Shown here piece by piece: positions 1 through 64,000 of a stretch of 64,000 nucleotides of DNA. Position 1 is the first letter of the stretch. Every line of letters begins with the position of its first letter. Source of the DNA: Chthoniobacteraceae bacterium (GTDB taxonomy: Bacteria; Verrucomicrobiota; Verrucomicrobiia; Chthoniobacterales; Chthoniobacteraceae); NCBI GenBank assembly GCA_947476045.1, contig CANJNZ010000008.1:1-64000 (forward strand). The letters are read 5' to 3'. The position numbers and the translations under genes were made by a program. Below the pieces are notes generated by a model, which had not been told where the DNA came from, did no database searches, and saw nothing but the letters and a program-made list of their open reading frames with translations.

Positions 1-96
1 CCACCAACGCGCCGCGTTCCGCAATGGGGTCTTCTTCACTACAACGCCCAAACCCGCAGACCAACAGAGACGCCGCCCACGCACGGACGAAGCCCG

Positions 97-636
97 TCAG
101 AGAAAAGTTTTTTCCCGCGGACTGCGAACTGCGGAACTTGGGTTAAGATCCGACCAGTCGATCTCGCCATTCTGGATATTCCCCATTCGAAGGCATACGA
201 CCTCTCCGTTGTCTGAAGACTTGAGGGAGCTTCCATACTGAAAGTTGTCGCAGACCTCGGACAACTCCACCATCGGCCAGTCGGGGTGGATGGGGATGTG
301 GGGGCGGTAGTGGTCGAGGACGGCGCGGGCGCCGTTGATGACTTTCTGGTAGCCCTCGATCTCCGCCACGATCTCCTTCTGCACCTCCAGCGGCACAAAC
401 GGGATTTCAAGACGGGCAAAGACTTCTCGTGGCAGGTGCTTGATTCCGGCTCCGGCTGATTGGCTTTCTAGCTGCCCTCTTTCGGCGAACCATTGGAGGA
501 TGTGAACGAAGAAAACCGGCTCGAACGGCACTTTGAAGCGGACGCGATGCAGGGCCTTTTGAAATTTCAAGGCGGGCAGCCGCCCGTCCTCATACGGCAG
601 CCCTACCGGGCTCTCCGCCTTCACACACGAGGACAT
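97..636 (-). pseudogene. hsdS: Type I restriction specificity subunit (HsdS) remnant, frameshifted and truncated
   Basis: This frame continues the specificity part that begins at the end of the upstream hsdM ORF. It reads YEDGRLPALKFQKALHRVRF, the usual stretch after the GDVLVCEGGEPGRAAV motif of HsdS target-recognition domains. A central conserved region follows (LPREVFARLEIPFVPLEVQ, then a helix EIVAEIEGYQKVI). A second recognition domain starts at HPDWPMVELSEV but stops after about 50 residues in unrelated sequence (SSAVRSPREKTFL). HsdS normally has two complete recognition domains of about 150 residues each, so the second is truncated. The ATG at 636 is only the ORF-track start, and the real reading came from the preceding frame. 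DNA target choice by this system is probably lost. Confidence 0.75.
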
Positions 637-2236
637 CGCCAGGCCGCAGACTGAATTTCTCTAGCTCATCATCCTCGAAATACATTTCTGCCAAATCGTG
701 TGTGTCGATCCGGCCCCACTGGACATTCACGTTCCGCAGATAGGGCATCAGCCTGCCGGTGGTGTGCTTGGTTTTGTCGAGCATCTTGCCCAGTTGGATT
801 TCGGCGAGTTCACCCAAAGGCCTCATGGGAAATGAGTGGAGCTCGGCCACGCCCTCCCGATACCGCTCGCCGCTGAGGTTGTAGTCCCCATTGGCGGCGA
901 GCTTTTCTTTCGGCACGACGAGCCCCGTGTCGAATGGGATGTCTGTGATCGGTGGCAGACAATCCATGTCGTGACCCGTCCGCAGGTGGTTCAAATATTC
1001 GGCGAGTTCGGCCTGCACTTGCGGGAGGTCGTTTTTCTCGATGGCGCGGCGTTGGGCACCGAGGCCGAAGCCGTCGGCCTCCGCTTTGAAGAATGCGATG
1101 GTGTCGCTTTGCTTCGCGAGGGACTTGTCGAGAATGAGGATGCTGGTCTTCACCCCGGAGTAGGGATTGAAACAGCCCGCGGGGAGGGAGACGACGGCGA
1201 CGAGGGAGTTTTCGACGAGGAGCTTGCGCAGCTCTTTGTAGGCGGTCTGGCTCTGGAAGATGATGCCCTCGGGGACGATGATGGCGGCGCGTCCGGTGGG
1301 CGTAAGGTGCTCGGCCATGTAGTCCACGAAGAGGACTTCGCTGCGCTTGGCCTGGATGGAGAATCGCTTGTGGGGCTTGATGCCGCCTTTCGGTGACATG
1401 AAGGGCGGGTTGGCGAGGATGACGTCGGCGAATTCGTTCCAGCGCTCCTCGGAAGTGAGGCTGTCGTATTCGTAGATGTGGGGATCGGTGAAGCCGTGGA
1501 GGTAGAGGTTTACCAAGGAGAGGCGCACCATGTCCGGCGAGATGTCGTAGCCTTTGAAGTTTTTGGCGAGGCGGCCTTTTTCGTCGGGGGTGAGGGGTTT
1601 CACCGAGCGGTCCGACCGATTGGACGGATCTGACGGATCGTGCCTGCGCATGATGTGCTTGTAGGCGGAGATGAGGAAGCCGGCGGTGCCGCAGGCGGGG
1701 TCGAGGATCGTCTCGCCTTTCTGCGGGGCGAGGACCTCGACCATGAAATCAATGATGTGGCGCGGGGTGCGGAACTGGCCGGCATCGCCCTGCGAGCCAA
1801 GGACGCTGAGGAGATACTCGAAGGCATCGCCGAGGCGCTCACTGTGGTCGTAGCTGAACTCGTCGATGATCTTGAGGAAGGCCTTGAGCGTCTCGGGGTC
1901 GCGGTAAGGGAGGTAGGCGTTTTTGAAGATGTCGCGGAAGAGCGCGGGGATGCCGGGGTTTTCGGGCATCTTGGAAATGCCCTCGCCATAGAGGCCGAGC
2001 ATCTCGTGTCCGCCGAGGGAAGGGGCCATGAGCTTGGCCCAGCCGTAGCGGGCGTAGTCGCCGGTGAAGAACTTGCGCTTGCCGCCGAGTTCCTCGGCCT
2101 CGGCGTCCATGTCGTCCATGAACTTGTAGATGAGCGCGATGGTGATCTGCTCGACCTGGGATTTGGGGTCGGGGACCTTGCCGACGAGGATGTCGCGGGC
2201 GGTGTCGATGCGGCGTTTGGTGTCGGTGTCTAGCAT
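590..2236 (-). CDS. hsdM: Type I restriction-modification methyltransferase HsdM, fused to the start of HsdS
   Basis: N6-adenine methyltransferase subunit of a type I restriction-modification complex. The start MLDTDTKRRIDTARDIL (ATG at 2236) fits the family; the longer track ORF adds a non-homologous low-complexity leader. An HsdM N-terminal helical domain spans about residues 1-140. The SAM-binding motif DPACGTAGF is at about 179-187 and the catalytic NPPF at about 276-279. From about residue 469 the protein becomes an HsdS recognition domain (FPMRPLGELAEIQLGK to GEPGRAAV), so this is an M-S fusion. A TGA cuts it off exactly where the HsdS reading moves to another frame. A repeat-encoded PSDPSNRSDRS insert lies at about 200-211. 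Methylation would need an intact specificity part. Confidence 0.85.
   Translation of the reverse strand: MLDTDTKRRIDTARDILVGKVPDPKSQVEQITIALIYKFMDDMDAEAEELGGKRKFFTGDYARYGWAKLMAPSLGGHEMLGLYGEGISKMPENPGIPALFRDIFKNAYLPYRDPETLKAFLKIIDEFSYDHSERLGDAFEYLLSVLGSQGDAGQFRTPRHIIDFMVEVLAPQKGETILDPACGTAGFLISAYKHIMRRHDPSDPSNRSDRSVKPLTPDEKGRLAKNFKGYDISPDMVRLSLVNLYLHGFTDPHIYEYDSLTSEERWNEFADVILANPPFMSPKGGIKPHKRFSIQAKRSEVLFVDYMAEHLTPTGRAAIIVPEGIIFQSQTAYKELRKLLVENSLVAVVSLPAGCFNPYSGVKTSILILDKSLAKQSDTIAFFKAEADGFGLGAQRRAIEKNDLPQVQAELAEYLNHLRTGHDMDCLPPITDIPFDTGLVVPKEKLAANGDYNLSGERYREGVAELHSFPMRPLGELAEIQLGKMLDKTKHTTGRLMPYLRNVNVQWGRIDTHDLAEMYFEDDELEKFSLRPGDVLVCEGGEPGRAAV
1609..1644. repeat. 9-nt GATC-type tandem repeat array inside hsdM
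   Basis: Four consecutive 9-nt units: GGTCCGACC, GATTGGACG, GATCTGACG, GATCGTGCC. They encode the PSDPSNRSDRS insert of HsdM, in frame, just after the SAM-binding motif. Confidence 0.7.
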
Positions 2237-2246
2237 GAGTGATGAG

Positions 2247-2291
2247 GATTGGGCGGATCTGGTGGATCGGGCGGATCGGTCAGATCTGGAG
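2247..2291. repeat. 9-nt GATC-type tandem repeat array upstream of hsdM
   Basis: Five 9-nt units: GATTGGGCG, GATCTGGTG, GATCGGGCG, GATCGGTCA, GATCTGGAG. They span the junction between the end of the four-helix gene (stop at 2280-2282) and the hsdM start at 2236. Confidence 0.8.
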
Positions 2292-3041
2292 CGTGCCTTT
2301 GCAGTCGGGGTATTTGGTGCAGCCCCAGAATTGGATACCGGCGTTTTTGCCGGACTTGGCGGTGCGCAGCGCCATGAGGGCACCGCATTGGGGGCAGGTG
2401 GGTGGTTTCTGATCGGGCTGAGCAGACGGATCGGGCTGATCGGGCTGATCTTTTTTCCGCCGGTGGGCTAGGCGGGCGGTGGCGAGCTGCTCGCTGTAGC
2501 CGCCGCCTTCGACGAAGTCCTTCTCCAGTGCGGCAATTTGGCGGTCGAGGAGGAAGTTCGCTTGGTGGATCAGGCAAATGAGGGCGTTGGCGCGGATGGC
2601 GGGGTCGGCGTGGTCGAGCCAGCGGGCGTAGCGAGCGGCGCGCTGCTCATCGGTGAGATCGGACGGATCTGACGGATCGGACTGATCTTTCTGGAACGTG
2701 CGGGGCACGGCACGCACGGCTCTGGCCTCCGGGCAGTCGGGTGTCCACGCTTGGAGGCGGCGGTGGCGGAGGAAGTCTTCGTAGTCGAGGAGCAGTTCTT
2801 CGAGGCTTGCGCGGGCTACATTGAGAAGGCGCAACTCGGTTTGCGAAGAGGTCGCAGAGGCGCGACTGCCCTCAGCGATGTTTTGCCGACCGGAGCGCGC
2901 GGCCTGCACCATCTGGTCCACGGTGCGCGAACGGGGATCGAGGAACTTTTCGCAGAACCAAACCGTGGCGTCGTAGACGAGCGTTGCTGTCTGGAAACTG
3001 GCGGTGTCGCGATAGCCGCCGCTGGGCCGGAGTTTCTTCAT
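2280..3041 (-). CDS. Four-helix-bundle protein with C-terminal topoisomerase-type zinc finger
   Basis: 253 residues. The first ~120 residues match the four-helix-bundle family often found beside mobile or restriction genes (AARSGRQNIAEGSRA, then LRLLNVARASLEELLLDYEDFL). The C-terminus is a four-cysteine topoisomerase-like zinc ribbon (CPQCGALMALR to FWGCTKYPDC). The architecture matches what is called a four helix bundle suffix protein. Between the domains are two repeat-encoded linkers, DQSDPSDPSD and DQPDQPDPSAQPDQ. The start overlaps the hsdR stop by four bases (ATGA) and the gene lies between hsdR and hsdM, so it is co-transcribed with them. Its role in the system is unknown; nucleic-acid binding is inferred from the zinc ribbon. 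Confidence 0.75.
   Translation of the reverse strand: MKKLRPSGGYRDTASFQTATLVYDATVWFCEKFLDPRSRTVDQMVQAARSGRQNIAEGSRASATSSQTELRLLNVARASLEELLLDYEDFLRHRRLQAWTPDCPEARAVRAVPRTFQKDQSDPSDPSDLTDEQRAARYARWLDHADPAIRANALICLIHQANFLLDRQIAALEKDFVEGGGYSEQLATARLAHRRKKDQPDQPDPSAQPDQKPPTCPQCGALMALRTAKSGKNAGIQFWGCTKYPDCKGTLQI
2411..2450. repeat. 9-nt GATC-type tandem repeat array in the four-helix gene (zinc-finger linker)
   Basis: Units GATCGGGCT, GAGCAGACG, GATCGGGCT, GATCGGGCT and a terminal GATC. They encode DQPDQPDPSAQPDQ just before the zinc ribbon and keep the reading frame. Confidence 0.8.
2657..2692. repeat. 9-nt GATC-type tandem repeat array in the four-helix gene (middle linker)
   Basis: Units GATCGGACG, GATCTGACG, GATCGGACT, GATCTTTCT. 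They encode DQSDPSDPSD between the four-helix domain and the following helical segment. Confidence 0.8.
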
Positions 3042-5578
3042 GCGGCGAATTGGTTCAGGGAGACGTAGTCCTTGATGTATTCAGGGATGAGCGTGCGGTA
3101 TTTCGCGGGGACGGCTTTGAAGTCCTTCGTCGAGAAAACGGGGTTTGTGGCGAGGTCGGTGAGGTGACCCGACTCGATGATGTGCCGGATGGCGTCGCTG
3201 GTGGCGTAGGCCTTGAAGTAGGTCTTGATTGCGGAGATGGCCCCGGCCTCGTCGGGCTTGTAGTCGGCGACGAACTTGGAGAACTCCTCTTCGAGCAGGT
3301 CGTCCTTGGATTTGAAGCGCGGGATGAGGCCGAAAATCTTTTCGAGAATCTCGCGGAGAGTGAGGCGGCGATCTACGCCAGCGGCTTTCCGCAGCTTGTC
3401 GAGGGAGTAGAATTCGGACGGCTTGTCGAAAACTTCCTTGTTCACGTAGTCGATGACGCGGTCCCACTGGCCCGCCTCGACGCTGGCTGCGATGAAGTCG
3501 TTCTCGCGCACCCGCTCCTCAAACTTGTCGTAGAACATGCGGTCGATCTTCATGCCCTGCTCGCCGATGACCTCCACTTTCATCGTATCAATAATGTCGT
3601 CGCCCGTGTGGTCGTAGGTGCCGCCCGTGACAACTGGACCCTCGCCGCCGCCTTCACCGCCTTCCCCGCCTTCGGCTTTTAGTTTCGGGAGCTTGCGGAC
3701 TTCGTCGTATTTGAACTCCTTCTCGAAGTATTCGCAGTTGGCGAAAAAGTCGAAGAGCTTGAAGGAGGTCTTCTTCGGTTCTTTGACGCTCTCGCGGATC
3801 GTTTCGTCGAAGAGTTGCTCGCGGAAGTCGTGCTTCCGGGTGCCGCGGCCTTTGATCTGGATGAAGTCTGTGGGTGAAAAGATGGGGCGGAAGAGGCCGA
3901 GGTTCAGGAGGTCCGGGCAATCGTAGCCGGTGGTCATCATGCCGACGGTGACGCAGACGCGGGCTTTGCTGGTCTTGTAGGTGGGGATGAAATTGGCAGA
4001 GCCGAGCAGGTTGTTGTTGGTGAAATTGATGGTGTGCTGCTGGGCACCGTCCACCTGCGAGGTCACCTGCACGGCAAAGTCGGATTGGTATTTGCCGGGG
4101 AACATCCGGTCAGCCATCTCGTTGAAAATCTGCGCGAGCTTGCCTGCGTGATGCTGGCTTACAGCGAAGACGATGGACTTCCCAATCTCGCCGCTGACGG
4201 GGTCGCGCTGGGCATTTTCGAGAAAGGTTTTGCAGAAGAGCTGATTGGTGGCCTTGGAGAAGAAGCGCTTTTCAAACTGGCGCTGCTTGAAGGCCTCGTC
4301 GTGGTCGTCGCCTTCGTCGTCCTTGAACGAGACCACGAAACCCGAATCAGAAAGGAGCTGCGTGGTGACCGTGCTGCGGGCATCCACGACGGTGGGATTG
4401 ATGAGGAAGCCATCCTTCACGCCATCGAGCAGGGAGTAGCGGAAGGTGGGCTGGCCGTCGTCGCAGCCGAAGGTGCGGTAGGTGTCGAGCATGAGGCGGC
4501 GCTCGAACTCGCGCGGGTCTTTGGTGGTCGGCTTGTCTTTGTCGAACTTCTTGAGGTAGTCGAACGGCGTGGCGGTGAGGCCGAGTTTGTAGCCGATGAA
4601 GTAGTCGAACACGGCGCGGGCATTGCCGCCGATGGAGCGGTGCGCTTCGTCGGAGATGACGAGGTCGAAATCGGTGGGCGAAAAGAGCTGCTGGTATTTG
4701 TTGTTGAAGAGGAGCGACTGGACGGTGGTGACGACGACCTCAGCGTGACGCCAGTCGTCGCGATTCTCTTTGTAGATGACGCTCTTGTAGTCGTTCGCGA
4801 GGACCTTCTTGAAAGCCTTGAGCGCCTGGTCTTCGAGTTCCAGCCGGTCCACGAGGAAGAGGACGCGCCGGGCGTTGCCGGTGCGGAGGAAGAGCTTGAT
4901 GATGGCAGCGGCGGTAAGCGTCTTGCCCGTGCCGGTGGCCATTTCGAGGAGGAAGCGGTCGCCCCCTTTCTTCACGGTCTGCTGGATGGCGAAGATGGCT
5001 TTCTTTTGATACGCGCGGAGGAATCGCAGGCCGTTCACCTCGATGAAGCGGGCGCGTTCGCCTTCGTTCTTCCATGCGGCTTCCGTGGCGTAGCTCGGGC
5101 GCTGGGTGAGCACCACGTAGTCATCACCGACGACTTCCTCGATGAGGCGCTTGGGGTCTGGCGTGGTCTTCTGGTAGCCGGTGACGGAGGTCGGCGAGGG
5201 GAATGCCGTGATGACATACGGGTTGCCGCGTTCGAGGTCCCAGAAGTAATGCAGGTTACCGTTCGAGAGGATGACGAAGCGGCAATTCTGCGATTTGGCG
5301 TATTTGCGCGCCTGCTCCTTGCCGACGAGCGGGTTTTTGTCCTCGGCCTTGGCTTCAAGGACAATGAACGGGAAACTTTTTTCGTTGAGCAGCAGGAAGT
5401 CGATGAAGCCCTTGCTAGGCTTCTCGAAATTCTCACCGAGCGCGTCGAGGTCTTGCGTTTTCACCGTGACGCTGGGCTCAAGCTGGATGTTCGCCGGGCC
5501 TTTCGCGTCCGCGAAGAAGCGCCAACCAGCGTCTTCCAGCAGCTTGTTGATTTTGATGCGGGCGGCGGCTTCTTTCAT
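3038..5578 (-). CDS. hsdR: Type I restriction endonuclease/translocase subunit HsdR
   Basis: Restriction and DNA-translocation subunit, 846 residues from the ATG at 5578 (MKEAAARIKINKLLEDAGW); the track ORF start further upstream gives a non-homologous leader. The N-terminal nuclease domain has the PD-(D/E)XK pattern D60...E75-A-K77. Helicase motifs follow: Walker A MATGTGKT at about 213-220, DEAH at about 310-313 and an RGTRK motif in the second RecA lobe. The C-terminal region resembles the EcoEI-type HsdR C-terminal domain. Its length and motif set look intact. It is the first gene of the minus-strand RM operon. Cleavage activity requires the M and S subunits, and S is broken here, so HsdR is probably idle. 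Confidence 0.9.
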   Translation of the reverse strand: MKEAAARIKINKLLEDAGWRFFADAKGPANIQLEPSVTVKTQDLDALGENFEKPSKGFIDFLLLNEKSFPFIVLEAKAEDKNPLVGKEQARKYAKSQNCRFVILSNGNLHYFWDLERGNPYVITAFPSPTSVTGYQKTTPDPKRLIEEVVGDDYVVLTQRPSYATEAAWKNEGERARFIEVNGLRFLRAYQKKAIFAIQQTVKKGGDRFLLEMATGTGKTLTAAAIIKLFLRTGNARRVLFLVDRLELEDQALKAFKKVLANDYKSVIYKENRDDWRHAEVVVTTVQSLLFNNKYQQLFSPTDFDLVISDEAHRSIGGNARAVFDYFIGYKLGLTATPFDYLKKFDKDKPTTKDPREFERRLMLDTYRTFGCDDGQPTFRYSLLDGVKDGFLINPTVVDARSTVTTQLLSDSGFVVSFKDDEGDDHDEAFKQRQFEKRFFSKATNQLFCKTFLENAQRDPVSGEIGKSIVFAVSQHHAGKLAQIFNEMADRMFPGKYQSDFAVQVTSQVDGAQQHTINFTNNNLLGSANFIPTYKTSKARVCVTVGMMTTGYDCPDLLNLGLFRPIFSPTDFIQIKGRGTRKHDFREQLFDETIRESVKEPKKTSFKLFDFFANCEYFEKEFKYDEVRKLPKLKAEGGEGGEGGGEGPVVTGGTYDHTGDDIIDTMKVEVIGEQGMKIDRMFYDKFEERVRENDFIAASVEAGQWDRVIDYVNKEVFDKPSEFYSLDKLRKAAGVDRRLTLREILEKIFGLIPRFKSKDDLLEEEFSKFVADYKPDEAGAISAIKTYFKAYATSDAIRHIIESGHLTDLATNPVFSTKDFKAVPAKYRTLIPEYIKDYVSLNQFAA

Positions 5579-5770
5579 GCGGCGAGGGCGAGGACGCCGC
5601 GTTTGGCGTCGGTGGCTTTGCTTTTCGCGAGGAACCAGAGGCGAGGGAAAGTCGAATTGGAGAAGCAGGAAAGTTTCATCGAGCGAGCAGGAACGAGCAG
5701 AGCGGACGTTGAACGCGAGCGAGAAACCACGAAAGCGCGGGGAGGGCAAGAAGCGAAGCGTGCTTCGCTA

Positions 5771-5815
5771 TTTCGGATTGCGGATTGGGGACAGGGAATT
5801 TCGGATTGCGGATTG
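5771..5815. repeat. Direct repeat TTTCGGATTGCGGATTG (two copies)
   Basis: An identical 17-bp copy sits at 5771-5787 and at 5799-5815, each built from a shorter CGGATTG unit. A related 16-bp stretch GCGGATTGGGGACAGG occurs at 5780-5795 and again at 5933-5948. This resembles short intergenic repeat families and has no coding sense. Confidence 0.7.
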
Positions 5816-5990
5816 CAGATTGACTCAGTCTTGCGCCTTCGCCCTTCGGGCAGCCTTCGGCTGTCTGTTTGTGCCGCCCACCTCCGCCCACGGCACCATC
5901 TCCGCTGACGCTCCGATTCGCTCCGCTCGGCTGCGGATTGGGGACAGGCAGGCGGCGGGCGGCGGTAACGGGCATTGCGGATGGGGGCGG

Positions 5991-6086
5991 GTGACTGGCT
6001 GCGGTGTTTATCTGCCCAAGAGCAACCGTGTGTGGGGCTGGTTCCCAGGGACGACGGTGGGAGGCTACTTCGAACTCAAGCCCTAA
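5991..6086 (+). pseudogene. 3' remnant of a truncated plus-strand gene
   Basis: The reading VTGCGVYLPKSNRVWGWFPG to the stop at 6084-6086 has the composition of a real protein C-terminus: glycine/aromatic-rich, ending GGYFELKP. It is followed 28 bases later by a strong terminator, which a random ORF would not have. Upstream the frame dissolves into CGGATTG-type repeats, so the 5' part is missing. The family is not certain; it is reminiscent of the C-terminal strands of repeat-rich secreted proteins. Confidence 0.4.
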
Positions 6087-6114
6087 ACAGGCAAGGCAGC
6101 GCCCGATTTACCAG

Positions 6115-6150
6115 AGCCCGCTCCCGCAAAGGAGCGGGCTTTGTGTTTCT
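6115..6150 (+). terminator. Rho-independent-type terminator hairpin
   Basis: Perfect 10-bp stem AGCCCGCTCC (6115-6124) and GGAGCGGGCT (6131-6140), loop CGCAAA, followed by TTGTGTTTCT. It sits just after the gene remnant and isolates the respiratory operon from upstream transcription. Confidence 0.8.
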
Positions 6151-6210
6151 CACCGAAAGTTCTTTTTTCAATTCCAAATGGTCATGGCAAAAGCGCGTTT
6201 GTTTCATGCC

Positions 6211-6228
6211 TTGTGAAATTTTTCACAA
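6211..6228. promoter_or_regulatory. Rex-type redox operator (TTGTGAA-N4-TTCACAA)
   Basis: The 18-bp sequence TTGTGAAATTTTTCACAA is a perfect palindrome with arms TTGTGAA and TTCACAA around ATTT. It matches the known consensus of the NADH-sensing repressor Rex. It lies 110 bases upstream of actA, the first gene of the respiratory operon, and after the preceding terminator. A weak promoter candidate (TTGCAT at 6234 and a TAAATC-like -10 at 6258) starts just downstream, so a bound repressor could block it. The match is seen directly; binding by Rex and repression are inferred. No rex gene is in the window. Confidence 0.75.
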
Positions 6229-6338
6229 AGTCCTTGCATGGTTGGAAAGTTTTTTGGTAAATCGCAATTCTCCTTGCAAAAATTGCGTGTCCAAACCGCT
6301 TTGAAGATCGCCTTTCTCCACTTTCTGACCTGACGAAT

Positions 6339-7013
6339 ATGCCGCAGATATTTCCGCGCGGGGCGAATTTCGTCCCACTGAAAATCATACTCGTGCTTGC
6401 CACGCTCGGCATCGCTGCGCCTGCGGCGATGTGGTATTACTGGACGCCGAAATACACGAAGGTCGGCTATCAGCCCGCTCAGCCGATTCCATTTTCCCAC
6501 AAGGTGCACGCCGGGCAGCTCGGTCTGGACTGCCGCTATTGCCACAGCTTCGTGGAGACTGCGGCGCACTCGAATATCCCGGCGGCGCAAGTCTGCATGA
6601 ACTGCCACTCGCAGGTGCAGAAGGATAATCCGAAACTCGCGCCGCTGCGTGAGGCTTGGGCGACTGGCAAGCCGGTGGAGTGGGTGCAGATTCACAAGAC
6701 GCCGGATCACGCTTATTTCAATCACTCGGTGCACATCAACCGCGGCGTTTCGTGCGTGAGTTGCCACGGTCGCGTGGATCAAATGGATGTGGTGGTCCAG
6801 GATCAGTCGCTCTCCATGGACTGGTGCCTCACCTGCCACCGTGCGCCGGAGAATGCGCTACGTCCTTTGGATAAAGTGACGGACCTCGGCTGGCACGCGA
6901 CGCCGAAGGGCAAGGAATCAATCGAGCAGGCTCAGGAAAATCTGGGCAAAGAACTCCAAAAACAGCGGGGAGTAAATCCGCCTGTAAGCAATTGCGCTGG
7001 TTGTCACCGATGA
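6339..7013 (+). CDS. actA: Alternative complex III subunit A, pentaheme cytochrome c
   Basis: Electron-transfer subunit of ACIII, the quinol:cytochrome c oxidoreductase that replaces the bc1 complex. 224 residues with one N-terminal membrane anchor (about 13-33) and five CXXCH heme sites: CRYCH 65, CMNCH 86, CVSCH 139, CLTCH 163 and CAGCH near the C-terminus. This equals the heme count of ActA proteins. The heme domain faces the periplasm. It is the first gene of the operon, behind the Rex-like site, and its TGA overlaps the actB ATG (ATGA), indicating tight coupling. Confidence 0.9.
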   Translation: MPQIFPRGANFVPLKIILVLATLGIAAPAAMWYYWTPKYTKVGYQPAQPIPFSHKVHAGQLGLDCRYCHSFVETAAHSNIPAAQVCMNCHSQVQKDNPKLAPLREAWATGKPVEWVQIHKTPDHAYFNHSVHINRGVSCVSCHGRVDQMDVVVQDQSLSMDWCLTCHRAPENALRPLDKVTDLGWHATPKGKESIEQAQENLGKELQKQRGVNPPVSNCAGCHR

Positions 7014-10000
7014 GCAAACACGTTTTCCAACATCCGCAGGAGAAGGGCGATGGCCCGAAGTATTGGCGTAGCCTTGGTCAGTTGGCGGAGACGCCGGACT
7101 TCCAGAACTGGAAGGACAAGGAGTTTCAGACCGGTGCGTCTGAGCTGAACCCCGAAGTGGGTCGCCGGAGCTTTTTGAAATACATGGCTGCGAGTTCGGC
7201 GCTGGCGGGTCTTTCGCTGAGTGCCTGCCGCCGCGAGGAGAAGACGCTGGTGCCTTTCACGAAGGGCGTGGAGTGGAGTGTTCCCGGTAAGCCGGTTTTC
7301 TATGCAACGTCGCGTCCGCATCGCCGTGGGGCGCATCCGCTGGTGGCGGTGACGCATGATGGTCGTCCGACGAAGGTAGAGGGCAATCCGAATCACGCAG
7401 CGAGCAAGGGTGCGACCGATATTCAGAGCCAGGCATCGCTGCTCGATTTGTATGACCCGGATCGCTCGCGTCGCTTCCAGCACGATGGCGTCGAGGCGAA
7501 GGAAGAAGATTTTACGAAGTGGCTTGGCGAAGTAATCGCGAAGGCTGGTGATGGTGCAGGAATCGCGTTTCTCTCGGAGCATTTCATGTCGCCGTCATTC
7601 GGGCGATTGAAGGGTGTTGTTTCGGAAAAGCTGCCTAATGCAATCTGGGCGACCTACGAACCACTCGGCGGAAGTGAAGCGCGCAAGGCGTGTGAGGCGA
7701 GCTTTGGCGAAGGAATGCGCGCAGTGCCGCAACTCGACAAGGCGGACGTGATTCTCGCGCTCGACAGCGATTTCCTCGGTTTCGATGAGGGACGACTCGA
7801 AGGCATCCGTGCATTTTCAAAGCGCCGCTCGCCGGAGCAGAAGATGAACCGCCTTTACGTCGTGGAGAATCGCTACACGACCACCGGTGGCATGGCTGAC
7901 CATCGCTTGCGTGTGCAGGCGAAGATGGTGGCCAATGTAACGCGCCAACTCGCTGAAATCATCGCGGGCAAGACCAATGACGAAGGGCTGAAGTCGCTCG
8001 TTGCGAAGTTCCCGAAGACGTCTGCATTCACCGGCACTCAGGAGAAGTGGATCGCGGAGACCGCTGAAGATTTGATGGCGAACAAGGCCAAGTCCGTCGT
8101 TCTCGTCGGCTATCGTCAGCCCGCGCAAGTGCAGGCGCTCGGCCACGCAATCAACGCAGCGCTCGGCAATCTCGGCGAGACCGTTGTCGGACGGAAGAGT
8201 ATGCATGGCAAGTTAGCCAGCATCGGTGAGTTGGCGAAAGCCATCGGCGAGAAAACGGTGAAGACGCTGTTCATCCTCGGCGGCAATCCAGTTTACAACG
8301 CGCCTGCGGATTTGAATTTTGGCGACTTGGTCAAAGGGATCGAAGTCGTGCGTCACGGTTTCTATGAAGACGAAACGACCTATTCGTTCGACGAAAAAGG
8401 CGCGCGTCATTTCGTGAAATGGCACGTTCCTGCTGCGCACTATCTCGAAGCATGGGGCGATGGTCGCGCGAGCGATGGCAGCTACGTTTCGCAGCAGCCG
8501 ATGATTCTTCCGCTCTTCGGTGGTTGGTCGGAAATCCAGCTCCTCAATTTCATCGCCACGGGCAAGAAGAGCGACGGCCTCGATCTCGTGCAGGATACTT
8601 TCAAAGAAGTCGCCAAGGGAATTGACACGGAGTCGTGGGCGAAATTCCTCCACGACGGATTCCTCGCGGCCAGCGCAGCGCAGGCTGAGACTCTCAGCTT
8701 CAATGCGACGAATGCGGCGGATTTGGTGGCCAGCTACAAAGCTCCTGCAGACGGCTACGAAGTGGTTTTTGCGCCATGCGCAAAAGTGGACGACGGCCGC
8801 TATTCGAACAACGCATGGCTGCAAGAGTTGCCTGATCCGATCACGAAAGTCACGTGGGACAACGCCGCACTCATCAGCCCGGCGACCGCCAAGAAGCTCG
8901 GAATGGAAGCCAAGCTGGGCAATGGTCACTTTGATTTCGACAATGGCACTTGGATCACCATCGAGGTGAACAAGGCAAAGCTGGAAATTCCCGTCTATAT
9001 CGCGCCGGGACATGCCGACGATAGCATTACCATCGCACTCGGTTACGGTCACACGCACGAAGGTCGCGTGGGCGGACGCGAGGGGAACTACATGTCGCAC
9101 GGTGGACTGTTCGCGAAGAAGAGTCAGGTCGGCTTCAATGCCTATCCGCTGCGCACGAGCGAGGCTCACTACATCGCCGGTGGGGCGGAAGTGAAAAAGC
9201 TGTCGAAGAGCGCCTATCAGCTCGCAATCACGCAGGAGCACGGCGCACTCGAAGGACGCGGCGCGGATGTCATTCGCGAGGCGACTGCCGAGACATACGC
9301 CGACGAAAAAGACTTTGCGCGCGACGAGCACTGGCTACACAAGCATCACGCGATGGACGCGGAAGCCGAGGAGCGCGACCGCAACAAATATCCCGTTTCG
9401 CGCAGCGCGTATTCACATCCCGAACTGAACGACAAGAATCATCAGTGGGCGATGGCGATTGATCTTTCGACATGCCTCGGCTGCTCCGCGTGCATGGTCG
9501 CCTGCCAGAGCGAAAACAACATTCCCGTTGTCGGCAAAGAGCAGGTGATTGATGGCCGCGAACTCCACTGGATTCGCATGGATCGCTATTTCGTCAGCAC
9601 GATGAACTCGCGCGACAAGGATGTGAGCATTGACGAGCCGCGCATGGTGAACCAGCCGATGCCCTGCCAGCATTGTGAAAACGCCCCGTGCGAAACGGTC
9701 TGCCCCGTGAATGCGACCGTCCACAGCGATGACGGCCTCAACGTGATGGCTTACAACCGCTGCATCGGCACGCGTTACTGCGCGAATAACTGCCCGTTCA
9801 AGGTGCGTCGCTTCAACTTCTTCGACTTCAACGAGCGCCAGAAAGACAAGTATTTTGTCCCGAATATCATCAACGAAAAAGGCATGGCCGACACGTTGAA
9901 GATGTCGAAAAACCCGAACGTCACCGTTCGTATGCGCGGCGTCATGGAAAAATGCACTTTCTGCGTGCAGCGCGTGCAGGAGGCGAAAATCGCATCCAAG

Positions 10001-10300
10001 GTGCGTGCGAAGGACACCGACAAAGTCCAGGTGCCGACCGACAGCTTCCAGGTCGCCTGTCAGCAGGTCTGCCCGACAGACGCCATCGTCTTCGGCAACC
10101 TCAACGACAAGAACAGCCGCATGTCAAAAATCCGCGGCACCGAAGGAAACGTTGCACATCCACGCGACTACCGCCTCTTTGACTACATCGGCATCAAGCC
10201 GCGCGTGAGCTACCTCGCTCGCGTGATGAACCCAAATCACAAAATGCCTGACGTTCCCAAAGACTGGGCAGGTGCCCATAAAGAAGGAGGGCACGCCTAA
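7010..10300 (+). CDS. actB: Alternative complex III subunit B, molybdopterin-oxidoreductase-like and iron-sulfur fusion
   Basis: 1096 residues; the start [10 protein letters not shown] (ATG 7010, overlapping the actA stop) is preferred over the GTG/TTG-type start at 6992. A twin-arginine-like segment [12 protein letters not shown] sits at about 51-62 after a leader, as in TAT-variant-translocated family members. Residues of about 100-760 form the molybdopterin-oxidoreductase-like B1 part, which in ACIII carries no molybdenum. The C-terminal third is the ferredoxin-like B2 part with four cysteine motifs ([40 protein letters not shown]...CQQVC). Periplasmic or peripheral, it links the ActA hemes to the quinol-reacting membrane subunits. 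Stop and the next start overlap (TAATG). Confidence 0.92.
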
Positions 10301-11769
10301 TGGCTGACATCGCACACACATCAAAGGGCGACGAATGCGAAGTAGTCCTGCACTGCCCGCCGGAACTGAAAAAGATTCCGTTGGTCAATCATGACCGCTC
10401 CTTCGCTTGGATTACCGAAAACGTCGCGAGCATCTGCGAGGAAAAGACACGCCGATATTGGTGGATCGCATTCTTTCCTCTCGCACTGATCGCACTGCTA
10501 GTTCCGACTTTGCTTTCCTATCAGGTCGCAAACGGCGTTGGCGTCTGGGGTGAAAACCAGCCGTTTGGCTGGGCTTGGGACATCACGAATTTCGTTTTCT
10601 GGATCGGCATCGGCCATGCCGGAACTCTGATTTCGGCGATCCTTTTTCTCACCCGGCAAAAGTGGCGCACTTCGATCAATCGCGCGGCTGAAGCCATGAC
10701 GCTTTTTGCCGTGATGTGCGCCGCGCTCTATCCGGGCTTCCATGTCGGTCGTTTTTGGAAGGCGTGGTATCTGTTCCCGATTCCGAACCACATGGCGCTT
10801 TGGCAAAACTATCGCTCGCCACTGCTGTGGGACGTGTTCGCTGTTTCGACCTATTTCACGGTGTCGGTGCTGTTCTGGTATGTAGGCCTCATTCCCGACC
10901 TCGCCACGCTCCGTGACCGCGCAAAATCGAAAATCAAGCAATGGGGCTACGGCCTTGCGGCACTCGGCTGGCGCGGTGGCAACCGCCACTGGCAGCACTA
11001 TGAGATGGCGTATTTGATTCTCGCCGGTCTCAGCACGCCGCTCGTGTTGTCCGTTCACTCCATCGTCTCCTTCGACTTCGCAACTTCGGTCATCCCCGGA
11101 TGGCACACCACGATTTTCCCCCCGTATTTCGTCGCGGGTGCAATCTTCGGCGGCTTCGCCATGGTGCTCACGCTCATGCTACCGGCGCGGCTTTTCTATC
11201 CGCAACTTGATGACATGATCACGCGGAACCATGTGGACAAGATGGCCAAGATCATCCTGCTCACTGGCAGCATCGTCGGCTACGCCTACCTCATGGAGTT
11301 GTTCGTGGCGCTCGTTTACTCGGGCAATTTCTACGAATACAACGCGTTCTACAATCGTGCGACGGGATGGTATTCATGGCACTACGCAATGATGATGTTC
11401 TGCAACGTCATTGCTCCGCAGGTTTTCTGGTCCAAGAGAATCCGCCACAATTACATTTGCGTATTTTTCATCTGCCAACTCGTGAACGCGGGTATGTGGT
11501 ATGAGCGTTTTGTGATTATCGGCACCACGCTGGCGCAGGACTTCCTGCCTTCCTCGTGGGGACACTACACGCCGTCGTGGGTGGAGGTATTCACCTTCAT
11601 CGGCACGTTCGGGATGTTCATATCGCTCTTCCTCTTGTTCATGCGTTTCCTTCCGATGATTACCATCTTCGAAGTCAAAGCGGTGAAGCCCGAGGCCGAC
11701 CCGCATCACGAACCTGATCATTCGCACGGCGAAAAATCCGCGCACCCGAAGGAGGCGGCTGTTCACTAG
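10300..11769 (+). CDS. actC: Alternative complex III subunit C, NrfD/PsrC-like membrane protein
   Basis: 489 residues with about ten predicted transmembrane helices and the polysulfide-reductase NrfD family pattern (for example [21 protein letters not shown] and [12 protein letters not shown]). In ACIII this subunit carries the quinol site and is a candidate proton path. A soluble N-terminus of about 60 residues and a His-rich C-terminal tail ([11 protein letters not shown]) are cytoplasmic. A good ribosome binding site, AGAAGGAGG, lies inside the end of actB. The paralogue actF lies three genes downstream. Confidence 0.92.
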
Positions 11770-11771
11770 TC

Positions 11772-12338
11772 ATGGCTGAATCTTTCAAACGTCTTCATGC
11801 AATCGGTGCGGAGTTCGACACGACTTCCGCCATCTACCACGCTGCGGAGAAAGTCCGTGACGCCGGTTACACCAATTGGGATTGCCACACGCCATTCCCC
11901 GTTCACGGGATGGACAAGGCGATGGGCATGAAAAAATCATGGCTCAGCGCGTTCGTCTTTGCCTGCGGCCTCACGGGTTTCATCACCGGGCTTTTGCTCG
12001 TCACCGTCACTTCGTTCGGGCTTTACCCGACCATCGTGAACGGCAAACCGAACGACTGGACTCATGGTGCCGGAGCGATGCAGTTCTTCTTCCCGGTCAT
12101 GTATGAGTTGACGATTTTGTTCAGCGCTTTCGGAGCGGTCTTCGGCATGATCATTCGCAACGGCCTTCCGAAATTCCATCATCCGCTCTTTAACTGGAGC
12201 CGCTTCGCCAAAGCCACGGACGACAAATTCTTCATTATCATCGAGAGCAGCGACCCCATGTTCTCGGAGACGAAAACCAAGGCTTTCCTCGACAGCCTTG
12301 GCGGCAAACACATCACACCTGTCTTCGACCACGAGTAA
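11772..12338 (+). CDS. actD: Alternative complex III subunit D (DUF3341 family)
   Basis: 188 residues with two central transmembrane helices (about 57-80 and 105-130), flanked by a soluble N-terminal domain containing NWDCHTPFPVHGMDKAMG, a motif typical of DUF3341/ActD. An AAGGAGG site lies about ten bases before the start. ActD is a structural membrane subunit of ACIII with no cofactor. It lies between actC and actE as in other ACIII operons. Confidence 0.9.
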   Translation: MAESFKRLHAIGAEFDTTSAIYHAAEKVRDAGYTNWDCHTPFPVHGMDKAMGMKKSWLSAFVFACGLTGFITGLLLVTVTSFGLYPTIVNGKPNDWTHGAGAMQFFFPVMYELTILFSAFGAVFGMIIRNGLPKFHHPLFNWSRFAKATDDKFFIIIESSDPMFSETKTKAFLDSLGGKHITPVFDHE

Positions 12339-12341
12339 GCC

Positions 12342-13028
12342 ATGATGAAAATTTCATTCGGAGCTTTGACTATCGTAGGCGTTCTCGCCCTTGGTTTCGC
12401 GGGCTTTCGCGGCGCTAAGACGGAATTGACCCACGTTGAGTGGTTCAACGACATGGCGCATCAGCCAAAGGAACAACCGCAGCACCACAGCACGTTCTTT
12501 AGCGACGGGCGTTCTGCCCGCCAGCCTGTGGCTGGAACGGTGCCGATTGGTTTCAATTTGGAAGGCCGCTATTTTCAGAGCGAGGGAAACAATCTGGTGG
12601 ATGGCCACGGTGGCTTTGCAAACCAACCCGACTATTTCAACACGGGGCGCATGGGCGATGTGTATGGCGACGGGATTCCCGAAGTTCTCGCAAAACGCGG
12701 AGCCGAGTTGCTCAGCCGTGGCCAGGAGCGCTACGATATCAGTTGCGCAATATGCCATGGAAAAGCAGGGCAGGGGAACGGTCCGGTCAAGGCGTTTGGC
12801 TTGATGACTATTCGCGCACTCACCGACGAGCCTCTCCGTGCGCAGTCGGATGGACAAATTTTCAACACCATCACCCACGGCAAAAGCACGATGGGTGCAT
12901 ACGGGCCTGTGATTGCCGTCGAGGATCGTTGGGCGATTGTTGCCTACGTCCGTGCACTGCAAAAAGTGGCCGAGGGAAAACTCGCAGCCGTTGCTGCCGA
13001 AACCAAACCTGCTGAAGCGAAGAAATGA
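12342..13028 (+). CDS. actE: Alternative complex III subunit E, monoheme cytochrome c
   Basis: 228 residues with an N-terminal membrane anchor or signal (about 1-22) and one heme site, CAICHGKAGQGNGP, in a class I cytochrome c fold. A distal methionine could come from the KSTMGAYGP segment. In ACIII, ActE is the membrane-anchored monoheme subunit likely to hand electrons to downstream acceptors. It ends in an Ala/Lys-rich tail and overlaps actF by four bases (ATGA). Confidence 0.88.
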   Translation: MMKISFGALTIVGVLALGFAGFRGAKTELTHVEWFNDMAHQPKEQPQHHSTFFSDGRSARQPVAGTVPIGFNLEGRYFQSEGNNLVDGHGGFANQPDYFNTGRMGDVYGDGIPEVLAKRGAELLSRGQERYDISCAICHGKAGQGNGPVKAFGLMTIRALTDEPLRAQSDGQIFNTITHGKSTMGAYGPVIAVEDRWAIVAYVRALQKVAEGKLAAVAAETKPAEAKK

Positions 13029-14221
13029 GCGACCACCATCACATTCCACAGGCGGAAAAATTTGACGCCAAGAAGGGCGCAAAGCTCAAGGGCTTGTTCC
13101 TTGGTGCAGCAGGCGTTGGACTTGTCGGGGCGGGTGCAACTTTTGTCATGAGCCCAACGCTTGGTGCTCACGCCTGGCTGTTTGCATTCTTCTATTTCTT
13201 CACCGTGCTGGTCGGTTGCTTCTTCTGGAACTGCCTGCATCACGCCACGGATTCCGAGTGGTCGGTCGTCGTGCGCCGTCAGATCGAAAATCTCGCCTCG
13301 CTTCTCAAATACATCGGTGTGTTTTTCATCCCGATCGCGCTTTGCACAACGATTCTTTACGCGTGGTTCACAGCTGACCCGAAGACAGACATCCTTCTCG
13401 CGGGGACCAAGAGCGCCTATCTGAACAAACCGTTTTTCTGGGCGCGTGCGCTCGCGTTTTTCGGCCTGCTTTTCCTCCTGCCAAATATCCTGCGTAAACG
13501 CAGCATGGCGCAGGACAAGGACGGTGCCGCATCACATACCTTTACGATGCGTAAAGCGGCGATTGCCGGAATTCCCACGCTCGCAATCTGCCTCACCTTT
13601 GCTGGTATTGACTGGCTGAAGGCGCTCAATCACCACTGGTATTCCACCATGTGGGGCGTGTATCTTTTCGCCGGCGCGGCGGGTGCCTCGATGGCGCTGA
13701 TCGTTCTGACCTGTAAATGGCTCCAGAGTCAGGGCTATCTGAAGCCAGTCACCGAGGAGCACTATCATTTGATGGGCAAATTTCTCTTCGCCTTCACGGT
13801 GTTCTGGGCCTACATCGGCTTCTCGCAATACATGCTCATCACCTACGCGAACATTGATGAGGAAACGATTTACTTCCGCGTTCGCAACACCGGCAGTTGG
13901 AACTATCTCAGCATGTTCCTCGTTTTTGGACGCTTCTTCTTCATGTTCGTCCCGCTCCTTTTCCAAGGGCTGAAAAAATCACGTGGCATCATCTTCTGTG
14001 CGTCGTGGATTCTGTTCATGCAGTTCGTCGATTTGTTCATCATCATCATGCCCGAGGTTAGTCCCAATGGATTCTCCTTCGCTGGTTTGATTGCCACGAT
14101 ATTCCCATGGCTCGGTATCGCCGGTTGCCTCGGCCTGCTTTTCCTCAAACACCTCGGTCAAGCCTGCGTCTTCCCGACTAAGGATCCGCGTCTCGCCGAA
14201 TCGCTCAAATTTACGAACTGA
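13025..14221 (+). CDS. actF: Alternative complex III subunit F, NrfD-like membrane protein
   Basis: 398 residues, about ten transmembrane helices, related to ActC. Conserved ActF-like stretches include FFYFFTVLVGCFFWNCLHHA and FWAYIGFSQYMLITYANIDEET. It is a membrane-embedded ACIII subunit thought to take part in quinol binding or proton handling. It is the last recognisable ACIII gene in the canonical order A-B-C-D-E-F. Only one base separates its stop from the next start. Confidence 0.9.
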   Translation: MSDHHHIPQAEKFDAKKGAKLKGLFLGAAGVGLVGAGATFVMSPTLGAHAWLFAFFYFFTVLVGCFFWNCLHHATDSEWSVVVRRQIENLASLLKYIGVFFIPIALCTTILYAWFTADPKTDILLAGTKSAYLNKPFFWARALAFFGLLFLLPNILRKRSMAQDKDGAASHTFTMRKAAIAGIPTLAICLTFAGIDWLKALNHHWYSTMWGVYLFAGAAGASMALIVLTCKWLQSQGYLKPVTEEHYHLMGKFLFAFTVFWAYIGFSQYMLITYANIDEETIYFRVRNTGSWNYLSMFLVFGRFFFMFVPLLFQGLKKSRGIIFCASWILFMQFVDLFIIIMPEVSPNGFSFAGLIATIFPWLGIAGCLGLLFLKHLGQACVFPTKDPRLAESLKFTN

Positions 14222-14222
14222 T

Positions 14223-14912
14223 ATGAGTCACAGCGTTACAACACCCGGAGGATTTTTCATCGGACTCGGCGGCATCGCCCTGTCTCTCGTCGTGGTCGGA
14301 GCTGTTTACTCTTTGGTGAAATCGCCCGAACTTGGCGATGAGTTGAAACCGCAGCAAATCTCGCTCGGCCTCGCGCCAGCGGCAGACTCAACCGGCGATG
14401 CACGCAACGCGAAGAATGAAGAAGTGAGCAAGCTTCTCACGACTGCAGGAGCGAAATATAACGGCGGAGCAAAGCCGAACATCAACAAACTCGACGACCT
14501 TCGTGGAGTAGTGCGTTACCGCGAAGCGCAGAAATCCATCGCTGACGCCGAAAAGGTTCTTGGCGCTCCATCAAGCTTGAAAGCAGCCGACGGCAAGACT
14601 CTTTCTGTGCTGGCTGCAGCTATGCAGGATGTCGAAAAGAACATCGCAGCAAAGAAACCTGCACCTAGTGCGGTCAAAGTGGACATCGCACCACCCGCAG
14701 AGCCTACCATGCCGCCACCCATGCCGAACGTGCAAAGCGGTGGAGCGAATACCGTGATTTTTTCCGCACCAGCCGAAAAGAAAGCTGAAGCTCCAAAGAG
14801 CGCAGAGCCTGAAAAGCCCGCTGCTGCACCTGAGCCAAAGAAATCAGCCGCGTTGGGCGCAACGATTTCCGGATTTGCATCGAACAGTTCTACAATTGGT
14901 CTGAACCGCTGA
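14223..14912 (+). CDS. Membrane-anchored Ala/Pro-rich protein of the ACIII operon, function unknown
   Basis: 229 residues from the ATG at 14223 (MSHSVTTPGG). The longer track start at 14091 would overlap actF deeply and is rejected. There is one N-terminal transmembrane helix (about 11-31), then a soluble domain including DDLRGVVRYREAQKSIADAEKVLG, then a long Pro/Ala/Lys-rich tail (about 150-215). There are no cofactor motifs. It lies exactly between actF and the cbb3-like cassette with one- and two-base gaps, so it is expressed with them. It may be a small ACIII accessory (an ActG analogue) or a tether between complexes. I do not recognise the family. Confidence 0.7.
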   Translation: MSHSVTTPGGFFIGLGGIALSLVVVGAVYSLVKSPELGDELKPQQISLGLAPAADSTGDARNAKNEEVSKLLTTAGAKYNGGAKPNINKLDDLRGVVRYREAQKSIADAEKVLGAPSSLKAADGKTLSVLAAAMQDVEKNIAAKKPAPSAVKVDIAPPAEPTMPPPMPNVQSGGANTVIFSAPAEKKAEAPKSAEPEKPAAAPEPKKSAALGATISGFASNSSTIGLNR

Positions 14913-14913
14913 A

Positions 14914-16491
14914 ATGACCACGACACAACATACATTACTTTCCACCTCGCTCGGCACGGCAGCGCCATCGAAGCAGCCCACGAAGCCTGCTGCATCTGCA
15001 CCGTCGCCAGCGAAATCAGCAGCGCCACAGCAGGTCACACAGCGCGACATCGAAAACGTCGAGCGCGCGCTCATTGATCAATCCGCGCGCGGCCCAGTGC
15101 TCACATTTTTCACGACCGGTATTTTCTGGCTGCTCGTTTCCGTGGTGCTCGGCTTCATCGCTTCGAAAAAACTACACGTTCCCGAGTATCACAGCTCACA
15201 CAGTTGGATGACCTACGGGCGTGTCTGGCCCGCCTACACGACAGCGCTCATCTACGGCTGGTGCTCGCTTGCTGGCATGGGCGTTGCAACCTGGCTCATC
15301 GGGCGTCTGACTCGCGTGGCCATCCAAGCACCGGGAATCTTGCAATGGGGCGCATGGTTCTGGAATGCCGGTGTAGCAGCAGGGGTGATTACGATTCTAG
15401 GCGGCTACAACTCCGGGCTGGAATATTTTGAAATGCATCCCGCCGCGAAGCTGTGCATGTTCATCGGCTTCCTGCTCATCGGAGTCTGGGGCTTGATTTT
15501 ATTCCGCTACAAACGCACGGCGGCTCCTTACATCTCAGTTTCCTATCTTGTTGCGGCATTCCTTTTGTTCCCGCTCTTCTTCGGAAGTGCGGCGGCGCTC
15601 GGCTCAAACACATCAATGACCGGCGTGATGAAAAATGTCGTCAATGCTTGGTATCAGGGCGGACTTTTCAATCTGTGGTTCGGCTGCATCGGCATCGCGG
15701 CGGCGTATTACTTCATCCCGAAAGTCATCAACCGCCCCGTGTATAGCTACAATCTGGCGAACATCGGTTTCTGGTCGTGGGTGTTTCTCGGCGGACTAAC
15801 CGCGATGACCAAACTCAGCGGCGGTCCAGTTCCTGCCTACTTGGTGACCATCAGCGTCGCCGCAAGCATCCTTCTCATCATCCCGATCGTAACGCTTACG
15901 ACCAACTTTGTTCGCACTATGAAGGGACACACCGCAAACATGGCGTATTCGCCGACGCTTCGTTTTGTTTTTGTCGGCACGATTTTCTTCAGCATCGCTG
16001 CTTCGCTCAACGTTCTCTCCGCGCTGCGCTCGGTGGATAGCTACACGCATTTCACACCGTGGGCGCACGGGCAGGTTCACGCGATGGTGCTCGGCTTCTT
16101 CAGCATGGTGATGTTTGGAGCCATCTATTACATCACGCCGCGTCTTGTGGGTTGCGAGTGGTTGTCACGCACGTTCATCAAACTGCACTTCCTCGGCACG
16201 GCTTACGGTGGCGCAACGATTATCGCGCTCTTCCTCATCAGTGGCGTCTTCATGGGCTTCACGCTGAACGAGCCTGCTGCGGTAGAGCAGCCATCAGGCA
16301 CTGCTATATGGAATTTCTTCAACGTTCCGCAGAACGCAGGCTTTTGTAACGCGGTGAAAACCTACATCGGCTATTTCTTCTTCGGCATTGCTCAGTTCAT
16401 CTTCGCAATTCACTTCCTTTTCATGCGTCTGCGCATCGGCCAGCCTGCTGGTGAGCCGACGCTCTTTGCAAACCCAGGGGAGGCTCACTAA
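14914..16491 (+). CDS. CcoN-like (cbb3 oxidase subunit I) protein lacking most metal and heme ligands
   Basis: 525 residues: an Ala/Pro-rich cytoplasmic leader of about 45 residues, then about twelve transmembrane helices. Homology to cbb3 subunit I is clear from YYFIPKVINRPVYSYNLANIGFW and from WAHGQVHAMVLGF near the heme site. Aligned by eye to canonical CcoN, the CuB histidine of WYGHN is replaced (WYQGG), the His-His pair of GPHHLHY is absent (TAMTKLSGG), the heme b3 ligand His is Gln (GQVH instead of GHVH), and the N-terminal low-spin heme ligand is Tyr (WPAYTTA instead of RPLHTNA). Only the other low-spin His remains. It cannot reduce oxygen in the known way. It abuts a CcoO-like gene with no gap. 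Confidence 0.8.
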   Translation: MTTTQHTLLSTSLGTAAPSKQPTKPAASAPSPAKSAAPQQVTQRDIENVERALIDQSARGPVLTFFTTGIFWLLVSVVLGFIASKKLHVPEYHSSHSWMTYGRVWPAYTTALIYGWCSLAGMGVATWLIGRLTRVAIQAPGILQWGAWFWNAGVAAGVITILGGYNSGLEYFEMHPAAKLCMFIGFLLIGVWGLILFRYKRTAAPYISVSYLVAAFLLFPLFFGSAAALGSNTSMTGVMKNVVNAWYQGGLFNLWFGCIGIAAAYYFIPKVINRPVYSYNLANIGFWSWVFLGGLTAMTKLSGGPVPAYLVTISVAASILLIIPIVTLTTNFVRTMKGHTANMAYSPTLRFVFVGTIFFSIAASLNVLSALRSVDSYTHFTPWAHGQVHAMVLGFFSMVMFGAIYYITPRLVGCEWLSRTFIKLHFLGTAYGGATIIALFLISGVFMGFTLNEPAAVEQPSGTAIWNFFNVPQNAGFCNAVKTYIGYFFFGIAQFIFAIHFLFMRLRIGQPAGEPTLFANPGEAH

Positions 16492-17178
16492 ATGGAAAAA
16501 CAGAGCACACTTTTCACCGGAATCTTCGGAGCATTCATCTTCTCTTGCGGAGCGATGGTGCTGCTGCCCAGTAGCCAAATCGGCGCGCTGCAACCTCAGG
16601 TCACATGGGACGAGGGACAAAACTCTCCGAGCGATGTGTATCCCGTTAAACTAGAAAACGCACTCGGTCATCGCCCCGGTCAGGCCGTGTATGTGGAGAA
16701 CGGATGCTTTTACTGCCACACGCAGCAAGTGCGCGACCCGCAGTATGGCCCCGATATGGAGCGGGGATGGGGCGTTCGCCGCACCGTTGCGCGTGATCAC
16801 ATTTTCCAAAGCGTGCCGCTTCTTGGTAGCACGCGTCTCGGTCCCGACTTGACGAATTTCGGCTCCGGCACTTGGCGAAATGAAGCAGCAGATGACAAAA
16901 AAGCTCCTGCCAAACGTGATGCGGCTTGGATTTACAAGCATCTCTACGCGCCCAAGAGCAACTTTTCTGATTCTAACTGCCCGCCCTATCCCTACCTCTT
17001 CGAGCGTAAGGACGTCGGTGGGCAACCCTCGCCCGATGCTGTTGCAGTCGAAGGTAATCACCAGATTGTGCCGACGGCAGACGCGCGAAATCTCGCCAAA
17101 TATCTCCTCTCGCTGAACAGCAGCCACGAATTGAAGGAATCGCCAACGGTTATCAAACCCAAGGAGGCAAAGAAATGA
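16492..17178 (+). CDS. CcoO-like monoheme cytochrome c
   Basis: 228 residues with an N-terminal membrane anchor (about 8-26) and one heme site NGCFYCHTQQVR, followed by GPDLTNFG, the pattern of cbb3 subunit II (CcoO/FixO). In canonical CcoO the axial Met lies in a VPESxMPxYPWL motif; here the matching region reads SNCPPYPYLF, so Met seems replaced by Cys. The start codon follows the CcoN-like stop directly and the stop overlaps the next gene, giving a CcoN-CcoO-CcoP-like order. It is periplasmic and would carry electrons near the degenerate CcoN-like subunit. Confidence 0.82.
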   Translation: MEKQSTLFTGIFGAFIFSCGAMVLLPSSQIGALQPQVTWDEGQNSPSDVYPVKLENALGHRPGQAVYVENGCFYCHTQQVRDPQYGPDMERGWGVRRTVARDHIFQSVPLLGSTRLGPDLTNFGSGTWRNEAADDKKAPAKRDAAWIYKHLYAPKSNFSDSNCPPYPYLFERKDVGGQPSPDAVAVEGNHQIVPTADARNLAKYLLSLNSSHELKESPTVIKPKEAKK

Positions 17179-18395
17179 GCCAGCCGAACGAAGGACAAAA
17201 TCGTCTCGATTATCAGGAGACAGCGGACATCACCGAAGTCCACGCCAGCATACTGCGCGAACATGCAGAGCCCATTGCGGATTCCATGCCGATCCCTACA
17301 TGGCTCGGCGTGCTTTGTGCAGGTGTGCTTTGCTGGGCGGGAGTATATATCGGGGTGTTCCATGGTGGGTTTAGTTCCAAGATTTACAACGAATACGAGA
17401 GCGGCCCGGCGGCGTTTTTCCCGATACCTGGAGGTCAGCAGAAGGGTGGGGGAGAGACACCCGAGTTGCCTCTACTCGCTTACGGCGAGAAAGTTTACGG
17501 CAACCGCTGCGTCGCCTGCCATCAGGCGAGCGGTTTGGGCGGCAATGGCGTCCCTCCGCTCGACGGTTCGGAATGGGTGGATGGAGCAGAGTATGGCGAG
17601 AAGCGTATCGTCGCTTTGATTCTCAAGGGATTGCAGGGACCCGTGTCCGTGAAAGGCGCGACTTACAATGGACTCATGCCGAACTGGGATGGGCTGAAAG
17701 ATCGCGAAATCGCGGGCGTGATTACCTACATCCGTCAGGCTTGGGGCAACAAAGGCACTGGCGAGTTTACTGAAGCGCAAGTCAAGGCTGCGAAGAAAGA
17801 ATTCATGTCGCAGGCTGCCGCTTGGAAGGTCGAGCAAATCAAAAACATCCCGATCGATGCCAAGCTCGACGGTGGTTCTCCTGCCAAGGCAGATGCACCG
17901 AAAGATGCAGCGCCGGCAGCAGGTGCTCCAAAAGCAGACACCGCGAAGGACGCAGAGACCGCCCCCAGCGCTGGTTCGTATAATCTCAGTGCTTCAATCG
18001 CCGCTGGGAAAACCGTCTATCTGCAAAGCTGCATGGCTTGTCATCAAGCGACCGGCATGGGAGTGCCCGGAGCATTTCCTCCGCTGGGCGGCACTGAATA
18101 CGTGAACGGCGATCAGCGCCGCCTCGTGGCAATCGTGCTCAAGGGTATTCAGGGGGCAATCAAAGTGAACGGCACCGTTTACGCCACCGGGATGCCTAAT
18201 CCGGAACTCACTTTCCCGATTCTTAAAGACGACAAGAACGTTGCAGACGTGCTTAACTACGTGCGCAACAACTTCACCAACAAAAACGACGCCCCGATCA
18301 CACCGGAGTTTGTCGGCAAAGTCCGCAAGGAATTCGCTGATCACGCCGCGCAGTGGACGGAGCAGGAACTTCTCAATTTTCCGCCAGCCAAGTAA
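17175..18395 (+). CDS. Diheme cytochrome c, CcoP-like
   Basis: 406 residues: a cytoplasmic N-terminus, one transmembrane helix (about 43-62), then two class I cytochrome c domains with CVACHQ and CMACHQ heme sites and possible Met ligands in GLMPNW and TGMPNP. They are joined by an Ala/Pro/Lys/Asp-rich linker (about 228-265). This layout matches CcoP with one anchor. A near-ideal AAGGAGG precedes the ATG. The second domain is strikingly similar to the next gene, indicating a recent duplication. It is probably the electron relay between ACIII and the A-type oxidase. Confidence 0.82.
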   Translation: MSQPNEGQNRLDYQETADITEVHASILREHAEPIADSMPIPTWLGVLCAGVLCWAGVYIGVFHGGFSSKIYNEYESGPAAFFPIPGGQQKGGGETPELPLLAYGEKVYGNRCVACHQASGLGGNGVPPLDGSEWVDGAEYGEKRIVALILKGLQGPVSVKGATYNGLMPNWDGLKDREIAGVITYIRQAWGNKGTGEFTEAQVKAAKKEFMSQAAAWKVEQIKNIPIDAKLDGGSPAKADAPKDAAPAAGAPKADTAKDAETAPSAGSYNLSASIAAGKTVYLQSCMACHQATGMGVPGAFPPLGGTEYVNGDQRRLVAIVLKGIQGAIKVNGTVYATGMPNPELTFPILKDDKNVADVLNYVRNNFTNKNDAPITPEFVGKVRKEFADHAAQWTEQELLNFPPAK

Positions 18396-18413
18396 CGATA
18401 GACATTGCATGCC

Positions 18414-18899
18414 ATGAAATACATCGCACTCATCCTCGCATCACTCACCGCCGCCTCATTTGCAGAAGACATTAAAGCGTCAGCAGACCGTGGCAAAATG
18501 GTCTATATGCAAAGCTGCATGGCCTGTCATCAACTCACCGGGGCAGGTATTCCCGGAGCATTTCCACCGCTCGTCAAAACTGAATACGCGATTGGCGATG
18601 CACGCCGTGTTGTGGCTATCACGCTGAAGGGAATTTCAGGCGCTATCACTGTGGAAGGCAAAGTCTATGCGACTGGTATGCCGCAGCCGGATCTCACCTT
18701 CCCGATTCTCAAGGAAGACAAAAACGTTGCAGATGTGTTAAACTACGTGCGCACCAGTTTCGGCAATGATGTCAAAGAAGCCATCACGCCTGAGTTTGTT
18801 GCTGAAGTGCGCAAAGAATTTGCAGAACGCAAAACCCAGTGGACGGAGGCCGAGTTGAAGGCATTTCCCGCCAAAGCAGCCGCCACTGAAGCAAAGTAA
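18414..18899 (+). CDS. Secreted monoheme cytochrome c, duplicate of the preceding domain
   Basis: 161 residues from the ATG at 18414 (MKYIALILAS); the track start at 18405 uses TTG. A cleavable signal peptide ends near SFAED. A single class I heme site CMACHQLTG is followed by PGAFPPL and TGMPQPDLTFPILKEDKNVAD. The same blocks appear, almost word for word, in the C-terminal domain of the preceding diheme protein. As a soluble periplasmic cytochrome it could shuttle electrons to the oxidase encoded next. It lies 18 bases after the diheme gene. Confidence 0.82.
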   Translation: MKYIALILASLTAASFAEDIKASADRGKMVYMQSCMACHQLTGAGIPGAFPPLVKTEYAIGDARRVVAITLKGISGAITVEGKVYATGMPQPDLTFPILKEDKNVADVLNYVRTSFGNDVKEAITPEFVAEVRKEFAERKTQWTEAELKAFPAKAAATEAK

Positions 18900-18953
18900 A
18901 CTTTTAGTGCGCCAAAAGACCGGCGCGAATTGATTAAGAATATACAAAACTTT

Positions 18954-20900
18954 ATGGCCCACGCCGCAGACCACGAAAAAGACGCCCACGGCCACGACGA
19001 CCACGCGCACCACGACCCCGGCTTCTGGAAAAAGTGGGTGTTCACGACTGATCACAAAATGATCGGTATTCAGTATGCCGTCACCGGACTCGCATTCCTA
19101 CTTTTTGGTTTCGGTTTGATGATGGTCATGCGCTGGAGCATCGCCCACGGCGCGGCTCCACTGCCAAACGCGCTCGGCGGTATGTTGCACGCGTTCTTTG
19201 GGGATGATGTCTTCAAGTGGACCGAGGTCGTGAAAGACGGCGTCGTGACCGCCAAGGGTTGGGCGCTCACTCAGACCGGCTACAATGTTTTCGGTGCAAT
19301 GCACGGCACTATCATGGTGTTCTTTGGTATCGTGCCCATCGCCTTCGCTGGCTTCGGAAACTTCGTCATGCCGCTGCAAATCGGCGCGATTGATATGGCA
19401 TTTCCCCGGATCAACATGGCCAGCTTTTGGAGCTTCTTCATCAGCTGTATTTTCATGATTTGGAGCTTCTTCGTTCCGGGAAGTGCTGCGCAGTCCGGCT
19501 GGACCAACTATCCACCGCTCGCGGGTGCTGCAAATATGCCGGGCAGTCTTTCTGCCAGCGGTGAATTGCTCGGACACTGGACGAATGGTGGAACGCTCTG
19601 GCTGTTGGGCATGGTGTTCAATATCACCTCCTCGCTGCTCGGCTCGGTGAACTTCATCACCACGATTGTCCAGCTTCGTGCTCCGGGCATGACTTGGGGG
19701 CGTCTGCCGTTTTTCTGCTGGGCACAGTTCATCACCGCCTACTTGCTGCTCCTCGCTTTCCCTCCGCTGGAATCTGCCGCAGTCATGAACCTCTTTGACC
19801 GTGTATTCGGTTCGAGCTTCTTCATGCCGTCTGGTCTGAATATCACGCTCATTCACGATGCGGCGGGAAATGTTCCGACGTATTCCGGCGGTGGTTCACC
19901 GATTTTGTGGCAGCATCTCTTCTGGTTCCTCGCGCATCCGGAGGTGTATGTGCTCATCCTGCCTGGCATTGGCATGATTACCGAGATCATCGCATGCAAC
20001 ACCCGTAAGCCGATATGGGGCTACAAAGCCATGGTGGGTGCCATCTTCGTCCTCGCGTTCCTGTCCTTCATCGTGTGGGCGCACCACATGTATATGACGG
20101 GCATGGGCCCGAAAGTGTCCGCGTTTTTCCAGACCACCACGATCCTGATTTCGGTGCCTTCGGTCATCCTGCTCACTGCGTTGCTACTTTCGCTGTGGGG
20201 AGGTTCGATTCGATTCAACACGCCGATGCTTTTCGCCACCGCCTTCCTGCCGATGTTTGGTATCGGCGGTCTCACCGGCATCCCGCTCGCGTTTAACGCC
20301 GTGGATCTATACATGCATGACACCTACTATGTGATCGCGCATTTCCACTACGTGATCGCGCCGGGCACCATCTTCGCCATCTTCGCCGGGGTCTATCACT
20401 GGTATCCCAAGGCGACCGGAAGGATGATGAGTGAGTTTCTTGGAAAACTGCATTTCTGGGGATCCCTCATTGCTATCAACTGCTTGTTCGCGCCGATGTT
20501 TATTCAGGGCATGGCTGGTATGCATCGCCGCTGGTATGATGGCGGAGCGGCGGCGTATGTCTCCACGGTTGGACAAAACATGGTGGACTGGAACATCACT
20601 ATCTCCAAAGCCGCATGGTGGCTTGGAGCCATCCAACTCATCTTCGTATTCAACTTCTGCTGGAGCATGATTCGCGGCAGGAAAGTGCCGAGCGATAACC
20701 CATGGCACGCCACGACTCTTGAATGGGATACGCCGACACCACCGCCGCACGGCAACTTCATCAAGGACATCGTCGTCTATCGCGGCCCTTACGAATACAG
20801 CGTCCCCGGTGCGGACAAGGACTACTCGCCGCAATCCGAGCCACCAACCAACACGCCACCGCCAGCTCACGCGCCCGTTGCGGCACCTGCGCACGCCTGA
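18954..20900 (+). CDS. ctaD: Cytochrome c oxidase subunit I, A-type
   Basis: 648 residues from the ATG at 18954 (MAHAADHEKD); the track start at 18930 is TTG. A His/Asp-rich leader (HGHDDHAHHD) precedes about twelve or more transmembrane helices. Catalytic features are present: HPEVY with the cross-linking Tyr, VWAHHMY with the CuB His pair, and HDTYYVIAHFHYV with the heme a and a3 ligands. D-channel residues are kept in GAIDMAFPRIN. The K-channel region reads SVPSVILLTA where canonical enzymes have AVPTGIKVFS, so the lysine is Leu. It reduces oxygen to water in the membrane. It starts the oxidase part of the operon (I-III-IV-x-x-II). Confidence 0.93.
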   Translation: MAHAADHEKDAHGHDDHAHHDPGFWKKWVFTTDHKMIGIQYAVTGLAFLLFGFGLMMVMRWSIAHGAAPLPNALGGMLHAFFGDDVFKWTEVVKDGVVTAKGWALTQTGYNVFGAMHGTIMVFFGIVPIAFAGFGNFVMPLQIGAIDMAFPRINMASFWSFFISCIFMIWSFFVPGSAAQSGWTNYPPLAGAANMPGSLSASGELLGHWTNGGTLWLLGMVFNITSSLLGSVNFITTIVQLRAPGMTWGRLPFFCWAQFITAYLLLLAFPPLESAAVMNLFDRVFGSSFFMPSGLNITLIHDAAGNVPTYSGGGSPILWQHLFWFLAHPEVYVLILPGIGMITEIIACNTRKPIWGYKAMVGAIFVLAFLSFIVWAHHMYMTGMGPKVSAFFQTTTILISVPSVILLTALLLSLWGGSIRFNTPMLFATAFLPMFGIGGLTGIPLAFNAVDLYMHDTYYVIAHFHYVIAPGTIFAIFAGVYHWYPKATGRMMSEFLGKLHFWGSLIAINCLFAPMFIQGMAGMHRRWYDGGAAAYVSTVGQNMVDWNITISKAAWWLGAIQLIFVFNFCWSMIRGRKVPSDNPWHATTLEWDTPTPPPHGNFIKDIVVYRGPYEYSVPGADKDYSPQSEPPTNTPPPAHAPVAAPAHA

Positions 20901-20918
20901 AGAGACATCATTTAGAAC

Positions 20919-22100
20919 ATGGAAATTCCATATACAGTCCGGCCCCGTCCCGATACGGGCCTCAGTAATCCGAAACTCGGCATCTGGCTCTTCCTCGCAT
21001 CGGAAGTGATGCTCTTCGGCGGCCTATTTGCAGGCTACATTTTTATGCGCCTCGGCGCAGAACCTTGGATGTGGCCTCACGGCTGGCTGAACGTTCCAGT
21101 CGGCACATTCAACACATTTGTCCTGATCGCCTCCTCGGTCACCGTCATCCTTTCATGGGAGTCGCTCAAGATGCGGAAATACAAGGCATTCCGCTCCTGG
21201 CTTGCCGCGACATGGATTTGTGGTTTTGCCTTCCTCACCATTAAACTGTCATACGAGTGGCCTGCCAAATTTCACCACTTCGGTGCTTATGTTCAAAAAG
21301 GCGCAGCCCATAAATACGAAGCCATTCTCGGCAACGAAAATCAGGGGGACGTAAAGGGTCACGAGGCGCGAAAAGGTTATCCACGCCTTTTCATTGGCGG
21401 CCACCTCGACACAGAGACCGACAAATTCGCCATGGCTTCGGCAGGTGTTCCGTATGTTCAGGAAGCGGCGCTTGATGGCGTTCTCGCAATCGGGAAAGAC
21501 GAAAACAATCCAGCCAAACTGGCTAATCTGCTCAAAATCAAGGACGCGATGCTCAAGAAGCTTGTGGTGCGTGACGAAGACATCGCGGCGCTGAAGGCAC
21601 CAAATTTGGACCCGCAGAAAAAGGCGACAATCCTCCACAGGATGAACACCATCAGCATCCATGCCGTGGATGCCGAGAACGCCAAGCCCTATGATCCCGA
21701 TAATGACAAGGCACACTTCATGCCCCGTGGTCAGATCGTCATTTCGGAACTCGGCCTGAAGGACAACCCTAACGTCCATGCTGTGAAAAATGCGGAGACT
21801 GGAAAAGAAGATCAGCATTTCATCGTTGATAAACGCGATTTGGTTGCCGGTCACGGGCCACTCATTCCGAAGCTGAATACCTACCTCGCCACCTATTTCA
21901 TGATTACAGGACTGCACGGACTGCACGTTCTCGGCGGCTGCTTGGTTTTCATCTACTTCTGGCTGCCCATCAAAGGCGGCGCGAAGCTTTTCCATACGAA
22001 CCACCAGCAGCTCTGCAACCGCATCGAGGTTTCCGGCCTCTTCTGGCATCTCGTTGACCTTATCTGGATCTTCGTATTCCCGATCTTCTACTTGCTGTAA
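20919..22100 (+). CDS. ctaE: Cytochrome c oxidase subunit III with large internal insertion
   Basis: 393 residues, about twice the usual length of bacterial subunit III. The N-terminal helices (GIWLFLASEVMLFGGLFAGYI, then SSVTVILSWESLKMRKY) and the C-terminal block (TYFMITGLHGLHVLGG, then VSGLFWHLVDLIWIFVFPIFY) are canonical. Between about residues 125 and 318 is a soluble, charged insertion (for example KGYPRLFIGGHLDTETDK and VDAENAKPYDPDNDK) with no recognised domain. From the flanking helices it should face one side of the membrane near the quaternary interface. The reading is continuous, so this is an insertion and not a fusion artefact. Confidence 0.88.
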   Translation: MEIPYTVRPRPDTGLSNPKLGIWLFLASEVMLFGGLFAGYIFMRLGAEPWMWPHGWLNVPVGTFNTFVLIASSVTVILSWESLKMRKYKAFRSWLAATWICGFAFLTIKLSYEWPAKFHHFGAYVQKGAAHKYEAILGNENQGDVKGHEARKGYPRLFIGGHLDTETDKFAMASAGVPYVQEAALDGVLAIGKDENNPAKLANLLKIKDAMLKKLVVRDEDIAALKAPNLDPQKKATILHRMNTISIHAVDAENAKPYDPDNDKAHFMPRGQIVISELGLKDNPNVHAVKNAETGKEDQHFIVDKRDLVAGHGPLIPKLNTYLATYFMITGLHGLHVLGGCLVFIYFWLPIKGGAKLFHTNHQQLCNRIEVSGLFWHLVDLIWIFVFPIFYLL

Positions 22101-22102
22101 CC

Positions 22103-22531
22103 ATGTCCGAACACACCGCCACAAAACCCACTGAGACTCACGGCCATGCACACGATGAGCATTCTCACGAAGAGCACCACGGCTCCATGCTCAGCCATGT
22201 GAAGCCCTACCTCATCATTGGGGCAGCCTTGTTCGTGTTCACGCTCATCACCGTTGGTCTTTCCTATTTCGACTTTGCGGAATACTCACTCTTCCGCAAA
22301 CTTTTCGGCATCATTGGCGTCCACGGAATGGGTATCAACATCACCGTTGGCCTTATCGTCGCAACTTTCAAAGTCTGCCTCGTCGGCGCGTGGTTCATGC
22401 ACTTGAAGCAGGAGGGCAGCACCATTTGGAAGCCACTCGGGCTAACACTCTTCTTCTGCTTTTGCCTGCTCATGCTATTTCTGCTGGCTCACTCGGATCC
22501 AATCCCAAGCACTTCATTCACACAGCACTAA
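22103..22531 (+). CDS. ctaF: Cytochrome c oxidase subunit IV family protein
   Basis: 142 residues with a His-rich N-terminal tail (HGHAHDEHSHEEHHG) and three transmembrane helices. The FKVCLVGAWFMHLKQEG motif is typical of bacterial subunit IV (prokaryotic COX4). It is a small structural subunit of the oxidase. It starts two bases after subunit III ends. The His-rich leader might bind copper or other metals, which is an inference. Confidence 0.88.
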   Translation: MSEHTATKPTETHGHAHDEHSHEEHHGSMLSHVKPYLIIGAALFVFTLITVGLSYFDFAEYSLFRKLFGIIGVHGMGINITVGLIVATFKVCLVGAWFMHLKQEGSTIWKPLGLTLFFCFCLLMLFLLAHSDPIPSTSFTQH

Positions 22532-22537
22532 ACCACC

Positions 22538-22723
22538 GTGTCGCTGAAAATCTTCCACATCTGCTTCATCATCCTCAGCACGCTGCTTTGCGCAGGCGTC
22601 TCATGGTGGTGCTTTGACAATGATGTGACGCCGCAGTTCAGCTACGCCTTCGCTGTCGCCGCAGGGATGCTTCCAATCTACGGCATTTGGTTCCTGAAAA
22701 AAACACGCAGCCTCACTCTATGA
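22538..22723 (+). CDS. Small membrane protein of the oxidase operon, unknown
   Basis: 61 residues from a GTG start, with two predicted transmembrane helices (about 4-22 and 34-52) around an SWWCFDNDVTPQ loop. There is no recognised family. It sits six bases after subunit IV, and its stop overlaps the next ATG (ATGA), so translation coupling argues it is real. It could be a small oxidase or assembly subunit. Confidence 0.65.
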   Translation: MSLKIFHICFIILSTLLCAGVSWWCFDNDVTPQFSYAFAVAAGMLPIYGIWFLKKTRSLTL

Positions 22724-22929
22724 GCGCCCGTCTTGTCATCACAGCAGCGCTCGCTGCGGCATTTTCCACCAACGCAAATGCGTGTGCAGTCTGCATGGGA
22801 AGCGACGACGCCAAGACCGCCTACGCTTCCAACTCCGTTCTTTGGTGCCTGCTTGCGCTGGTTGGGTTTATTTTCATCGCAACCGGAGCCACCGCCTATT
22901 TTCTCTGGCACCACAATCGCCTCAAATGA
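22720..22929 (+). CDS. Small exported/membrane protein with CXXC motif, unknown
   Basis: 69 residues from the ATG at 22720, overlapping the previous stop. A signal-like N-terminus ends at NANAC, followed by CAVCMGSDDAKTAY and a C-terminal transmembrane helix (about 40-62). The CAVC pair near the membrane surface could bind metal or heme or undergo thiol chemistry, for example in copper delivery to CuA. It lacks the His of a heme site. It overlaps the subunit II start by four bases, suggesting a role linked to that subunit. Confidence 0.68.
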   Translation: MSARLVITAALAAAFSTNANACAVCMGSDDAKTAYASNSVLWCLLALVGFIFIATGATAYFLWHHNRLK

Positions 22930-23816
22930 CGAACACCATTATGCTCGCAGCACTGTCTGACTACTTCGATCTGAACAAACTCATGGGGATGCTCCCCAAT
23001 GCCTCGGAGCACGGCAAGGAGATCGACCACATGCTGAACTTCTGCCACTGGTTCATGCTGATCCTATTCGTGGGCTGGTCGTGCTACTTCCTCTACACGA
23101 TCTTCCGCTTCCACCAGTCCCGCAATCCAAAGGCCGACTATCACGGTGTTCGCAATCACGTTTCCACACACATCGAAGTCAGTGTTGTCATTATCGAAGC
23201 CATCATCCTGCTCGGTTTCGGGCTTCCGCTCTGGGGCAAGCGCGTGAATGAAATTCCGCAGGGTGAAAAAACCGACGCGCTGAAGATTCGCGCCATTGGT
23301 TATCAGTTCGGATGGCGCGTGCATTACGCCGGACCGGATGGGAAATTCGGACGTCAAAATACTCGCTTCATCAAGGCGGGCATGAACGATCTCGGTCTCG
23401 ATCCCGAAGACGAAGCAGGCAAGGACGACGCAGTCGTTACTAGCGACATGCACCTCGTCCTCAACAAGGCCACCGTTGTCCGCGTCAGTTCGCTGGATGT
23501 CATCCACGGCTTCGCGCTTCACCAGATGCGCATCCAGCAGGATGCCACACCGGGCACCGAGGCGCCGCAGTGGTTCCGCCCAATTGAAAAGGGAAACTGG
23601 CAAATCATCTGCGCTCAGCTTTGCGGCACCGGTCATCCCGGAATGGTCGCGACCTACAGCGTCGAGGATCAGAAGGATTTCGACGAGTGGTATGCCAGCC
23701 AGCGCGAACTCACACAAAGCAAACTCAAGTCGTATTCGGAAGAGTTGAAGGCCCAGAAGGAAAAGGCCGCTGCTGAGCAAAAAGAGCACGCTGCCGAGCA
23801 CGTAGAAAAACCGTAG
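22926..23816 (+). CDS. ctaC: Cytochrome c oxidase subunit II (CuA)
   Basis: 296 residues from the ATG at 22926 (MTNTIMLAAL); upstream track residues are out of context. Two transmembrane helices (about 37-60 and 80-100) precede a cupredoxin domain with the CuA ligands: His in SLDVIHGFALHQM and CAQLCGTGHPGM (two Cys, His, Met). There is no fused cytochrome c domain, so the separate cytochromes upstream must feed CuA. The C-terminus is a charged coiled-coil-like tail (SEELKAQKEKAAAEQKEHA). Placing subunit II after III and IV is unusual, since it commonly precedes subunit I. Confidence 0.92.
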   Translation: MTNTIMLAALSDYFDLNKLMGMLPNASEHGKEIDHMLNFCHWFMLILFVGWSCYFLYTIFRFHQSRNPKADYHGVRNHVSTHIEVSVVIIEAIILLGFGLPLWGKRVNEIPQGEKTDALKIRAIGYQFGWRVHYAGPDGKFGRQNTRFIKAGMNDLGLDPEDEAGKDDAVVTSDMHLVLNKATVVRVSSLDVIHGFALHQMRIQQDATPGTEAPQWFRPIEKGNWQIICAQLCGTGHPGMVATYSVEDQKDFDEWYASQRELTQSKLKSYSEELKAQKEKAAAEQKEHAAEHVEKP

Positions 23817-23824
23817 CACCACCA

Positions 23825-23891
23825 AGCTCTGCGTCTTTTTTCAGTGAAACAGAGCTGCGCTCCGTTTGAGCGCTTAGCTTTATCATAAAGC
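23825..23891. other. Hairpins between the oxidase genes and ctaA
   Basis: AGCTCTG (23825-23831) pairs with CAGAGCT (23850-23856), and GCTTTAT-C-ATAAAGC (23877-23891) is a near-perfect palindrome. Together they may attenuate transcription or mark a new promoter before ctaA; there is no clear T-tract. Confidence 0.35.
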
Positions 23892-23959
23892 GTCATTTTA
23901 TGAATGACCAAACAACTGCCTTCCCGTGAGGATTTCGGCAGCTAAAGTCCGCAACTTCT

Positions 23960-25099
23960 ATGGAAACGCCAACAAACAATCTCTGGCTCCCGCGCCTCGC
24001 GAAACTCTGCGTCCTCGCAACGCTCCTGCTCATTCTCGTTGGCGCGATAGTCACCACCAGCGGCTCCGGCATGGCCATCGCCACGGCACCGCACGCACCG
24101 GATGGCGCGCTCAATCCAGCGGGATGGACTACGGAGTTTGCAAAGACCGTTGAACACGGACACCGCTTGCTCGCCATCACCGTCGCCACGCTCACCGCGA
24201 TTCTCTGCGCGTGGTTTTGGTGGGAATGGCTCGGCCTTGCCATCGCATTCGTAGTCATCGGAATCGCTGGGCCGCTGGGGCACTCGCTTGGTCTGGATGG
24301 AAATGCACTGGCGCATTTCCGTTACTGGCCCGCAGCCGCAGTCTTCGTCATTATCGCCATCGTGCGGGCAAAAAAAAGCGGGCACCCGATCACTGCCAAT
24401 CACTGGCTGGTGCTCGTCGCCTTTGTCGCAGTCTGTGCACAGGCTGTATTTGGTTCGCTGAGAGTTTCCCTGGAAACGGCAGGCAGTATTGCGGCAGCCA
24501 CAAACCTTCGCACCTTCCACGGCGTTTTTGCTCAGGCTTTCCTCGCGTTGATGGTCGTCATCGCTGTGCGTCTCTGCCCGACTTGGGGTGAAATCTGCGC
24601 GCGTCATCCACACGCTAAGCTCTCGAAGTTTCACCGCATGGCGATTGCAGCGCAGTTGCTCTATTTTGCACAGCTCGCTTGCGCGGCATATCTCCGCCAT
24701 CGCAATCTCGGCCTACTGATTCCTTCGTGGCCATCCGCGCAAGCGACTGGAGGTCTTTGGCCAGACTCATGGGCCACTGGTGATGGCGCGCTTCGCCACC
24801 AGTTGATGATTCATTTTCTCCACACGCGCATCCTCCCGATTTTGCTCACGGGTCACATCATCGGGATGAGCATCGGGATCATAAAGCAGGCCAAGGGCGA
24901 GACGTTCCTCACGACTCCGGCAAAGGCGTTGCTCACGATGATCGTGCTGCAATTCATCCTCGGTGTCCTCGTCATCTGGCGCGGTCGCCAGTCGCACATC
25001 ACGAACACCCACGTCATCGTCGGCGCGCTCATCTGCGCCACCATCGCCATGCTCGCCGCACGCACAAGCCGGCCCGGCACGCAGACGGTCGCTGCATAA
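23960..25099 (+). CDS. ctaA: Heme A synthase (CtaA/COX15 family)
   Basis: 379 residues, about eight transmembrane helices. Converts heme O to heme A for the A-type oxidase upstream. Family marks include GAIVTTSGSGMA near the N-terminus, EHGHRLLA and FHGVFAQAF in the first half, and IHFLHTRILPILL and NTHVIVGA in the second half; these supply the four heme-ligand histidines and the conserved Glu. It starts 143 bases after subunit II and is followed by ctaB with six bases between, which fits a heme A branch serving the oxidase. Confidence 0.9.
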   Translation: METPTNNLWLPRLAKLCVLATLLLILVGAIVTTSGSGMAIATAPHAPDGALNPAGWTTEFAKTVEHGHRLLAITVATLTAILCAWFWWEWLGLAIAFVVIGIAGPLGHSLGLDGNALAHFRYWPAAAVFVIIAIVRAKKSGHPITANHWLVLVAFVAVCAQAVFGSLRVSLETAGSIAAATNLRTFHGVFAQAFLALMVVIAVRLCPTWGEICARHPHAKLSKFHRMAIAAQLLYFAQLACAAYLRHRNLGLLIPSWPSAQATGGLWPDSWATGDGALRHQLMIHFLHTRILPILLTGHIIGMSIGIIKQAKGETFLTTPAKALLTMIVLQFILGVLVIWRGRQSHITNTHVIVGALICATIAMLAARTSRPGTQTVAA

Positions 25100-25105
25100 A
25101 TCACC

Positions 25106-26005
25106 ATGAGCGAGCCAGCCGCCGCCACAGTCCCGCACGCGAGCGCCGAACCCGGCATCCTCGCCGACCTGCTCGATCTCACGAAGGCGCGGCTTAATCT
25201 CCTCGTCCTCATCACGACGTTTGTCGGTTACTGGATGGGTGCACCAGGCGAAATCAAATTGCTCCGTCTTTTGCAAGCGATGCTAGGCACCGCGCTCTGC
25301 GCCGCCAGTGCCGCTGCGTTTAATCAACTTTGGGAAGTGAAAGTGGACGCCCTCATGGCGCGCACTGCATCGCGCCCCATCGTCGCGGGCCGCATGAAAA
25401 AAGGCGCGGCATTCTTCATCGCCATCGCGCTTGGTGTGATTGGCAGTGCGTGGCTCTGGCTCGCCGTGAACGCCATCAGCGCAGTTCTCGCCGCGTGCAC
25501 CATCGTCATCTACGTCCTCATCTACACGCCGCTGAAACGCGTCAGCGCATGGTGCACCATCGTCGGAGCGGTGAGCGGTGCGATTCCTCCACTCGTCGGA
25601 TGGGTCGCCGCCGAACCGCATGCGTGGCTTGGGGGATGGGTGCTCTTTGGCGTGCTGTTTACGTGGCAAATGCCGCACTTCCTCGCCATCGCGTGGATGT
25701 ATCGCGACCAATACCGCGCCGCCGGACTCGTCATGCTCAAGCGCGACGACAACACCGGTGTTCCTACCGCAGTCACCGCATTTATTTTCACGCTGCTGCT
25801 CACAGCAGTCACGCTCGTGCCATTCAACGCCGGACAGGCGGGAGGCAACTACCTCGGCGGCGCACTCGTGCTGAATAGCATTTTCTTCCTCGCCGCAGTG
25901 CATTTCTGGGCCGACCGCTCGCGTCCCGTCGCGCGGCGCCTCTTCTTCGCCAGCATCATTTATCTCCCGCTCATCCTCGGCCTCATGGTCTTCACGAAAG
26001 CATGA
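25106..26005 (+). CDS. ctaB: Protoheme IX farnesyltransferase (heme O synthase)
   Basis: 299 residues of the UbiA prenyltransferase superfamily with about eight to nine transmembrane helices. The first Asp-rich motif reads NQLWEVKVDALMARTASRPI, and the second is in the YRDQYRAAGLVML region. Transfers a farnesyl group to heme B to give heme O, the substrate of CtaA just upstream. The stop overlaps the sco1 start by four bases (ATGA), so it belongs to the same unit. Confidence 0.93.
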   Translation: MSEPAAATVPHASAEPGILADLLDLTKARLNLLVLITTFVGYWMGAPGEIKLLRLLQAMLGTALCAASAAAFNQLWEVKVDALMARTASRPIVAGRMKKGAAFFIAIALGVIGSAWLWLAVNAISAVLAACTIVIYVLIYTPLKRVSAWCTIVGAVSGAIPPLVGWVAAEPHAWLGGWVLFGVLFTWQMPHFLAIAWMYRDQYRAAGLVMLKRDDNTGVPTAVTAFIFTLLLTAVTLVPFNAGQAGGNYLGGALVLNSIFFLAAVHFWADRSRPVARRLFFASIIYLPLILGLMVFTKA

Positions 26006-26610
26006 CGCCGGAATCCAAACACGCCGCCCGTGGCATCGGGCTCTGCACACTCCTTTTCTTTCTGCTCGCTGGCTGTGGCGAAGCACCCAAGCCGCTTCCC
26101 AAGCTCTATCCCGTCCCGCAATTCACGCTTACCGAGCGCAGCGGACAGCCCTTCGACTCAGCCAGCCTCCGCGGCAAAGTCTGGGTCGCCGATTTCTTTT
26201 TCACCAACTGCATCGGCACCTGCCTCACCCTCAGCAACAGCATGGGCAAAGTGCATCAGGCATTCCGTGATGAACCCGGCGTTCGCTTCGTTTCCATCAG
26301 CACCGATTCCAAAAACGACACACCGGAAGCACTGCGCGACTACGCCGCGCGAATGAAGGCCGACGACCGCTGGGCTTTTCTCACCGGGGAGCACGGCTCC
26401 ATTTTCGACCTCAGCATCCAGGGCTTCAAACTTGCACTCGTCGAGCAGCCCGACGCCATCAGCGTTGCCGACAAATTTATCCACAGCACCCGCCTCGTCC
26501 TCGTGGATAAAACCGGCACCATCCGCGCTTACTACGACGGCATCGCCGAAACGGCGGAGAAAGACCGCCAGCGCCTCATCGCCGACATCAAGCGCCTGCT
26601 CGCCGAGTAG
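26002..26610 (+). CDS. sco1: SCO1/SenC-type copper chaperone lipoprotein
   Basis: 202 residues with an N-terminal signal ending in a lipobox-like LLAGCG, so probably a lipoprotein facing the periplasm. It has a thioredoxin-like fold with the copper-binding pair in FTNCIGTCLTLSN (CX3C) and the distal histidine in FIHSTRLVLVD. Canonical proteins have CPxxC; here the residue after the first Cys is Ile. SCO proteins load or reduce the CuA site of subunit II. Overlap with ctaB links it to oxidase assembly. Confidence 0.9.
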   Translation: MTPESKHAARGIGLCTLLFFLLAGCGEAPKPLPKLYPVPQFTLTERSGQPFDSASLRGKVWVADFFFTNCIGTCLTLSNSMGKVHQAFRDEPGVRFVSISTDSKNDTPEALRDYAARMKADDRWAFLTGEHGSIFDLSIQGFKLALVEQPDAISVADKFIHSTRLVLVDKTGTIRAYYDGIAETAEKDRQRLIADIKRLLAE

Positions 26611-26628
26611 CACGCATTCCATTTCGTC

Positions 26629-27051
26629 ATGACCGTATCCGATCTACCAGCCATCAACGCCAGCCTCAACGCCACCGCCGGAGTCCTCCTCATCGCTGGC
26701 ATCGCCGCCATCAAAGCCGAGCGCAAAAAAGCCCACGGAATGCTCATGGGCGCAGCGTTTGTCGTCTCGTGCATATTCCTCATCTGCTACGTCGCGCACA
26801 AAATTCTCGTCCATGGCGTGCACACGCCATTCCCCGGCACCGGTGCATGGCGCGGCATCTACTACACGATGCTCATCACGCACATCATTCTCGCGATAGC
26901 CGTGCCGCCGCTTGCCATCATCACCATGCGCCACGCACTCGCCGCGCGCTTCGAGCAGCATCGCCGCTGGGCAAAAGTCACCTTCCCGATCTGGCTCTAC
27001 GTCAGCGTCACCGGAGTGCTCGTCTATTTCTTCCTCTATCGTTGGTTTTAA
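26629..27051 (+). CDS. DUF420 membrane protein, oxidase biogenesis
   Basis: 140 residues with four transmembrane helices and several conserved histidines (KAHGMLMG, VAHKILVHG, ITHIILA, EQHRRWAK) typical of DUF420. Members are often found next to ctaA/ctaB/sco genes and are linked to cytochrome oxidase or heme A assembly. It follows sco1 by 18 bases and is the last clear member of the respiratory operon. Its exact reaction is unknown. Confidence 0.85.
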   Translation: MTVSDLPAINASLNATAGVLLIAGIAAIKAERKKAHGMLMGAAFVVSCIFLICYVAHKILVHGVHTPFPGTGAWRGIYYTMLITHIILAIAVPPLAIITMRHALAARFEQHRRWAKVTFPIWLYVSVTGVLVYFFLYRWF

Positions 27052-27066
27052 AGTAGGAGCGCAGCC

Positions 27067-27594
27067 ATGCCAGAAGCACCCGAAATTCCAGAGGCCAAGG
27101 ACCCCTTCGAGAAACAAGTCGCCATCAGCATCGCCGCCCTCGCCGTCGCGCTCAGCGTCATCGGCAACAAGGGCGACAACGCCAAGACCGACGCCATCAT
27201 CCAGACCAACGAGGCCGCCAACCAATGGGCCTACTATCAGGCCAAGGGCATCAAGGGCACCGTCGCCTCTTCGGAAAGCGAGATGCTCTCCCTGCTCACC
27301 CCGGCGCAGAACGCGAACGCCGACATCGCAAAAACCGTCGAGCGTCTGAAGGCGGACGTGGAGCGCTACAAGACCGAGCAGGGCGAAATCAAAGCCCACG
27401 CCGAAGAGGCGCAGAAGAACGCCGAGCGCGGCTCGAAAATCAACGACTACTGCGACATGGCTTCGCTCGCGCTGCAAATCGCCATCGTCATCGCCAGCGT
27501 TTCCATTCTTTCGCGCTGGCGCCTGCTGTGGTTCATCGCCCTCGCCCTCGGCGTCGTCGGAACCTTGATCGGTGTCTCCGCATATCGGTTGTGA
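27067..27594 (+). CDS. DUF4337-family membrane protein
   Basis: 175 residues. After an acidic leader comes FEKQVAISIAALAVALSVI, a first helix, then an NEAANQWAYYQAKGIKG segment characteristic of DUF4337, a charged coiled-coil region (about 85-125) and two C-terminal transmembrane helices. An AGGAG site precedes the start. It lies only 15 bases after the DUF420 gene, so it may be transcribed with the respiratory operon, but no functional link is known. Confidence 0.75.
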   Translation: MPEAPEIPEAKDPFEKQVAISIAALAVALSVIGNKGDNAKTDAIIQTNEAANQWAYYQAKGIKGTVASSESEMLSLLTPAQNANADIAKTVERLKADVERYKTEQGEIKAHAEEAQKNAERGSKINDYCDMASLALQIAIVIASVSILSRWRLLWFIALALGVVGTLIGVSAYRL

Positions 27595-27671
27595 AGTCAG
27601 GCAATGCGCATCCTTCGCGCAGTTTCTAAGCACGGCTTGCGCGAAAGGTTATTTCGACGCACCTTTCAACT

Positions 27672-29114
27672 ATGCACGACGAAATTGCTCGCCTCTTAAA
27701 CCGCCGCGCCTTTCTGCAACAAAGCACCACGGGCCTCGGCGCCCTTGCGCTCGCTTCACTCATGACGCCCGATGCCTTCGGGGCCGGGACGGTCGGGGGA
27801 ATACGCGTGCCCGGGTCGCTGGGGAATTTGCACTGGGCGCCGAAGGCCAAGCGCGTGATTTATCTTTTCCAAAGTGGCGCGCCTTCGCATCTCGATCTTT
27901 TTGATCCGAAGCCGAAGCTGACGGAGATGACGGGGAAGGATTTGCCGGATTCGGTGCGAAAGGGCCAGCGCATCACGGGCATGACGAGCGGGCAGAAAAA
28001 TCTCTTTTGCGTGGGCAGCCCGTTCAAGTTTTCGAAGTATGGCAATTGCGGCATGGATATGAGCGAGTTACTGCCATACACGAGCAAGATTGCCGATGAA
28101 TGCACCTGGATTCGGGCTTTGAACACCGACCCGATCAATCACGATCCGGCGGTTACATTTTTCGGAACCGGCAACCAGCAGCCGGGTCGCCCCACGATGG
28201 GCGCATGGCTGAGCTACGGCCTCGGCAGCGATAATAAGGACCTGCCCGCGTATGTGGTGATGAATTCCGGCGGCGGCGGGCAGCCGTTGCAGTCGCGCTA
28301 TTGGGGAAGTGGATTCCTGCCTGCGCAGCACGGCGGCTGTCAGTTCCGCAGCGGTAACGATGCAGTGCTTTATCTCTCGAATCCACCCGGAGTGGATGCC
28401 GGTGCGCGCCGCGAATTGCTCGACGCCACCAATGACCTCAACCGTCTTTCGCTGGGCGCGCTCGGTGACCCGGCCATCAACGCGCAGATTGAAAACTACG
28501 AACTCGCATTCCGTATGCAATCGAGCGTGCCGGAGCTGATGGATTTGAAGACGGAATCGAAGGAAACGCTCGACCTTTACGGTGCGGTGCCCGGACAATC
28601 CTCCTACGCAAACAACTGTCTGCTCGCACGCCGTCTCGCAGAGCGCGGCTGCCGCTTCATTCAACTCAATCACCGCGATTGGGATCACCACGGTGGTCTT
28701 CCGAAAGGAATCCGCACCAAGTGCAAAGAGACCGATCAAGCGAGCGCGGCGTTGGTGATGGATTTGAAACAACGCGGGTTGCTCGAAGACACGCTGGTGA
28801 TTTGGGGGGGCGAGTTTGGCCGCACCGCCTACTCGCAGGGTGCCATCAAAGCGAACGACTTTGGCCGCGACCATCATCCGCGTTGCTTCACGATTTGGAT
28901 GGCTGGCGGTGGGAGCAAGGCGGGGTTCGTTTTCGGAGAGACCGATGATTTCGGCTACAACATCGTGCGCGACGGCGTGCATGTGCACGACTTCCACGCC
29001 ACGATGCTCCACCTCCTCGGCGTGGATCATAAAAAGCTCACCTTCCGCCGCGAGGGCCGCGATTACCGACTCACCGATGTGAGCGGCAACGTGGTGAAGG
29101 CGCTGCTCGCATAA
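27672..29114 (+). CDS. DUF1501 (sulfatase-like) secreted protein with Tat signal
   Basis: 480 residues. A twin-arginine signal (LLNRRAFLQQSTTGLGALALASL) sends it out folded. The body has DUF1501 features of the alkaline-phosphatase-like superfamily: FQSGAPSHLDLFDPK, QLNHRDWDHHGGL, VIWGGEFGRTAYSQG and GRDHHPRCFTIWMAGGG. Such proteins in Verrucomicrobiota and Planctomycetota usually pair with a DUF1553/DUF1549 gene, but none is adjacent here. The function is thus open. A 77-base gap separates it from the preceding gene. Confidence 0.85.
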   Translation: MHDEIARLLNRRAFLQQSTTGLGALALASLMTPDAFGAGTVGGIRVPGSLGNLHWAPKAKRVIYLFQSGAPSHLDLFDPKPKLTEMTGKDLPDSVRKGQRITGMTSGQKNLFCVGSPFKFSKYGNCGMDMSELLPYTSKIADECTWIRALNTDPINHDPAVTFFGTGNQQPGRPTMGAWLSYGLGSDNKDLPAYVVMNSGGGGQPLQSRYWGSGFLPAQHGGCQFRSGNDAVLYLSNPPGVDAGARRELLDATNDLNRLSLGALGDPAINAQIENYELAFRMQSSVPELMDLKTESKETLDLYGAVPGQSSYANNCLLARRLAERGCRFIQLNHRDWDHHGGLPKGIRTKCKETDQASAALVMDLKQRGLLEDTLVIWGGEFGRTAYSQGAIKANDFGRDHHPRCFTIWMAGGGSKAGFVFGETDDFGYNIVRDGVHVHDFHATMLHLLGVDHKKLTFRREGRDYRLTDVSGNVVKALLA

Positions 29115-29116
29115 CG

Positions 29117-29136
29117 TCACAACGAAAAAGTTGTGA
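29117..29136. repeat. Inverted repeat after the DUF1501 gene
   Basis: TCACAAC and GTTGTGA, 7-bp perfect arms around GAAAAA, begin three bases after the DUF1501 stop. There is no T-tract, so a weak terminator or regulatory hairpin for the 160-base gap before the rhodanese gene. Confidence 0.4.
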
Positions 29137-29275
29137 ATGAAAACGCGCCTTCTATTGTCTGAGATTCCGAACAACGCGCGAATTTCCCGCTACTAAGCGG
29201 GACTTGACGGGTTGATTCAAAGTCCGGCAGCAATGCCGGGGAAAAGCAAAAAACCAACACACAAACACACACAGC

Positions 29276-29662
29276 ATGAAATCCATCATCACACTCATCG
29301 CGGCGCTCTTCTGCTCCGCCACCGTATTCGCCGGCGAATTCCCCGACATCAGTGTCGCGGAAGTCAAAGCCGCCATCGAAGCAAAGAAAGCCACCATCAT
29401 TGATGTGAACGGCGCCGGTTCCTACAAGGCCGGTCACGTTCCGACCGCAGTGAGCTTCGCCGCCGTCAAGGTCGACCTCGCCAAAGCACTGCCTGCCGAC
29501 AAAGGCGCGCTCGTCATCGCCTACTGCGGTGGCCCGAGCTGCGGAGCCTACGCCGCCGCTGCCAAGGCCGCGAAGGAACTCGGCTACACCAATGTGAAGC
29601 ACATGTCCGCCGGTATCTCCGGTTGGAAGTCTGCTGGTGAAAAGACCGAAGCCGCTCAGTAA
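29276..29662 (+). CDS. Secreted single-domain rhodanese
   Basis: 128 residues. A signal peptide (MKSIITLIAALFCSATVFA) precedes one rhodanese domain with IIDVNGAGSYKAGHVPTA and the active-site loop YCGGPSCGAY, holding the catalytic Cys. Periplasmic rhodaneses move sulfane sulfur or act in thiol chemistry; the substrate is unknown. It is a single-gene unit followed by its own terminator. Confidence 0.85.
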   Translation: MKSIITLIAALFCSATVFAGEFPDISVAEVKAAIEAKKATIIDVNGAGSYKAGHVPTAVSFAAVKVDLAKALPADKGALVIAYCGGPSCGAYAAAAKAAKELGYTNVKHMSAGISGWKSAGEKTEAAQ

Positions 29663-29687
29663 TCCCAAGCGCAACTCGAATTCAAAG

Positions 29688-29721
29688 GGCACCTTTCGCG
29701 AAAGCGGGAGGTGCCTTTTTT
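29688..29721 (+). terminator. Rho-independent terminator after the rhodanese gene
   Basis: GGCACCT (29688-29694) pairs with AGGTGCC (29709-29715), with an inner TTTCGCGAAA palindrome, followed by a run of T. It separates the convergent genes. Confidence 0.8.
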
Positions 29722-29728
29722 CTGCAAC

Positions 29729-31405
29729 CTACTGGTCGTCCTTGTCGTCGGGATTGTTGGGGTCGGCTTCCTTCACCGCTGGCTTGCTTTCGGGTTCGGC
29801 TTCCGTCTTCGTCGGCGCGGCGGCTCCTTTTGCTTTCAACTCGATCCACTTCACCACCACCGCGCGCTGCGAAGGAAATACGAAACGGAGCGTGTCTGTT
29901 TTGGGTAGCGCGAAATCCACTTCATTCGTCTGCCCCCACAGACCCTTCGTATTCTTCAAATGCATCCAGCCAATCTTTTGGTCGCCGACGTAAATGCGCA
30001 CCCGGCAACTTCCGTTCGCCGTCGCATGGCCGAGCGTGATGCCATAGGTCTCGTCCTTCGGAATGTTCACTTTGTATTCCACCGAGCCCTCGGAGTTCTT
30101 TTGAAAATACGCCTGCTTGCCGAAGTCGAATGACTCCCTGCGCTGGGCGTTGGTGCCCTTGGTGAAATCCACCGCCACGAGATGCTGAACGCCTTGCACC
30201 GGCGTCCATGGCTTTTCCGCCTGTGGTGTAGGATATTTCGGAGCCGTTAGCTTGAGCGAAGTTTTCGGCCCCTTCGGATTTTTCGTCACGATTTCCGCCG
30301 CGCCCTTGAGAGCCGCTGCCTGCTCTTTCGCCGTCATCGCATCGGCCAGCCAGCGCAAGTGCTCCGCCTGCGAGAAATCCTGCATGTGATCGCGCGCCTT
30401 CACGATTTCCAGAAACTGCGTCCCCCTCATCCCGTCCCACGTCGAGTGATCCCATCCACGACCGAGCTTCACCTTCCAGCCTTCATTGCCGAGAAAGCCC
30501 ACCGCTGCATGGCCCGGCTGCTTCACGCCCCACACGGGAACGCCGAACGCCTGATTGATGAAGCGTCCGAACCACGCGCGCGGCCCGCATTTTCCACCGC
30601 CATTGAGCACGGTCGCAAACGTGTGAGGCATCGGCCCCCAATTGGAAGTCGTGTATTGCACCTCTGACACCATCGCGATGTAGCGCGCCTCGCGCACCAG
30701 CTCGGGTCGCATCGTTTTCAACATCGCACGCGCCCATTCGATATCCGCATCCGAGCCATCGCAATTCAGCACCTTCGCGTATTCCCATACACGCAGTTGG
30801 TCGAACACCGGAGTCAGTTCGCCATTCTTCTGCGCCGTCTTGAAATGTAGATAGCGCTTTACCGGGTCTATGGTTTCGTTGCCTTGAAAAGCCTTCGTCG
30901 GCTTCGCGTGCGCGAGCGCCGTGCCCAGCGCCATACGCAGATGCATTGCCTTGCGCGCATCAGGATCGGCATCCGTGATATTTTTCAGCACGCCGAGCGC
31001 ACCGATGTAGTCCTTGTCGCGGGGCTCGCCGCCTTCGAGCAAAAGATCCATCACCTCCGCGCTCTTCATCATCCACGCGAGGAACGCCTGATTCCCCGCA
31101 TCCGCCTTCGCAAACGCCCCAAGCTTGTCCGCACCGCACTTTGCAATCAACTGCCGCTGATCCAGCGCAGTCGCCAGCGCCGCATCCTTGAACAATCCGC
31201 CCTGCGCCGCCTCCGCAATCTTTTCCGCATCCCCCGTCGGTGCCTTCGTATTCAGCCACTTCGTTGCCTCGGAAAAATACCCGCTGAAATCGCCAGACTT
31301 GATCGTTTTCTCCATCTCCCCAGTGCCCGGCTCCCACGCAAAAAGCGAGGGGCACGCAAACCATAGAATGGAGGCTAGGAGAGGATGCAGGAGCTTCGGT
31401 TTCAT
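29729..31405 (-). CDS. Secreted transglutaminase-like protein with C-terminal beta domain
   Basis: 558 residues from the ATG at 31405 (MKPKLLHPLL); the track start at 31429 is less likely. A signal peptide ends near SLFAW. The central part has a transglutaminase-like catalytic pattern: Cys in NGGGKCGPRAWFGRF, His in KQPGHAAVGFL and Asp in GRGWDHSTWDG. The C-terminal ~150 residues look like a carbohydrate-binding-type beta domain (TYGITLGHATANGSCRVRIY), followed by a Pro/Glu/Asp-rich tail. It may be a protease-like or amidase enzyme at the cell surface; the substrate is unknown. It stands alone on the minus strand. Confidence 0.6.
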   Translation of the reverse strand: MKPKLLHPLLASILWFACPSLFAWEPGTGEMEKTIKSGDFSGYFSEATKWLNTKAPTGDAEKIAEAAQGGLFKDAALATALDQRQLIAKCGADKLGAFAKADAGNQAFLAWMMKSAEVMDLLLEGGEPRDKDYIGALGVLKNITDADPDARKAMHLRMALGTALAHAKPTKAFQGNETIDPVKRYLHFKTAQKNGELTPVFDQLRVWEYAKVLNCDGSDADIEWARAMLKTMRPELVREARYIAMVSEVQYTTSNWGPMPHTFATVLNGGGKCGPRAWFGRFINQAFGVPVWGVKQPGHAAVGFLGNEGWKVKLGRGWDHSTWDGMRGTQFLEIVKARDHMQDFSQAEHLRWLADAMTAKEQAAALKGAAEIVTKNPKGPKTSLKLTAPKYPTPQAEKPWTPVQGVQHLVAVDFTKGTNAQRRESFDFGKQAYFQKNSEGSVEYKVNIPKDETYGITLGHATANGSCRVRIYVGDQKIGWMHLKNTKGLWGQTNEVDFALPKTDTLRFVFPSQRAVVVKWIELKAKGAAAPTKTEAEPESKPAVKEADPNNPDDKDDQ

Positions 31406-31650
31406 GTTTTGGAGTGGAAGAAGATGCAATTTGCAAAAGCAGTGTCACGACTCTTTCCCAGACGGATGGTAAAGGAAATTTCTCCCGATAAGTAGCGAGC
31501 TTGAATCGGAGGTGCTTCGCGGCTACTTGCTTCGCCAATAACCATGTCCGACTCACAAGAACCGAAGGTATCGCCTGATAAGCCTCCAGAGCACACGACT
31601 ACAAAGGTCCGGGTTTTTGCGAAAACGGGCGCGTCATCGCGTCACCCTTC

Positions 31651-32376
31651 GTGGCCGTGGGGAGACTGGTGCGCGGGCGCACGAAGATTGACGAGATCGT
31701 CGTCTATTCCGCACCGCCCGCCTTCTATTTGTGGCTCGTAATCGCGACGGGATTTCTGCTGAACGTGCTTGCACCCAACATTCTCAACGAACGTTTCGCC
31801 GCGTGGGTGTTCATCTTCGTGCTCGTCTATACCTTCATCGCGATCATCCACGACTTGAGCCTGAAAAAACTCCTGCTCTGCACGCTCGTCTTCGCCGTGC
31901 TCTGGCTCTTCGCGAGATACATGGAGAGCCTGCACAACGTCGTAATCCTCGGGACGATTTTGAAATACTTCGCGGAGCTCGATCCGAAATACGATCACGG
32001 CACCGTGTCCGCACTTTGCTGGCTGCTGATGATTCCGTGGGTCTCGTCGCTCTTCGAGATGTGCTTCAATCGGAAAAAGAAATTCAGCCCGAACGAAATC
32101 GCCGAGTTTCATTTCGGCGAAGGCTCCGAGCTGACCGACCGCTCCGGCCTGCGCTTCGTCACGAAATATCGCGATGTGCTCGAAACGCTGCTCGGCTTTG
32201 GCGGCGGCGACCTTCTCGCGGTGGACAATCACCAGACGGTCATAAAGCGCTACGAAAACATCATCGGCCTGTGGTTCCACTGGGGACAATTGGATCGCAT
32301 CCTGCACCAACGTGCGACGTTGCTGGATGAGGAGGTTGGAACGCCCAAGCCCGATGCAGAGAAGCTGGATATATAG
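31651..32376 (+). CDS. Membrane protein, probably frameshifted near its 5' end
   Basis: The open frame gives 241 residues from a GTG, with three to four transmembrane helices (about 24-42, 47-66, 71-88 and 120-135) and a soluble C-terminal half. In-frame sequence upstream (GRVIASPFVAVGRLVRG) still looks coding. The ATG at 31544 opens another frame, MSDSQEPKVSPDKPPEHTTT, that would join if one T were added to the T5 run at 31614-31618. The true gene is therefore likely 31544-32376. Function unknown; the next gene is another membrane protein. Confidence 0.6.
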   Translation: MAVGRLVRGRTKIDEIVVYSAPPAFYLWLVIATGFLLNVLAPNILNERFAAWVFIFVLVYTFIAIIHDLSLKKLLLCTLVFAVLWLFARYMESLHNVVILGTILKYFAELDPKYDHGTVSALCWLLMIPWVSSLFEMCFNRKKKFSPNEIAEFHFGEGSELTDRSGLRFVTKYRDVLETLLGFGGGDLLAVDNHQTVIKRYENIIGLWFHWGQLDRILHQRATLLDEEVGTPKPDAEKLDI

Positions 32377-32412
32377 CGGAGTGATGGAGTTGAAAACTGG
32401 CGTCATCATGCG

Positions 32413-33033
32413 ATGAGCATCCCCGCATTATTCTCGAAGCCGCAGACGCGAAGAACGCTGGGCCTTCCGCCTGGTAGCATTCGCGCGCTGCTGACTTTGA
32501 TGACCGTCGGCTTCATCGTCACGCAGACTGCGCGGGGAGTGCGCGTGGGTCTGCTGTGGTTTGAATCGCTCATGATCGTGCTCGCGCATTACTTCGCGCA
32601 CCGTCGCTTCGTCCCGATGTCGCCGGAGCTGCGCGAGCGGCTGAAAGACGAAATCAATCTGGAGGACGACACCAACCCGCTCAACCTGCCGAGACACTCG
32701 CTGCGGACAATCATCGTGCTCTCCTTCATCGGTCTCGGGATTTACCTCCAGCGCAAAGGCCGTCTGTTCGACGCCGTTTCGCTGCCGGTTTTCATCAGCG
32801 TCGGCTCGTATTTCCTCGGCATCTGGTTTGGCGCCATCGCGAGCTGGTGGGGAAAAAGGCACCCATCCTCCGGCATCTCGTGGTTTGAGGATTTGAGGGC
32901 GTTCGTCACACTGTTTGCCGTCGCGCTCGCCATCGTCGTCCAGATTTTCGGCTGGCAACAAACATTCCCCTTTGCAGACAAACTCGACGTCCTCCCGCTT
33001 GCGCTGATGCTCTTTTACTTCGGCTCGCGCTGA
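32413..33033 (+). CDS. Conserved membrane protein, unknown
   Basis: 206 residues with about five transmembrane helices. The N-terminal LGLPPGSIRALLTLMTVGF is a motif I know from uncharacterised PVC-group membrane proteins. A soluble acidic loop (RLKDEINLEDDTNPLNLP) lies between helices. It follows the preceding membrane gene by 36 bases on the same strand, so the two may act together. No enzymatic motif is seen. Confidence 0.65.
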   Translation: MSIPALFSKPQTRRTLGLPPGSIRALLTLMTVGFIVTQTARGVRVGLLWFESLMIVLAHYFAHRRFVPMSPELRERLKDEINLEDDTNPLNLPRHSLRTIIVLSFIGLGIYLQRKGRLFDAVSLPVFISVGSYFLGIWFGAIASWWGKRHPSSGISWFEDLRAFVTLFAVALAIVVQIFGWQQTFPFADKLDVLPLALMLFYFGSR

Positions 33034-33085
33034 GCCTGCGGAAGCGTTGACCCGCCGTGCTGCGCATCTCTACGCTCCACGGCCT

Positions 33086-33607
33086 ATGAACGAAGACTGG
33101 AAAAAGGAATTTCTCGCAGTGTGGAATCGCGGCGTCGCGGCGTGGAGAGCGGGGCGCAAGTCGGCGGACACGATGTTCTCGCCGGGGGATGTCGCATTTC
33201 TCGCCACCATCGGCTGCACTGCGCAGGAGTTGTTCGATTTCGTCGACGACTCGCTCGGCTACGATGACTTGGATTTCGAGACCGCGCTCGCCGTCGTCGC
33301 GATTCGCCGCGAATACTTCCTCAACGTCATGCACGGCAAAACCTCCGGTCGCATCGTCCCCATGTCCGAGCTTCCCGCAAAATCCGCCGAGGTGGACGGC
33401 ATCGCATGGCTCCCACGGCTCATCGCGAAAGCGCGCATCAAACTCCGCGGCGAGATGAACCCCGACCTCATGTATGGCTGCGCCGGCGACCGCCCCTTCC
33501 TGCACAAACATCGCATGACCCTGCCGCAATTCCTCCAGCTCGTGCGCGACCACGGCGACGACGACCGCGCCATCATAGACGCCGTAAAAAAAGCCGCCGC
33601 TCGCTAA
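33086..33607 (+). CDS. DUF5069-like cytoplasmic protein
   Basis: 173 residues from the ATG at 33086 (MNEDWKKEFLAVW); the track start at 33047 adds a non-conserved leader. The blocks FSPGDVAFLATIGCTAQELFDFVDD, WLPRLIAKARIKLRGEM and DLMYGCAGDRPFLH resemble DUF5069. There are no signal or membrane segments. It ends in a Lys/Ala-rich helix. Function unknown. Confidence 0.65.
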   Translation: MNEDWKKEFLAVWNRGVAAWRAGRKSADTMFSPGDVAFLATIGCTAQELFDFVDDSLGYDDLDFETALAVVAIRREYFLNVMHGKTSGRIVPMSELPAKSAEVDGIAWLPRLIAKARIKLRGEMNPDLMYGCAGDRPFLHKHRMTLPQFLQLVRDHGDDDRAIIDAVKKAAAR

Positions 33608-33659
33608 GGACACTCCGTGAACTCTGTGCGAGGCAACCCTTCCACTTCTTTGCGACTCA

Positions 33660-33698
33660 GCGTCCTGTCGCGAGAAAAATAGCCTCTCGACAGGACGC
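33660..33698. repeat. Long inverted repeat (hairpin) in an intergenic gap
   Basis: GCGTCCTGTCG (33660-33670) and CGACAGGACGC (33688-33698) are perfect 11-bp arms, extended inward by AGA/TCT with a small bulge. The surrounding 225-base gap otherwise shows nothing coding. Possibly a repetitive extragenic palindrome or a terminator without a T-tract. Confidence 0.65.
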
Positions 33699-33832
33699 CT
33701 AGCCCAATCACTTTCCCGGTTAACGCCTGATGCGCCCGTCCACCACGTTTCGTCCTATGCAGCCCCTCACACGAGTTATCCCGACTCAAATCACACCTGC
33801 CGCCAGCTTAATCAGATGTTGGCCTAAGAACG

Positions 33833-34333
33833 ATGAAGCGTAAATTTATCTACCTCTTTCTCGTCCTTCTGGTTTTGATCGTCGCGGTGATTGCAGTGCT
33901 GGGCTGCATCTTGCCACTCAAACGCGGATGGTCACTGCGCAGTGCTCTTCTTTCTGCGGCAGCAGACTCAACAAGCATTAAAGTGGTCGAGCATTCAGAC
34001 CCATTTGACCCTCAATTCGAGACCGAGAAGGAATATAAAGAGAAGATTTATCGCACAGTCACACTTTCCGCTGGTGAAGTCTCACGGCTGTGCAAAGCAT
34101 TTTCGCTCTCTCGTGACTATAGTGGCAAGGTTCACAAGATGTGCATTTTTTCGCCTCACCATCGTGTAGAATTTCTTCGCAAAGATGGCAAAATCACGAT
34201 TTTGGAGATTTGCTTTAATTGCGGAGAGATCGAGTTCGATGGCGGAAGGCAGCGCATCATGCCGGTTGGATGGCCCAACTCATTGCAGAGCTTCATCGTT
34301 TTGCTCGGGATGAGTCCCATCCCGAAAGAGTAG
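33833..34333 (+). CDS. Hypothetical membrane-anchored protein
   Basis: 166 residues with a basic start (MKRKF) and one N-terminal transmembrane helix or uncleaved signal (about 5-29), then a soluble domain rich in charged residues (FETEKEYKEKIYRTVTLSAGEV) with cysteines at LCKAF, MCIF and ICFNCGE. Codon use is less GC-rich than the neighbours. I do not recognise a family. Confidence 0.6.
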   Translation: MKRKFIYLFLVLLVLIVAVIAVLGCILPLKRGWSLRSALLSAAADSTSIKVVEHSDPFDPQFETEKEYKEKIYRTVTLSAGEVSRLCKAFSLSRDYSGKVHKMCIFSPHHRVEFLRKDGKITILEICFNCGEIEFDGGRQRIMPVGWPNSLQSFIVLLGMSPIPKE

Positions 34334-34418
34334 CAATGAGCCACCAATAGCGATGAACTCGCGGTCGTCGCACGGTCACTGCCTTGCTTCTTTGGCGTTG
34401 GGCTGATAATTCGCCGGT

Positions 34419-34898
34419 ATGTTCTGCAAATTCCCGCGCTTCGCATCACTCGTCGTTTTCACCGCCACGCCTGCGCTGCACGCTGCGGCCAACATGGAGC
34501 AGGAGTATCAGCAGGTGAGGAAGATTGCGCTGCGGGATGCACGGGTGCGGGCTGCTTACGCCGAGGCGGACGAAAAGCTGGCGGACAAAATCGTGCAGAT
34601 TGATCCCGCGCTGAAAGACTACGTGAAGAATCGCGAGGTGGGACACGCGGCACCCGTCGCAAAGGCGGCGCCTCACAAGACGAAACAAACGCCCGCAACG
34701 GGCAGCACGCACGTCGTCGCCAAAGGCGAGACGCTCGGCGCGATTGCGAAGCGATACGGAGTGACCGTGGACGCGCTGAAGAGCGCCAATCACATCACCG
34801 ACGAGCGAAAGCTGCGCGCCGGCCAGAGCATCACGATTCCCGGTGCTGCGGAAAAGAAGAGCCCCGGAATCTGGGACAGCTTTAAGTCCAAGTTTTAA
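34419..34898 (+). CDS. Secreted LysM-domain protein
   Basis: 159 residues. A signal peptide ends near LHAAA, followed by a charged helical region (about 27-70), a Pro/Thr/Lys linker and a C-terminal LysM domain (about 98-143: HVVAKGETLGAIAKRYGVTVDALKS, then KLRAGQSITIPG). LysM binds peptidoglycan, so the protein probably associates with the cell wall. There is no catalytic domain, so it may be structural or an adaptor. Confidence 0.8.
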   Translation: MFCKFPRFASLVVFTATPALHAAANMEQEYQQVRKIALRDARVRAAYAEADEKLADKIVQIDPALKDYVKNREVGHAAPVAKAAPHKTKQTPATGSTHVVAKGETLGAIAKRYGVTVDALKSANHITDERKLRAGQSITIPGAAEKKSPGIWDSFKSKF

Positions 34899-34925
34899 GT
34901 TCGGAAAGAACGCGCTTGCTCACAA

Positions 34926-35480
34926 ATGTCAGGAATGATTCCAGGATGGAAAATGATGTTGGGGGCGTCCTGCCTCTTACTTCTCCTCAGCTTTGCCTGG
35001 GCTCTTGAGCCGCCCAACGAAGAGACCCGATTCAAAAAATATTCCTCCTTGCTTGCAGAGTGGCAGAAACGAGGTCTCGTCGAACATTTTCCGAAGGTTA
35101 TTTCAACGGAGGCCTCTGCAAAAAAGCTCTCCGCTTTTCCCGGTTTCCTTCAGGGCGGCGGCTGGTTTCAAGTTCGACTGACCCTGCCTCCTGCGATGGT
35201 GGCTGGAATCTTTAAGGATGCCACCAAGCAAGCAAAAGCATTTTACGATGGAGGAGATGCTTTCAAACTCGTCGAAGAACAAAAGGATGGGCTTCCGGGC
35301 ACCAGCTTTCACACGACTAACAACAAAGGCCAAGACTTCCCGCCAGACTACCGGATATTCATTTTCCATGCTCGCGCATCTCGCCCCGGCGAAGATTTTC
35401 AATGGAACCACGGTGATAGTCGGGGTGTTGTAATCAGCCGAACGCGTAATGAAGTCATTTACTTTGCAGAGGATTGGTGA
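34926..35480 (+). CDS. Hypothetical secreted protein
   Basis: 184 residues with a signal peptide (about 9-26, ending SFAWA). The soluble domain has GGGWFQVRLTLPPAMVAGIF and an RPGEDFQWNHGDSRGVVISRTRNEVIYF C-terminal block that looks like a beta-rich fold. No family recognised. It follows the LysM gene by 27 bases, so the pair may be co-transcribed. Confidence 0.6.
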   Translation: MSGMIPGWKMMLGASCLLLLLSFAWALEPPNEETRFKKYSSLLAEWQKRGLVEHFPKVISTEASAKKLSAFPGFLQGGGWFQVRLTLPPAMVAGIFKDATKQAKAFYDGGDAFKLVEEQKDGLPGTSFHTTNNKGQDFPPDYRIFIFHARASRPGEDFQWNHGDSRGVVISRTRNEVIYFAEDW

Positions 35481-35540
35481 TGCGTCTGGTTCTCAGGCAA
35501 CGTGCTTCGTGACTTATTGTGACGAGGAAGGGCGGTTCGC

Positions 35541-37415
35541 TTACTTCGTCACCCACTGCACATCCGTGAAGACGAGATTTTTGTCGCTCCACGATGTGGC
35601 GGCAAACTCCAGAGCCTGACATTGCGTGAAGTTCGCCGGGCTTGGACCAGTTGAATCGTCCGGCTTTTTCTGATGAAAGTCTTTGGCGAATAGCGTCACG
35701 GTCTGCCAGTCCGGCTGTCCCTCAAGAGTGACTTGGGCTTCGTAGATTCGCTCGCCCGGCCATGCATAGTCTTCGTAGGCGACGACCTTGAATGTTTGTG
35801 GTTTGGCGGTGGCGATTCGGAAAGAGATTCCGGCATCCTTGGGAGCGCGCCATTTTGGATCTCCGGGTTGATAGGTGATTGGCGATAAATAGGGGATGAC
35901 GGTGAAGCCCGCTTTCCCGTCCGGCCCCACTGCCGGACGAACGGCGACGGGGACATCACTCGGCGGCACGGGATCCACGCACGGCGAGTTGGTCGCCCAC
36001 ATTCCGGGCCCGTCCGCTCCGCTGTAAAGGACGTTGGAAGCGGCATCGGTCGCGCGTGCTGCGCCGAGCGACGAAGGGATGATTGCTTCCTCATTGCTGG
36101 AAAGCTGGACGCCCGATTTGTAGAGCACATTCGCGTAGGCAAAAAGATAGTCGCTCGCGTCGAGCACGGGCAGCGCCGCCTGCCAGCCCTGCGCCGAAGG
36201 CACGGCTGTTGCACTGCGCCAGTTGCGGCTCATCGGGCGCGGATTTTTGACTGCGTAATAGATCGCCACTTTCTCCACGTCGTCCGTCTTGTCGGCGTGG
36301 AGTATCGCTACGGGAATTCCGTCCGCACCCAGCGAAACTTTCAACGTGGGAGAGGCGGGCCAGGCCTGGCCGTCTTTCAGCCATCGATCCATCCAAAGAA
36401 AAAGATCGAGGGCGGATTCGGCTCCGATGTGGTGGCAGAAGCGCGGCGTGAATGACTGCCGACGCTCAATATCCTGCGGCAGCCTCGCCAGAGTTTCGTA
36501 GGCGCGGTCCATGTTGCCGTGGGTGTCGTTGCTCCCGCTGAGAAACAACATCGGGCACTTATTGAAAGGCGCACAGCCTTCGGGTGACATCCCAGCCAGC
36601 CACACACGGTCATCGTCGGTCATGGCTGGTGTCTTTGTCGTCGGATCGAAGCGCGGCGTGTAACGGTAGTAACGATTCCACCCGCATCCATAGATGGCGC
36701 AGGCCGCCTTGAGACGCGCGTCCATCGCAAACGACCACATGGTCGTGCCTCCCATGGATACGCCAAAGGCCCCGATGCGTTCGGGATTCACTGCCGGCTG
36801 CGTGCGCAGATAAGACAGCGAGCGGCGCGCGAGTGCCGACCAGATATACCACGAAGACACGCGCACGTTTGGCCGGGTGGCCATTTGCAGCGTGTCGGAG
36901 TGTTTGTGGTTCCCCTGCTTCAGTGCAGGCGGGAAAATCGTAAATCTTTTCCGGTTTTCCCATTCGCCATGGTAGTTGCAGCTCAGCCCCGCATAACCGC
37001 GCGCCGCCCATTCATCCAGCCAAGGCTCGCTCACGGTCTGCCCACCGCCGTGCAAGTGCATCATCGCCGGAAGCCGACTGCCCGGCTGCACGTTCAACGG
37101 CTCCGCATAGATGCCATAAACGCGAACGGTCTCGCCGTTGATATAGGCCGAAAAGTAAATCGCTTTGTAGGCGGCATTCTTCGTTGTCCATCGCTTGAGA
37201 ACCTCTTCCTCCATTGCACCGGCATCGGGATCGTAGCTGCTCCACACCTCCGGCGGGGTGAGCATCTGCGGCTGATCGCTCTTTACAGTGCTGCTCGATG
37301 TGTTCGCGGTGGGCACCGATACCGTCGCAGGTATTGGAGAGGTCGCATCCAACGCAGCCGCCGGAAATAAAAACGGTGCGAGCAAAAGCGCGATGGCGAG
37401 AACAAAGGTCGGCAT
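35541..37415 (-). CDS. Secreted alpha/beta-hydrolase, acetylxylan-esterase-like
   Basis: 624 residues. A signal peptide ends near PAAALDA. The catalytic domain (about 80-370) has PAMMHLHGGGQTVSEPW as oxyanion region and the nucleophile elbow GAFGVSMGGTTMW. A later His candidate lies in FTPRFCHHIGAES. The C-terminal ~250 residues form beta-type domains (VDPVPPSDVPVAVRP, ENRI-free) that may bind carbohydrate. The probable role is de-esterification of plant polysaccharides or a related ester outside the cell. Its start faces the SGNH hydrolase gene divergently across a 163-base gap. Confidence 0.7.
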   Translation of the reverse strand: MPTFVLAIALLLAPFLFPAAALDATSPIPATVSVPTANTSSSTVKSDQPQMLTPPEVWSSYDPDAGAMEEEVLKRWTTKNAAYKAIYFSAYINGETVRVYGIYAEPLNVQPGSRLPAMMHLHGGGQTVSEPWLDEWAARGYAGLSCNYHGEWENRKRFTIFPPALKQGNHKHSDTLQMATRPNVRVSSWYIWSALARRSLSYLRTQPAVNPERIGAFGVSMGGTTMWSFAMDARLKAACAIYGCGWNRYYRYTPRFDPTTKTPAMTDDDRVWLAGMSPEGCAPFNKCPMLFLSGSNDTHGNMDRAYETLARLPQDIERRQSFTPRFCHHIGAESALDLFLWMDRWLKDGQAWPASPTLKVSLGADGIPVAILHADKTDDVEKVAIYYAVKNPRPMSRNWRSATAVPSAQGWQAALPVLDASDYLFAYANVLYKSGVQLSSNEEAIIPSSLGAARATDAASNVLYSGADGPGMWATNSPCVDPVPPSDVPVAVRPAVGPDGKAGFTVIPYLSPITYQPGDPKWRAPKDAGISFRIATAKPQTFKVVAYEDYAWPGERIYEAQVTLEGQPDWQTVTLFAKDFHQKKPDDSTGPSPANFTQCQALEFAATSWSDKNLVFTDVQWVTK

Positions 37416-37503
37416 GATGTGCGGACGGAAGCGAGTGCCCGCTGCCTTGGCAAAACGATATTGGGGGACTGCATTCGTCAGATGAGAACATCCATTTTAG
37501 CAA

Positions 37504-37529
37504 CAGCAGCTTTTCTAAAAAAGCTGCTG
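37504..37529. repeat. Perfect 11-bp hairpin in a divergent intergenic region
   Basis: CAGCAGCTTTT (37504-37514) and AAAAGCTGCTG (37519-37529) with loop CTAA. It sits between the divergent esterase and SGNH-hydrolase genes, so it could be an operator or a 5'-UTR stem-loop. Confidence 0.65.
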
Positions 37530-37578
37530 CACATTTCTCGCCATCCAAGTGATGGTGAACATTGAGGTTCTTTCTAAC

Positions 37579-38406
37579 ATGACCAGCATCGCAAAAATCT
37601 CCACCGTCGTTTTTCTGAGCATCGGCTCGCTGCTCTTTGCCGAGCCTGTCGTGGGGGATGCGGATTTTCCGAAGAAGAATGGCAATCCGCGCCACGAGGA
37701 AAAGGTGAAGGCGGTGAAGGAGGGAAGCTTCGACCTCGTGCTCATCGGCGACTCGATCGTGCATTCGGTGGGCGAAATGAACGATGGCAAATACGCGCCG
37801 AATGCCGCCGTGTGGAAGCGCCACTTCGAGCCACGCCACGCCATTAATCTCGGCATGAACGGCCAGCGCACCGAGGAGATTTTGTGGAATCTGCAAAACG
37901 GCGAACTCGATTTTGCAAAGTCGCCCAAGGTCGTGATGCTGCTTATCGGCACGAACAATTCTGACGACCGGCATTTCCACAAAGTTCACACTGCGGAGCA
38001 GATTTTCGCGGGCACCAAGGCCATCGTCGAACTCATCCGCCAGCGCCATCCGGCCACAAAGATTCTTGTGCTGCGCATCTTCCCGCGAGGCGGCGATGCC
38101 GAGAAAGGTGTGAGCCCGCCCGCATTCAATTCCTCCGCCCAGTGCGTCGAGACCTGCCGCCGCGCCGGAGAACTCACTGCACAACTCGCCGACGGCGAAC
38201 ATGTCTTTTGGCTCGATGTGAACCACGTTTTCCTGCGCCCCGACGGCACCATCAACACCGACCTCATGTGGGACCTTCTCCATCCCAGCCCCGCCGGAGC
38301 CGAGGCATGGGTGCAAGCCGTCGAGCCCACACTTGCGAAGTTGATGGGAGACCAGCCCATCGTTGATGCGCCATCCTCGCCCGCACCTCCTGCTGCGGAG
38401 AAGTAG
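37579..38406 (+). CDS. Secreted SGNH/GDSL hydrolase
   Basis: 275 residues from the ATG at 37579 (MTSIAKISTV); the track start lies 30 bases earlier. A signal peptide ends near LLFAE. Motifs of the PAF-acetylhydrolase-like SGNH family: LVLIGDSIVHSVG (block I Ser), NLGMNGQRTEEIL (block II Gly), LLIGTNNSDD (block III Asn) and DLLHPSPAGAEAW (block V Asp/His). An esterase on lipid or acetylated sugar is likely. It is divergent from a secreted acetylesterase-like gene, suggesting related substrates. Confidence 0.82.
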   Translation: MTSIAKISTVVFLSIGSLLFAEPVVGDADFPKKNGNPRHEEKVKAVKEGSFDLVLIGDSIVHSVGEMNDGKYAPNAAVWKRHFEPRHAINLGMNGQRTEEILWNLQNGELDFAKSPKVVMLLIGTNNSDDRHFHKVHTAEQIFAGTKAIVELIRQRHPATKILVLRIFPRGGDAEKGVSPPAFNSSAQCVETCRRAGELTAQLADGEHVFWLDVNHVFLRPDGTINTDLMWDLLHPSPAGAEAWVQAVEPTLAKLMGDQPIVDAPSSPAPPAAEK

Positions 38407-38510
38407 CCATTAGTCAGATAATCGCTCTGTCATCTTTTCGAGGAGCCGAGGAATGAATAATCTCTTTGCATTCTGCATCTATTAGCACCCAGAGAACCGA
38501 CCCGCTGCTA

Positions 38511-39773
38511 ATGACATCTCCAACCTCATCGGAAACAAACGAGCCCCTACAGCGGCAATGGCGCTGGCGGATTATCATCTTCATCGTTGCGTTTGCCACA
38601 ATCGCACCAATAGCCGGACATATTCTTACCGGCTATCTTGCGCGTCGCAAACTTGAAGAAGCAGGTTTCTGGACGGGAGGAAGCATCTGGGAGGACGCTC
38701 GCGAAGACTGGCATGTGCTTTTCCAGCCAAGCAAATGGCAGGCATCGGGCACGGGAGATTATTTAGGGCAGGGTTTTGGCGAGGGCGCTGGCGAAAAGAT
38801 AGCAAGCCTCCGGAATTTCGACGCCATTGCTCATGCGCTTCACCGATTGCAAACCACAGCAATCCATCTTTCGCGCGAAGGCATGTGTGGAATGGCGATG
38901 CAAGGCATGCCGGAACCCAACTATTGTCCTTCGTTGGAGAATTTGGATGCGCTGAAGGGTCTCACATCGCTGACTTCGATATCCATTGAAGGGTGCGAGT
39001 CTTTGCAAAATCTAAATGGACTAAAAGACCTGCCCGCATTGGAACACATTTTTCTGACGAATTGCGCATCACTTCAGAATATTGATGGCCTTAAAGGCCT
39101 TCCGGCCTTGTCGTCACTCACACTGATTGGATGCAAAAAGTTGCGAAATCTGGGTCCTCTCAAGGGGCTCTCCTCCCTCAGAGACATTGACCTCTCGGAT
39201 TGTCCGGAACTTGAAAGCGTAGATGCCATCGAGGGCATTGCCTCGCTCGAATACCTCTCGTTTGACAAGTGCCCCAGCGTGAAGAGCACGGACATGTTCA
39301 AGGGTTTTACGGCGCTGAAAAGTCTCCGGCTTACTGAGTGCAGCGGGATCGAAGAACTCAACGGGCTGAAAAGTCTCATGGCGCTCGAAGAACTCGACCT
39401 CTCCAAATGTGCGTCATTGCGAGAAGTGACTGGTTTGTCGGGACTCACCAGACTGAATAAACTCAATCTCAGCGGATGCCGCGCACTCAAAAAGCTGGCT
39501 GGGCTCGAAGGGCTCAAAAGTCTGACGGAACTCGATCTCCGAGAATGTGACTTGATCGAAAACCTCGACGCACTCAAGGGGCTTGCGTCGCTGAAATCGG
39601 TTTACATCTACGATTGTCCAAAGGTCACCGAGCAAACCATGGCTTTGCTCAAGTCTGCACTCCCGAACACGGACATACTATACGGCAGCAACGGCAGTTC
39701 TGGGTTTTTTCCTCCAGATGAAGCAGACACTGGAGCAGTGCTGGGAGTGCCTGCCGAGATACCGGGTTTGTGA
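38511..39773 (+). CDS. Membrane-anchored leucine-rich-repeat protein
   Basis: 420 residues from the ATG at 38511 (MTSPTSSETNE); the TTG at 38466 is less likely. One transmembrane helix (about 19-39) is followed by an about 90-residue spacer and then about eleven leucine-rich repeats of about 23 residues, with the pattern LxxLxLxxCxxLxxLxGLKGL (for example LSSLTLIGCKKLRNLGPLKGL). The repeat ends with CPKVTEQTMALLKSALPN. Cys at the consensus turn of each repeat makes it Cys-containing LRR. Likely a binding scaffold on the outside of the membrane; partner unknown. Confidence 0.75.
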   Translation: MTSPTSSETNEPLQRQWRWRIIIFIVAFATIAPIAGHILTGYLARRKLEEAGFWTGGSIWEDAREDWHVLFQPSKWQASGTGDYLGQGFGEGAGEKIASLRNFDAIAHALHRLQTTAIHLSREGMCGMAMQGMPEPNYCPSLENLDALKGLTSLTSISIEGCESLQNLNGLKDLPALEHIFLTNCASLQNIDGLKGLPALSSLTLIGCKKLRNLGPLKGLSSLRDIDLSDCPELESVDAIEGIASLEYLSFDKCPSVKSTDMFKGFTALKSLRLTECSGIEELNGLKSLMALEELDLSKCASLREVTGLSGLTRLNKLNLSGCRALKKLAGLEGLKSLTELDLRECDLIENLDALKGLASLKSVYIYDCPKVTEQTMALLKSALPNTDILYGSNGSSGFFPPDEADTGAVLGVPAEIPGL

Positions 39774-39810
39774 TGGTGCCAGATGCACCTTTGCTGCGAA
39801 CCGAAGTGAC

Positions 39811-41070
39811 TCATCGCTTGTTTCCAATAACTGCGGGAGAAACAGCATCCTGCGGAAAGTCGGGGAGGGTAGCCTTGAGGATGGTGCGGATGGCGCGTTT
39901 TTCGGGGATGGGGAGGTAGGCGTATTCGGGGGCGGGTTTGGTTTCGCTGAGGGCGGCGGCGAGGTGGCGGTGGATGCGTTGTTTCATCTCGGGCGGGAGG
40001 CCGGTGAAGACGGCGCTATAGATCATGTAGCTGCAACGGTGGCGGAGGAGGCGGGTGTGGAGATCGAGGTCTTTGAGGGAGGTGTCGTCTTTGGCGGGGC
40101 GTCTGTTGCGGGCGAAGTCGGCGCGGAAGGTGGCGTCGCCCTCGATGCCGCCGGCTGGGAAGGGGACTTCGTCGGCGAAGAGGATGTAGCGGGTGATGGC
40201 GCGGGCTTTTTCGTCCAGCTCGGCACTCTGCTGCGGTGTGAGTTTTCCGCCGCTGGCGGCGAGGAGGGTGCGGGTGAGGTAGGTGGCTTCGACGACGCGG
40301 TTGACGAAGCCGACTTGGTGTTCGTGGAGGAGTTGGGGGAGGATGTCGCTGGTGGCGGCGGGGTAGCGGGCGAAGTCGAAGTGTTTGCCGGGTTCGATGG
40401 GGATTTTTTGCAGGACGCCGGAGTTGTAGCGTCCGATGGCGTTGCCCCAGTGCTCGGCGATGTTGTGTTTGCCGGTGACATACCAGCCGCCGAAGCGGTC
40501 GGAGAAGGGGATGCCGTGTCCGCTTTTCCCGATGCGATACGCAGTGAGGCTGCCGCCGCCGGGGCCGGGGAGGACGGATTTGACGACGAGGCCGGGCACG
40601 TCGCCGGTGTCTTCCTTGGCGTGGCAGTTCATGCAGCGGTCGGAGCGTTCGACGCGGACGGGTTGTCCGGCGAGAGGCAGGTCGAAGATGTAGTAGATGC
40701 CGCCGAGTGCGGGATCGAGTGAGACGATTTCGATGCGGGCGCCGGGGATGTAGCCGATGTAGAGGTCCTCGCTGAAAAAGAGGGCGCGCGGATTTTGCGG
40801 GGTGATGAAGCGGAGCTGGAGGCTGGTGGTGGAAAAGACGAGCATCTGCGAGGATGCGGGCACATCGAGGTCTTTGAGCAGGCTGAGGACGCAGGCGCGT
40901 TCGCTGGTGGTGTCGAGCGCGAGGCGTCCGCTTTCGAGGTCGGCTTTGATGCGCGTGAAGCGGTTGGTGAGCGGGCGCGTCCAGTAGTCGTGCGGGGATT
41001 TTTCAAACGCGGTATATTCCGCCGCCGCGCAGGAGAGGCAGAGCGCGAGGAGGAAGATGCATGTTTTCAT
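39811..41070 (-). CDS. Secreted monoheme cytochrome c-like protein
   Basis: 419 residues from the ATG at 41070 (MKTCIFLLAL). A signal peptide ends near SCAAAE. A single heme site, RCMNCHAKEDTGDVPG, sits near residue 150, embedded in a large protein with no other recognised domain. The region around it (DPALGGIYYIFDLPLAGQPVRVERSD) is unlike class I cytochromes. The long antisense ORF on the plus strand is a shadow. The role may be electron transfer or a sensor; unknown. It is convergent with the LRR gene. Confidence 0.7.
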   Translation of the reverse strand: MKTCIFLLALCLSCAAAEYTAFEKSPHDYWTRPLTNRFTRIKADLESGRLALDTTSERACVLSLLKDLDVPASSQMLVFSTTSLQLRFITPQNPRALFFSEDLYIGYIPGARIEIVSLDPALGGIYYIFDLPLAGQPVRVERSDRCMNCHAKEDTGDVPGLVVKSVLPGPGGGSLTAYRIGKSGHGIPFSDRFGGWYVTGKHNIAEHWGNAIGRYNSGVLQKIPIEPGKHFDFARYPAATSDILPQLLHEHQVGFVNRVVEATYLTRTLLAASGGKLTPQQSAELDEKARAITRYILFADEVPFPAGGIEGDATFRADFARNRRPAKDDTSLKDLDLHTRLLRHRCSYMIYSAVFTGLPPEMKQRIHRHLAAALSETKPAPEYAYLPIPEKRAIRTILKATLPDFPQDAVSPAVIGNKR

Positions 41071-41115
41071 TCGGCGCGAAAACATGGGAAGGAATTTCTG
41101 TTTCCTCCGGTGAGC

Positions 41116-41901
41116 TTATGAGTCCTTGCGCCGCTCGATGAGTGCATACGCGTTGTGGTTGTGGATGCTCTCGAAGTTTTCCGCCTCGACGCGATACCAC
41201 GCGATGTTTGGCTCGCGTTCAGCGCGCGCGGCAACGTTGCGCACGAGGTCTTCGACGAAAACTGGATGATCGTAGGCGCGCTCGGTCACGGCTTTTTCGT
41301 CGGGGCGTTTGAGCAGGCTGTAAAGCTCGCTGCTTGCGCTGGCTTCCACGAGGGCGATGAGGTCTTCCACCCACAGCGGCTTTTTAAAGCGGATGCTGAA
41401 TGTGACGTGGCCTCGCTGATTGTGCGCGCCACGCTCGGAGATGGCTTTGCTGCACGGGCAGAGCGTCGTCACGGGCACGATGACGGTGACGATGAAATCC
41501 ACACGCTCATTTTCCAGCGAAGCCTCGAAGCGCACGTTGTAGTCCATCATTCCCGTCGCAGCGGTGACTGGCGCTTTCTTTTCGAGGAAGAAGGGGAATT
41601 CAAAAGTGACGTGTGCTTTCTCCGAATGCAGACGGCGCGTGAGATCGCGCAGGATGTCGGGCACGTTGTCCACGTGCAGCTCGGGGCCGAATTCATTCAA
41701 CACTTCGACGAAGCGGCTCATGTGTGTGCCTTTGAATTGATGCGGCAAATCCACAGTGAGCGCGGTCGTGGCAATGGTGTGCTGGAGGTTGCGGGCTTTG
41801 TCGCGCACCTGCATCGGGTAGCGAAGTCCGCGGACTCCTACGCGGTCAATGGCGATGCCGCGCCTGTCCGGCTGACTCTGCGTGTCGTGCAATTGCTCCA
41901 T
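41116..41901 (-). CDS. folE2: GTP cyclohydrolase FolE2
   Basis: 261 residues. Catalyses GTP to 7,8-dihydroneopterin triphosphate, the first step of folate and queuosine precursors, in the FolE2 (type IB) family. The metal-site motif TTLCPCSKAISERGAHNQRG is diagnostic, and VDNVPDILRDLTRRLHSEKAHV and PVFVEDLVRNVA are further family blocks. The N-terminus DRRGIAIDRVGVRGLRYP fits. Type IB enzymes work with Mn as well as Zn. It is divergent from the Y-polymerase gene. Confidence 0.93.
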   Translation of the reverse strand: MEQLHDTQSQPDRRGIAIDRVGVRGLRYPMQVRDKARNLQHTIATTALTVDLPHQFKGTHMSRFVEVLNEFGPELHVDNVPDILRDLTRRLHSEKAHVTFEFPFFLEKKAPVTAATGMMDYNVRFEASLENERVDFIVTVIVPVTTLCPCSKAISERGAHNQRGHVTFSIRFKKPLWVEDLIALVEASASSELYSLLKRPDEKAVTERAYDHPVFVEDLVRNVAARAEREPNIAWYRVEAENFESIHNHNAYALIERRKDS

Positions 41902-41993
41902 GCACGGAGTTAGCCGAACGCCGTGACGTGGGGCAAGCGTGCAGCAAAATTTACGGGTCTTGCTGGCTGCTGTGAGCTGCGTATTTTCGCGCC

Positions 41994-43220
41994 ATGTCGC
42001 TCGCCTGGCTAGTCGTGGATTTCAACAGCTACTTCGCATCCGTGGAGCAGCAGTTGGATCCCAAATTGCGCGGGCGCCCCATCGCCGTGGTGCCGATGGC
42101 TGGTGTGAATACGACATGCGCCATCGCCGCGAGCTACGAGGCAAAAGCTTTTGGCGTGAAGACGGGGACAATGGTCGCGGACGCAAAACAAAAGTGCCCC
42201 GGAATAGTCTTCGTAGAAGCGCGGCACGACGAATATGTGCGCTATCACAACCTGCTCGTCGGTTGCATCGAGAGCTGTCTGCACGTGGATCAAGTGATGT
42301 CCATTGATGAAGTTGCGTGTGAACTCCCGCTCAACTTCCGCACACGGGAGAAAGCCATTGCGCTCGCGGGAAAAATCAAAGCCACCATCGCGCGCAATGC
42401 CGGGGAGTGCCTGCGCTGCTCCATCGGCATCGCGCCCAACGCCTACCTGGCCAAGACCGCGACTGACATGATGAAGCCGGACGGGCTGGTGCTCATCGAA
42501 AAGGAAGAACTCCCGCATGTGCTTCACAGGCTCACGCTCCGTGATCTGTGCGGCATCGGTGCACGCATGGAATCTCGGATGCACGAGCACAATATTTACA
42601 GCGTCGAGCAACTCTGCACCGCCACGCGCGAGGAATTACGCACAGCGTGGGGCGGCATCGAGGGCGAACGAATGTGGGAGATGCTACGGGGAAATGACGT
42701 TCCTTTTCGCGCCGAGAATCACACGACAATCGGTCACTCGCACGTTCTACCGCCCGAGGAGCGCAACGACCGCTCCGCCTGCGCCGTGTTGAATCGCCTT
42801 CTGCAAAAGGCTGCCATGCGCCTGCGCAACATCGGCCATCTTTGTGGAGCGCTAGCGGTTTCCGTGAAATACAGCAACCGCTCGCGATGGGGAGAGGACA
42901 TCACATTTCAAGAAACCTCCGACACGGTCGCGCTTCTGCGCGCATTCAAAAAAGTCTGGAGTCGTCGCCCGATGACTGCTGAACCGCCGCTTGGAGTCGG
43001 AGTGACGCTTTTTCACCTCGTGCACAAAGACAACGCCACGCTTGCGCTTTTCCACGAAGGGCCGGGTCGCGAACAACTCAACGCCGCGCTCGATGCGCTT
43101 AATCAACGCTACGGAAAAAACAGCGTCTATTTCGCAGGCGCACACGATGCGCTGAAATCCGCGCCGATGCGTATCGCCTTCACACACGTCCCGGAACTGC
43201 GCGTTGAAGGGGATGTGTAA
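41994..43220 (+). CDS. Y-family DNA polymerase (DinB/UmuC type)
   Basis: 408 residues. Translesion polymerase with the catalytic motifs VVDFNSYFASVEQ at the N-terminus and VMSIDEVACEL (SIDE acidic pair). A thumb helix-hairpin-helix segment is LRDLCGIGARMESRMHEHNI, and a little-finger domain follows with PPLGVGVTLFHLV. No beta-clamp binding motif is evident at the C-terminus. A LexA box was not seen upstream. Its start is 92 bases from folE2. Confidence 0.88.
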   Translation: MSLAWLVVDFNSYFASVEQQLDPKLRGRPIAVVPMAGVNTTCAIAASYEAKAFGVKTGTMVADAKQKCPGIVFVEARHDEYVRYHNLLVGCIESCLHVDQVMSIDEVACELPLNFRTREKAIALAGKIKATIARNAGECLRCSIGIAPNAYLAKTATDMMKPDGLVLIEKEELPHVLHRLTLRDLCGIGARMESRMHEHNIYSVEQLCTATREELRTAWGGIEGERMWEMLRGNDVPFRAENHTTIGHSHVLPPEERNDRSACAVLNRLLQKAAMRLRNIGHLCGALAVSVKYSNRSRWGEDITFQETSDTVALLRAFKKVWSRRPMTAEPPLGVGVTLFHLVHKDNATLALFHEGPGREQLNAALDALNQRYGKNSVYFAGAHDALKSAPMRIAFTHVPELRVEGDV

Positions 43221-43280
43221 ACTCAGCACGGCAGGCTTGCGGGCGAGGGGCGGCTTCCCCATCTTCCGCGCCCTCAAATC

Positions 43281-44576
43281 ATGATCGCACGCTACACATT
43301 ACCCGAAATGGCCGCCATTTGGACGGACCAGCGCAAATACGAAATCTGGCTCGAAATCGAGACGCTTGCCTGTGAGGCACAGGCCGAGTGCGGGCATATT
43401 CCCGTGGAGGACGCGCGCGTGATTCGTGAAAAAGGAAAATTTGTTCTCTCAGAGATCGAAGAAATCGAAAAGCGGACGAATCACGACGTCATCGCTTTTC
43501 TCGAAAACGTGGCGAGCTACGTCGGGCCGTCATGCCGCTGGATGCACCAAGGCATGACGAGCAGCGATGTGCTCGACACGACGCTCGCGGTGCAGACTGC
43601 GCAGGCGAGCGACATTATTTTGAAAGACCTGCGTTCACTGCGCGAGGTCATCGCCCGGCGCGCGAAAGAATTTAAGATGACGCCGATGATTGGGCGCAGC
43701 CACGGAATCCACGCGGAGCCGATCACTTTCGGACTTAAGCTCGCGCTGATGTATGACGAGTTTGGCCGTGCGCTGGAGCGTTTCGAACAAGTTCAGCCGC
43801 GCATTCGCGTTGGTAAGTTGAGCGGTGCAGTCGGAACCCACGCGCATCTCGATCCCGTCGTGGAGGAAAAAGTCTGCGCGCATTTGGGTCTTCGGGCGGC
43901 GACGCTCGCAACGCAAGTCGTGCAGCGCGACCGGCACGCGGAATTCCACACGGTTCTCGCGCTCATCGCGTCGAGTGTGGATCGCTGGGCGACCGAGTTC
44001 CGTCATCTGCAAAGAACCGAGGTTCTCGAAGTGGAGGAGTATTTTCAGCCCGGACAGAAGGGCAGCAGCGCGATGCCGCATAAGCGTAATCCTATCACGG
44101 GCGAAAAACTCAGTGGTCTCGCTCGGCTCGTCCGCAGCAATGCTGTCGCCGCACTGGAAAATGTGGTGCTGTGGCACGAGCGCGACATCTCACACAGCTC
44201 CGTGGAGCGCGTGATTTTCCCAGACTCGTGCATCCTCGTGAATTCAATGCTCCGCTCGCTGACAAAGCTCGTGGACCGACTGATCGTCTATCCCGAAAAC
44301 ATGAAGCGGAACCTCGAAATCACGAAGGGTCTCTACCATTCGCAGACGATTCTTTTGAAGCTCACCGAGCGTGGCCTCGAAAGGAAAACCGCCTACGAAG
44401 CTGTCCAGCGCGCCGCGATGAAGACGTGGCAGGGCACGCAATCGCTACAGGAAAACCTGCTCGCTGAGGACGAGATCACCTCAAAGATACCTGCTGAGGA
44501 AATCGCACGCCTGTGCTCGCTCGAACACCATTTCCGCTGGGTGGACGAGACTTTCCGTAAGCTAGGCATCGCGTGA
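43281..44576 (+). CDS. purB: Adenylosuccinate lyase
   Basis: 431 residues of the fumarase/aspartase superfamily. The signature GSSAMPHKRNPITGEKLSGL is present, as are GMTSSDVLDTTLAVQ and IGRSHGIHAEPITFGLK with catalytic residues. It cleaves SAICAR and adenylosuccinate, releasing fumarate in purine synthesis. Length is typical (430-450). The ATG at 43281 fits the family start MIARYTLPEMAAIW. Confidence 0.95.
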   Translation: MIARYTLPEMAAIWTDQRKYEIWLEIETLACEAQAECGHIPVEDARVIREKGKFVLSEIEEIEKRTNHDVIAFLENVASYVGPSCRWMHQGMTSSDVLDTTLAVQTAQASDIILKDLRSLREVIARRAKEFKMTPMIGRSHGIHAEPITFGLKLALMYDEFGRALERFEQVQPRIRVGKLSGAVGTHAHLDPVVEEKVCAHLGLRAATLATQVVQRDRHAEFHTVLALIASSVDRWATEFRHLQRTEVLEVEEYFQPGQKGSSAMPHKRNPITGEKLSGLARLVRSNAVAALENVVLWHERDISHSSVERVIFPDSCILVNSMLRSLTKLVDRLIVYPENMKRNLEITKGLYHSQTILLKLTERGLERKTAYEAVQRAAMKTWQGTQSLQENLLAEDEITSKIPAEEIARLCSLEHHFRWVDETFRKLGIA

Positions 44577-44600
44577 TTTAACGATGCTTGGAAAGAAAGA

Positions 44601-44640
44601 GAGCGGCGACATTTCTGTCGCCGCTCCTTGATAGAACCTT
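44601..44640 (-). terminator. Bidirectional-type hairpin terminator between purB and ssb
   Basis: GAGCGGCGACA (44601-44611) and TGTCGCCGCTC (44616-44626) form an 11-bp perfect stem with loop TTTC. Read on the minus strand after ssb it is followed by TCTTTCTTTCC; on the plus strand the tail is weak. Confidence 0.75.
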
Positions 44641-44646
44641 CTCCGC

Positions 44647-45135
44647 TTAAAACGGAATGTCGTCGGGCGCGGCGTCGAGATCGGGATCAACCGGTGGCCT
44701 TGGGGCTTGGGCCGGGGCGCGACGTTGTGCGGGAGCGCTAGGCGCTGCTTGTGCGTCGGCGTATTCCACCGTGCTGTCATGCCCGCCACCGCCACCGCCG
44801 TCGCGGCTGCCGAGGAGCTGCATTGTTTCGACGACTACTTTCATTTTGCTGCGCTTCTGCCCGCTTGCCTTGTCGTCCCATGAATCGAGTTTGAGACGGC
44901 CTTCGACGAAGAGCGGGCGCCCTTTTTTGCAATACTCGCCGATGATCTCGGCGAGGCGTGCGTAGGCTTCGCAATCCACAAAGGTTACTTCCTCGCGCTT
45001 CTCTCCGTTTTCCAGAGTGTAGTTGCGATTCACTGCGAGACCGAAGGCGGCGATGGCAGTTCCTTTCGGTGTATATTTGATTTCGGGATCCCGGGTGAGG
45101 TTCCCCATCAACATTACTTTGTTTAGATTCGGCAT
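44647..45135 (-). CDS. ssb: Single-stranded DNA-binding protein
   Basis: 162 residues. An OB-fold begins MPNLNKVMLMGNLTRDPEIKYTP, then GTAIAAFGLAVNRNY and VTFVDCEAYARLAEIIGEYCKKG. A Gly/Pro/Ala-rich linker leads to the acidic tip AAPDDIPF, the site that recruits partner proteins. It protects single-stranded DNA in replication and repair. It is the last gene of the prs-rplY-pth-rpsF-ssb cluster on the minus strand. Confidence 0.95.
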   Translation of the reverse strand: MPNLNKVMLMGNLTRDPEIKYTPKGTAIAAFGLAVNRNYTLENGEKREEVTFVDCEAYARLAEIIGEYCKKGRPLFVEGRLKLDSWDDKASGQKRSKMKVVVETMQLLGSRDGGGGGGHDSTVEYADAQAAPSAPAQRRAPAQAPRPPVDPDLDAAPDDIPF

Positions 45136-45182
45136 GGCTGTGGTTCCGGGTTGCAGTGCTGAAAGTTTCGCGCGCTCCGCCC

Positions 45183-45488
45183 TTAGGCGGCTTTCTTCGC
45201 GGCGAGACGTGCGTAGTGCTGGCGGAAGACGTCGTTGTCGTTCGTGAATTTCTCTTTCAGTGCTGCGAGCGTGGATGGCTCTGCGCTGAAGACGAAGTTC
45301 ACGTAGAAGCCGCGGTCCACCTTGTCGGCGACGTAGCTGAATTGATGACTGTCCATCTTTTGCACGCTCTCGACTTCGGCGCCTGCGGCTTTGAAGTCTT
45401 TTTCGACGCGCTCGATGATTTTTTGTGCGGTGTCTTCTTTACCTTTGAGGTTGAGGATCAGGAGTCCTTCGTAACGGTTTTTGCTCAT
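45183..45488 (-). CDS. rpsF: 30S ribosomal protein S6
   Basis: 101 residues with the S6 fold: NRYEGLLILNLKGKED at the start and GFYVNFVFSAEPSTLAALKEKF near the end. The length and the ssb partner downstream fit rpsF. Its start overlaps the pth stop by four bases (ATGA), so the two are co-translated. Confidence 0.93.
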   Translation of the reverse strand: MSKNRYEGLLILNLKGKEDTAQKIIERVEKDFKAAGAEVESVQKMDSHQFSYVADKVDRGFYVNFVFSAEPSTLAALKEKFTNDNDVFRQHYARLAAKKAA

Positions 45489-46069
45489 TGTTGTGTTGGT
45501 GTGGTCTGTTGGTTGTAATTGTTCATTGCTGCGGCGAAGCCATTTTTCTGTGCAAACGCGATGGCTTCCGTGGCGCGGGTGAGAGCTTCGTCGAGCAAGG
45601 GGCGCTCGGCCAAGGCAAATTTCCCGAGCACATGGCCCGTGGCCTCACCAGCCGCTGCGCCGATGCCGACGCGGAGGCGGGGAATGGCCTGTGTGCCGAG
45701 GTGTTCGAGCACGCTTTGCAGGCCATTGTGGCCGCCGGCACTGCCGCTTTCGCGGAGGCGGAGGCGACCGAGCGGGAGCGCCATGTCGTCGAGCACTACG
45801 AGCACTTGCGAGGGCTCGATTTTATAAAAGTGCCCGAGCGAGCTGACGCTTTCGCCGCTGAGGTTCATATACGTTTGTGGTTTGCACAGCCAGACGTCGC
45901 CAGTCACGGCGACCTGGGCCTGCCATTTTTTGTCCGCCCGGAACGAAGCCCCGGCACTGGCGGCGATACGATCGAGGATCATAAAGCCGACGTTGTGCCG
46001 CGTATCCGCATACTCGCGACCTGGATTTCCGAGGCCGACGATGATGCGGAATGGTGATGCTCCGGGCAT
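45485..46069 (-). CDS. pth: Peptidyl-tRNA hydrolase
   Basis: 194 residues from the ATG at 46069 (MPGASPFRIIVGLGNPG); the track start at 46129 uses GTG and adds a doubtful leader. Motifs: IVGLGNPGREYADTRHNVGF with the catalytic His, CKPQTYMNLSGESV, and GSAGGHNGLQSVLEHLG. It frees tRNA from stalled peptidyl-tRNA. Typical Pth length is about 190. Confidence 0.93.
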   Translation of the reverse strand: MPGASPFRIIVGLGNPGREYADTRHNVGFMILDRIAASAGASFRADKKWQAQVAVTGDVWLCKPQTYMNLSGESVSSLGHFYKIEPSQVLVVLDDMALPLGRLRLRESGSAGGHNGLQSVLEHLGTQAIPRLRVGIGAAAGEATGHVLGKFALAERPLLDEALTRATEAIAFAQKNGFAAAMNNYNQQTTPTQQ

Positions 46070-46186
46070 TGGACGGACGAGCGGGAGGGCTGATGGATTG
46101 CCGGTTTCGCGGGTGATTGCTCTGCGCACGGTTGCGCAGCGAGTTGTCTATCAACCGATGTTCCGATGCTCCATTGGCCCATCGCT

Positions 46187-46888
46187 CTACTTCTTGTCGC
46201 CTTTCGGTTTTGCGTCTTTTGCGCCAGCAGCAGGAGCGGCGGCTTCGCCTTCTGCGGGCTTTTTCTCCTTGATGACTTCGGGCTCTGCGGCTGCGCCTTC
46301 TGCGGCAGGAGCTGGCTCGGCTTCGACAGTCGGAGCGGCGCAGTGGAAAACGAGTGCTTCGCCGTTTACGCGGGTAGTGACACCAGCGGGCAGGGCGAGT
46401 TGATTGACGTGAATGCCGTCGCCGATATTGAGTGCGGAAACGTCCACGATGAACGACTCGGGAAGATCTTTCGGCAAGCACTCGACTTCGAGCGCGCGGA
46501 TGAGCTGTTCGAGCAAACCGCCGCCGCTCTTCACGCCTTCGGGTTCGCCAAAAGCGATGACTGGCACGGTGGTGTGCATCAATTCGTCTTCCTTGAGAGC
46601 GTGGAAGTCGAGATGGAGAATGTGACGCTTCAGCGCGTGGTGCTGCACGTCCTGAATCAGCGCGAGCGTAGTTTTTCCGCCGGCTATTTCGAGGTTCACG
46701 AGAACGTGCTCACCGGTGCTCTTGCCGAGCGCGAGTGCGAGTGTGTGCGCGTCGAGCTGCAAGTTTTGCGGTGCGTGGTGACGACCGTAGATGGTCGCAG
46801 GGACTTTACCGGCCTTACGGACGGCTTTTGCTGCTGTGGTTCCGGCTCCGGAGCGGAGTTCGGCTTTGAGTTGGATGCTTTTGGCCAT
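46187..46888 (-). CDS. rplY: 50S ribosomal protein L25/general stress protein Ctc
   Basis: 233 residues. The N-terminal L25 domain (LKAELRSGAGTTAAKAVRKAGKVPATIYG) is followed by the Ctc C-terminal domain (EDELMHTTVPVIAFGEPEGV, VECLPKDLPESFIVDVS) and an Ala/Glu-rich tail. It binds 5S rRNA. The long form is usual outside gamma-proteobacteria. A 117-base spacer to pth shows nothing else. Confidence 0.93.
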   Translation of the reverse strand: MAKSIQLKAELRSGAGTTAAKAVRKAGKVPATIYGRHHAPQNLQLDAHTLALALGKSTGEHVLVNLEIAGGKTTLALIQDVQHHALKRHILHLDFHALKEDELMHTTVPVIAFGEPEGVKSGGGLLEQLIRALEVECLPKDLPESFIVDVSALNIGDGIHVNQLALPAGVTTRVNGEALVFHCAAPTVEAEPAPAAEGAAAEPEVIKEKKPAEGEAAAPAAGAKDAKPKGDKK

Positions 46889-46927
46889 TGCTGTTGTTAG
46901 CTACTGCTGGTTGTTGTTTTGTTTTAG

Positions 46928-47863
46928 TTATGTCCTGGGGATTTCGAACAGGGATGAAACTGATTCGTCGCCGTGGATGCGCTGGATGCCCTCGCCGAGC
47001 AATTCCGCCACGCACAGCGGTGTGATTTTAAAGCCCTCGCCATCGCGGACGGGGACGCTGTTTGTGCAAACGAGTTCGGTGATGCACGAAGACTTGAGGC
47101 GCTCGATTCCGAGGTCGGTCAGCACCGCGTGGCTCACGCACGCCATGATGTCCGTCGCGCCATGCTCTTTCAAAAGTTTCGCCGCCGCGCACAGCGTTCC
47201 CGCTGTCTCGGTCATGTCATCCACGAGGATGACGGGCCGGCCTTCCACCTCACCGATGATGCTCGTCGCCGCAACCTCCGTCGGGCTCTTCCTGCGCTTC
47301 GCCACGATGGCCAGACTTGCATTCATGGCCTGCGCATATGCGTTCGCCATCTTTAATCCGCCCACATCCGGCGAAACCACCACTGGGTCTTCGAGATTTT
47401 TCGCGCGCAGGTAATTGATCACTGCTGGCGATGCGTAGAGATGGTCCACGGGGATGTCGAAAAAACCCGCCACCTGCTGTGCATGAAGATCCATGGTGAG
47501 CACACGATCCACTCCTGCCGCCGTGAGGAGGTTCGCCACCAGCTTGGCCGTGATCGGCACGCGCGGCTGGTCTTTTCGATCCTGCCTCGCATAGCCAAAA
47601 AACGGGATTACTGCCGTGATGCGAGCGGCACTCGCCCGGCGCGCCGCATCCACCATGATCAGAAGTTCCATCAAATTCTGATTCGTCGGCGGGCATGTCG
47701 GCTGCACGAGGAAAACATCGCGTCCGCGGATGTTCTCATTAAACTTCACCATCGTCTCGCCATCTGGGAACGAATCCACCGTTGCATCGCCGAGCGGTAT
47801 CTTGCAATAGGCCGCAATACGGCCAGCGAGTTCGCGATGAGCGGACCCGCTGAAAATCTTCAT
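46928..47863 (-). CDS. prs: Ribose-phosphate pyrophosphokinase
   Basis: 311 residues from the ATG at 47863 (MKIFSGSAHRELAGRI), which matches the family N-terminus; the track ATG at 47887 adds eight residues. Motifs: DGETMVKFNENIRGRDVF, FFGYARQDRKDQPRVPI (ATP loop), VLTMDLHAQQVAGFF, and the PRPP loop VDDMTETAGT. Makes PRPP from ribose 5-phosphate and ATP for nucleotide synthesis. The next minus-strand genes rplY-pth-rpsF-ssb follow the common bacterial cluster. Confidence 0.93.
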   Translation of the reverse strand: MKIFSGSAHRELAGRIAAYCKIPLGDATVDSFPDGETMVKFNENIRGRDVFLVQPTCPPTNQNLMELLIMVDAARRASAARITAVIPFFGYARQDRKDQPRVPITAKLVANLLTAAGVDRVLTMDLHAQQVAGFFDIPVDHLYASPAVINYLRAKNLEDPVVVSPDVGGLKMANAYAQAMNASLAIVAKRRKSPTEVAATSIIGEVEGRPVILVDDMTETAGTLCAAAKLLKEHGATDIMACVSHAVLTDLGIERLKSSCITELVCTNSVPVRDGEGFKITPLCVAELLGEGIQRIHGDESVSSLFEIPRT

Positions 47864-48083
47864 TTCGAGTGTTTGACGATGGAGCATCCGTGGAAAAGGG
47901 GCGCGACATTAGGCGCAGAAACCCGCTTGGCAAACTGATTCTGCCAGCATTTTTCTGAGCGTCTAAGCCAGAGTCAACCCGAGGAAATGACCTCACTAAC
48001 GGTGAAGCAAAGTAGTCGATGCTCCGTTTTTCGTGGAACGCAGCCCTTGCCATGCGCGGGGTAGGACGCTACCCACCGCGCCC

Positions 48084-49268
48084 ATGCTTTTCCTCACGCC
48101 GAAATACATCAAGCAAGGCCGACTCTATATTAAAGAGGCGGAGAAGCGGCTCGCCTACAATCGTGACAAGTGGAGCGAGGTGACGGTTTCGGATTTCGAG
48201 GGGCAGATTGAAAAGCTGAAGAAGGCGGTGAAGGGGTGCGATTCGGCGGGGGTGAAGGACGCGGAGGATGCGCTGGAGCAGCTCTGTGGCGTGCATTGCC
48301 CGGTGAAGGGCGACGCTTGGATGAGTGAAAATGTGGAGGTGTTTGTGGTGGCGATCATCGTGGCGCTGGGGATTCGCACGTATTTCATCCAGCCGTTCAC
48401 GATTCCCACGTCCTCGATGTTTCCGACGCTGAATGGAATCACGGGCGAGGTGACGAAGGAGGAGCCGCCGAATATTTTGACGAAGGTGTGGCACACGGCG
48501 GCCTATGGGCGGACTTGGCACAACGTGGTGGCGAAGACGGACGAGCAAATCATCAACGTGGAGGAGGTGCCGTGGATGCGCGTTTTCACTTACACGAAGA
48601 TCACGACGAGCGCGGGGAATACGTATTGGGTGCACGAGGGGAAGGACCCGACGGAGGCGGTCTTTGGGCGTCATATGCCGGGGGATTCACGCGGCTCGCT
48701 GCTGGGAATGAATTTCAAAGCAGGGGAACCCATTGCGCGGGGTTTCACGGATACGGGCGACCATGTGTTTGTGGACAAAATCAGCTACCACTTCCGCACG
48801 CCGTCGCGCGGGGAGGTGTTTGTTTTCAATACTGAGGACATCCCGAAGATGGGGGATCTGGGACCTCCGCCGAAAAAGCCGTCGCAGTTTTACATCAAGC
48901 GTCTTGTCGGTCTGCCAGGCGATGAACTTCGGGTGGCGGCTCCTGAGTTGTTCGTCAATGGAGAGCGTGCAAAGGGAGCGAGCTTTGATCGGGTGATGAG
49001 TGGGACGAGGGAGAACCCGACGGATGGCGGCTATCGCGGCTACTCGCAAGGGCCGGCATTTTATAGCGACGAATACAACCTCAGCACTCCCGAACAGACC
49101 TACAAGCTGCCCGCGAAGCGCTACTTTGCGATGGGCGACAACAGCTACAACAGCTCGGACAGCCGCTACTGGGGCAGCGTGCCGGAGGCGAATTTGATGG
49201 GTTCTGGGCTATTCGTCTATTGGCCGTTTTTGCGTGAGCACAAGACGCACTTCGGTCTGATCAAATAG
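48084..49268 (+). CDS. lepB: Signal peptidase I, extended form
   Basis: 394 residues from the ATG at 48084 (MLFLTPKYIKQGR). A soluble N-terminal helical segment (about 1-85) precedes the transmembrane anchor (about 88-102) and the S26 catalytic domain. The Ser nucleophile is in IPTSSMFPTL, the general-base Lys in FYIKRLVGLPGDEL, and the terminal box is MGDNSYNSSDSRYWG. Between the Ser and Lys boxes is a large insertion (about 125-270), longer than in classical LepB. It cleaves signal peptides of exported proteins. Confidence 0.9.
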   Translation: MLFLTPKYIKQGRLYIKEAEKRLAYNRDKWSEVTVSDFEGQIEKLKKAVKGCDSAGVKDAEDALEQLCGVHCPVKGDAWMSENVEVFVVAIIVALGIRTYFIQPFTIPTSSMFPTLNGITGEVTKEEPPNILTKVWHTAAYGRTWHNVVAKTDEQIINVEEVPWMRVFTYTKITTSAGNTYWVHEGKDPTEAVFGRHMPGDSRGSLLGMNFKAGEPIARGFTDTGDHVFVDKISYHFRTPSRGEVFVFNTEDIPKMGDLGPPPKKPSQFYIKRLVGLPGDELRVAAPELFVNGERAKGASFDRVMSGTRENPTDGGYRGYSQGPAFYSDEYNLSTPEQTYKLPAKRYFAMGDNSYNSSDSRYWGSVPEANLMGSGLFVYWPFLREHKTHFGLIK

Positions 49269-49270
49269 CG

Positions 49271-50071
49271 CTACGGAATCTCCGGCTGCATCTTTGTGCG
49301 CTGGCGGCAGATGGGGCAGTTGTCGTTCGGCGAAGTGTGCAACAGCGTGCCGAGGTCGGGCGGAAGCGACGGGTCGCCGGTGACTGCATCGTCCACGGTG
49401 AGGCCGTAGAGCGCCATCGCCTTGCCGCGCGCCCACGGGTTTCGCAGTGCGAGACGCTTGAGATTTTCGTCGGCGAGCAGGGCGGGCTTGCGTTCGGGTG
49501 GGGCGAGTTTGGCGAAGGCGAGCGCGTCCACGGCCTGTGCGATCTCGGCGGGAGTCGGGTGTTGCTTCGGCGGTTTTTCGTGTGCCCAAGTAGGTGCGAG
49601 CCATTTCTGCCAGTCGGCGAATTTCAAATCCTCCAGCAGGATGAAGACGGCAAGTTGCGCGGTTGGGCGGGGGAGGTCCTTTTGTTTTTCAAAGAGCGCG
49701 ACCAATTTCGCCAGACGCGGTTCCGGTTCGGCGGCGGGTTTCAGCGCGCGCTGAGTGTCCGAGTTTTTCGAGGAAAGTGCAGCGGCTGGGAGGATGGCGT
49801 CCGTCTCTTCGTTTGCGGAGAGTTCCATCGTGAGTGCGCGCAACAGCAGTTGACGCTCGCCATTTTCCCCAGCGAGCACGAGCCCGGCTGGCACGGTGAT
49901 GGGCAGCTTTTCCTTGGTGAGATTGGCGAGTTTGAGCGTGACGGTGTCACGTCCGTTGCCAGTGAATTCCGCGCGAAGTTGTTTCTGTGCGACCGCTACA
50001 GTGAAGGGCACATCCGCCGCCAGCGCGGGGAGCGCGAGCAGTGCAAAAAGAAACGTGAGCAGCCGGAACAT
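49271..50071 (-). CDS. Hypothetical secreted protein
   Basis: 266 residues from the ATG at 50071 (MFRLLTFLFALLALPALA), a clear signal peptide. A beta-rich domain (about 20-100: VTLKLANLTKEKLPITVPAGL) is followed by a helical C-terminal part and a final CPICR pair (NDNCPICRQRT) that could bind zinc. The track start at 50278 is not supported. Function unknown. It lies 40 bases after thiS on the same strand. Confidence 0.65.
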   Translation of the reverse strand: MFRLLTFLFALLALPALAADVPFTVAVAQKQLRAEFTGNGRDTVTLKLANLTKEKLPITVPAGLVLAGENGERQLLLRALTMELSANEETDAILPAAALSSKNSDTQRALKPAAEPEPRLAKLVALFEKQKDLPRPTAQLAVFILLEDLKFADWQKWLAPTWAHEKPPKQHPTPAEIAQAVDALAFAKLAPPERKPALLADENLKRLALRNPWARGKAMALYGLTVDDAVTGDPSLPPDLGTLLHTSPNDNCPICRQRTKMQPEIP

Positions 50072-50111
50072 CGCGGTCACATTGCCGGGAAATCGGCGTG
50101 AAGCAAACACG

Positions 50112-50306
50112 TTACCCGCCCGCGACGATGCGCAGCAGTTCGATACGGTCGTCGGGCGCGAGCGGCTGTGTCCACTCCTCGGGACGAAGCGCGCTGCCAT
50201 TGCGTTCAATGAGAACTGTGCCTTTTGCAAAGCCGAGTTCCTCCACGAGAGAAGCGACATCGTTTGCAGCGATTTCACGCGGCTGGCCGTTCAGAAAAAT
50301 TTTCAC
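50112..50306 (-). CDS. thiS: Thiamine biosynthesis sulfur carrier ThiS
   Basis: 64 residues from the GTG at 50306 (VKIFLNGQPREI). Beta-grasp ubiquitin-like fold ending in the Gly-Gly tail (LLRIVAGG) that becomes the thiocarboxylate. Family blocks include SLVEELGFAKGTVLIERNG. It carries sulfur for thiazole formation. The start overlaps the thiH stop in a GTGA, so they are coupled. The track merges it into a longer frame. Confidence 0.88.
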   Translation of the reverse strand: MKIFLNGQPREIAANDVASLVEELGFAKGTVLIERNGSALRPEEWTQPLAPDDRIELLRIVAGG

Positions 50307-51421
50307 GGCGCAAGAATGGCTTGGTCCCAGTCCTTCCACACGGCCTCGAAGCCGCGACCTCGTAGCAGCTCTGCGATTTCCGCCGGCGTGCGGGTGTCGG
50401 CGATTTGAAATTGCTCCGTCGCGTTCTGATCCTGGCTGCAGCCGTCTGTCTCCACGCGACGACCGCGCACGGTGAGATGGAGGTCGTTTTTTCCTTCGCC
50501 CGTGTAGCCGCCAGGCTCGGTGTGACTGCCCGCGCTCATCATCGTGATGCCGAGCGGCAGCAGCGCGTCGCGCAGCGTGGCGGGTTCGCGGGTGCTGAGC
50601 ACGATGCCGGTGTGCGGAAAACAAATCCGCATCGCGCAGACGAGTTGCACAAACTCCCGGTCAGGCAGTGTGTGCTTCGGCTGAAATTCTCCTGCGCACG
50701 GACGTAGTCGTGGGAGCGAGACGGTGAATTGCGCCTTCCAGCAGCGACGCAGCAAATGATCAAGATGTGCTGCGAGCGACATCGCCTCGCGCTGCCATTC
50801 GCAGAGGCCAAAAAGCGCGCCGATGCCGATGCGACGGAAGCCCGCGTCGTATGCACGCTCGGGGCAGGCGAGCCGCCAGTCGAAGTCGCGCTTTGGCCCC
50901 GCGGTGTGAAGCTCCGCGTAGGTCGCGCGGTCGTAGGTTTCCTGATAAACGACGAGTCCTTCCGCACCGGCGGCGACGAGTGGTGCGTAGTCCGCCGTCT
51001 CCATCGGCGCGACTTCGAGCGCGAGCGCTGGCACTTCCGGTGCGAGCGAGCGCACGCAGCGTTCGAGATAGCCGTTCGAGACAAACTTCGGATGCTCACC
51101 GGCGACGAGCAGCACATTGCGAAAACCCTCCGCTGCAAGATGGCGCGCCTCGCGCACAACGCTCTCGATTTCCAGCGTCACGCGCAGAATCGCGTTGTCA
51201 CGGGAGAAGCCGCAATACGCGCAGTTGTTGATGCATTCGTTGCTGAGATAGAGCGGGGCAAAAAGCCGGATCGCCTTCCCGAAATTCTGCCGTGTGATCA
51301 GCGCGGACTCCTGCGCCATGGCTTCGAGCTGCGCGTCGCTTTTCGGCTCCAGCAAAGCGGCGAACCTCCGCATCGTAGCGGATGACTGGCTCGGAAATAA
51401 AATGTCGTCGTCGGAAGGCAC
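50303..51421 (-). CDS. thiH: 2-iminoacetate synthase ThiH-like radical SAM enzyme
   Basis: About 372 residues if translation begins at the GTG at 51421 (MPSDDDILFPSQ). The track start at 51940 runs through unrelated DNA, and the ATG at 51490 lies within an inverted repeat. Radical SAM site CINNCAYCGFS (CX3CX2C), with LFAPLYLSNE before it and GIGALFGLCEWQREA later, are ThiH-family features. It cleaves tyrosine to dehydroglycine for the thiazole ring. thiS overlaps; thiG is not adjacent. The start is uncertain. Confidence 0.82.
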   Translation of the reverse strand: MPSDDDILFPSQSSATMRRFAALLEPKSDAQLEAMAQESALITRQNFGKAIRLFAPLYLSNECINNCAYCGFSRDNAILRVTLEIESVVREARHLAAEGFRNVLLVAGEHPKFVSNGYLERCVRSLAPEVPALALEVAPMETADYAPLVAAGAEGLVVYQETYDRATYAELHTAGPKRDFDWRLACPERAYDAGFRRIGIGALFGLCEWQREAMSLAAHLDHLLRRCWKAQFTVSLPRLRPCAGEFQPKHTLPDREFVQLVCAMRICFPHTGIVLSTREPATLRDALLPLGITMMSAGSHTEPGGYTGEGKNDLHLTVRGRRVETDGCSQDQNATEQFQIADTRTPAEIAELLRGRGFEAVWKDWDQAILAP

Positions 51422-51439
51422 GTGCTGTTGATAGTGGCG

Positions 51440-51500
51440 AAAATGTCGGATGACGAATGCGGAATTACGAATTAACGCGACATTCGTCATCCAACATTTT
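51440..51500. repeat. Long imperfect inverted repeat between thiH and a GT2 gene
   Basis: AAAATGTCGGATGACGAATG (51440-51459) and CATTCGTCATCCAACATTTT (51481-51500) are 20-bp arms with a single mismatch, around a 21-base AT-rich centre (GGAATTACGAATTAACG). It fills the gap between divergent genes and looks like a member of an extragenic palindrome family. Confidence 0.8.
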
Positions 51501-51511
51501 CTTTCTCTCTC

Positions 51512-52684
51512 ATGCTCACGCTTTACCACAGCATCATTCTCGTCGTCCTGCTCCTCATGCTGGGGAATGTGCTGATGAATATCCTTTGCTTCAAAAGCCT
51601 GCTCGCCGTCGCGCCGCCGGAAACCGGGCCGCTCATCTCCGTGCTCGTCCCGGCCCGCAATGAAGCGCGCAACATCGAGGCGTGTGTGCGTTCGCTGTTG
51701 TTGCAGGACTATCCGCACTACGAACTTCTCGTGCTCGACGATCATTCCGAGGACAAAACCGCTGCCATCGTGGAGAAACTCATGGCGGAAGTTCGCAATC
51801 CCCGCGTCACTGCGCGTCTGTTGCGCGGCCAAACTTTGCCCGATGGATGGTGCGGAAAAAATTGGGCCTGCCATCAACTCTCCGACACAGCTAAGGGAGA
51901 GTTTCTGCTTTTCACCGACGCCGACACCATCCACTCGCACGGCACAGTGAGTTCGGCGATGGACTACGCGTGCCGCAACAACGCCAGTCTACTTTCGTCA
52001 TGGCCGCGTCTGCTCACAGGCACACTCGGTGAGAAATTGATCGTGCCTGTGCTCCCGCTCATCGGCTTCGGATTTTGTCCGCTCTGGCTGCTGCGACTCG
52101 TGCAGCGAAAAGGAATCCAAATGAATCCCAAACTCGCGCGCGCAATCAGCGCCTCGAACGGACAGTTCATGTTTTTCAAACGCGAGGCGTATGAGCGCAT
52201 CGGCGGTCATGCGGCGGTGCGGGCGCACTTGGTCGAGGACGTCGCGCTCGGCCGCGAAGTCGCAGCGCGGATGGGCGAGGGGATGCGGTTATTTAATTGC
52301 GATGGTGTGCAATTTTCCACGGTGCGGATGTATCGCTCGCTCGGTGAAACGTGGGAGGGCTTTACAAAAAATATGCGCGCGGTGTTCGAGGGGCATGGCA
52401 TCGCGTTCTGGCTGTTCGGGCTCGCGCAGTGGACGTGTCTCTTCGCTCCCTTCGTATTTATTTTCACCGCGCACCAGCCGCTGTGGAGCATCGTCGCTGC
52501 GCAGGTTGCGGTGATTTATCTCATCCGCGTGCTGCTCGCGCTGCGTTTTCGCACGAGCTGGATCAGCGTGTTGCTGCATCCGATTGGGATGTTTTTGATG
52601 ATGCTCATCGGCCTGAATAGCTGGCGGCGTAGCATCGGGAGCGGCGTGGTTTGGAAAGGGCGCACCTATCGCCCCGAAGTGTAG
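51512..52684 (+). CDS. Membrane glycosyltransferase family 2
   Basis: 390 residues. An N-terminal transmembrane helix (about 5-28) is followed by a GT2 domain: ISVLVPARNEARNIEACVRSLL, LLVLDDHSEDKT, FLLFTDADTIHSHGT (DXD), then EDVALGREVAARMGEG and a product-side QFSTVRMYRSLGETWEGFTKN motif. Two or three C-terminal helices follow. It resembles CrtQ or hopene-associated type glycosyltransferases. The substrate cannot be named from sequence. Confidence 0.82.
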   Translation: MLTLYHSIILVVLLLMLGNVLMNILCFKSLLAVAPPETGPLISVLVPARNEARNIEACVRSLLLQDYPHYELLVLDDHSEDKTAAIVEKLMAEVRNPRVTARLLRGQTLPDGWCGKNWACHQLSDTAKGEFLLFTDADTIHSHGTVSSAMDYACRNNASLLSSWPRLLTGTLGEKLIVPVLPLIGFGFCPLWLLRLVQRKGIQMNPKLARAISASNGQFMFFKREAYERIGGHAAVRAHLVEDVALGREVAARMGEGMRLFNCDGVQFSTVRMYRSLGETWEGFTKNMRAVFEGHGIAFWLFGLAQWTCLFAPFVFIFTAHQPLWSIVAAQVAVIYLIRVLLALRFRTSWISVLLHPIGMFLMMLIGLNSWRRSIGSGVVWKGRTYRPEV

Positions 52685-52735
52685 CGAAACATCGCCCCGC
52701 TTGCATTCCGCCATCTTTTCCCCATGCTCGCACAG

Positions 52736-53128
52736 ATGCAGATCACGTTGCTGAAATCAAAGCTGCACCGCGCCACCGTCACGGGCGCGTGTGTGGACTA
52801 TGAGGGAAGTCTCACCATCTCCGAGGATATCGCGGAGCGCGTCGGCTTGTTGCCGTATGAGCGCATCCTCGTCGGGAACATGGCGAACGGCGCGCGCTTT
52901 GAGACCTATGTCATCTACGGACCGCGCGGTGCGGGTGTCATCGAACTCAACGGCGCGACTGCCCACCTCGGCGGGCCGGGAGACCGGCTGACGATCATGA
53001 GCTTCGGACAATTCACTCCGGAGGAGGCTGTGCGCCATTGCCCACGCGTGGCTGTGCTCGATGAAAACAACGCCATCGTCCGCTATGAAGCTGGCGTGAA
53101 ATCGCGCTTCGAGGAGATGCTCGCTTAA
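52736..53128 (+). CDS. panD: Aspartate 1-decarboxylase (pyruvoyl)
   Basis: 130 residues from the ATG at 52736 (MQITLLKSKLHRATVTGA), which aligns with the family start; the track ATG is 12 bases earlier. The self-cleavage site is the Gly-Ser of CVDYEGSLTIS, giving the pyruvoyl prosthetic group. ERILVGNMANGARFETYVI and GVIELNGATAHLGGPGD are further family blocks. It makes beta-alanine for pantothenate. Confidence 0.93.
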   Translation: MQITLLKSKLHRATVTGACVDYEGSLTISEDIAERVGLLPYERILVGNMANGARFETYVIYGPRGAGVIELNGATAHLGGPGDRLTIMSFGQFTPEEAVRHCPRVAVLDENNAIVRYEAGVKSRFEEMLA

Positions 53129-53140
53129 CCGATTGCCGCC

Positions 53141-53638
53141 ATGAAAGAAATGCTCACCTCACCATTCGCATTCGGTTTTTACACCGGCTGCGTGCTGCTG
53201 TTCATCGCGCTCTATCATCACCTGAAGCTGAAACTCGACCACGCCCGCTACAAGCGGATGCTCAGCGACAAACTCGAAATCGAGGCCGCCACACTCTCGA
53301 AACTGAAGCAGGAGGCGGATGTGCTGAAAAAGGAAAACGAAAACCTTCGCGTGAAAGTGCAGGGACTCAATTCGCAGCCCGACAACAAACTCGCCCGGGA
53401 ACTCGAAATCTTCGCACGCGCCGAGAAAAAGATGACCGTCGCCGCTCCGGGATTTGCCGCGCCGTGGCAGCAGGCCAAGCAGGTCGCGCACGATGAAGTC
53501 GCTGGCGAAGAGGCCGGAACTTCCTCGCCGAAAAAGTTTTTTCAGCGATTTTTTGGAGGAGCAGTCGCTGCTGGAGTTTCGCCGGTGGAGACGGTGAAAT
53601 CACTCCAGCAGAGCGCGGAGCCGAAGGTGGAAAATTAG
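53141..53638 (+). CDS. Hypothetical membrane-anchored coiled-coil protein
   Basis: 165 residues. One N-terminal transmembrane helix (about 8-26) is followed by a long helical coiled coil (about 27-80: SKLKQEADVLKKENENLRVKVQGL) and a variable C-terminus with a KKFFQRFFGG segment. It starts 13 bases after panD and is probably co-transcribed. No family is recognised; the shape suggests a scaffold or envelope protein. Confidence 0.65.
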   Translation: MKEMLTSPFAFGFYTGCVLLFIALYHHLKLKLDHARYKRMLSDKLEIEAATLSKLKQEADVLKKENENLRVKVQGLNSQPDNKLARELEIFARAEKKMTVAAPGFAAPWQQAKQVAHDEVAGEEAGTSSPKKFFQRFFGGAVAAGVSPVETVKSLQQSAEPKVEN

Positions 53639-53738
53639 GGGGCACCTTAGTCGTTTTGGAAAGCTCAGTTTTACTTTTCCAGTTGCGCGGAAAGACTTCA
53701 CCGCCTAACTCCACACGCCTTCGCCACAAGGCGGAACT

Positions 53739-56231
53739 ATGAAAACTCTCGTTATTGCGGAGAAACCGAGCGTAGCCCAAGACCTAGCGCGTGCGCTCGG
53801 CCTTAAACCGGGGCGTGGCGCGGACTTTTACGAAAACGACAACTACGTCATATCGAGCGCAGTGGGTCATTTGCTCCAGCTTTGCGTCCCGGAGGAATAC
53901 GAAATCAAGAGGGGTAGGTGGACGCTCGAAAAACTCCCGCACATGCCGCCGGAGTTTGGTCTGGCGGCGATTGACAAAAACACTTCGCGCCTCGCGATGC
54001 TGAAAAAACTCCTCAAGCGCAAGGACGTGACCGCCCTCGTCAATGCGTGCGACGCGGGTCGCGAGGGAGAACTGATTTTCCGCAACATCATCCGCGCATC
54101 CGGCGCGAAACAGCCCATCAAGCGCCTCTGGCTGCAAAGTATGACCACTGAGGCCATCAGCAAGGCATTCGCCTCATTGCGTAGCGACGCCGAAATGCTG
54201 CCGCTCGCCGATGCGGCGACTTCGCGCAGCGAGTCCGACTGGCTTGTTGGCATCAATTCAACGCGCGCCTTCACCGCCTTCAATTCGCGCGACGGCGGCT
54301 TTTCGAAAACCACGGCTGGCCGCGTGCAGACGCCGACGCTCGCCATTCTTGCCGAGCGCGAGGAAAAGATTCGCGCCTTCGTGCCGCGTGCATACTTCGA
54401 GGTGTTTGGGGATTTCGAGATCGCTGCGGGGCAGTATCGCGGGCGCTGGTTCGATGAGAAATTTGACGGCAAGAAAACCGCAGACGAGCAGGCGAAGGCC
54501 GAGCGCATATGGGATAAGGCACGGGCCGACGGCATCGTTGCGAAGTGCGCTGGCAAGCCCGGCATCATCGAGGAGGAGAAGAAGGCAGCGTCGCAAATTT
54601 CGCCGCAGCTCTACGACCTCACTACCTTGCAGCGCGATGCGAACGGGCGCTTTGGATTTCCCGCGCGCATGACTTTGCAACTCGCGCAGGCACTTTACGA
54701 AAAGCACAAGGCGCTGACGTATCCGCGAACCGATTCGCGCTATCTGCCGGAGGATCATCTCGCCACGGCGAAGGAAGTCATGGGCAGTTTCTCGGGCGAA
54801 CTTGCAAGGCACGCGAAGAAGGCGATGCAGGCCGGGTGGGTGAAGCCGAACAAGCGCATTTTCAACAACGCGAAGGTGAGCGATCACTTTGCCATCGTGC
54901 CCACGGGCACCGTGCCGAGCGGGCTGTCTGAGCCTGAGCAGAAAATTTACGATCTTGTGTCGAAGCGCTTCGTCGCGGTGTTTTATCCGGCGGCGCAATT
55001 CGAGGACACCACGCGCATCACGCGCGTCGAGAGCGAGCCGTTCAAGACGACAGGCCGCATCATCACCGATCCCGGTTGGATGGCCGTGTATGGCCGCGAG
55101 GTCGAAGGCACGGATAGTGAAAAAGCCATTGTTCCCGCAAAGGCTGGAGAGAGGGCGCAGACGATCCTCGTGGAAGCGAAGGAAAGTCTCACGAAACCGC
55201 CCGCGCGATACAACGAAGGCACGCTGCTCTCCGCGATGGAGGGCGCTGGCAAACTTCTCGACGACGAAGAACTCCGTGAGGCGATGAGCGAACGCGGACT
55301 CGGCACACCAGCGACACGCGCGCAGATCATCGAAGGATTGTTGTTCGAGGGATACCTCATCCGCGAAGGACGCGACCTAATCGTTACACAAAAAGGCCTC
55401 TCGCTGATCACGCTCCTGCGCAGTCTCGACATTCAGGCACTCATCCAGCCCGCACTCACCGGCGAGTGGGAATTCAAGCTCCGCCAAATGGAGCGCGGAA
55501 AACTTTCCCGCGCTGCTTTCATGGGCGAAATTCGCGCGCTCACCAGCGATATCGTTGAAAAGGTGAAAGGATTTGAAGGCGAGGAAATCAAAGGCGATTG
55601 GAAGCCTCTGGAAGTAACATGCCCGAAGTGTGGTGCTGCCACTTTCTGCGAGACTTTCCGCAATTATAAATGCGACGGCTGCGGCCTCACCGTTTGGAAA
55701 ACCATCGCCAGTCGCGAACTCGAACGCCACGAAACGGTCAAACTCCTCACCGAAGGCCACGTCGGCCCGCTCGAAGGATTCCGCAACAAATTCGGTCGTC
55801 CTTTCAGCGCCGGAATCAAGCTCGACCGCGAAGAGTGGAAGACGAAATTCGACTTCGAGAAAGACGTCGAGGACGCCACTCAGCCCGTGTGGGTGAACCC
55901 CGAACCCGTCGGAAAATGTCGCTGCTGCAAAACCGGCCAGGTCTTCGAGACTGAAAACGCTTTCCAGTGCGACCAAGTCTTTGAAAAGAAATGCACATTG
56001 AAAATAGGGAAGGTGATTTTGAAAAAGGGAATCGTCCGCAGTGAAGTGGCGCGCCTGCTCGAAACTGGAAAGACGAGTCTCATGCCGGGCTTCGTCAGCG
56101 CCCGCACCGGCCGCACATTCAAGGCATTCCTCATTTTGAAAGACGACGGAAAAGTCGGCTTCGAGTTCGCCCCGCGCGCTGAAAAAGAAAAGAAGCCCAA
56201 AGCCTCGGCGAAGGTAAAAGTCGAGGAATAG
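53739..56231 (+). CDS. topB: DNA topoisomerase III (type IA)
   Basis: 830 residues. TOPRIM domain at the N-terminus (MKTLVIAEKPSVAQDLARALG, NACDAGREGEL), then the type IA core with the active-site Tyr in LTYPRTDSRYLPEDH and GVQ-type motifs (KTTAGRVQTPTLAILAERE). The C-terminal part has one zinc ribbon (CPKCGAATF...CDGCG) and two topoisomerase C-terminal repeat modules (RCCKTGQVFETENAF, ARTGRTFKAFLIL). It relaxes or decatenates single-stranded regions. It looks intact. Confidence 0.93.
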   Translation: MKTLVIAEKPSVAQDLARALGLKPGRGADFYENDNYVISSAVGHLLQLCVPEEYEIKRGRWTLEKLPHMPPEFGLAAIDKNTSRLAMLKKLLKRKDVTALVNACDAGREGELIFRNIIRASGAKQPIKRLWLQSMTTEAISKAFASLRSDAEMLPLADAATSRSESDWLVGINSTRAFTAFNSRDGGFSKTTAGRVQTPTLAILAEREEKIRAFVPRAYFEVFGDFEIAAGQYRGRWFDEKFDGKKTADEQAKAERIWDKARADGIVAKCAGKPGIIEEEKKAASQISPQLYDLTTLQRDANGRFGFPARMTLQLAQALYEKHKALTYPRTDSRYLPEDHLATAKEVMGSFSGELARHAKKAMQAGWVKPNKRIFNNAKVSDHFAIVPTGTVPSGLSEPEQKIYDLVSKRFVAVFYPAAQFEDTTRITRVESEPFKTTGRIITDPGWMAVYGREVEGTDSEKAIVPAKAGERAQTILVEAKESLTKPPARYNEGTLLSAMEGAGKLLDDEELREAMSERGLGTPATRAQIIEGLLFEGYLIREGRDLIVTQKGLSLITLLRSLDIQALIQPALTGEWEFKLRQMERGKLSRAAFMGEIRALTSDIVEKVKGFEGEEIKGDWKPLEVTCPKCGAATFCETFRNYKCDGCGLTVWKTIASRELERHETVKLLTEGHVGPLEGFRNKFGRPFSAGIKLDREEWKTKFDFEKDVEDATQPVWVNPEPVGKCRCCKTGQVFETENAFQCDQVFEKKCTLKIGKVILKKGIVRSEVARLLETGKTSLMPGFVSARTGRTFKAFLILKDDGKVGFEFAPRAEKEKKPKASAKVKVEE

Positions 56232-56260
56232 CGAGACGTCAGCGGGCACGCACACTTGCC

Positions 56261-58480
56261 GTGGTTGTGCACAAACGTTACTACGCCCGCGTGCAAAAGC
56301 AGACACCATCTCCATTTGTCGAATGGATCGCCCGCAAACTCGGGGCGGGCATCGCCCGACTCATCTATAAAGTGGACGCGCATGGCGTGGATTCATTGCC
56401 CGAAGGTGGCTTCCTCCTTTTGCCGAATCACCTCACGTGGGTGGATGCCATCGTCCTCCAATTAGCCTGCCCGCGGCCGATTCGATTCATTGTGTGGGAG
56501 GAAATTTATAAAAAACGTCACCTCCAACCCCTCTTTCGACTCATCGGCACATTTCCGATTTCGGACAAACATGCGAAGGACTCAATCCGTGCTGCGGCAG
56601 AGTTGATTCAGCAGGGAGAAGTCGTCTGCATTTTTCCCGAGGGTGAGCTTTCGCGCAGCGGAACGCTAAACCGCCTCAAGCGCGGCTACGAAATCATCGC
56701 GCGGCAAGCGAAATGCCCGGTCATCCCGGTCTGGATGGATCAACTTTGGGGGAGCATATTCAGCTATCGTGGAGGGAAGTATTTTTGGAAATGGCCGCGC
56801 AAATTTCGCTATCCGGTGACTGTTGCATTCGGAGATCCGTTGCCCGCTAAGGCCGCTGATGTCGCTACTGTGCGCCAGTGTTTTCTCGAACTCGGTGAAT
56901 ACAGCTACTCGCGTCGTCCATTTCTCAAGGGGCATCTCGCCGAGGCCTGCGTGTCTGGGTTAAAAAAGAATCCCGGTGACGTGGCCATCGTGGATGGCAT
57001 GGATGGCAGCACGCTCACGCGCGGACAGCTTCTCGCTGCAGGGCTCGGCCTTAGTCGTTGGGTGCGCGCGAATGTTGCGGAGAAGCGCGTGGCCATTGTC
57101 ATCCCGCCGGGAAAGGGCGCGGTGATTGCGAATCTTGCGGTGCTCCTCGCCGGCAAAGTGCCGGTGAATTTGAATTTCACCGCTGGTCGCGCTGCTTTGG
57201 AGGCCAGCATTCGCAAGGCTGGAGTTCGCTTTTGTTTCACTGCGGGGATTGTGCGTGGAAAATTAAAAGATTTCCCGTGGCCGGAGCGCGTCGGCCTGCT
57301 CGAAGAGATTATCCCCGCCGTTCGCGGGAAGATCATCGAATGGGGCATCCTTTCAAAAATTCTCCCTTCGCGCTGGCTCGCACGACTCGCCGGGATTCCG
57401 GGCGTGGGAGATCGCAGCGAGGCGTTCCTCCTTTTCACCAGCGGCAGCAGCGGCGAGCCGAAAGGCGTTGCGCTCACACATCGCAATCTCCTCGCGAACA
57501 CCAACCAGTTTGGCGAGATGCTCGACCTCGGACGCGAGGATGTGATCCTCGGCGCACTCCCATTCTTTCACAGTTTTGGTGCGACCGTCTGTTTGCTGTT
57601 CCCGCTCATCGAGAGCGTGAAACTCGTGAGCTACCCCAACCCGCTCGAAACCGCGAAGTGCGCAGCGCTCATTTCAAAATACGGGGCCACGCTCCTGCTC
57701 GCGACGCCCACTTTCCTGCGTGGCTACATGAAGCGCGCCGAGCCGGAGCAATTGCGATCCATTCGTCTAGTCGTGACGGGCGCGGAAAAACTCCCTGACG
57801 AACTCGCAGACGCATTTCGCATGCGGTTCGGTATCGAAATCATGCAGGGCTACGGACTCACTGAAACTTCACCAGCCGCATCGTTCAATCTCCCGACGCT
57901 CAGCGACACTGAGCAGCCGACGAATCGCCGTGGCACCTGCGGAAAACTCGTTCCAGGACTTGCTGCTCAAATTCGCGAACCGGAAACTGGTGCGCCCCTT
58001 TCCCTGCACGAAAAGGGGATGCTCTATTTCAAAGGCGCGAATGTTTTTGATGGATACCTCGGCGACATCGAGCGCACCGCCGAAGTTATCAAAGACGGAT
58101 GGTTCCGCACAGGCGACCTCGCGCGTTTCGATGAAGATGGTTTCCTCATCATCGAGGGGCGGCAGTCCCGTTTTTCAAAAATCGGCGGCGAAATGGTGCC
58201 TCATGAAACCGTCGAAGCTCACATAGTCACGGCTCTCGGACTGACTGCGGAAGGCGAGCGCATCGTCGCAATCACCAGTGTTCCTGATGAAGCGAAGGGG
58301 GAGGCGCTCGTTCTGCTGAGCACGCGCGATTTTGAAATCCAGGAACTGCGCACTAAACTAACCGCCGCGGGACTTACCAATCTCTGGATTCCAAAGCGTC
58401 TGCAGCGCGTCGAAAAAATCCCGATTCTCGCCAGTGGAAAACTCGATATCCAAGGCTGTAAAATTCTTGCCGGGACATAG
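56261..58480 (+). CDS. Bifunctional acyltransferase/acyl-ACP synthetase, Aas-like
   Basis: 739 residues from a GTG start. The N-terminal PlsC acyltransferase (about 20-210) has NHLTWVD (HX4D) and FPEGELSRSG. The C-terminal adenylate-forming domain (about 230-735) has LLFTSGSSGEPKGVALTHRN, QGYGLTETSP and GWFRTGDLARFDEDGF. This layout equals E. coli Aas, which re-acylates 2-acyl-lysophosphatidylethanolamine after activating a fatty acid. Integral or peripheral at the inner membrane. A fabZ-like gene follows soon after, but they may not be one pathway. Confidence 0.85.
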   Translation: MVVHKRYYARVQKQTPSPFVEWIARKLGAGIARLIYKVDAHGVDSLPEGGFLLLPNHLTWVDAIVLQLACPRPIRFIVWEEIYKKRHLQPLFRLIGTFPISDKHAKDSIRAAAELIQQGEVVCIFPEGELSRSGTLNRLKRGYEIIARQAKCPVIPVWMDQLWGSIFSYRGGKYFWKWPRKFRYPVTVAFGDPLPAKAADVATVRQCFLELGEYSYSRRPFLKGHLAEACVSGLKKNPGDVAIVDGMDGSTLTRGQLLAAGLGLSRWVRANVAEKRVAIVIPPGKGAVIANLAVLLAGKVPVNLNFTAGRAALEASIRKAGVRFCFTAGIVRGKLKDFPWPERVGLLEEIIPAVRGKIIEWGILSKILPSRWLARLAGIPGVGDRSEAFLLFTSGSSGEPKGVALTHRNLLANTNQFGEMLDLGREDVILGALPFFHSFGATVCLLFPLIESVKLVSYPNPLETAKCAALISKYGATLLLATPTFLRGYMKRAEPEQLRSIRLVVTGAEKLPDELADAFRMRFGIEIMQGYGLTETSPAASFNLPTLSDTEQPTNRRGTCGKLVPGLAAQIREPETGAPLSLHEKGMLYFKGANVFDGYLGDIERTAEVIKDGWFRTGDLARFDEDGFLIIEGRQSRFSKIGGEMVPHETVEAHIVTALGLTAEGERIVAITSVPDEAKGEALVLLSTRDFEIQELRTKLTAAGLTNLWIPKRLQRVEKIPILASGKLDIQGCKILAGT

Positions 58481-58546
58481 AGGCGCGAAGCCCCTGAAAA
58501 TTTCAGCCTTTGCCTAACGACTTATTAAACAGCATTATCACTGCCC

Positions 58547-59023
58547 ATGAAATTACGCATCCTCACAGCGCTGCTTTCCGTCATCGTTCTCGCCGGTTGC
58601 CCAAGTCTCGAACGCAAGCCAGATAAAACGAAGGCAAAGGGCCCGCATGAAACCGACAAGCCGCCCATTCCTACGAAGGATCAAAGCGGGGATGTAACTT
58701 TTCAAAGCTTCGTGGGCCGGCTCCGCACAGCAGTAGAGCGCCGCGACCTCCCTACGCTTTCGCAAATGATGTCGAAAGATTTTGGCTACCGATGGGATCC
58801 AGCACCGACCGACGAAAATCCCTTTACTTACTGGGACACGCAGAATCTTTGGGCCGAACTCCAGGGACTGCTGCGGGATAAGTGGGTGCCTTACGACGGC
58901 TTCATGGTAGTTCCGCCACAACTCGCGCTTGATGAAAACTACGGCGGATATCGAGCGGGTGTAAAAATGGTGAACGGAAGCTGGCAGTTCGCCTATTTCG
59001 TCCCTGCGCCGCCGGTGCAATAG
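58547..59023 (+). CDS. Hypothetical lipoprotein
   Basis: 158 residues. A signal peptide with lipobox (LSVIVLAGCPS) gives a lipidated Cys at position 18. The body includes VTFQSFVGRLRTAVERRDLPTLSQMM, which resembles NTF2-like or DUF4440-like folds weakly, and WDTQNLWAELQGLL. No function is assigned. Located between the Aas-like and fabZ-like genes. Confidence 0.7.
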   Translation: MKLRILTALLSVIVLAGCPSLERKPDKTKAKGPHETDKPPIPTKDQSGDVTFQSFVGRLRTAVERRDLPTLSQMMSKDFGYRWDPAPTDENPFTYWDTQNLWAELQGLLRDKWVPYDGFMVVPPQLALDENYGGYRAGVKMVNGSWQFAYFVPAPPVQ

Positions 59024-59082
59024 TGACTGGATCGTATTCATTGAATCTGCGCATTCCGCGCTGATGTCCAACATATATCCCG

Positions 59083-59505
59083 ATGCCTGAAACAGCTGAC
59101 ACAAACCCCATCGCGCTCGGGTTGCCGCACCGGGAGCCGTTTATTTTTGTCGATGCAGTCCTCGCACACACTCCGGGTGAAAGCGCGGAGTGCGTGAAAA
59201 TATTTCCTCTCTCAACGCCATTTTTTGCGGGCCATTTCCCCGGAGACCCGCTTGTGCCGGGCGTGATTCTGGCCGAAGCGCTCGCTCAGACCGCGGGCCT
59301 TGCCGCAGGGCAGTCGGGGCGCGCTTTTCGTCTCACTGCTTTGAAATCGATGAAGTTTCCATCGGCGGCTAGACCGGACGAGGAACTGCGTCTGTATGCC
59401 CGCAAAGTCGCAGCCGTTGGAGGGCTTTGGCAATTCGAGTGTCGTGCAAGCGTGGGCGATCGAGTCGTCGCCGAAGGTGTGGTGGTGCTGAGTGAGGTTT
59501 TGTAG
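59083..59505 (+). CDS. 3-hydroxyacyl-ACP dehydratase FabZ-like
   Basis: 140 residues of the hotdog fold. The active-site block AGHFPGDPLVPGVILAEALAQTAG contains the catalytic His and Glu. Preceded by GLPHREPFIFVDAVL, as in FabZ. It removes water from 3-hydroxyacyl-ACP in fatty-acid or polyketide synthesis. FabZ proteins are normally 140-160 residues, so this is complete. Because an lpxA-type neighbour is missing, it may be a specialised paralogue. Confidence 0.82.
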   Translation: MPETADTNPIALGLPHREPFIFVDAVLAHTPGESAECVKIFPLSTPFFAGHFPGDPLVPGVILAEALAQTAGLAAGQSGRAFRLTALKSMKFPSAARPDEELRLYARKVAAVGGLWQFECRASVGDRVVAEGVVVLSEVL

Positions 59506-61767
59506 TTAGAAATCCAGCGGGGCGCGCGGGATATCCAGATCAAATAATTCACCCCACGGGCCGGATGCGATCACTTGCACCGAGTTACGCCACGTTTCGC
59601 GCGAGCGCGGCCATTTTTCAATTTCGAGTGGGCCGTAGTAAAGGTAGTGGACGCCCAGTTCCGCTGCATTGAGGCGCCAGATGTCCACGCCGTTCATCAG
59701 TTCGCTCAAGTTGACGCTTTCATTGTTGTAAATGATGCCGTGGCTTTTCAAATGACCCTCGTAACCGAGGATGACTTTACGTCCATTGAGCAACAATGGG
59801 TGCTGGTAATGCGGGGCAGTCGCGAACGGCTCAGTAATGGGAATGTTACGCACGGCTGCCGCCACGGCGTCGAGTGTTGAGCAGCGTGCGATTTCATATC
59901 CTTGCTGTGTTCCGCCCAAGCCTCCGAGCAGTCCCACAAATCCGGAGAAGAACAGCAGCACGCAGATGCCCCATTTCTGCCAGCATTTCCATCGTGCGAT
60001 GAGATGCTCCCACAAAAACGGCAGAACAATCAGCCACGCCCAGATCATGATCTTCGTGTTGTCCCATGCCCATGGGGCGAATTTCACATTACAGCACAGG
60101 AAAAAGAGAAACAGCCCCGGCAGCACAAAGGCGGCGCGCCAGAGCGAAGCGTCGCGTCGCCGTGCGTATTGCACGAGCAGTGTGAGAAGCACGATGGTTG
60201 CGATGAGCAGCGGCAGTGAGTTCACGCGCAGTTGCGGCGCTTTTTGCTCCCAGTCGTGGAGCATGGTTAGCAAGCCGTCTAAAATACTGATGGCTGCAAA
60301 GCCGAGCAGCACCCAGCGCAGGCCAAAGTCGCGTTTGCGCCGGATATGCAACATCACGCTGCAAATCAGAGCGGCTAGAGCTGCGATATGAGCGACTGTA
60401 TTGCGCGTGATTGCATCTTTGATTGGATAAAAGAAATTCGCCCAAGTGTCGCCTTGATAGCTCGTCCACAAGCCGAGCAGCGGCGTGATGAAAACGAACG
60501 CCAATGCGCAGGTCCAGACGTATTTTGCCGCGAGAGCGCGGCTCCACATGACTCGCAGCAGCGCGAGTGCGAGCGCGGCGGCCACGAAGGGCCATGCGCC
60601 GAAATTTCCCAGCCAGAATAGAAGAAACTGCCCGTGAGGTGCGATGGGCTCTGCCGCTGGCATTGCCTTCACGAAAGACTGCCATGCCTGCTGGGTTTGT
60701 GTGTCATTCACCATCCAGCCTGGCTGCCATCCCAACACTTCGGAGCTCGGGCGGGGCGGGGGATTTTCAAATTGTCCCATGTTGCCCCATACAGGCAGTG
60801 CGTTCGTCTGAAACATTCCCATCGTTATCCAGACGAGCACGCTTGCGGGGATGAGCGCAGCGCTGACCAGACCAAATATCTTCAATCTCGCGGTCGCTTG
60901 CGCGATGAAGAACGCCACGAGCATGAACGAGAGCGCGATGAACGTGTGCATGTGGAAAAACGGCATCGCTGCGTAGAGCAGCAACTCGCCGGCAAAGGGC
61001 ATCCGCCAGCCGGTATTTCCCAAAAAGAATCGTGTCCGCCACGAACTGAGCAAAAGCAAGCCGGCGGGCAGTGCGTAAAGAAAACCGCGCTGAGTGACGA
61101 ACAAGGCGAGTGGGAGGCTCTTCCACGCTGCGTCAAACTTCAGATTCCCTGCGTAGTCTTGAAAAAAGGGCTCTCCGGCCTCGCGAAAGAACGTTGCGAA
61201 ACCGAGCAGACCTGCGCCGCATAGAAAGCCCATGAGTGTGAACGCTCCGCCCCAGCGCCAAAGCGCAAGGCCTGTGAGAATCGCCCCGCCGAGCCCCACG
61301 AAAACGAGTCCGCGTTCGACATCCATGCCTGCGAGAGTGAGCAGGCTGTTGAAGAAATCCGTGCCCGCCGCGTAGGTCAGTTTGCCCAATGAATAAATAG
61401 GGCTGTCCGGCCAGAATGGCGCGCCATTCGCAAAATAGCGGATGAATGCAATATGCAGCGGAAGATCGCCGAGATTGTTGGGTGACAGCACGCGCAACTC
61501 GTCGCCCTGCCGGAAGACGAGCCACAAAAAGGCGCGCAGACTAAACAGTGCGAAAAGAACGACTGGCGCCCAGCCCCAGCCGCGTGGTTTTTCAAGATGC
61601 GCAGACTCTTTCCGTGCAACCCAGAGGCCATATGCGCCGACGATTATTCCGCCAGTGAGTGAGAGCGCCGCAGAGGTCGTGTCGAGATGCCCGTTCTTCC
61701 AGCCAAGCAAAAGCCCGAGCAGCACAGAGCTGCTCACTGCATAAAGAATCGCTGCTACGTATTTCAT
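59506..61767 (-). CDS. Multi-spanning membrane protein, probable GT-C-type glycosyltransferase
   Basis: 753 residues with about 16 transmembrane helices and a soluble C-terminal domain (about 620-753). The segment SPNNLGDLPLHIAFIRYFANG, with Asp, then PFWPDSPIYSLGKLTYAAGTDFF after the second or third helix, resembles the first periplasmic loop of GT-C polyprenyl-phosphate glycosyltransferases. The start overlaps the stop of the upstream gene. Its stop directly abuts the fabZ-like stop. Probably adds a sugar to an envelope lipid or glycan. Confidence 0.65.
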   Translation of the reverse strand: MKYVAAILYAVSSSVLLGLLLGWKNGHLDTTSAALSLTGGIIVGAYGLWVARKESAHLEKPRGWGWAPVVLFALFSLRAFLWLVFRQGDELRVLSPNNLGDLPLHIAFIRYFANGAPFWPDSPIYSLGKLTYAAGTDFFNSLLTLAGMDVERGLVFVGLGGAILTGLALWRWGGAFTLMGFLCGAGLLGFATFFREAGEPFFQDYAGNLKFDAAWKSLPLALFVTQRGFLYALPAGLLLLSSWRTRFFLGNTGWRMPFAGELLLYAAMPFFHMHTFIALSFMLVAFFIAQATARLKIFGLVSAALIPASVLVWITMGMFQTNALPVWGNMGQFENPPPRPSSEVLGWQPGWMVNDTQTQQAWQSFVKAMPAAEPIAPHGQFLLFWLGNFGAWPFVAAALALALLRVMWSRALAAKYVWTCALAFVFITPLLGLWTSYQGDTWANFFYPIKDAITRNTVAHIAALAALICSVMLHIRRKRDFGLRWVLLGFAAISILDGLLTMLHDWEQKAPQLRVNSLPLLIATIVLLTLLVQYARRRDASLWRAAFVLPGLFLFFLCCNVKFAPWAWDNTKIMIWAWLIVLPFLWEHLIARWKCWQKWGICVLLFFSGFVGLLGGLGGTQQGYEIARCSTLDAVAAAVRNIPITEPFATAPHYQHPLLLNGRKVILGYEGHLKSHGIIYNNESVNLSELMNGVDIWRLNAAELGVHYLYYGPLEIEKWPRSRETWRNSVQVIASGPWGELFDLDIPRAPLDF

Positions 61768-63398
61768 TGCGCGCCCTCCGTTCCCTCGATCCGCACGCGG
61801 GGGTGAAACTCCGGTTCGCGATGCTCAATCACAGGACGAAAACGTTCCGCCGAGAGAAAAAGCCAGGAGGGAGTGCCGTAATCGCGCGGTAAATACGCCT
61901 CTTTAAAATAGATGCCGAGCAACTGGGGCTCCACCTCGGCGATGCGATCCTCCGGCACCAGCAGGAAGTCTGCGTCGTAGTGCTCGGGGCTTTTGTCGTC
62001 ATCTACAAAGTGCACGTTTGGCCAGTCCGCAAGCAGCCAGCTCAGCGGAAAGCGTTCGCCATAAACATAGCCGTGCAGGTAGCGGTTCATCGTGTCCCGG
62101 GCCTCCAGTCCATGCAGCCGGTCGAGCAGTTTATTGATATCCCAGGTGGTCTGCACGTAGGCGTAGCGGCGTCTGTCGTTTGTGGGATTGATGCGCGAGC
62201 GGCCCGGTGCGCCAAAGTTCAGCCGCCATGCATCGAGCGTCGGCTGGGCGAGCATGGCTGTCATCAGCACCGTAACCGCCATATTCCCTGCATGGCTGCA
62301 AAGTCGGTGCGCCATCCATCCTGTGACGATGAAAAGCGGCGGCAGCACCGTCAGCAGGCACCATGGCGTTTTATATGGAATCAGCGAGTAACCCGCAAAC
62401 GACGCGACACCGAACAGCATAAAAAATCTCAGCGAACGCGAACGTGCAGGCAGCACGATGAACGGTGTGGCTATGAGTCCGAGGAGTGCGGGCCATTCAT
62501 AGTCGAGGAGCAGTTTGGCAAAATAATACACATCCTTGTGGTGCTCCTGTTCTGTGCCGGGGCCTGTCGCGTGTCCCTTCTGCATCATCGGCCCCCATGT
62601 TTCCCAAAGCCCCGTAACCCCGCTCCAGTCCATGCCGAAGCCGGAGTAAAAGGCGATGACGATTCCGATGCACATGGCACCAATACGTAGCACATCCCGC
62701 CTGCCAGCCTGTGCTGCTGCGGGTAACTCCGTAGAAGGTTCTTCGTATCTTTGCTGCAAAGGGAGAAAGAGTGAGGCGGCATTTGGGCGGTCGGCGGGAG
62801 TGAGTCGTGCAGATTGTGGCGCTAATTGCTCCAGCAGCCACACGCCACCCAGCGCGAGCGCTGCAGCTATCCAATGCACGGCATAGGTTTCTTTTGTGAG
62901 GACCATGCCTGCGAGTCCGAGCCCGAGTGCCCATACATCGTTGGTGCTGCGCCGCCGGGCGCAGCCAAAACCGCCGAGGCATGCGAGCATCGTAAAGAAT
63001 GGCAGCCATGATTCGTGAATCGCATAGCGCGCGTAAAAAATCATCGCGGGCGAAAGCGCCATCGCCAGCGCCGCAATCGCCAGCGCGCGGAATGGCAGGA
63101 AGCGCCGGAAGGCAAACAGCAGTGCGACGCTCGCGGTGCTGATGAGCACGGTCGGCATCCGCAGCGCCCATACGTTACGCCCGAAAAGCTGTTGTGATGC
63201 AAACAGCACGTAGAAATGAAGCGGCCCGTGAAAGTTGTCAGGCCGGTAGTGGTAGCAGCCATCCGTGCGCATACCGTCAATGAGCGAGCCATTCACTCCC
63301 TCGTCGAAATGCACCGGCTTGTAATCAAGGGCCCACACGCGCACTGCAAAAGCGAGCGCGACAATGAGTATAGACAGCCATTGCTGACGTGTTGTCAT
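61764..63398 (-). CDS. Family-39-type membrane glycosyltransferase (TIGR03663-like)
   Basis: 544 residues with about eleven transmembrane helices. YKPVHFDEGVNGSLIDGMR provides the conserved Asp-Glu pair of GT39/PMT loops, followed by NFHGPLHFYVLFA and SPAMIFYARYAIHESWLPFF, which are typical of the TIGR03663 group. The C-terminus is a soluble domain (about 400-544). It overlaps the next minus-strand gene by four bases (ATGA), so both act in one glycan pathway with the GT2 gene facing away upstream. Confidence 0.8.
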   Translation of the reverse strand: MTTRQQWLSILIVALAFAVRVWALDYKPVHFDEGVNGSLIDGMRTDGCYHYRPDNFHGPLHFYVLFASQQLFGRNVWALRMPTVLISTASVALLFAFRRFLPFRALAIAALAMALSPAMIFYARYAIHESWLPFFTMLACLGGFGCARRRSTNDVWALGLGLAGMVLTKETYAVHWIAAALALGGVWLLEQLAPQSARLTPADRPNAASLFLPLQQRYEEPSTELPAAAQAGRRDVLRIGAMCIGIVIAFYSGFGMDWSGVTGLWETWGPMMQKGHATGPGTEQEHHKDVYYFAKLLLDYEWPALLGLIATPFIVLPARSRSLRFFMLFGVASFAGYSLIPYKTPWCLLTVLPPLFIVTGWMAHRLCSHAGNMAVTVLMTAMLAQPTLDAWRLNFGAPGRSRINPTNDRRRYAYVQTTWDINKLLDRLHGLEARDTMNRYLHGYVYGERFPLSWLLADWPNVHFVDDDKSPEHYDADFLLVPEDRIAEVEPQLLGIYFKEAYLPRDYGTPSWLFLSAERFRPVIEHREPEFHPRVRIEGTEGAQ

Positions 63399-63507
63399 AC
63401 GATGGGCAGTGCGAGTGAAATTTTCTCAGCGCCTGCGTGGGCGCCTTTGTAGTGGATTGGCATGTGTCTTTGACCGATGGCCCGCCTGACGCTAGGCGTG
63501 ATGCCGA

Positions 63508-64000
63508 ATGTCAGGTGCGCCATTTCTATCGCTCGTCATCCCCGCCTACAACGAGGCGCAACGCTTGGAAGCGAGCTTGCGTGCATTGCGCGAGCATCTC
63601 GCCAGTGCAAACGTATCGCATGAAGTTGTCCTCGTCGTCGAGCGGAGCAGCGACGGCACCTTGGAACTAGCGCGGCGACTCACCGAGGGGCAAGCCGCGT
63701 TTCGCGTCATCGGAAATGAAAAACAACTTGGCAAAGGCCACGCCGTCCGCACCGGAATGCTCGCCGCGCACGGCGAAATCACCTTTTTTATGGATGCAGA
63801 CCTCTCCACGCCGCTGGAGGAAATCGCCACCTTCCTCGCATTTTTCGACGCACACGCCGAGGTGGACGTGCTGATTGGCAACCGCGCCCACGCACAGAGC
63901 GAGATTTTGAAAAGACAAAGCATCGTGCGCCGCAAGATGGGGCAGACATTTAACGCAGTCCTGCGCGCCATCGTCGGAATCCGCATCGCCGACACGCAAT
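63508..64000 (+). CDS. GT2 dolichyl-phosphate-sugar synthase-like, partial
   Basis: This gene runs off the window end and is missing from the ORF track because it has no stop. From the ATG at 63508 (MSGAPFLSLVIPAYNEAQRLEASL) the 164 visible residues show a GT2 domain: ANVSHEVVLVVERSSDGTLELA, where most relatives have VVDDGSxDGT, then EKQLGKGHAVRTGML and the DXD motif FMDADLSTPLEE. It resembles polyprenyl-phosphate glucosyl/mannosyl transferases, which supply the sugar donor for GT-C enzymes such as the two divergent genes next to it. Confidence 0.8.
   Translation, partial: MSGAPFLSLVIPAYNEAQRLEASLRALREHLASANVSHEVVLVVERSSDGTLELARRLTEGQAAFRVIGNEKQLGKGHAVRTGMLAAHGEITFFMDADLSTPLEEIATFLAFFDAHAEVDVLIGNRAHAQSEILKRQSIVRRKMGQTFNAVLRAIVGIRIADTQ

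Follow-up and report, generated by a model that had tools for sequence, protein, structure and literature searches.

The window, by which we mean the whole 64,000-nt stretch of DNA analysed here, carries a long run of respiratory genes on the plus strand. The first gene is actA (6339-7013), encoding the multihaem cytochrome c subunit of Alternative Complex III (ACIII), as recognised by its CxxCH motifs. It is followed by actB for the Fe-S subunit (7013-10300, Pfam 4Fe-4S domains) and by actC (NrfD), actD (PF11821), actE (cytochrome c) and actF (10300-14221), the last one assigned by position and length only. Further downstream, profile matches identified a cbb3-like oxidase subunit I (COX1), FixO and c-type cytochromes (14914-18899). 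The next section (18930-26610) encodes an aa3-type oxidase, for which COX1 was assigned by profile and the subunit III/IV-like and II-like genes by their translations. Translations were also the basis for placing haem A and haem O synthase-like genes (ctaA, ctaB) and a Sco-like gene within this section, all on the plus strand. Judging from the gene order, the 20-kb run starting at actA would form one transcript. The minus strand holds genes at 97-5749 whose translations resemble the specificity, methylase and helicase-like subunits of a type I restriction-modification system, and these point away from the act operon. A terminator-like hairpin on the plus strand (6112-6143), based on a consensus scan only, parts the operon promoter from the upstream sequence.

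Between this hairpin and actA lies the palindrome TTGTGAAATTTTTCACAA (6211-6228, no strand assigned), 110 bp ahead of the actA start at 6339. An earlier note on this DNA had described it as an exact copy of the Rex operator pattern TTGTGAA-N4-TTCACAA and as the only one noticed in the gaps between genes, and both points were borne out: all 14 fixed positions on the two arms agree (14/14, 0 mismatches), and the palindrome is the single match at 0-2 mismatches in the entire window. The next two matches have 3 mismatches, which is chance level. PMC5355995 and PMC5317091 give the Rex consensus as TTGTGAANNNNTTCACAA, with which the palindrome also agrees perfectly. Based on base composition, 0.00008 perfect matches are expected per window and about 0.005 per genome, compared to four perfect copies in the 4.37 Mb of the source genome. 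A reversed control pattern gave no match in the source genome and none across 97 genomes. Between genes, a lone 18-bp palindrome can occur randomly, and it might then be a chance match or a structural DNA feature that serves no regulator. We regard the probability of this explanation as practically negligible, given the excess over expectation, the empty reversed control, the location of all four copies at functionally linked promoters and the invariance of the palindrome in relatives with diverged flanks.

The earlier note had also proposed looking for other predicted Rex sites in the genome, and three more perfect ones were found. They are located before a small lipoprotein-like gene and the complex I cluster (C18:6627; nuoEF fusion, G, H, I, J, K, L), before the F-type ATP synthase (atp) operon (C51:3124) and at the beginning of the gene for a polyprenyl diphosphate synthase, responsible for the quinone side chain (C15:3658). 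Together with the site at actA, they span electron entry, quinone supply, quinol-to-oxygen transfer and ATP synthesis. Weak sites with mismatches were located by pattern matching only; the majority of the two-mismatch sites in the source genome fall within reading frames, a pattern expected of chance matches. Two others appear intergenic (C11:42960 and C40:17257) but lack oxidative-phosphorylation genes nearby, and we treated them as chance matches. A search for NuoD in the source genome found none, although relatives have NuoD; this is probably due to an assembly gap, which could possibly hide a fifth Rex site. The mqnE gene of the source genome has no site upstream, in contrast to mqnE in six other genomes.

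The reading as a Rex operator had been tied in the earlier note to the presence of a rex homologue and to conservation of the palindrome upstream of actA in relatives. We identified one copy of rex in the source genome (C58:7360; PF06971, E 6.5e-17). Its product exceeds the NCBIfam Rex cut-offs NF003995, NF003992 and NF003993 and consists of an N-terminal winged-helix domain (PF06971) and an NAD(H)-binding Rossmann domain. It resembles the PDB entries 2vt2 (1e-38) and 3ikt (1e-37), the latter aligned over residues 17-215. The redox-switch and helix-turn-helix residues Arg16, Lys47, Ala94, Tyr98 and Asp188 of Thermus aquaticus Rex (T-Rex; PMC6125430, PMC8063818) correspond to R30, K61, A108, Y112 and D204, so that all five are conserved. 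Autoregulation of rex is common, yet not universal, in Rex regulons. Near the source-genome rex, no site at up to 3 mismatches was found, except for one located 4 kb off within a coding frame; this differs from the rex-hem genes of Streptomyces, which are autoregulated (PMC5355995). In a genome of another class, the sole perfect site (G150:C11:308351-308368) is located about 50 bp before rex itself, which suggests autoregulation in that organism.

Conservation at actA was likewise found. In the home family, the perfect palindrome is present upstream of actA in 14 of the 15 actA-bearing genomes; in one genome with rex (G032), actA has no site. An alignment of 13 family actA upstream regions revealed that the palindrome is invariant save for the central four bases, whereas the flanks are hardly alignable between genera, except for a CTTG just downstream of the palindrome. 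Extending the comparison to 80 named-record actA loci (up to 600 bp upstream), 30 have the site, either perfect (27) or with one mismatch (3). Because none has two mismatches and just one has three, the actA site appears to be either intact or absent. Together with the rex gene, the conservation at actA supports 6211-6228 as a predicted Rex operator.

To what extent site and rex occur together was determined in 97 genomes of the order: both are present in 35 and neither in 53, with nine discordant cases (3 with rex only, 6 with sites only; Fisher p 9e-17, a value inflated by relatedness). The association recurs inside the families f6 and f13, with exceptions: G006 (f6) has one site and no rex, G059 and G078 (f13) have sites without a rex match, and G090 (f13) shows the reverse. 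In two genomes of family f5 (G014 and G038), rex is present and the genome has no perfect site; a shifted operator sequence or weaker sites are possible in these cases. Perfect sites were rare in a phylum-wide sample, occurring in 9 of 135 genomes, and the regulon therefore belongs to parts of the class and not to the whole phylum. The rex-like genes of other classes are mostly found in genomes without perfect sites.

The same distribution bears on the main rival by motif, namely that a regulator of the CRP/FNR family uses the palindrome instead of Rex. The CRP core consensus is TGTGA-N6-TCACA, and the palindrome holds it exactly. Nevertheless, we consider such a regulator very unlikely. PF13545, the Crp-type HTH, has no match in the source genome (G000; E 1e-3) and is also missing in G056, G076, G032, G061, G066, G080 and G092, all of which have perfect sites. 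Conversely, many PF13545-bearing genomes are devoid of the site, the presence of which tracks rex. The central four bases of the sites, mostly starting with A and ending with T (TTGTGAAA-NN-TTTCACAA), are also near the Staphylococcus aureus Rex consensus. As PF13545 is missing in the source genome, membership in a CRP/FNR regulon was set aside.

To learn about the putative targets of Rex, the genes behind the sites were annotated, which resulted in 83 perfect sites in 27 genomes among the matches listed. The home-family sample contributes all of its 55 sites, a further nine genomes of the order contribute 20, and the remaining eight belong to G159, which is an outgroup within the same class. 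Every one of the 83 precedes atp, nuo, actA, polyprenyl synthase, mqnE or, once, cydA. The mqnE product is aminofutalosine synthase of the menaquinone pathway and was above the NCBIfam cut-off in the three tested. In G159 (L265-L271), the nuo genes are scattered, and a separate perfect site precedes each of the fragments with nuoB (followed by nuoC), nuoD, nuoF, nuoG and nuoH, which means that the operator tracks nuo genes even after operon break-up. Two of the eight matches in this genome are at contig ends and look like one site counted twice. With several NADH-linked energy operons bearing the site, and with site and rex co-occurring, the gene set has the make-up of a Rex regulon.

A scan of the window with the sigma-70 consensus gave no promoter, and the predicted promoter emerged only from a comparison of 60 act/atp/nuo sites. 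Here, a TTG is located 5-7 bases past the palindrome in 52 sites, in contrast to a mean of 2.8 and a maximum of 7 in the control (200 draws). CTTG occurs at offset 4-7 in 54 of the 60 and was read as CTTGC, marking the predicted -35 box. An alignment of 54 promoters revealed a second information peak 23-28 bases past the TTG, with a consensus of about TTTAAT and a 17-base spacer, which is the predicted -10 box. Both boxes are weak at act/atp/nuo, with TTGC as the -35 element. On the plus strand of the window, they correspond to TTGCAT (6234-6239), 5 bp past the operator, and to GTAAAT (6257-6262), a weak match after a 17-bp spacer. The predicted operator is thereby placed in the promoter region of energy genes, with conserved -35/-10-like boxes just downstream. 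Transcription of act would start near 6269, which puts the operator centre near -50.

The polyprenyl synthase promoters are arranged the other way round: a TTGAC box and a -10 box are located upstream of the palindrome, which includes the likely GTG start codon. At these loci, a TTGAC-N17-(-10) promoter stops about 7 bases before the palindrome, and in the source genome (L006:3658-3675, on C15) and at seven other polyprenyl synthase loci the likely GTG is within TTGTGAAAAGTTTCACAA, reading VKSFTK. The mRNA may thus be leaderless and its start codon covered by the operator. In some genomes mqnE resembles this layout, the palindrome covering the start region. The operator thus occurs in two layouts: it either precedes the -35 box or covers the start. 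At many other Verrucomicrobiota loci, the palindrome is located 20-50 bp before actA.

Taken together, it is highly probable, as far as motif, gene context and conservation can tell, that the palindrome is a Rex operator and that Rex represses the ACIII-oxidase operon until NADH relieves the repression. At a low NADH/NAD+ ratio, a Rex dimer would occupy the palindrome, abutting the -35 box on its upstream side, and repress the 20-kb operon for ACIII and its oxidases. Rex footprints are 23-29 bases long in PMC5355995; one of this length centred at -50 would extend to the -35 box, which could keep RNA polymerase out. Rising NADH, for example when respiration is too slow, would be taken up by Rex, which would then release the DNA and allow transcription of the act operon together with the complex I, ATP synthase and quinone-synthesis operons carrying the same operator. 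One redox sensor would in this way probably set the level of the whole oxidative phosphorylation chain. Rex binding, repression instead of activation, NADH as the signal and the genes as one transcript are what we infer in this scheme.

The promoter geometry could also be taken to mean that Rex is an activator: Rex carrying NAD+ would sit upstream of a weak -35 box and aid RNA polymerase, so that the chain would be on at low NADH. This idea is consistent with a centre near -50 and with the narrow range of distances between operator and -35 box (5-7 bp in 52 of the 60 sites), a constraint that a simple roadblock would not need. It also agrees with the weak act/atp/nuo boxes; at polyprenyl synthase, by contrast, the promoter has a TTGAC box and the operator is downstream of the -10 box. 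On the other side, the studied Rex proteins in PMC5355995 and PMC8063818 act as repressors, and an operator over the start region (polyprenyl synthase, mqnE) or 20-50 bp before actA in many loci suits repression. We therefore judge activation improbable. A wider proposal, in which one Rex of Verrucomicrobiota sets nearly the whole aerobic chain from a fixed spot upstream of the -35 box at act/atp/nuo, possibly by activating, seems rather doubtful.

For complex I, ATP synthase and cytochrome bd, control by Rex has been published in Streptomyces: in S. avermitilis/S. coelicolor, Rex controls nuoA-N, atpIBEFHAGDC and cydABCD, and NADH weakens its binding (PMC5355995, accessible part). The same operator consensus and the complex I, ATP synthase and cyd targets are shared with the system described here. 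In contrast to the perfect sites found here, the Streptomyces sites given in that part have 1-3 mismatches, and it names no ACIII or quinone genes among the targets, both of which are predicted targets in our analysis. The S. avermitilis footprints it reports, -50 to -22 for atpI and -42 to -16 for nuoA1, cover the -35 to -10 region; compared with these, the operator described here is shifted upstream by roughly half a footprint or more. Since its centre is near -50, upstream of the -35 box, the repression mechanism would not simply be that of S. avermitilis. Staphylococcus aureus and Bacillus share the Rex protein family, and the S. aureus operator is quoted as TTGTGAAWWWWTTCACAA in PMC5355995; according to the same text, the S. 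aureus targets are largely fermentation and nitrate respiration, unlike the aerobic chain predicted here. Caldithrix abyssi, of another Gram-negative phylum, has a predicted Rex site and ACIII in its genome, but this site has two mismatches, is located before rex-hydrogenase genes and is unlinked to ACIII (PMC5317091).

A literature text search, with most subscription journals outside its range, found no paper tying Rex to ACIII and no report of Rex control in Verrucomicrobiota. The predicted regulon is a direct hypothesis for how these bacteria match respiratory capacity to NADH. In Chthoniobacter flavus Ellin428 (L177), a cultured species in which this hypothesis can be tested, actA has the same perfect site.
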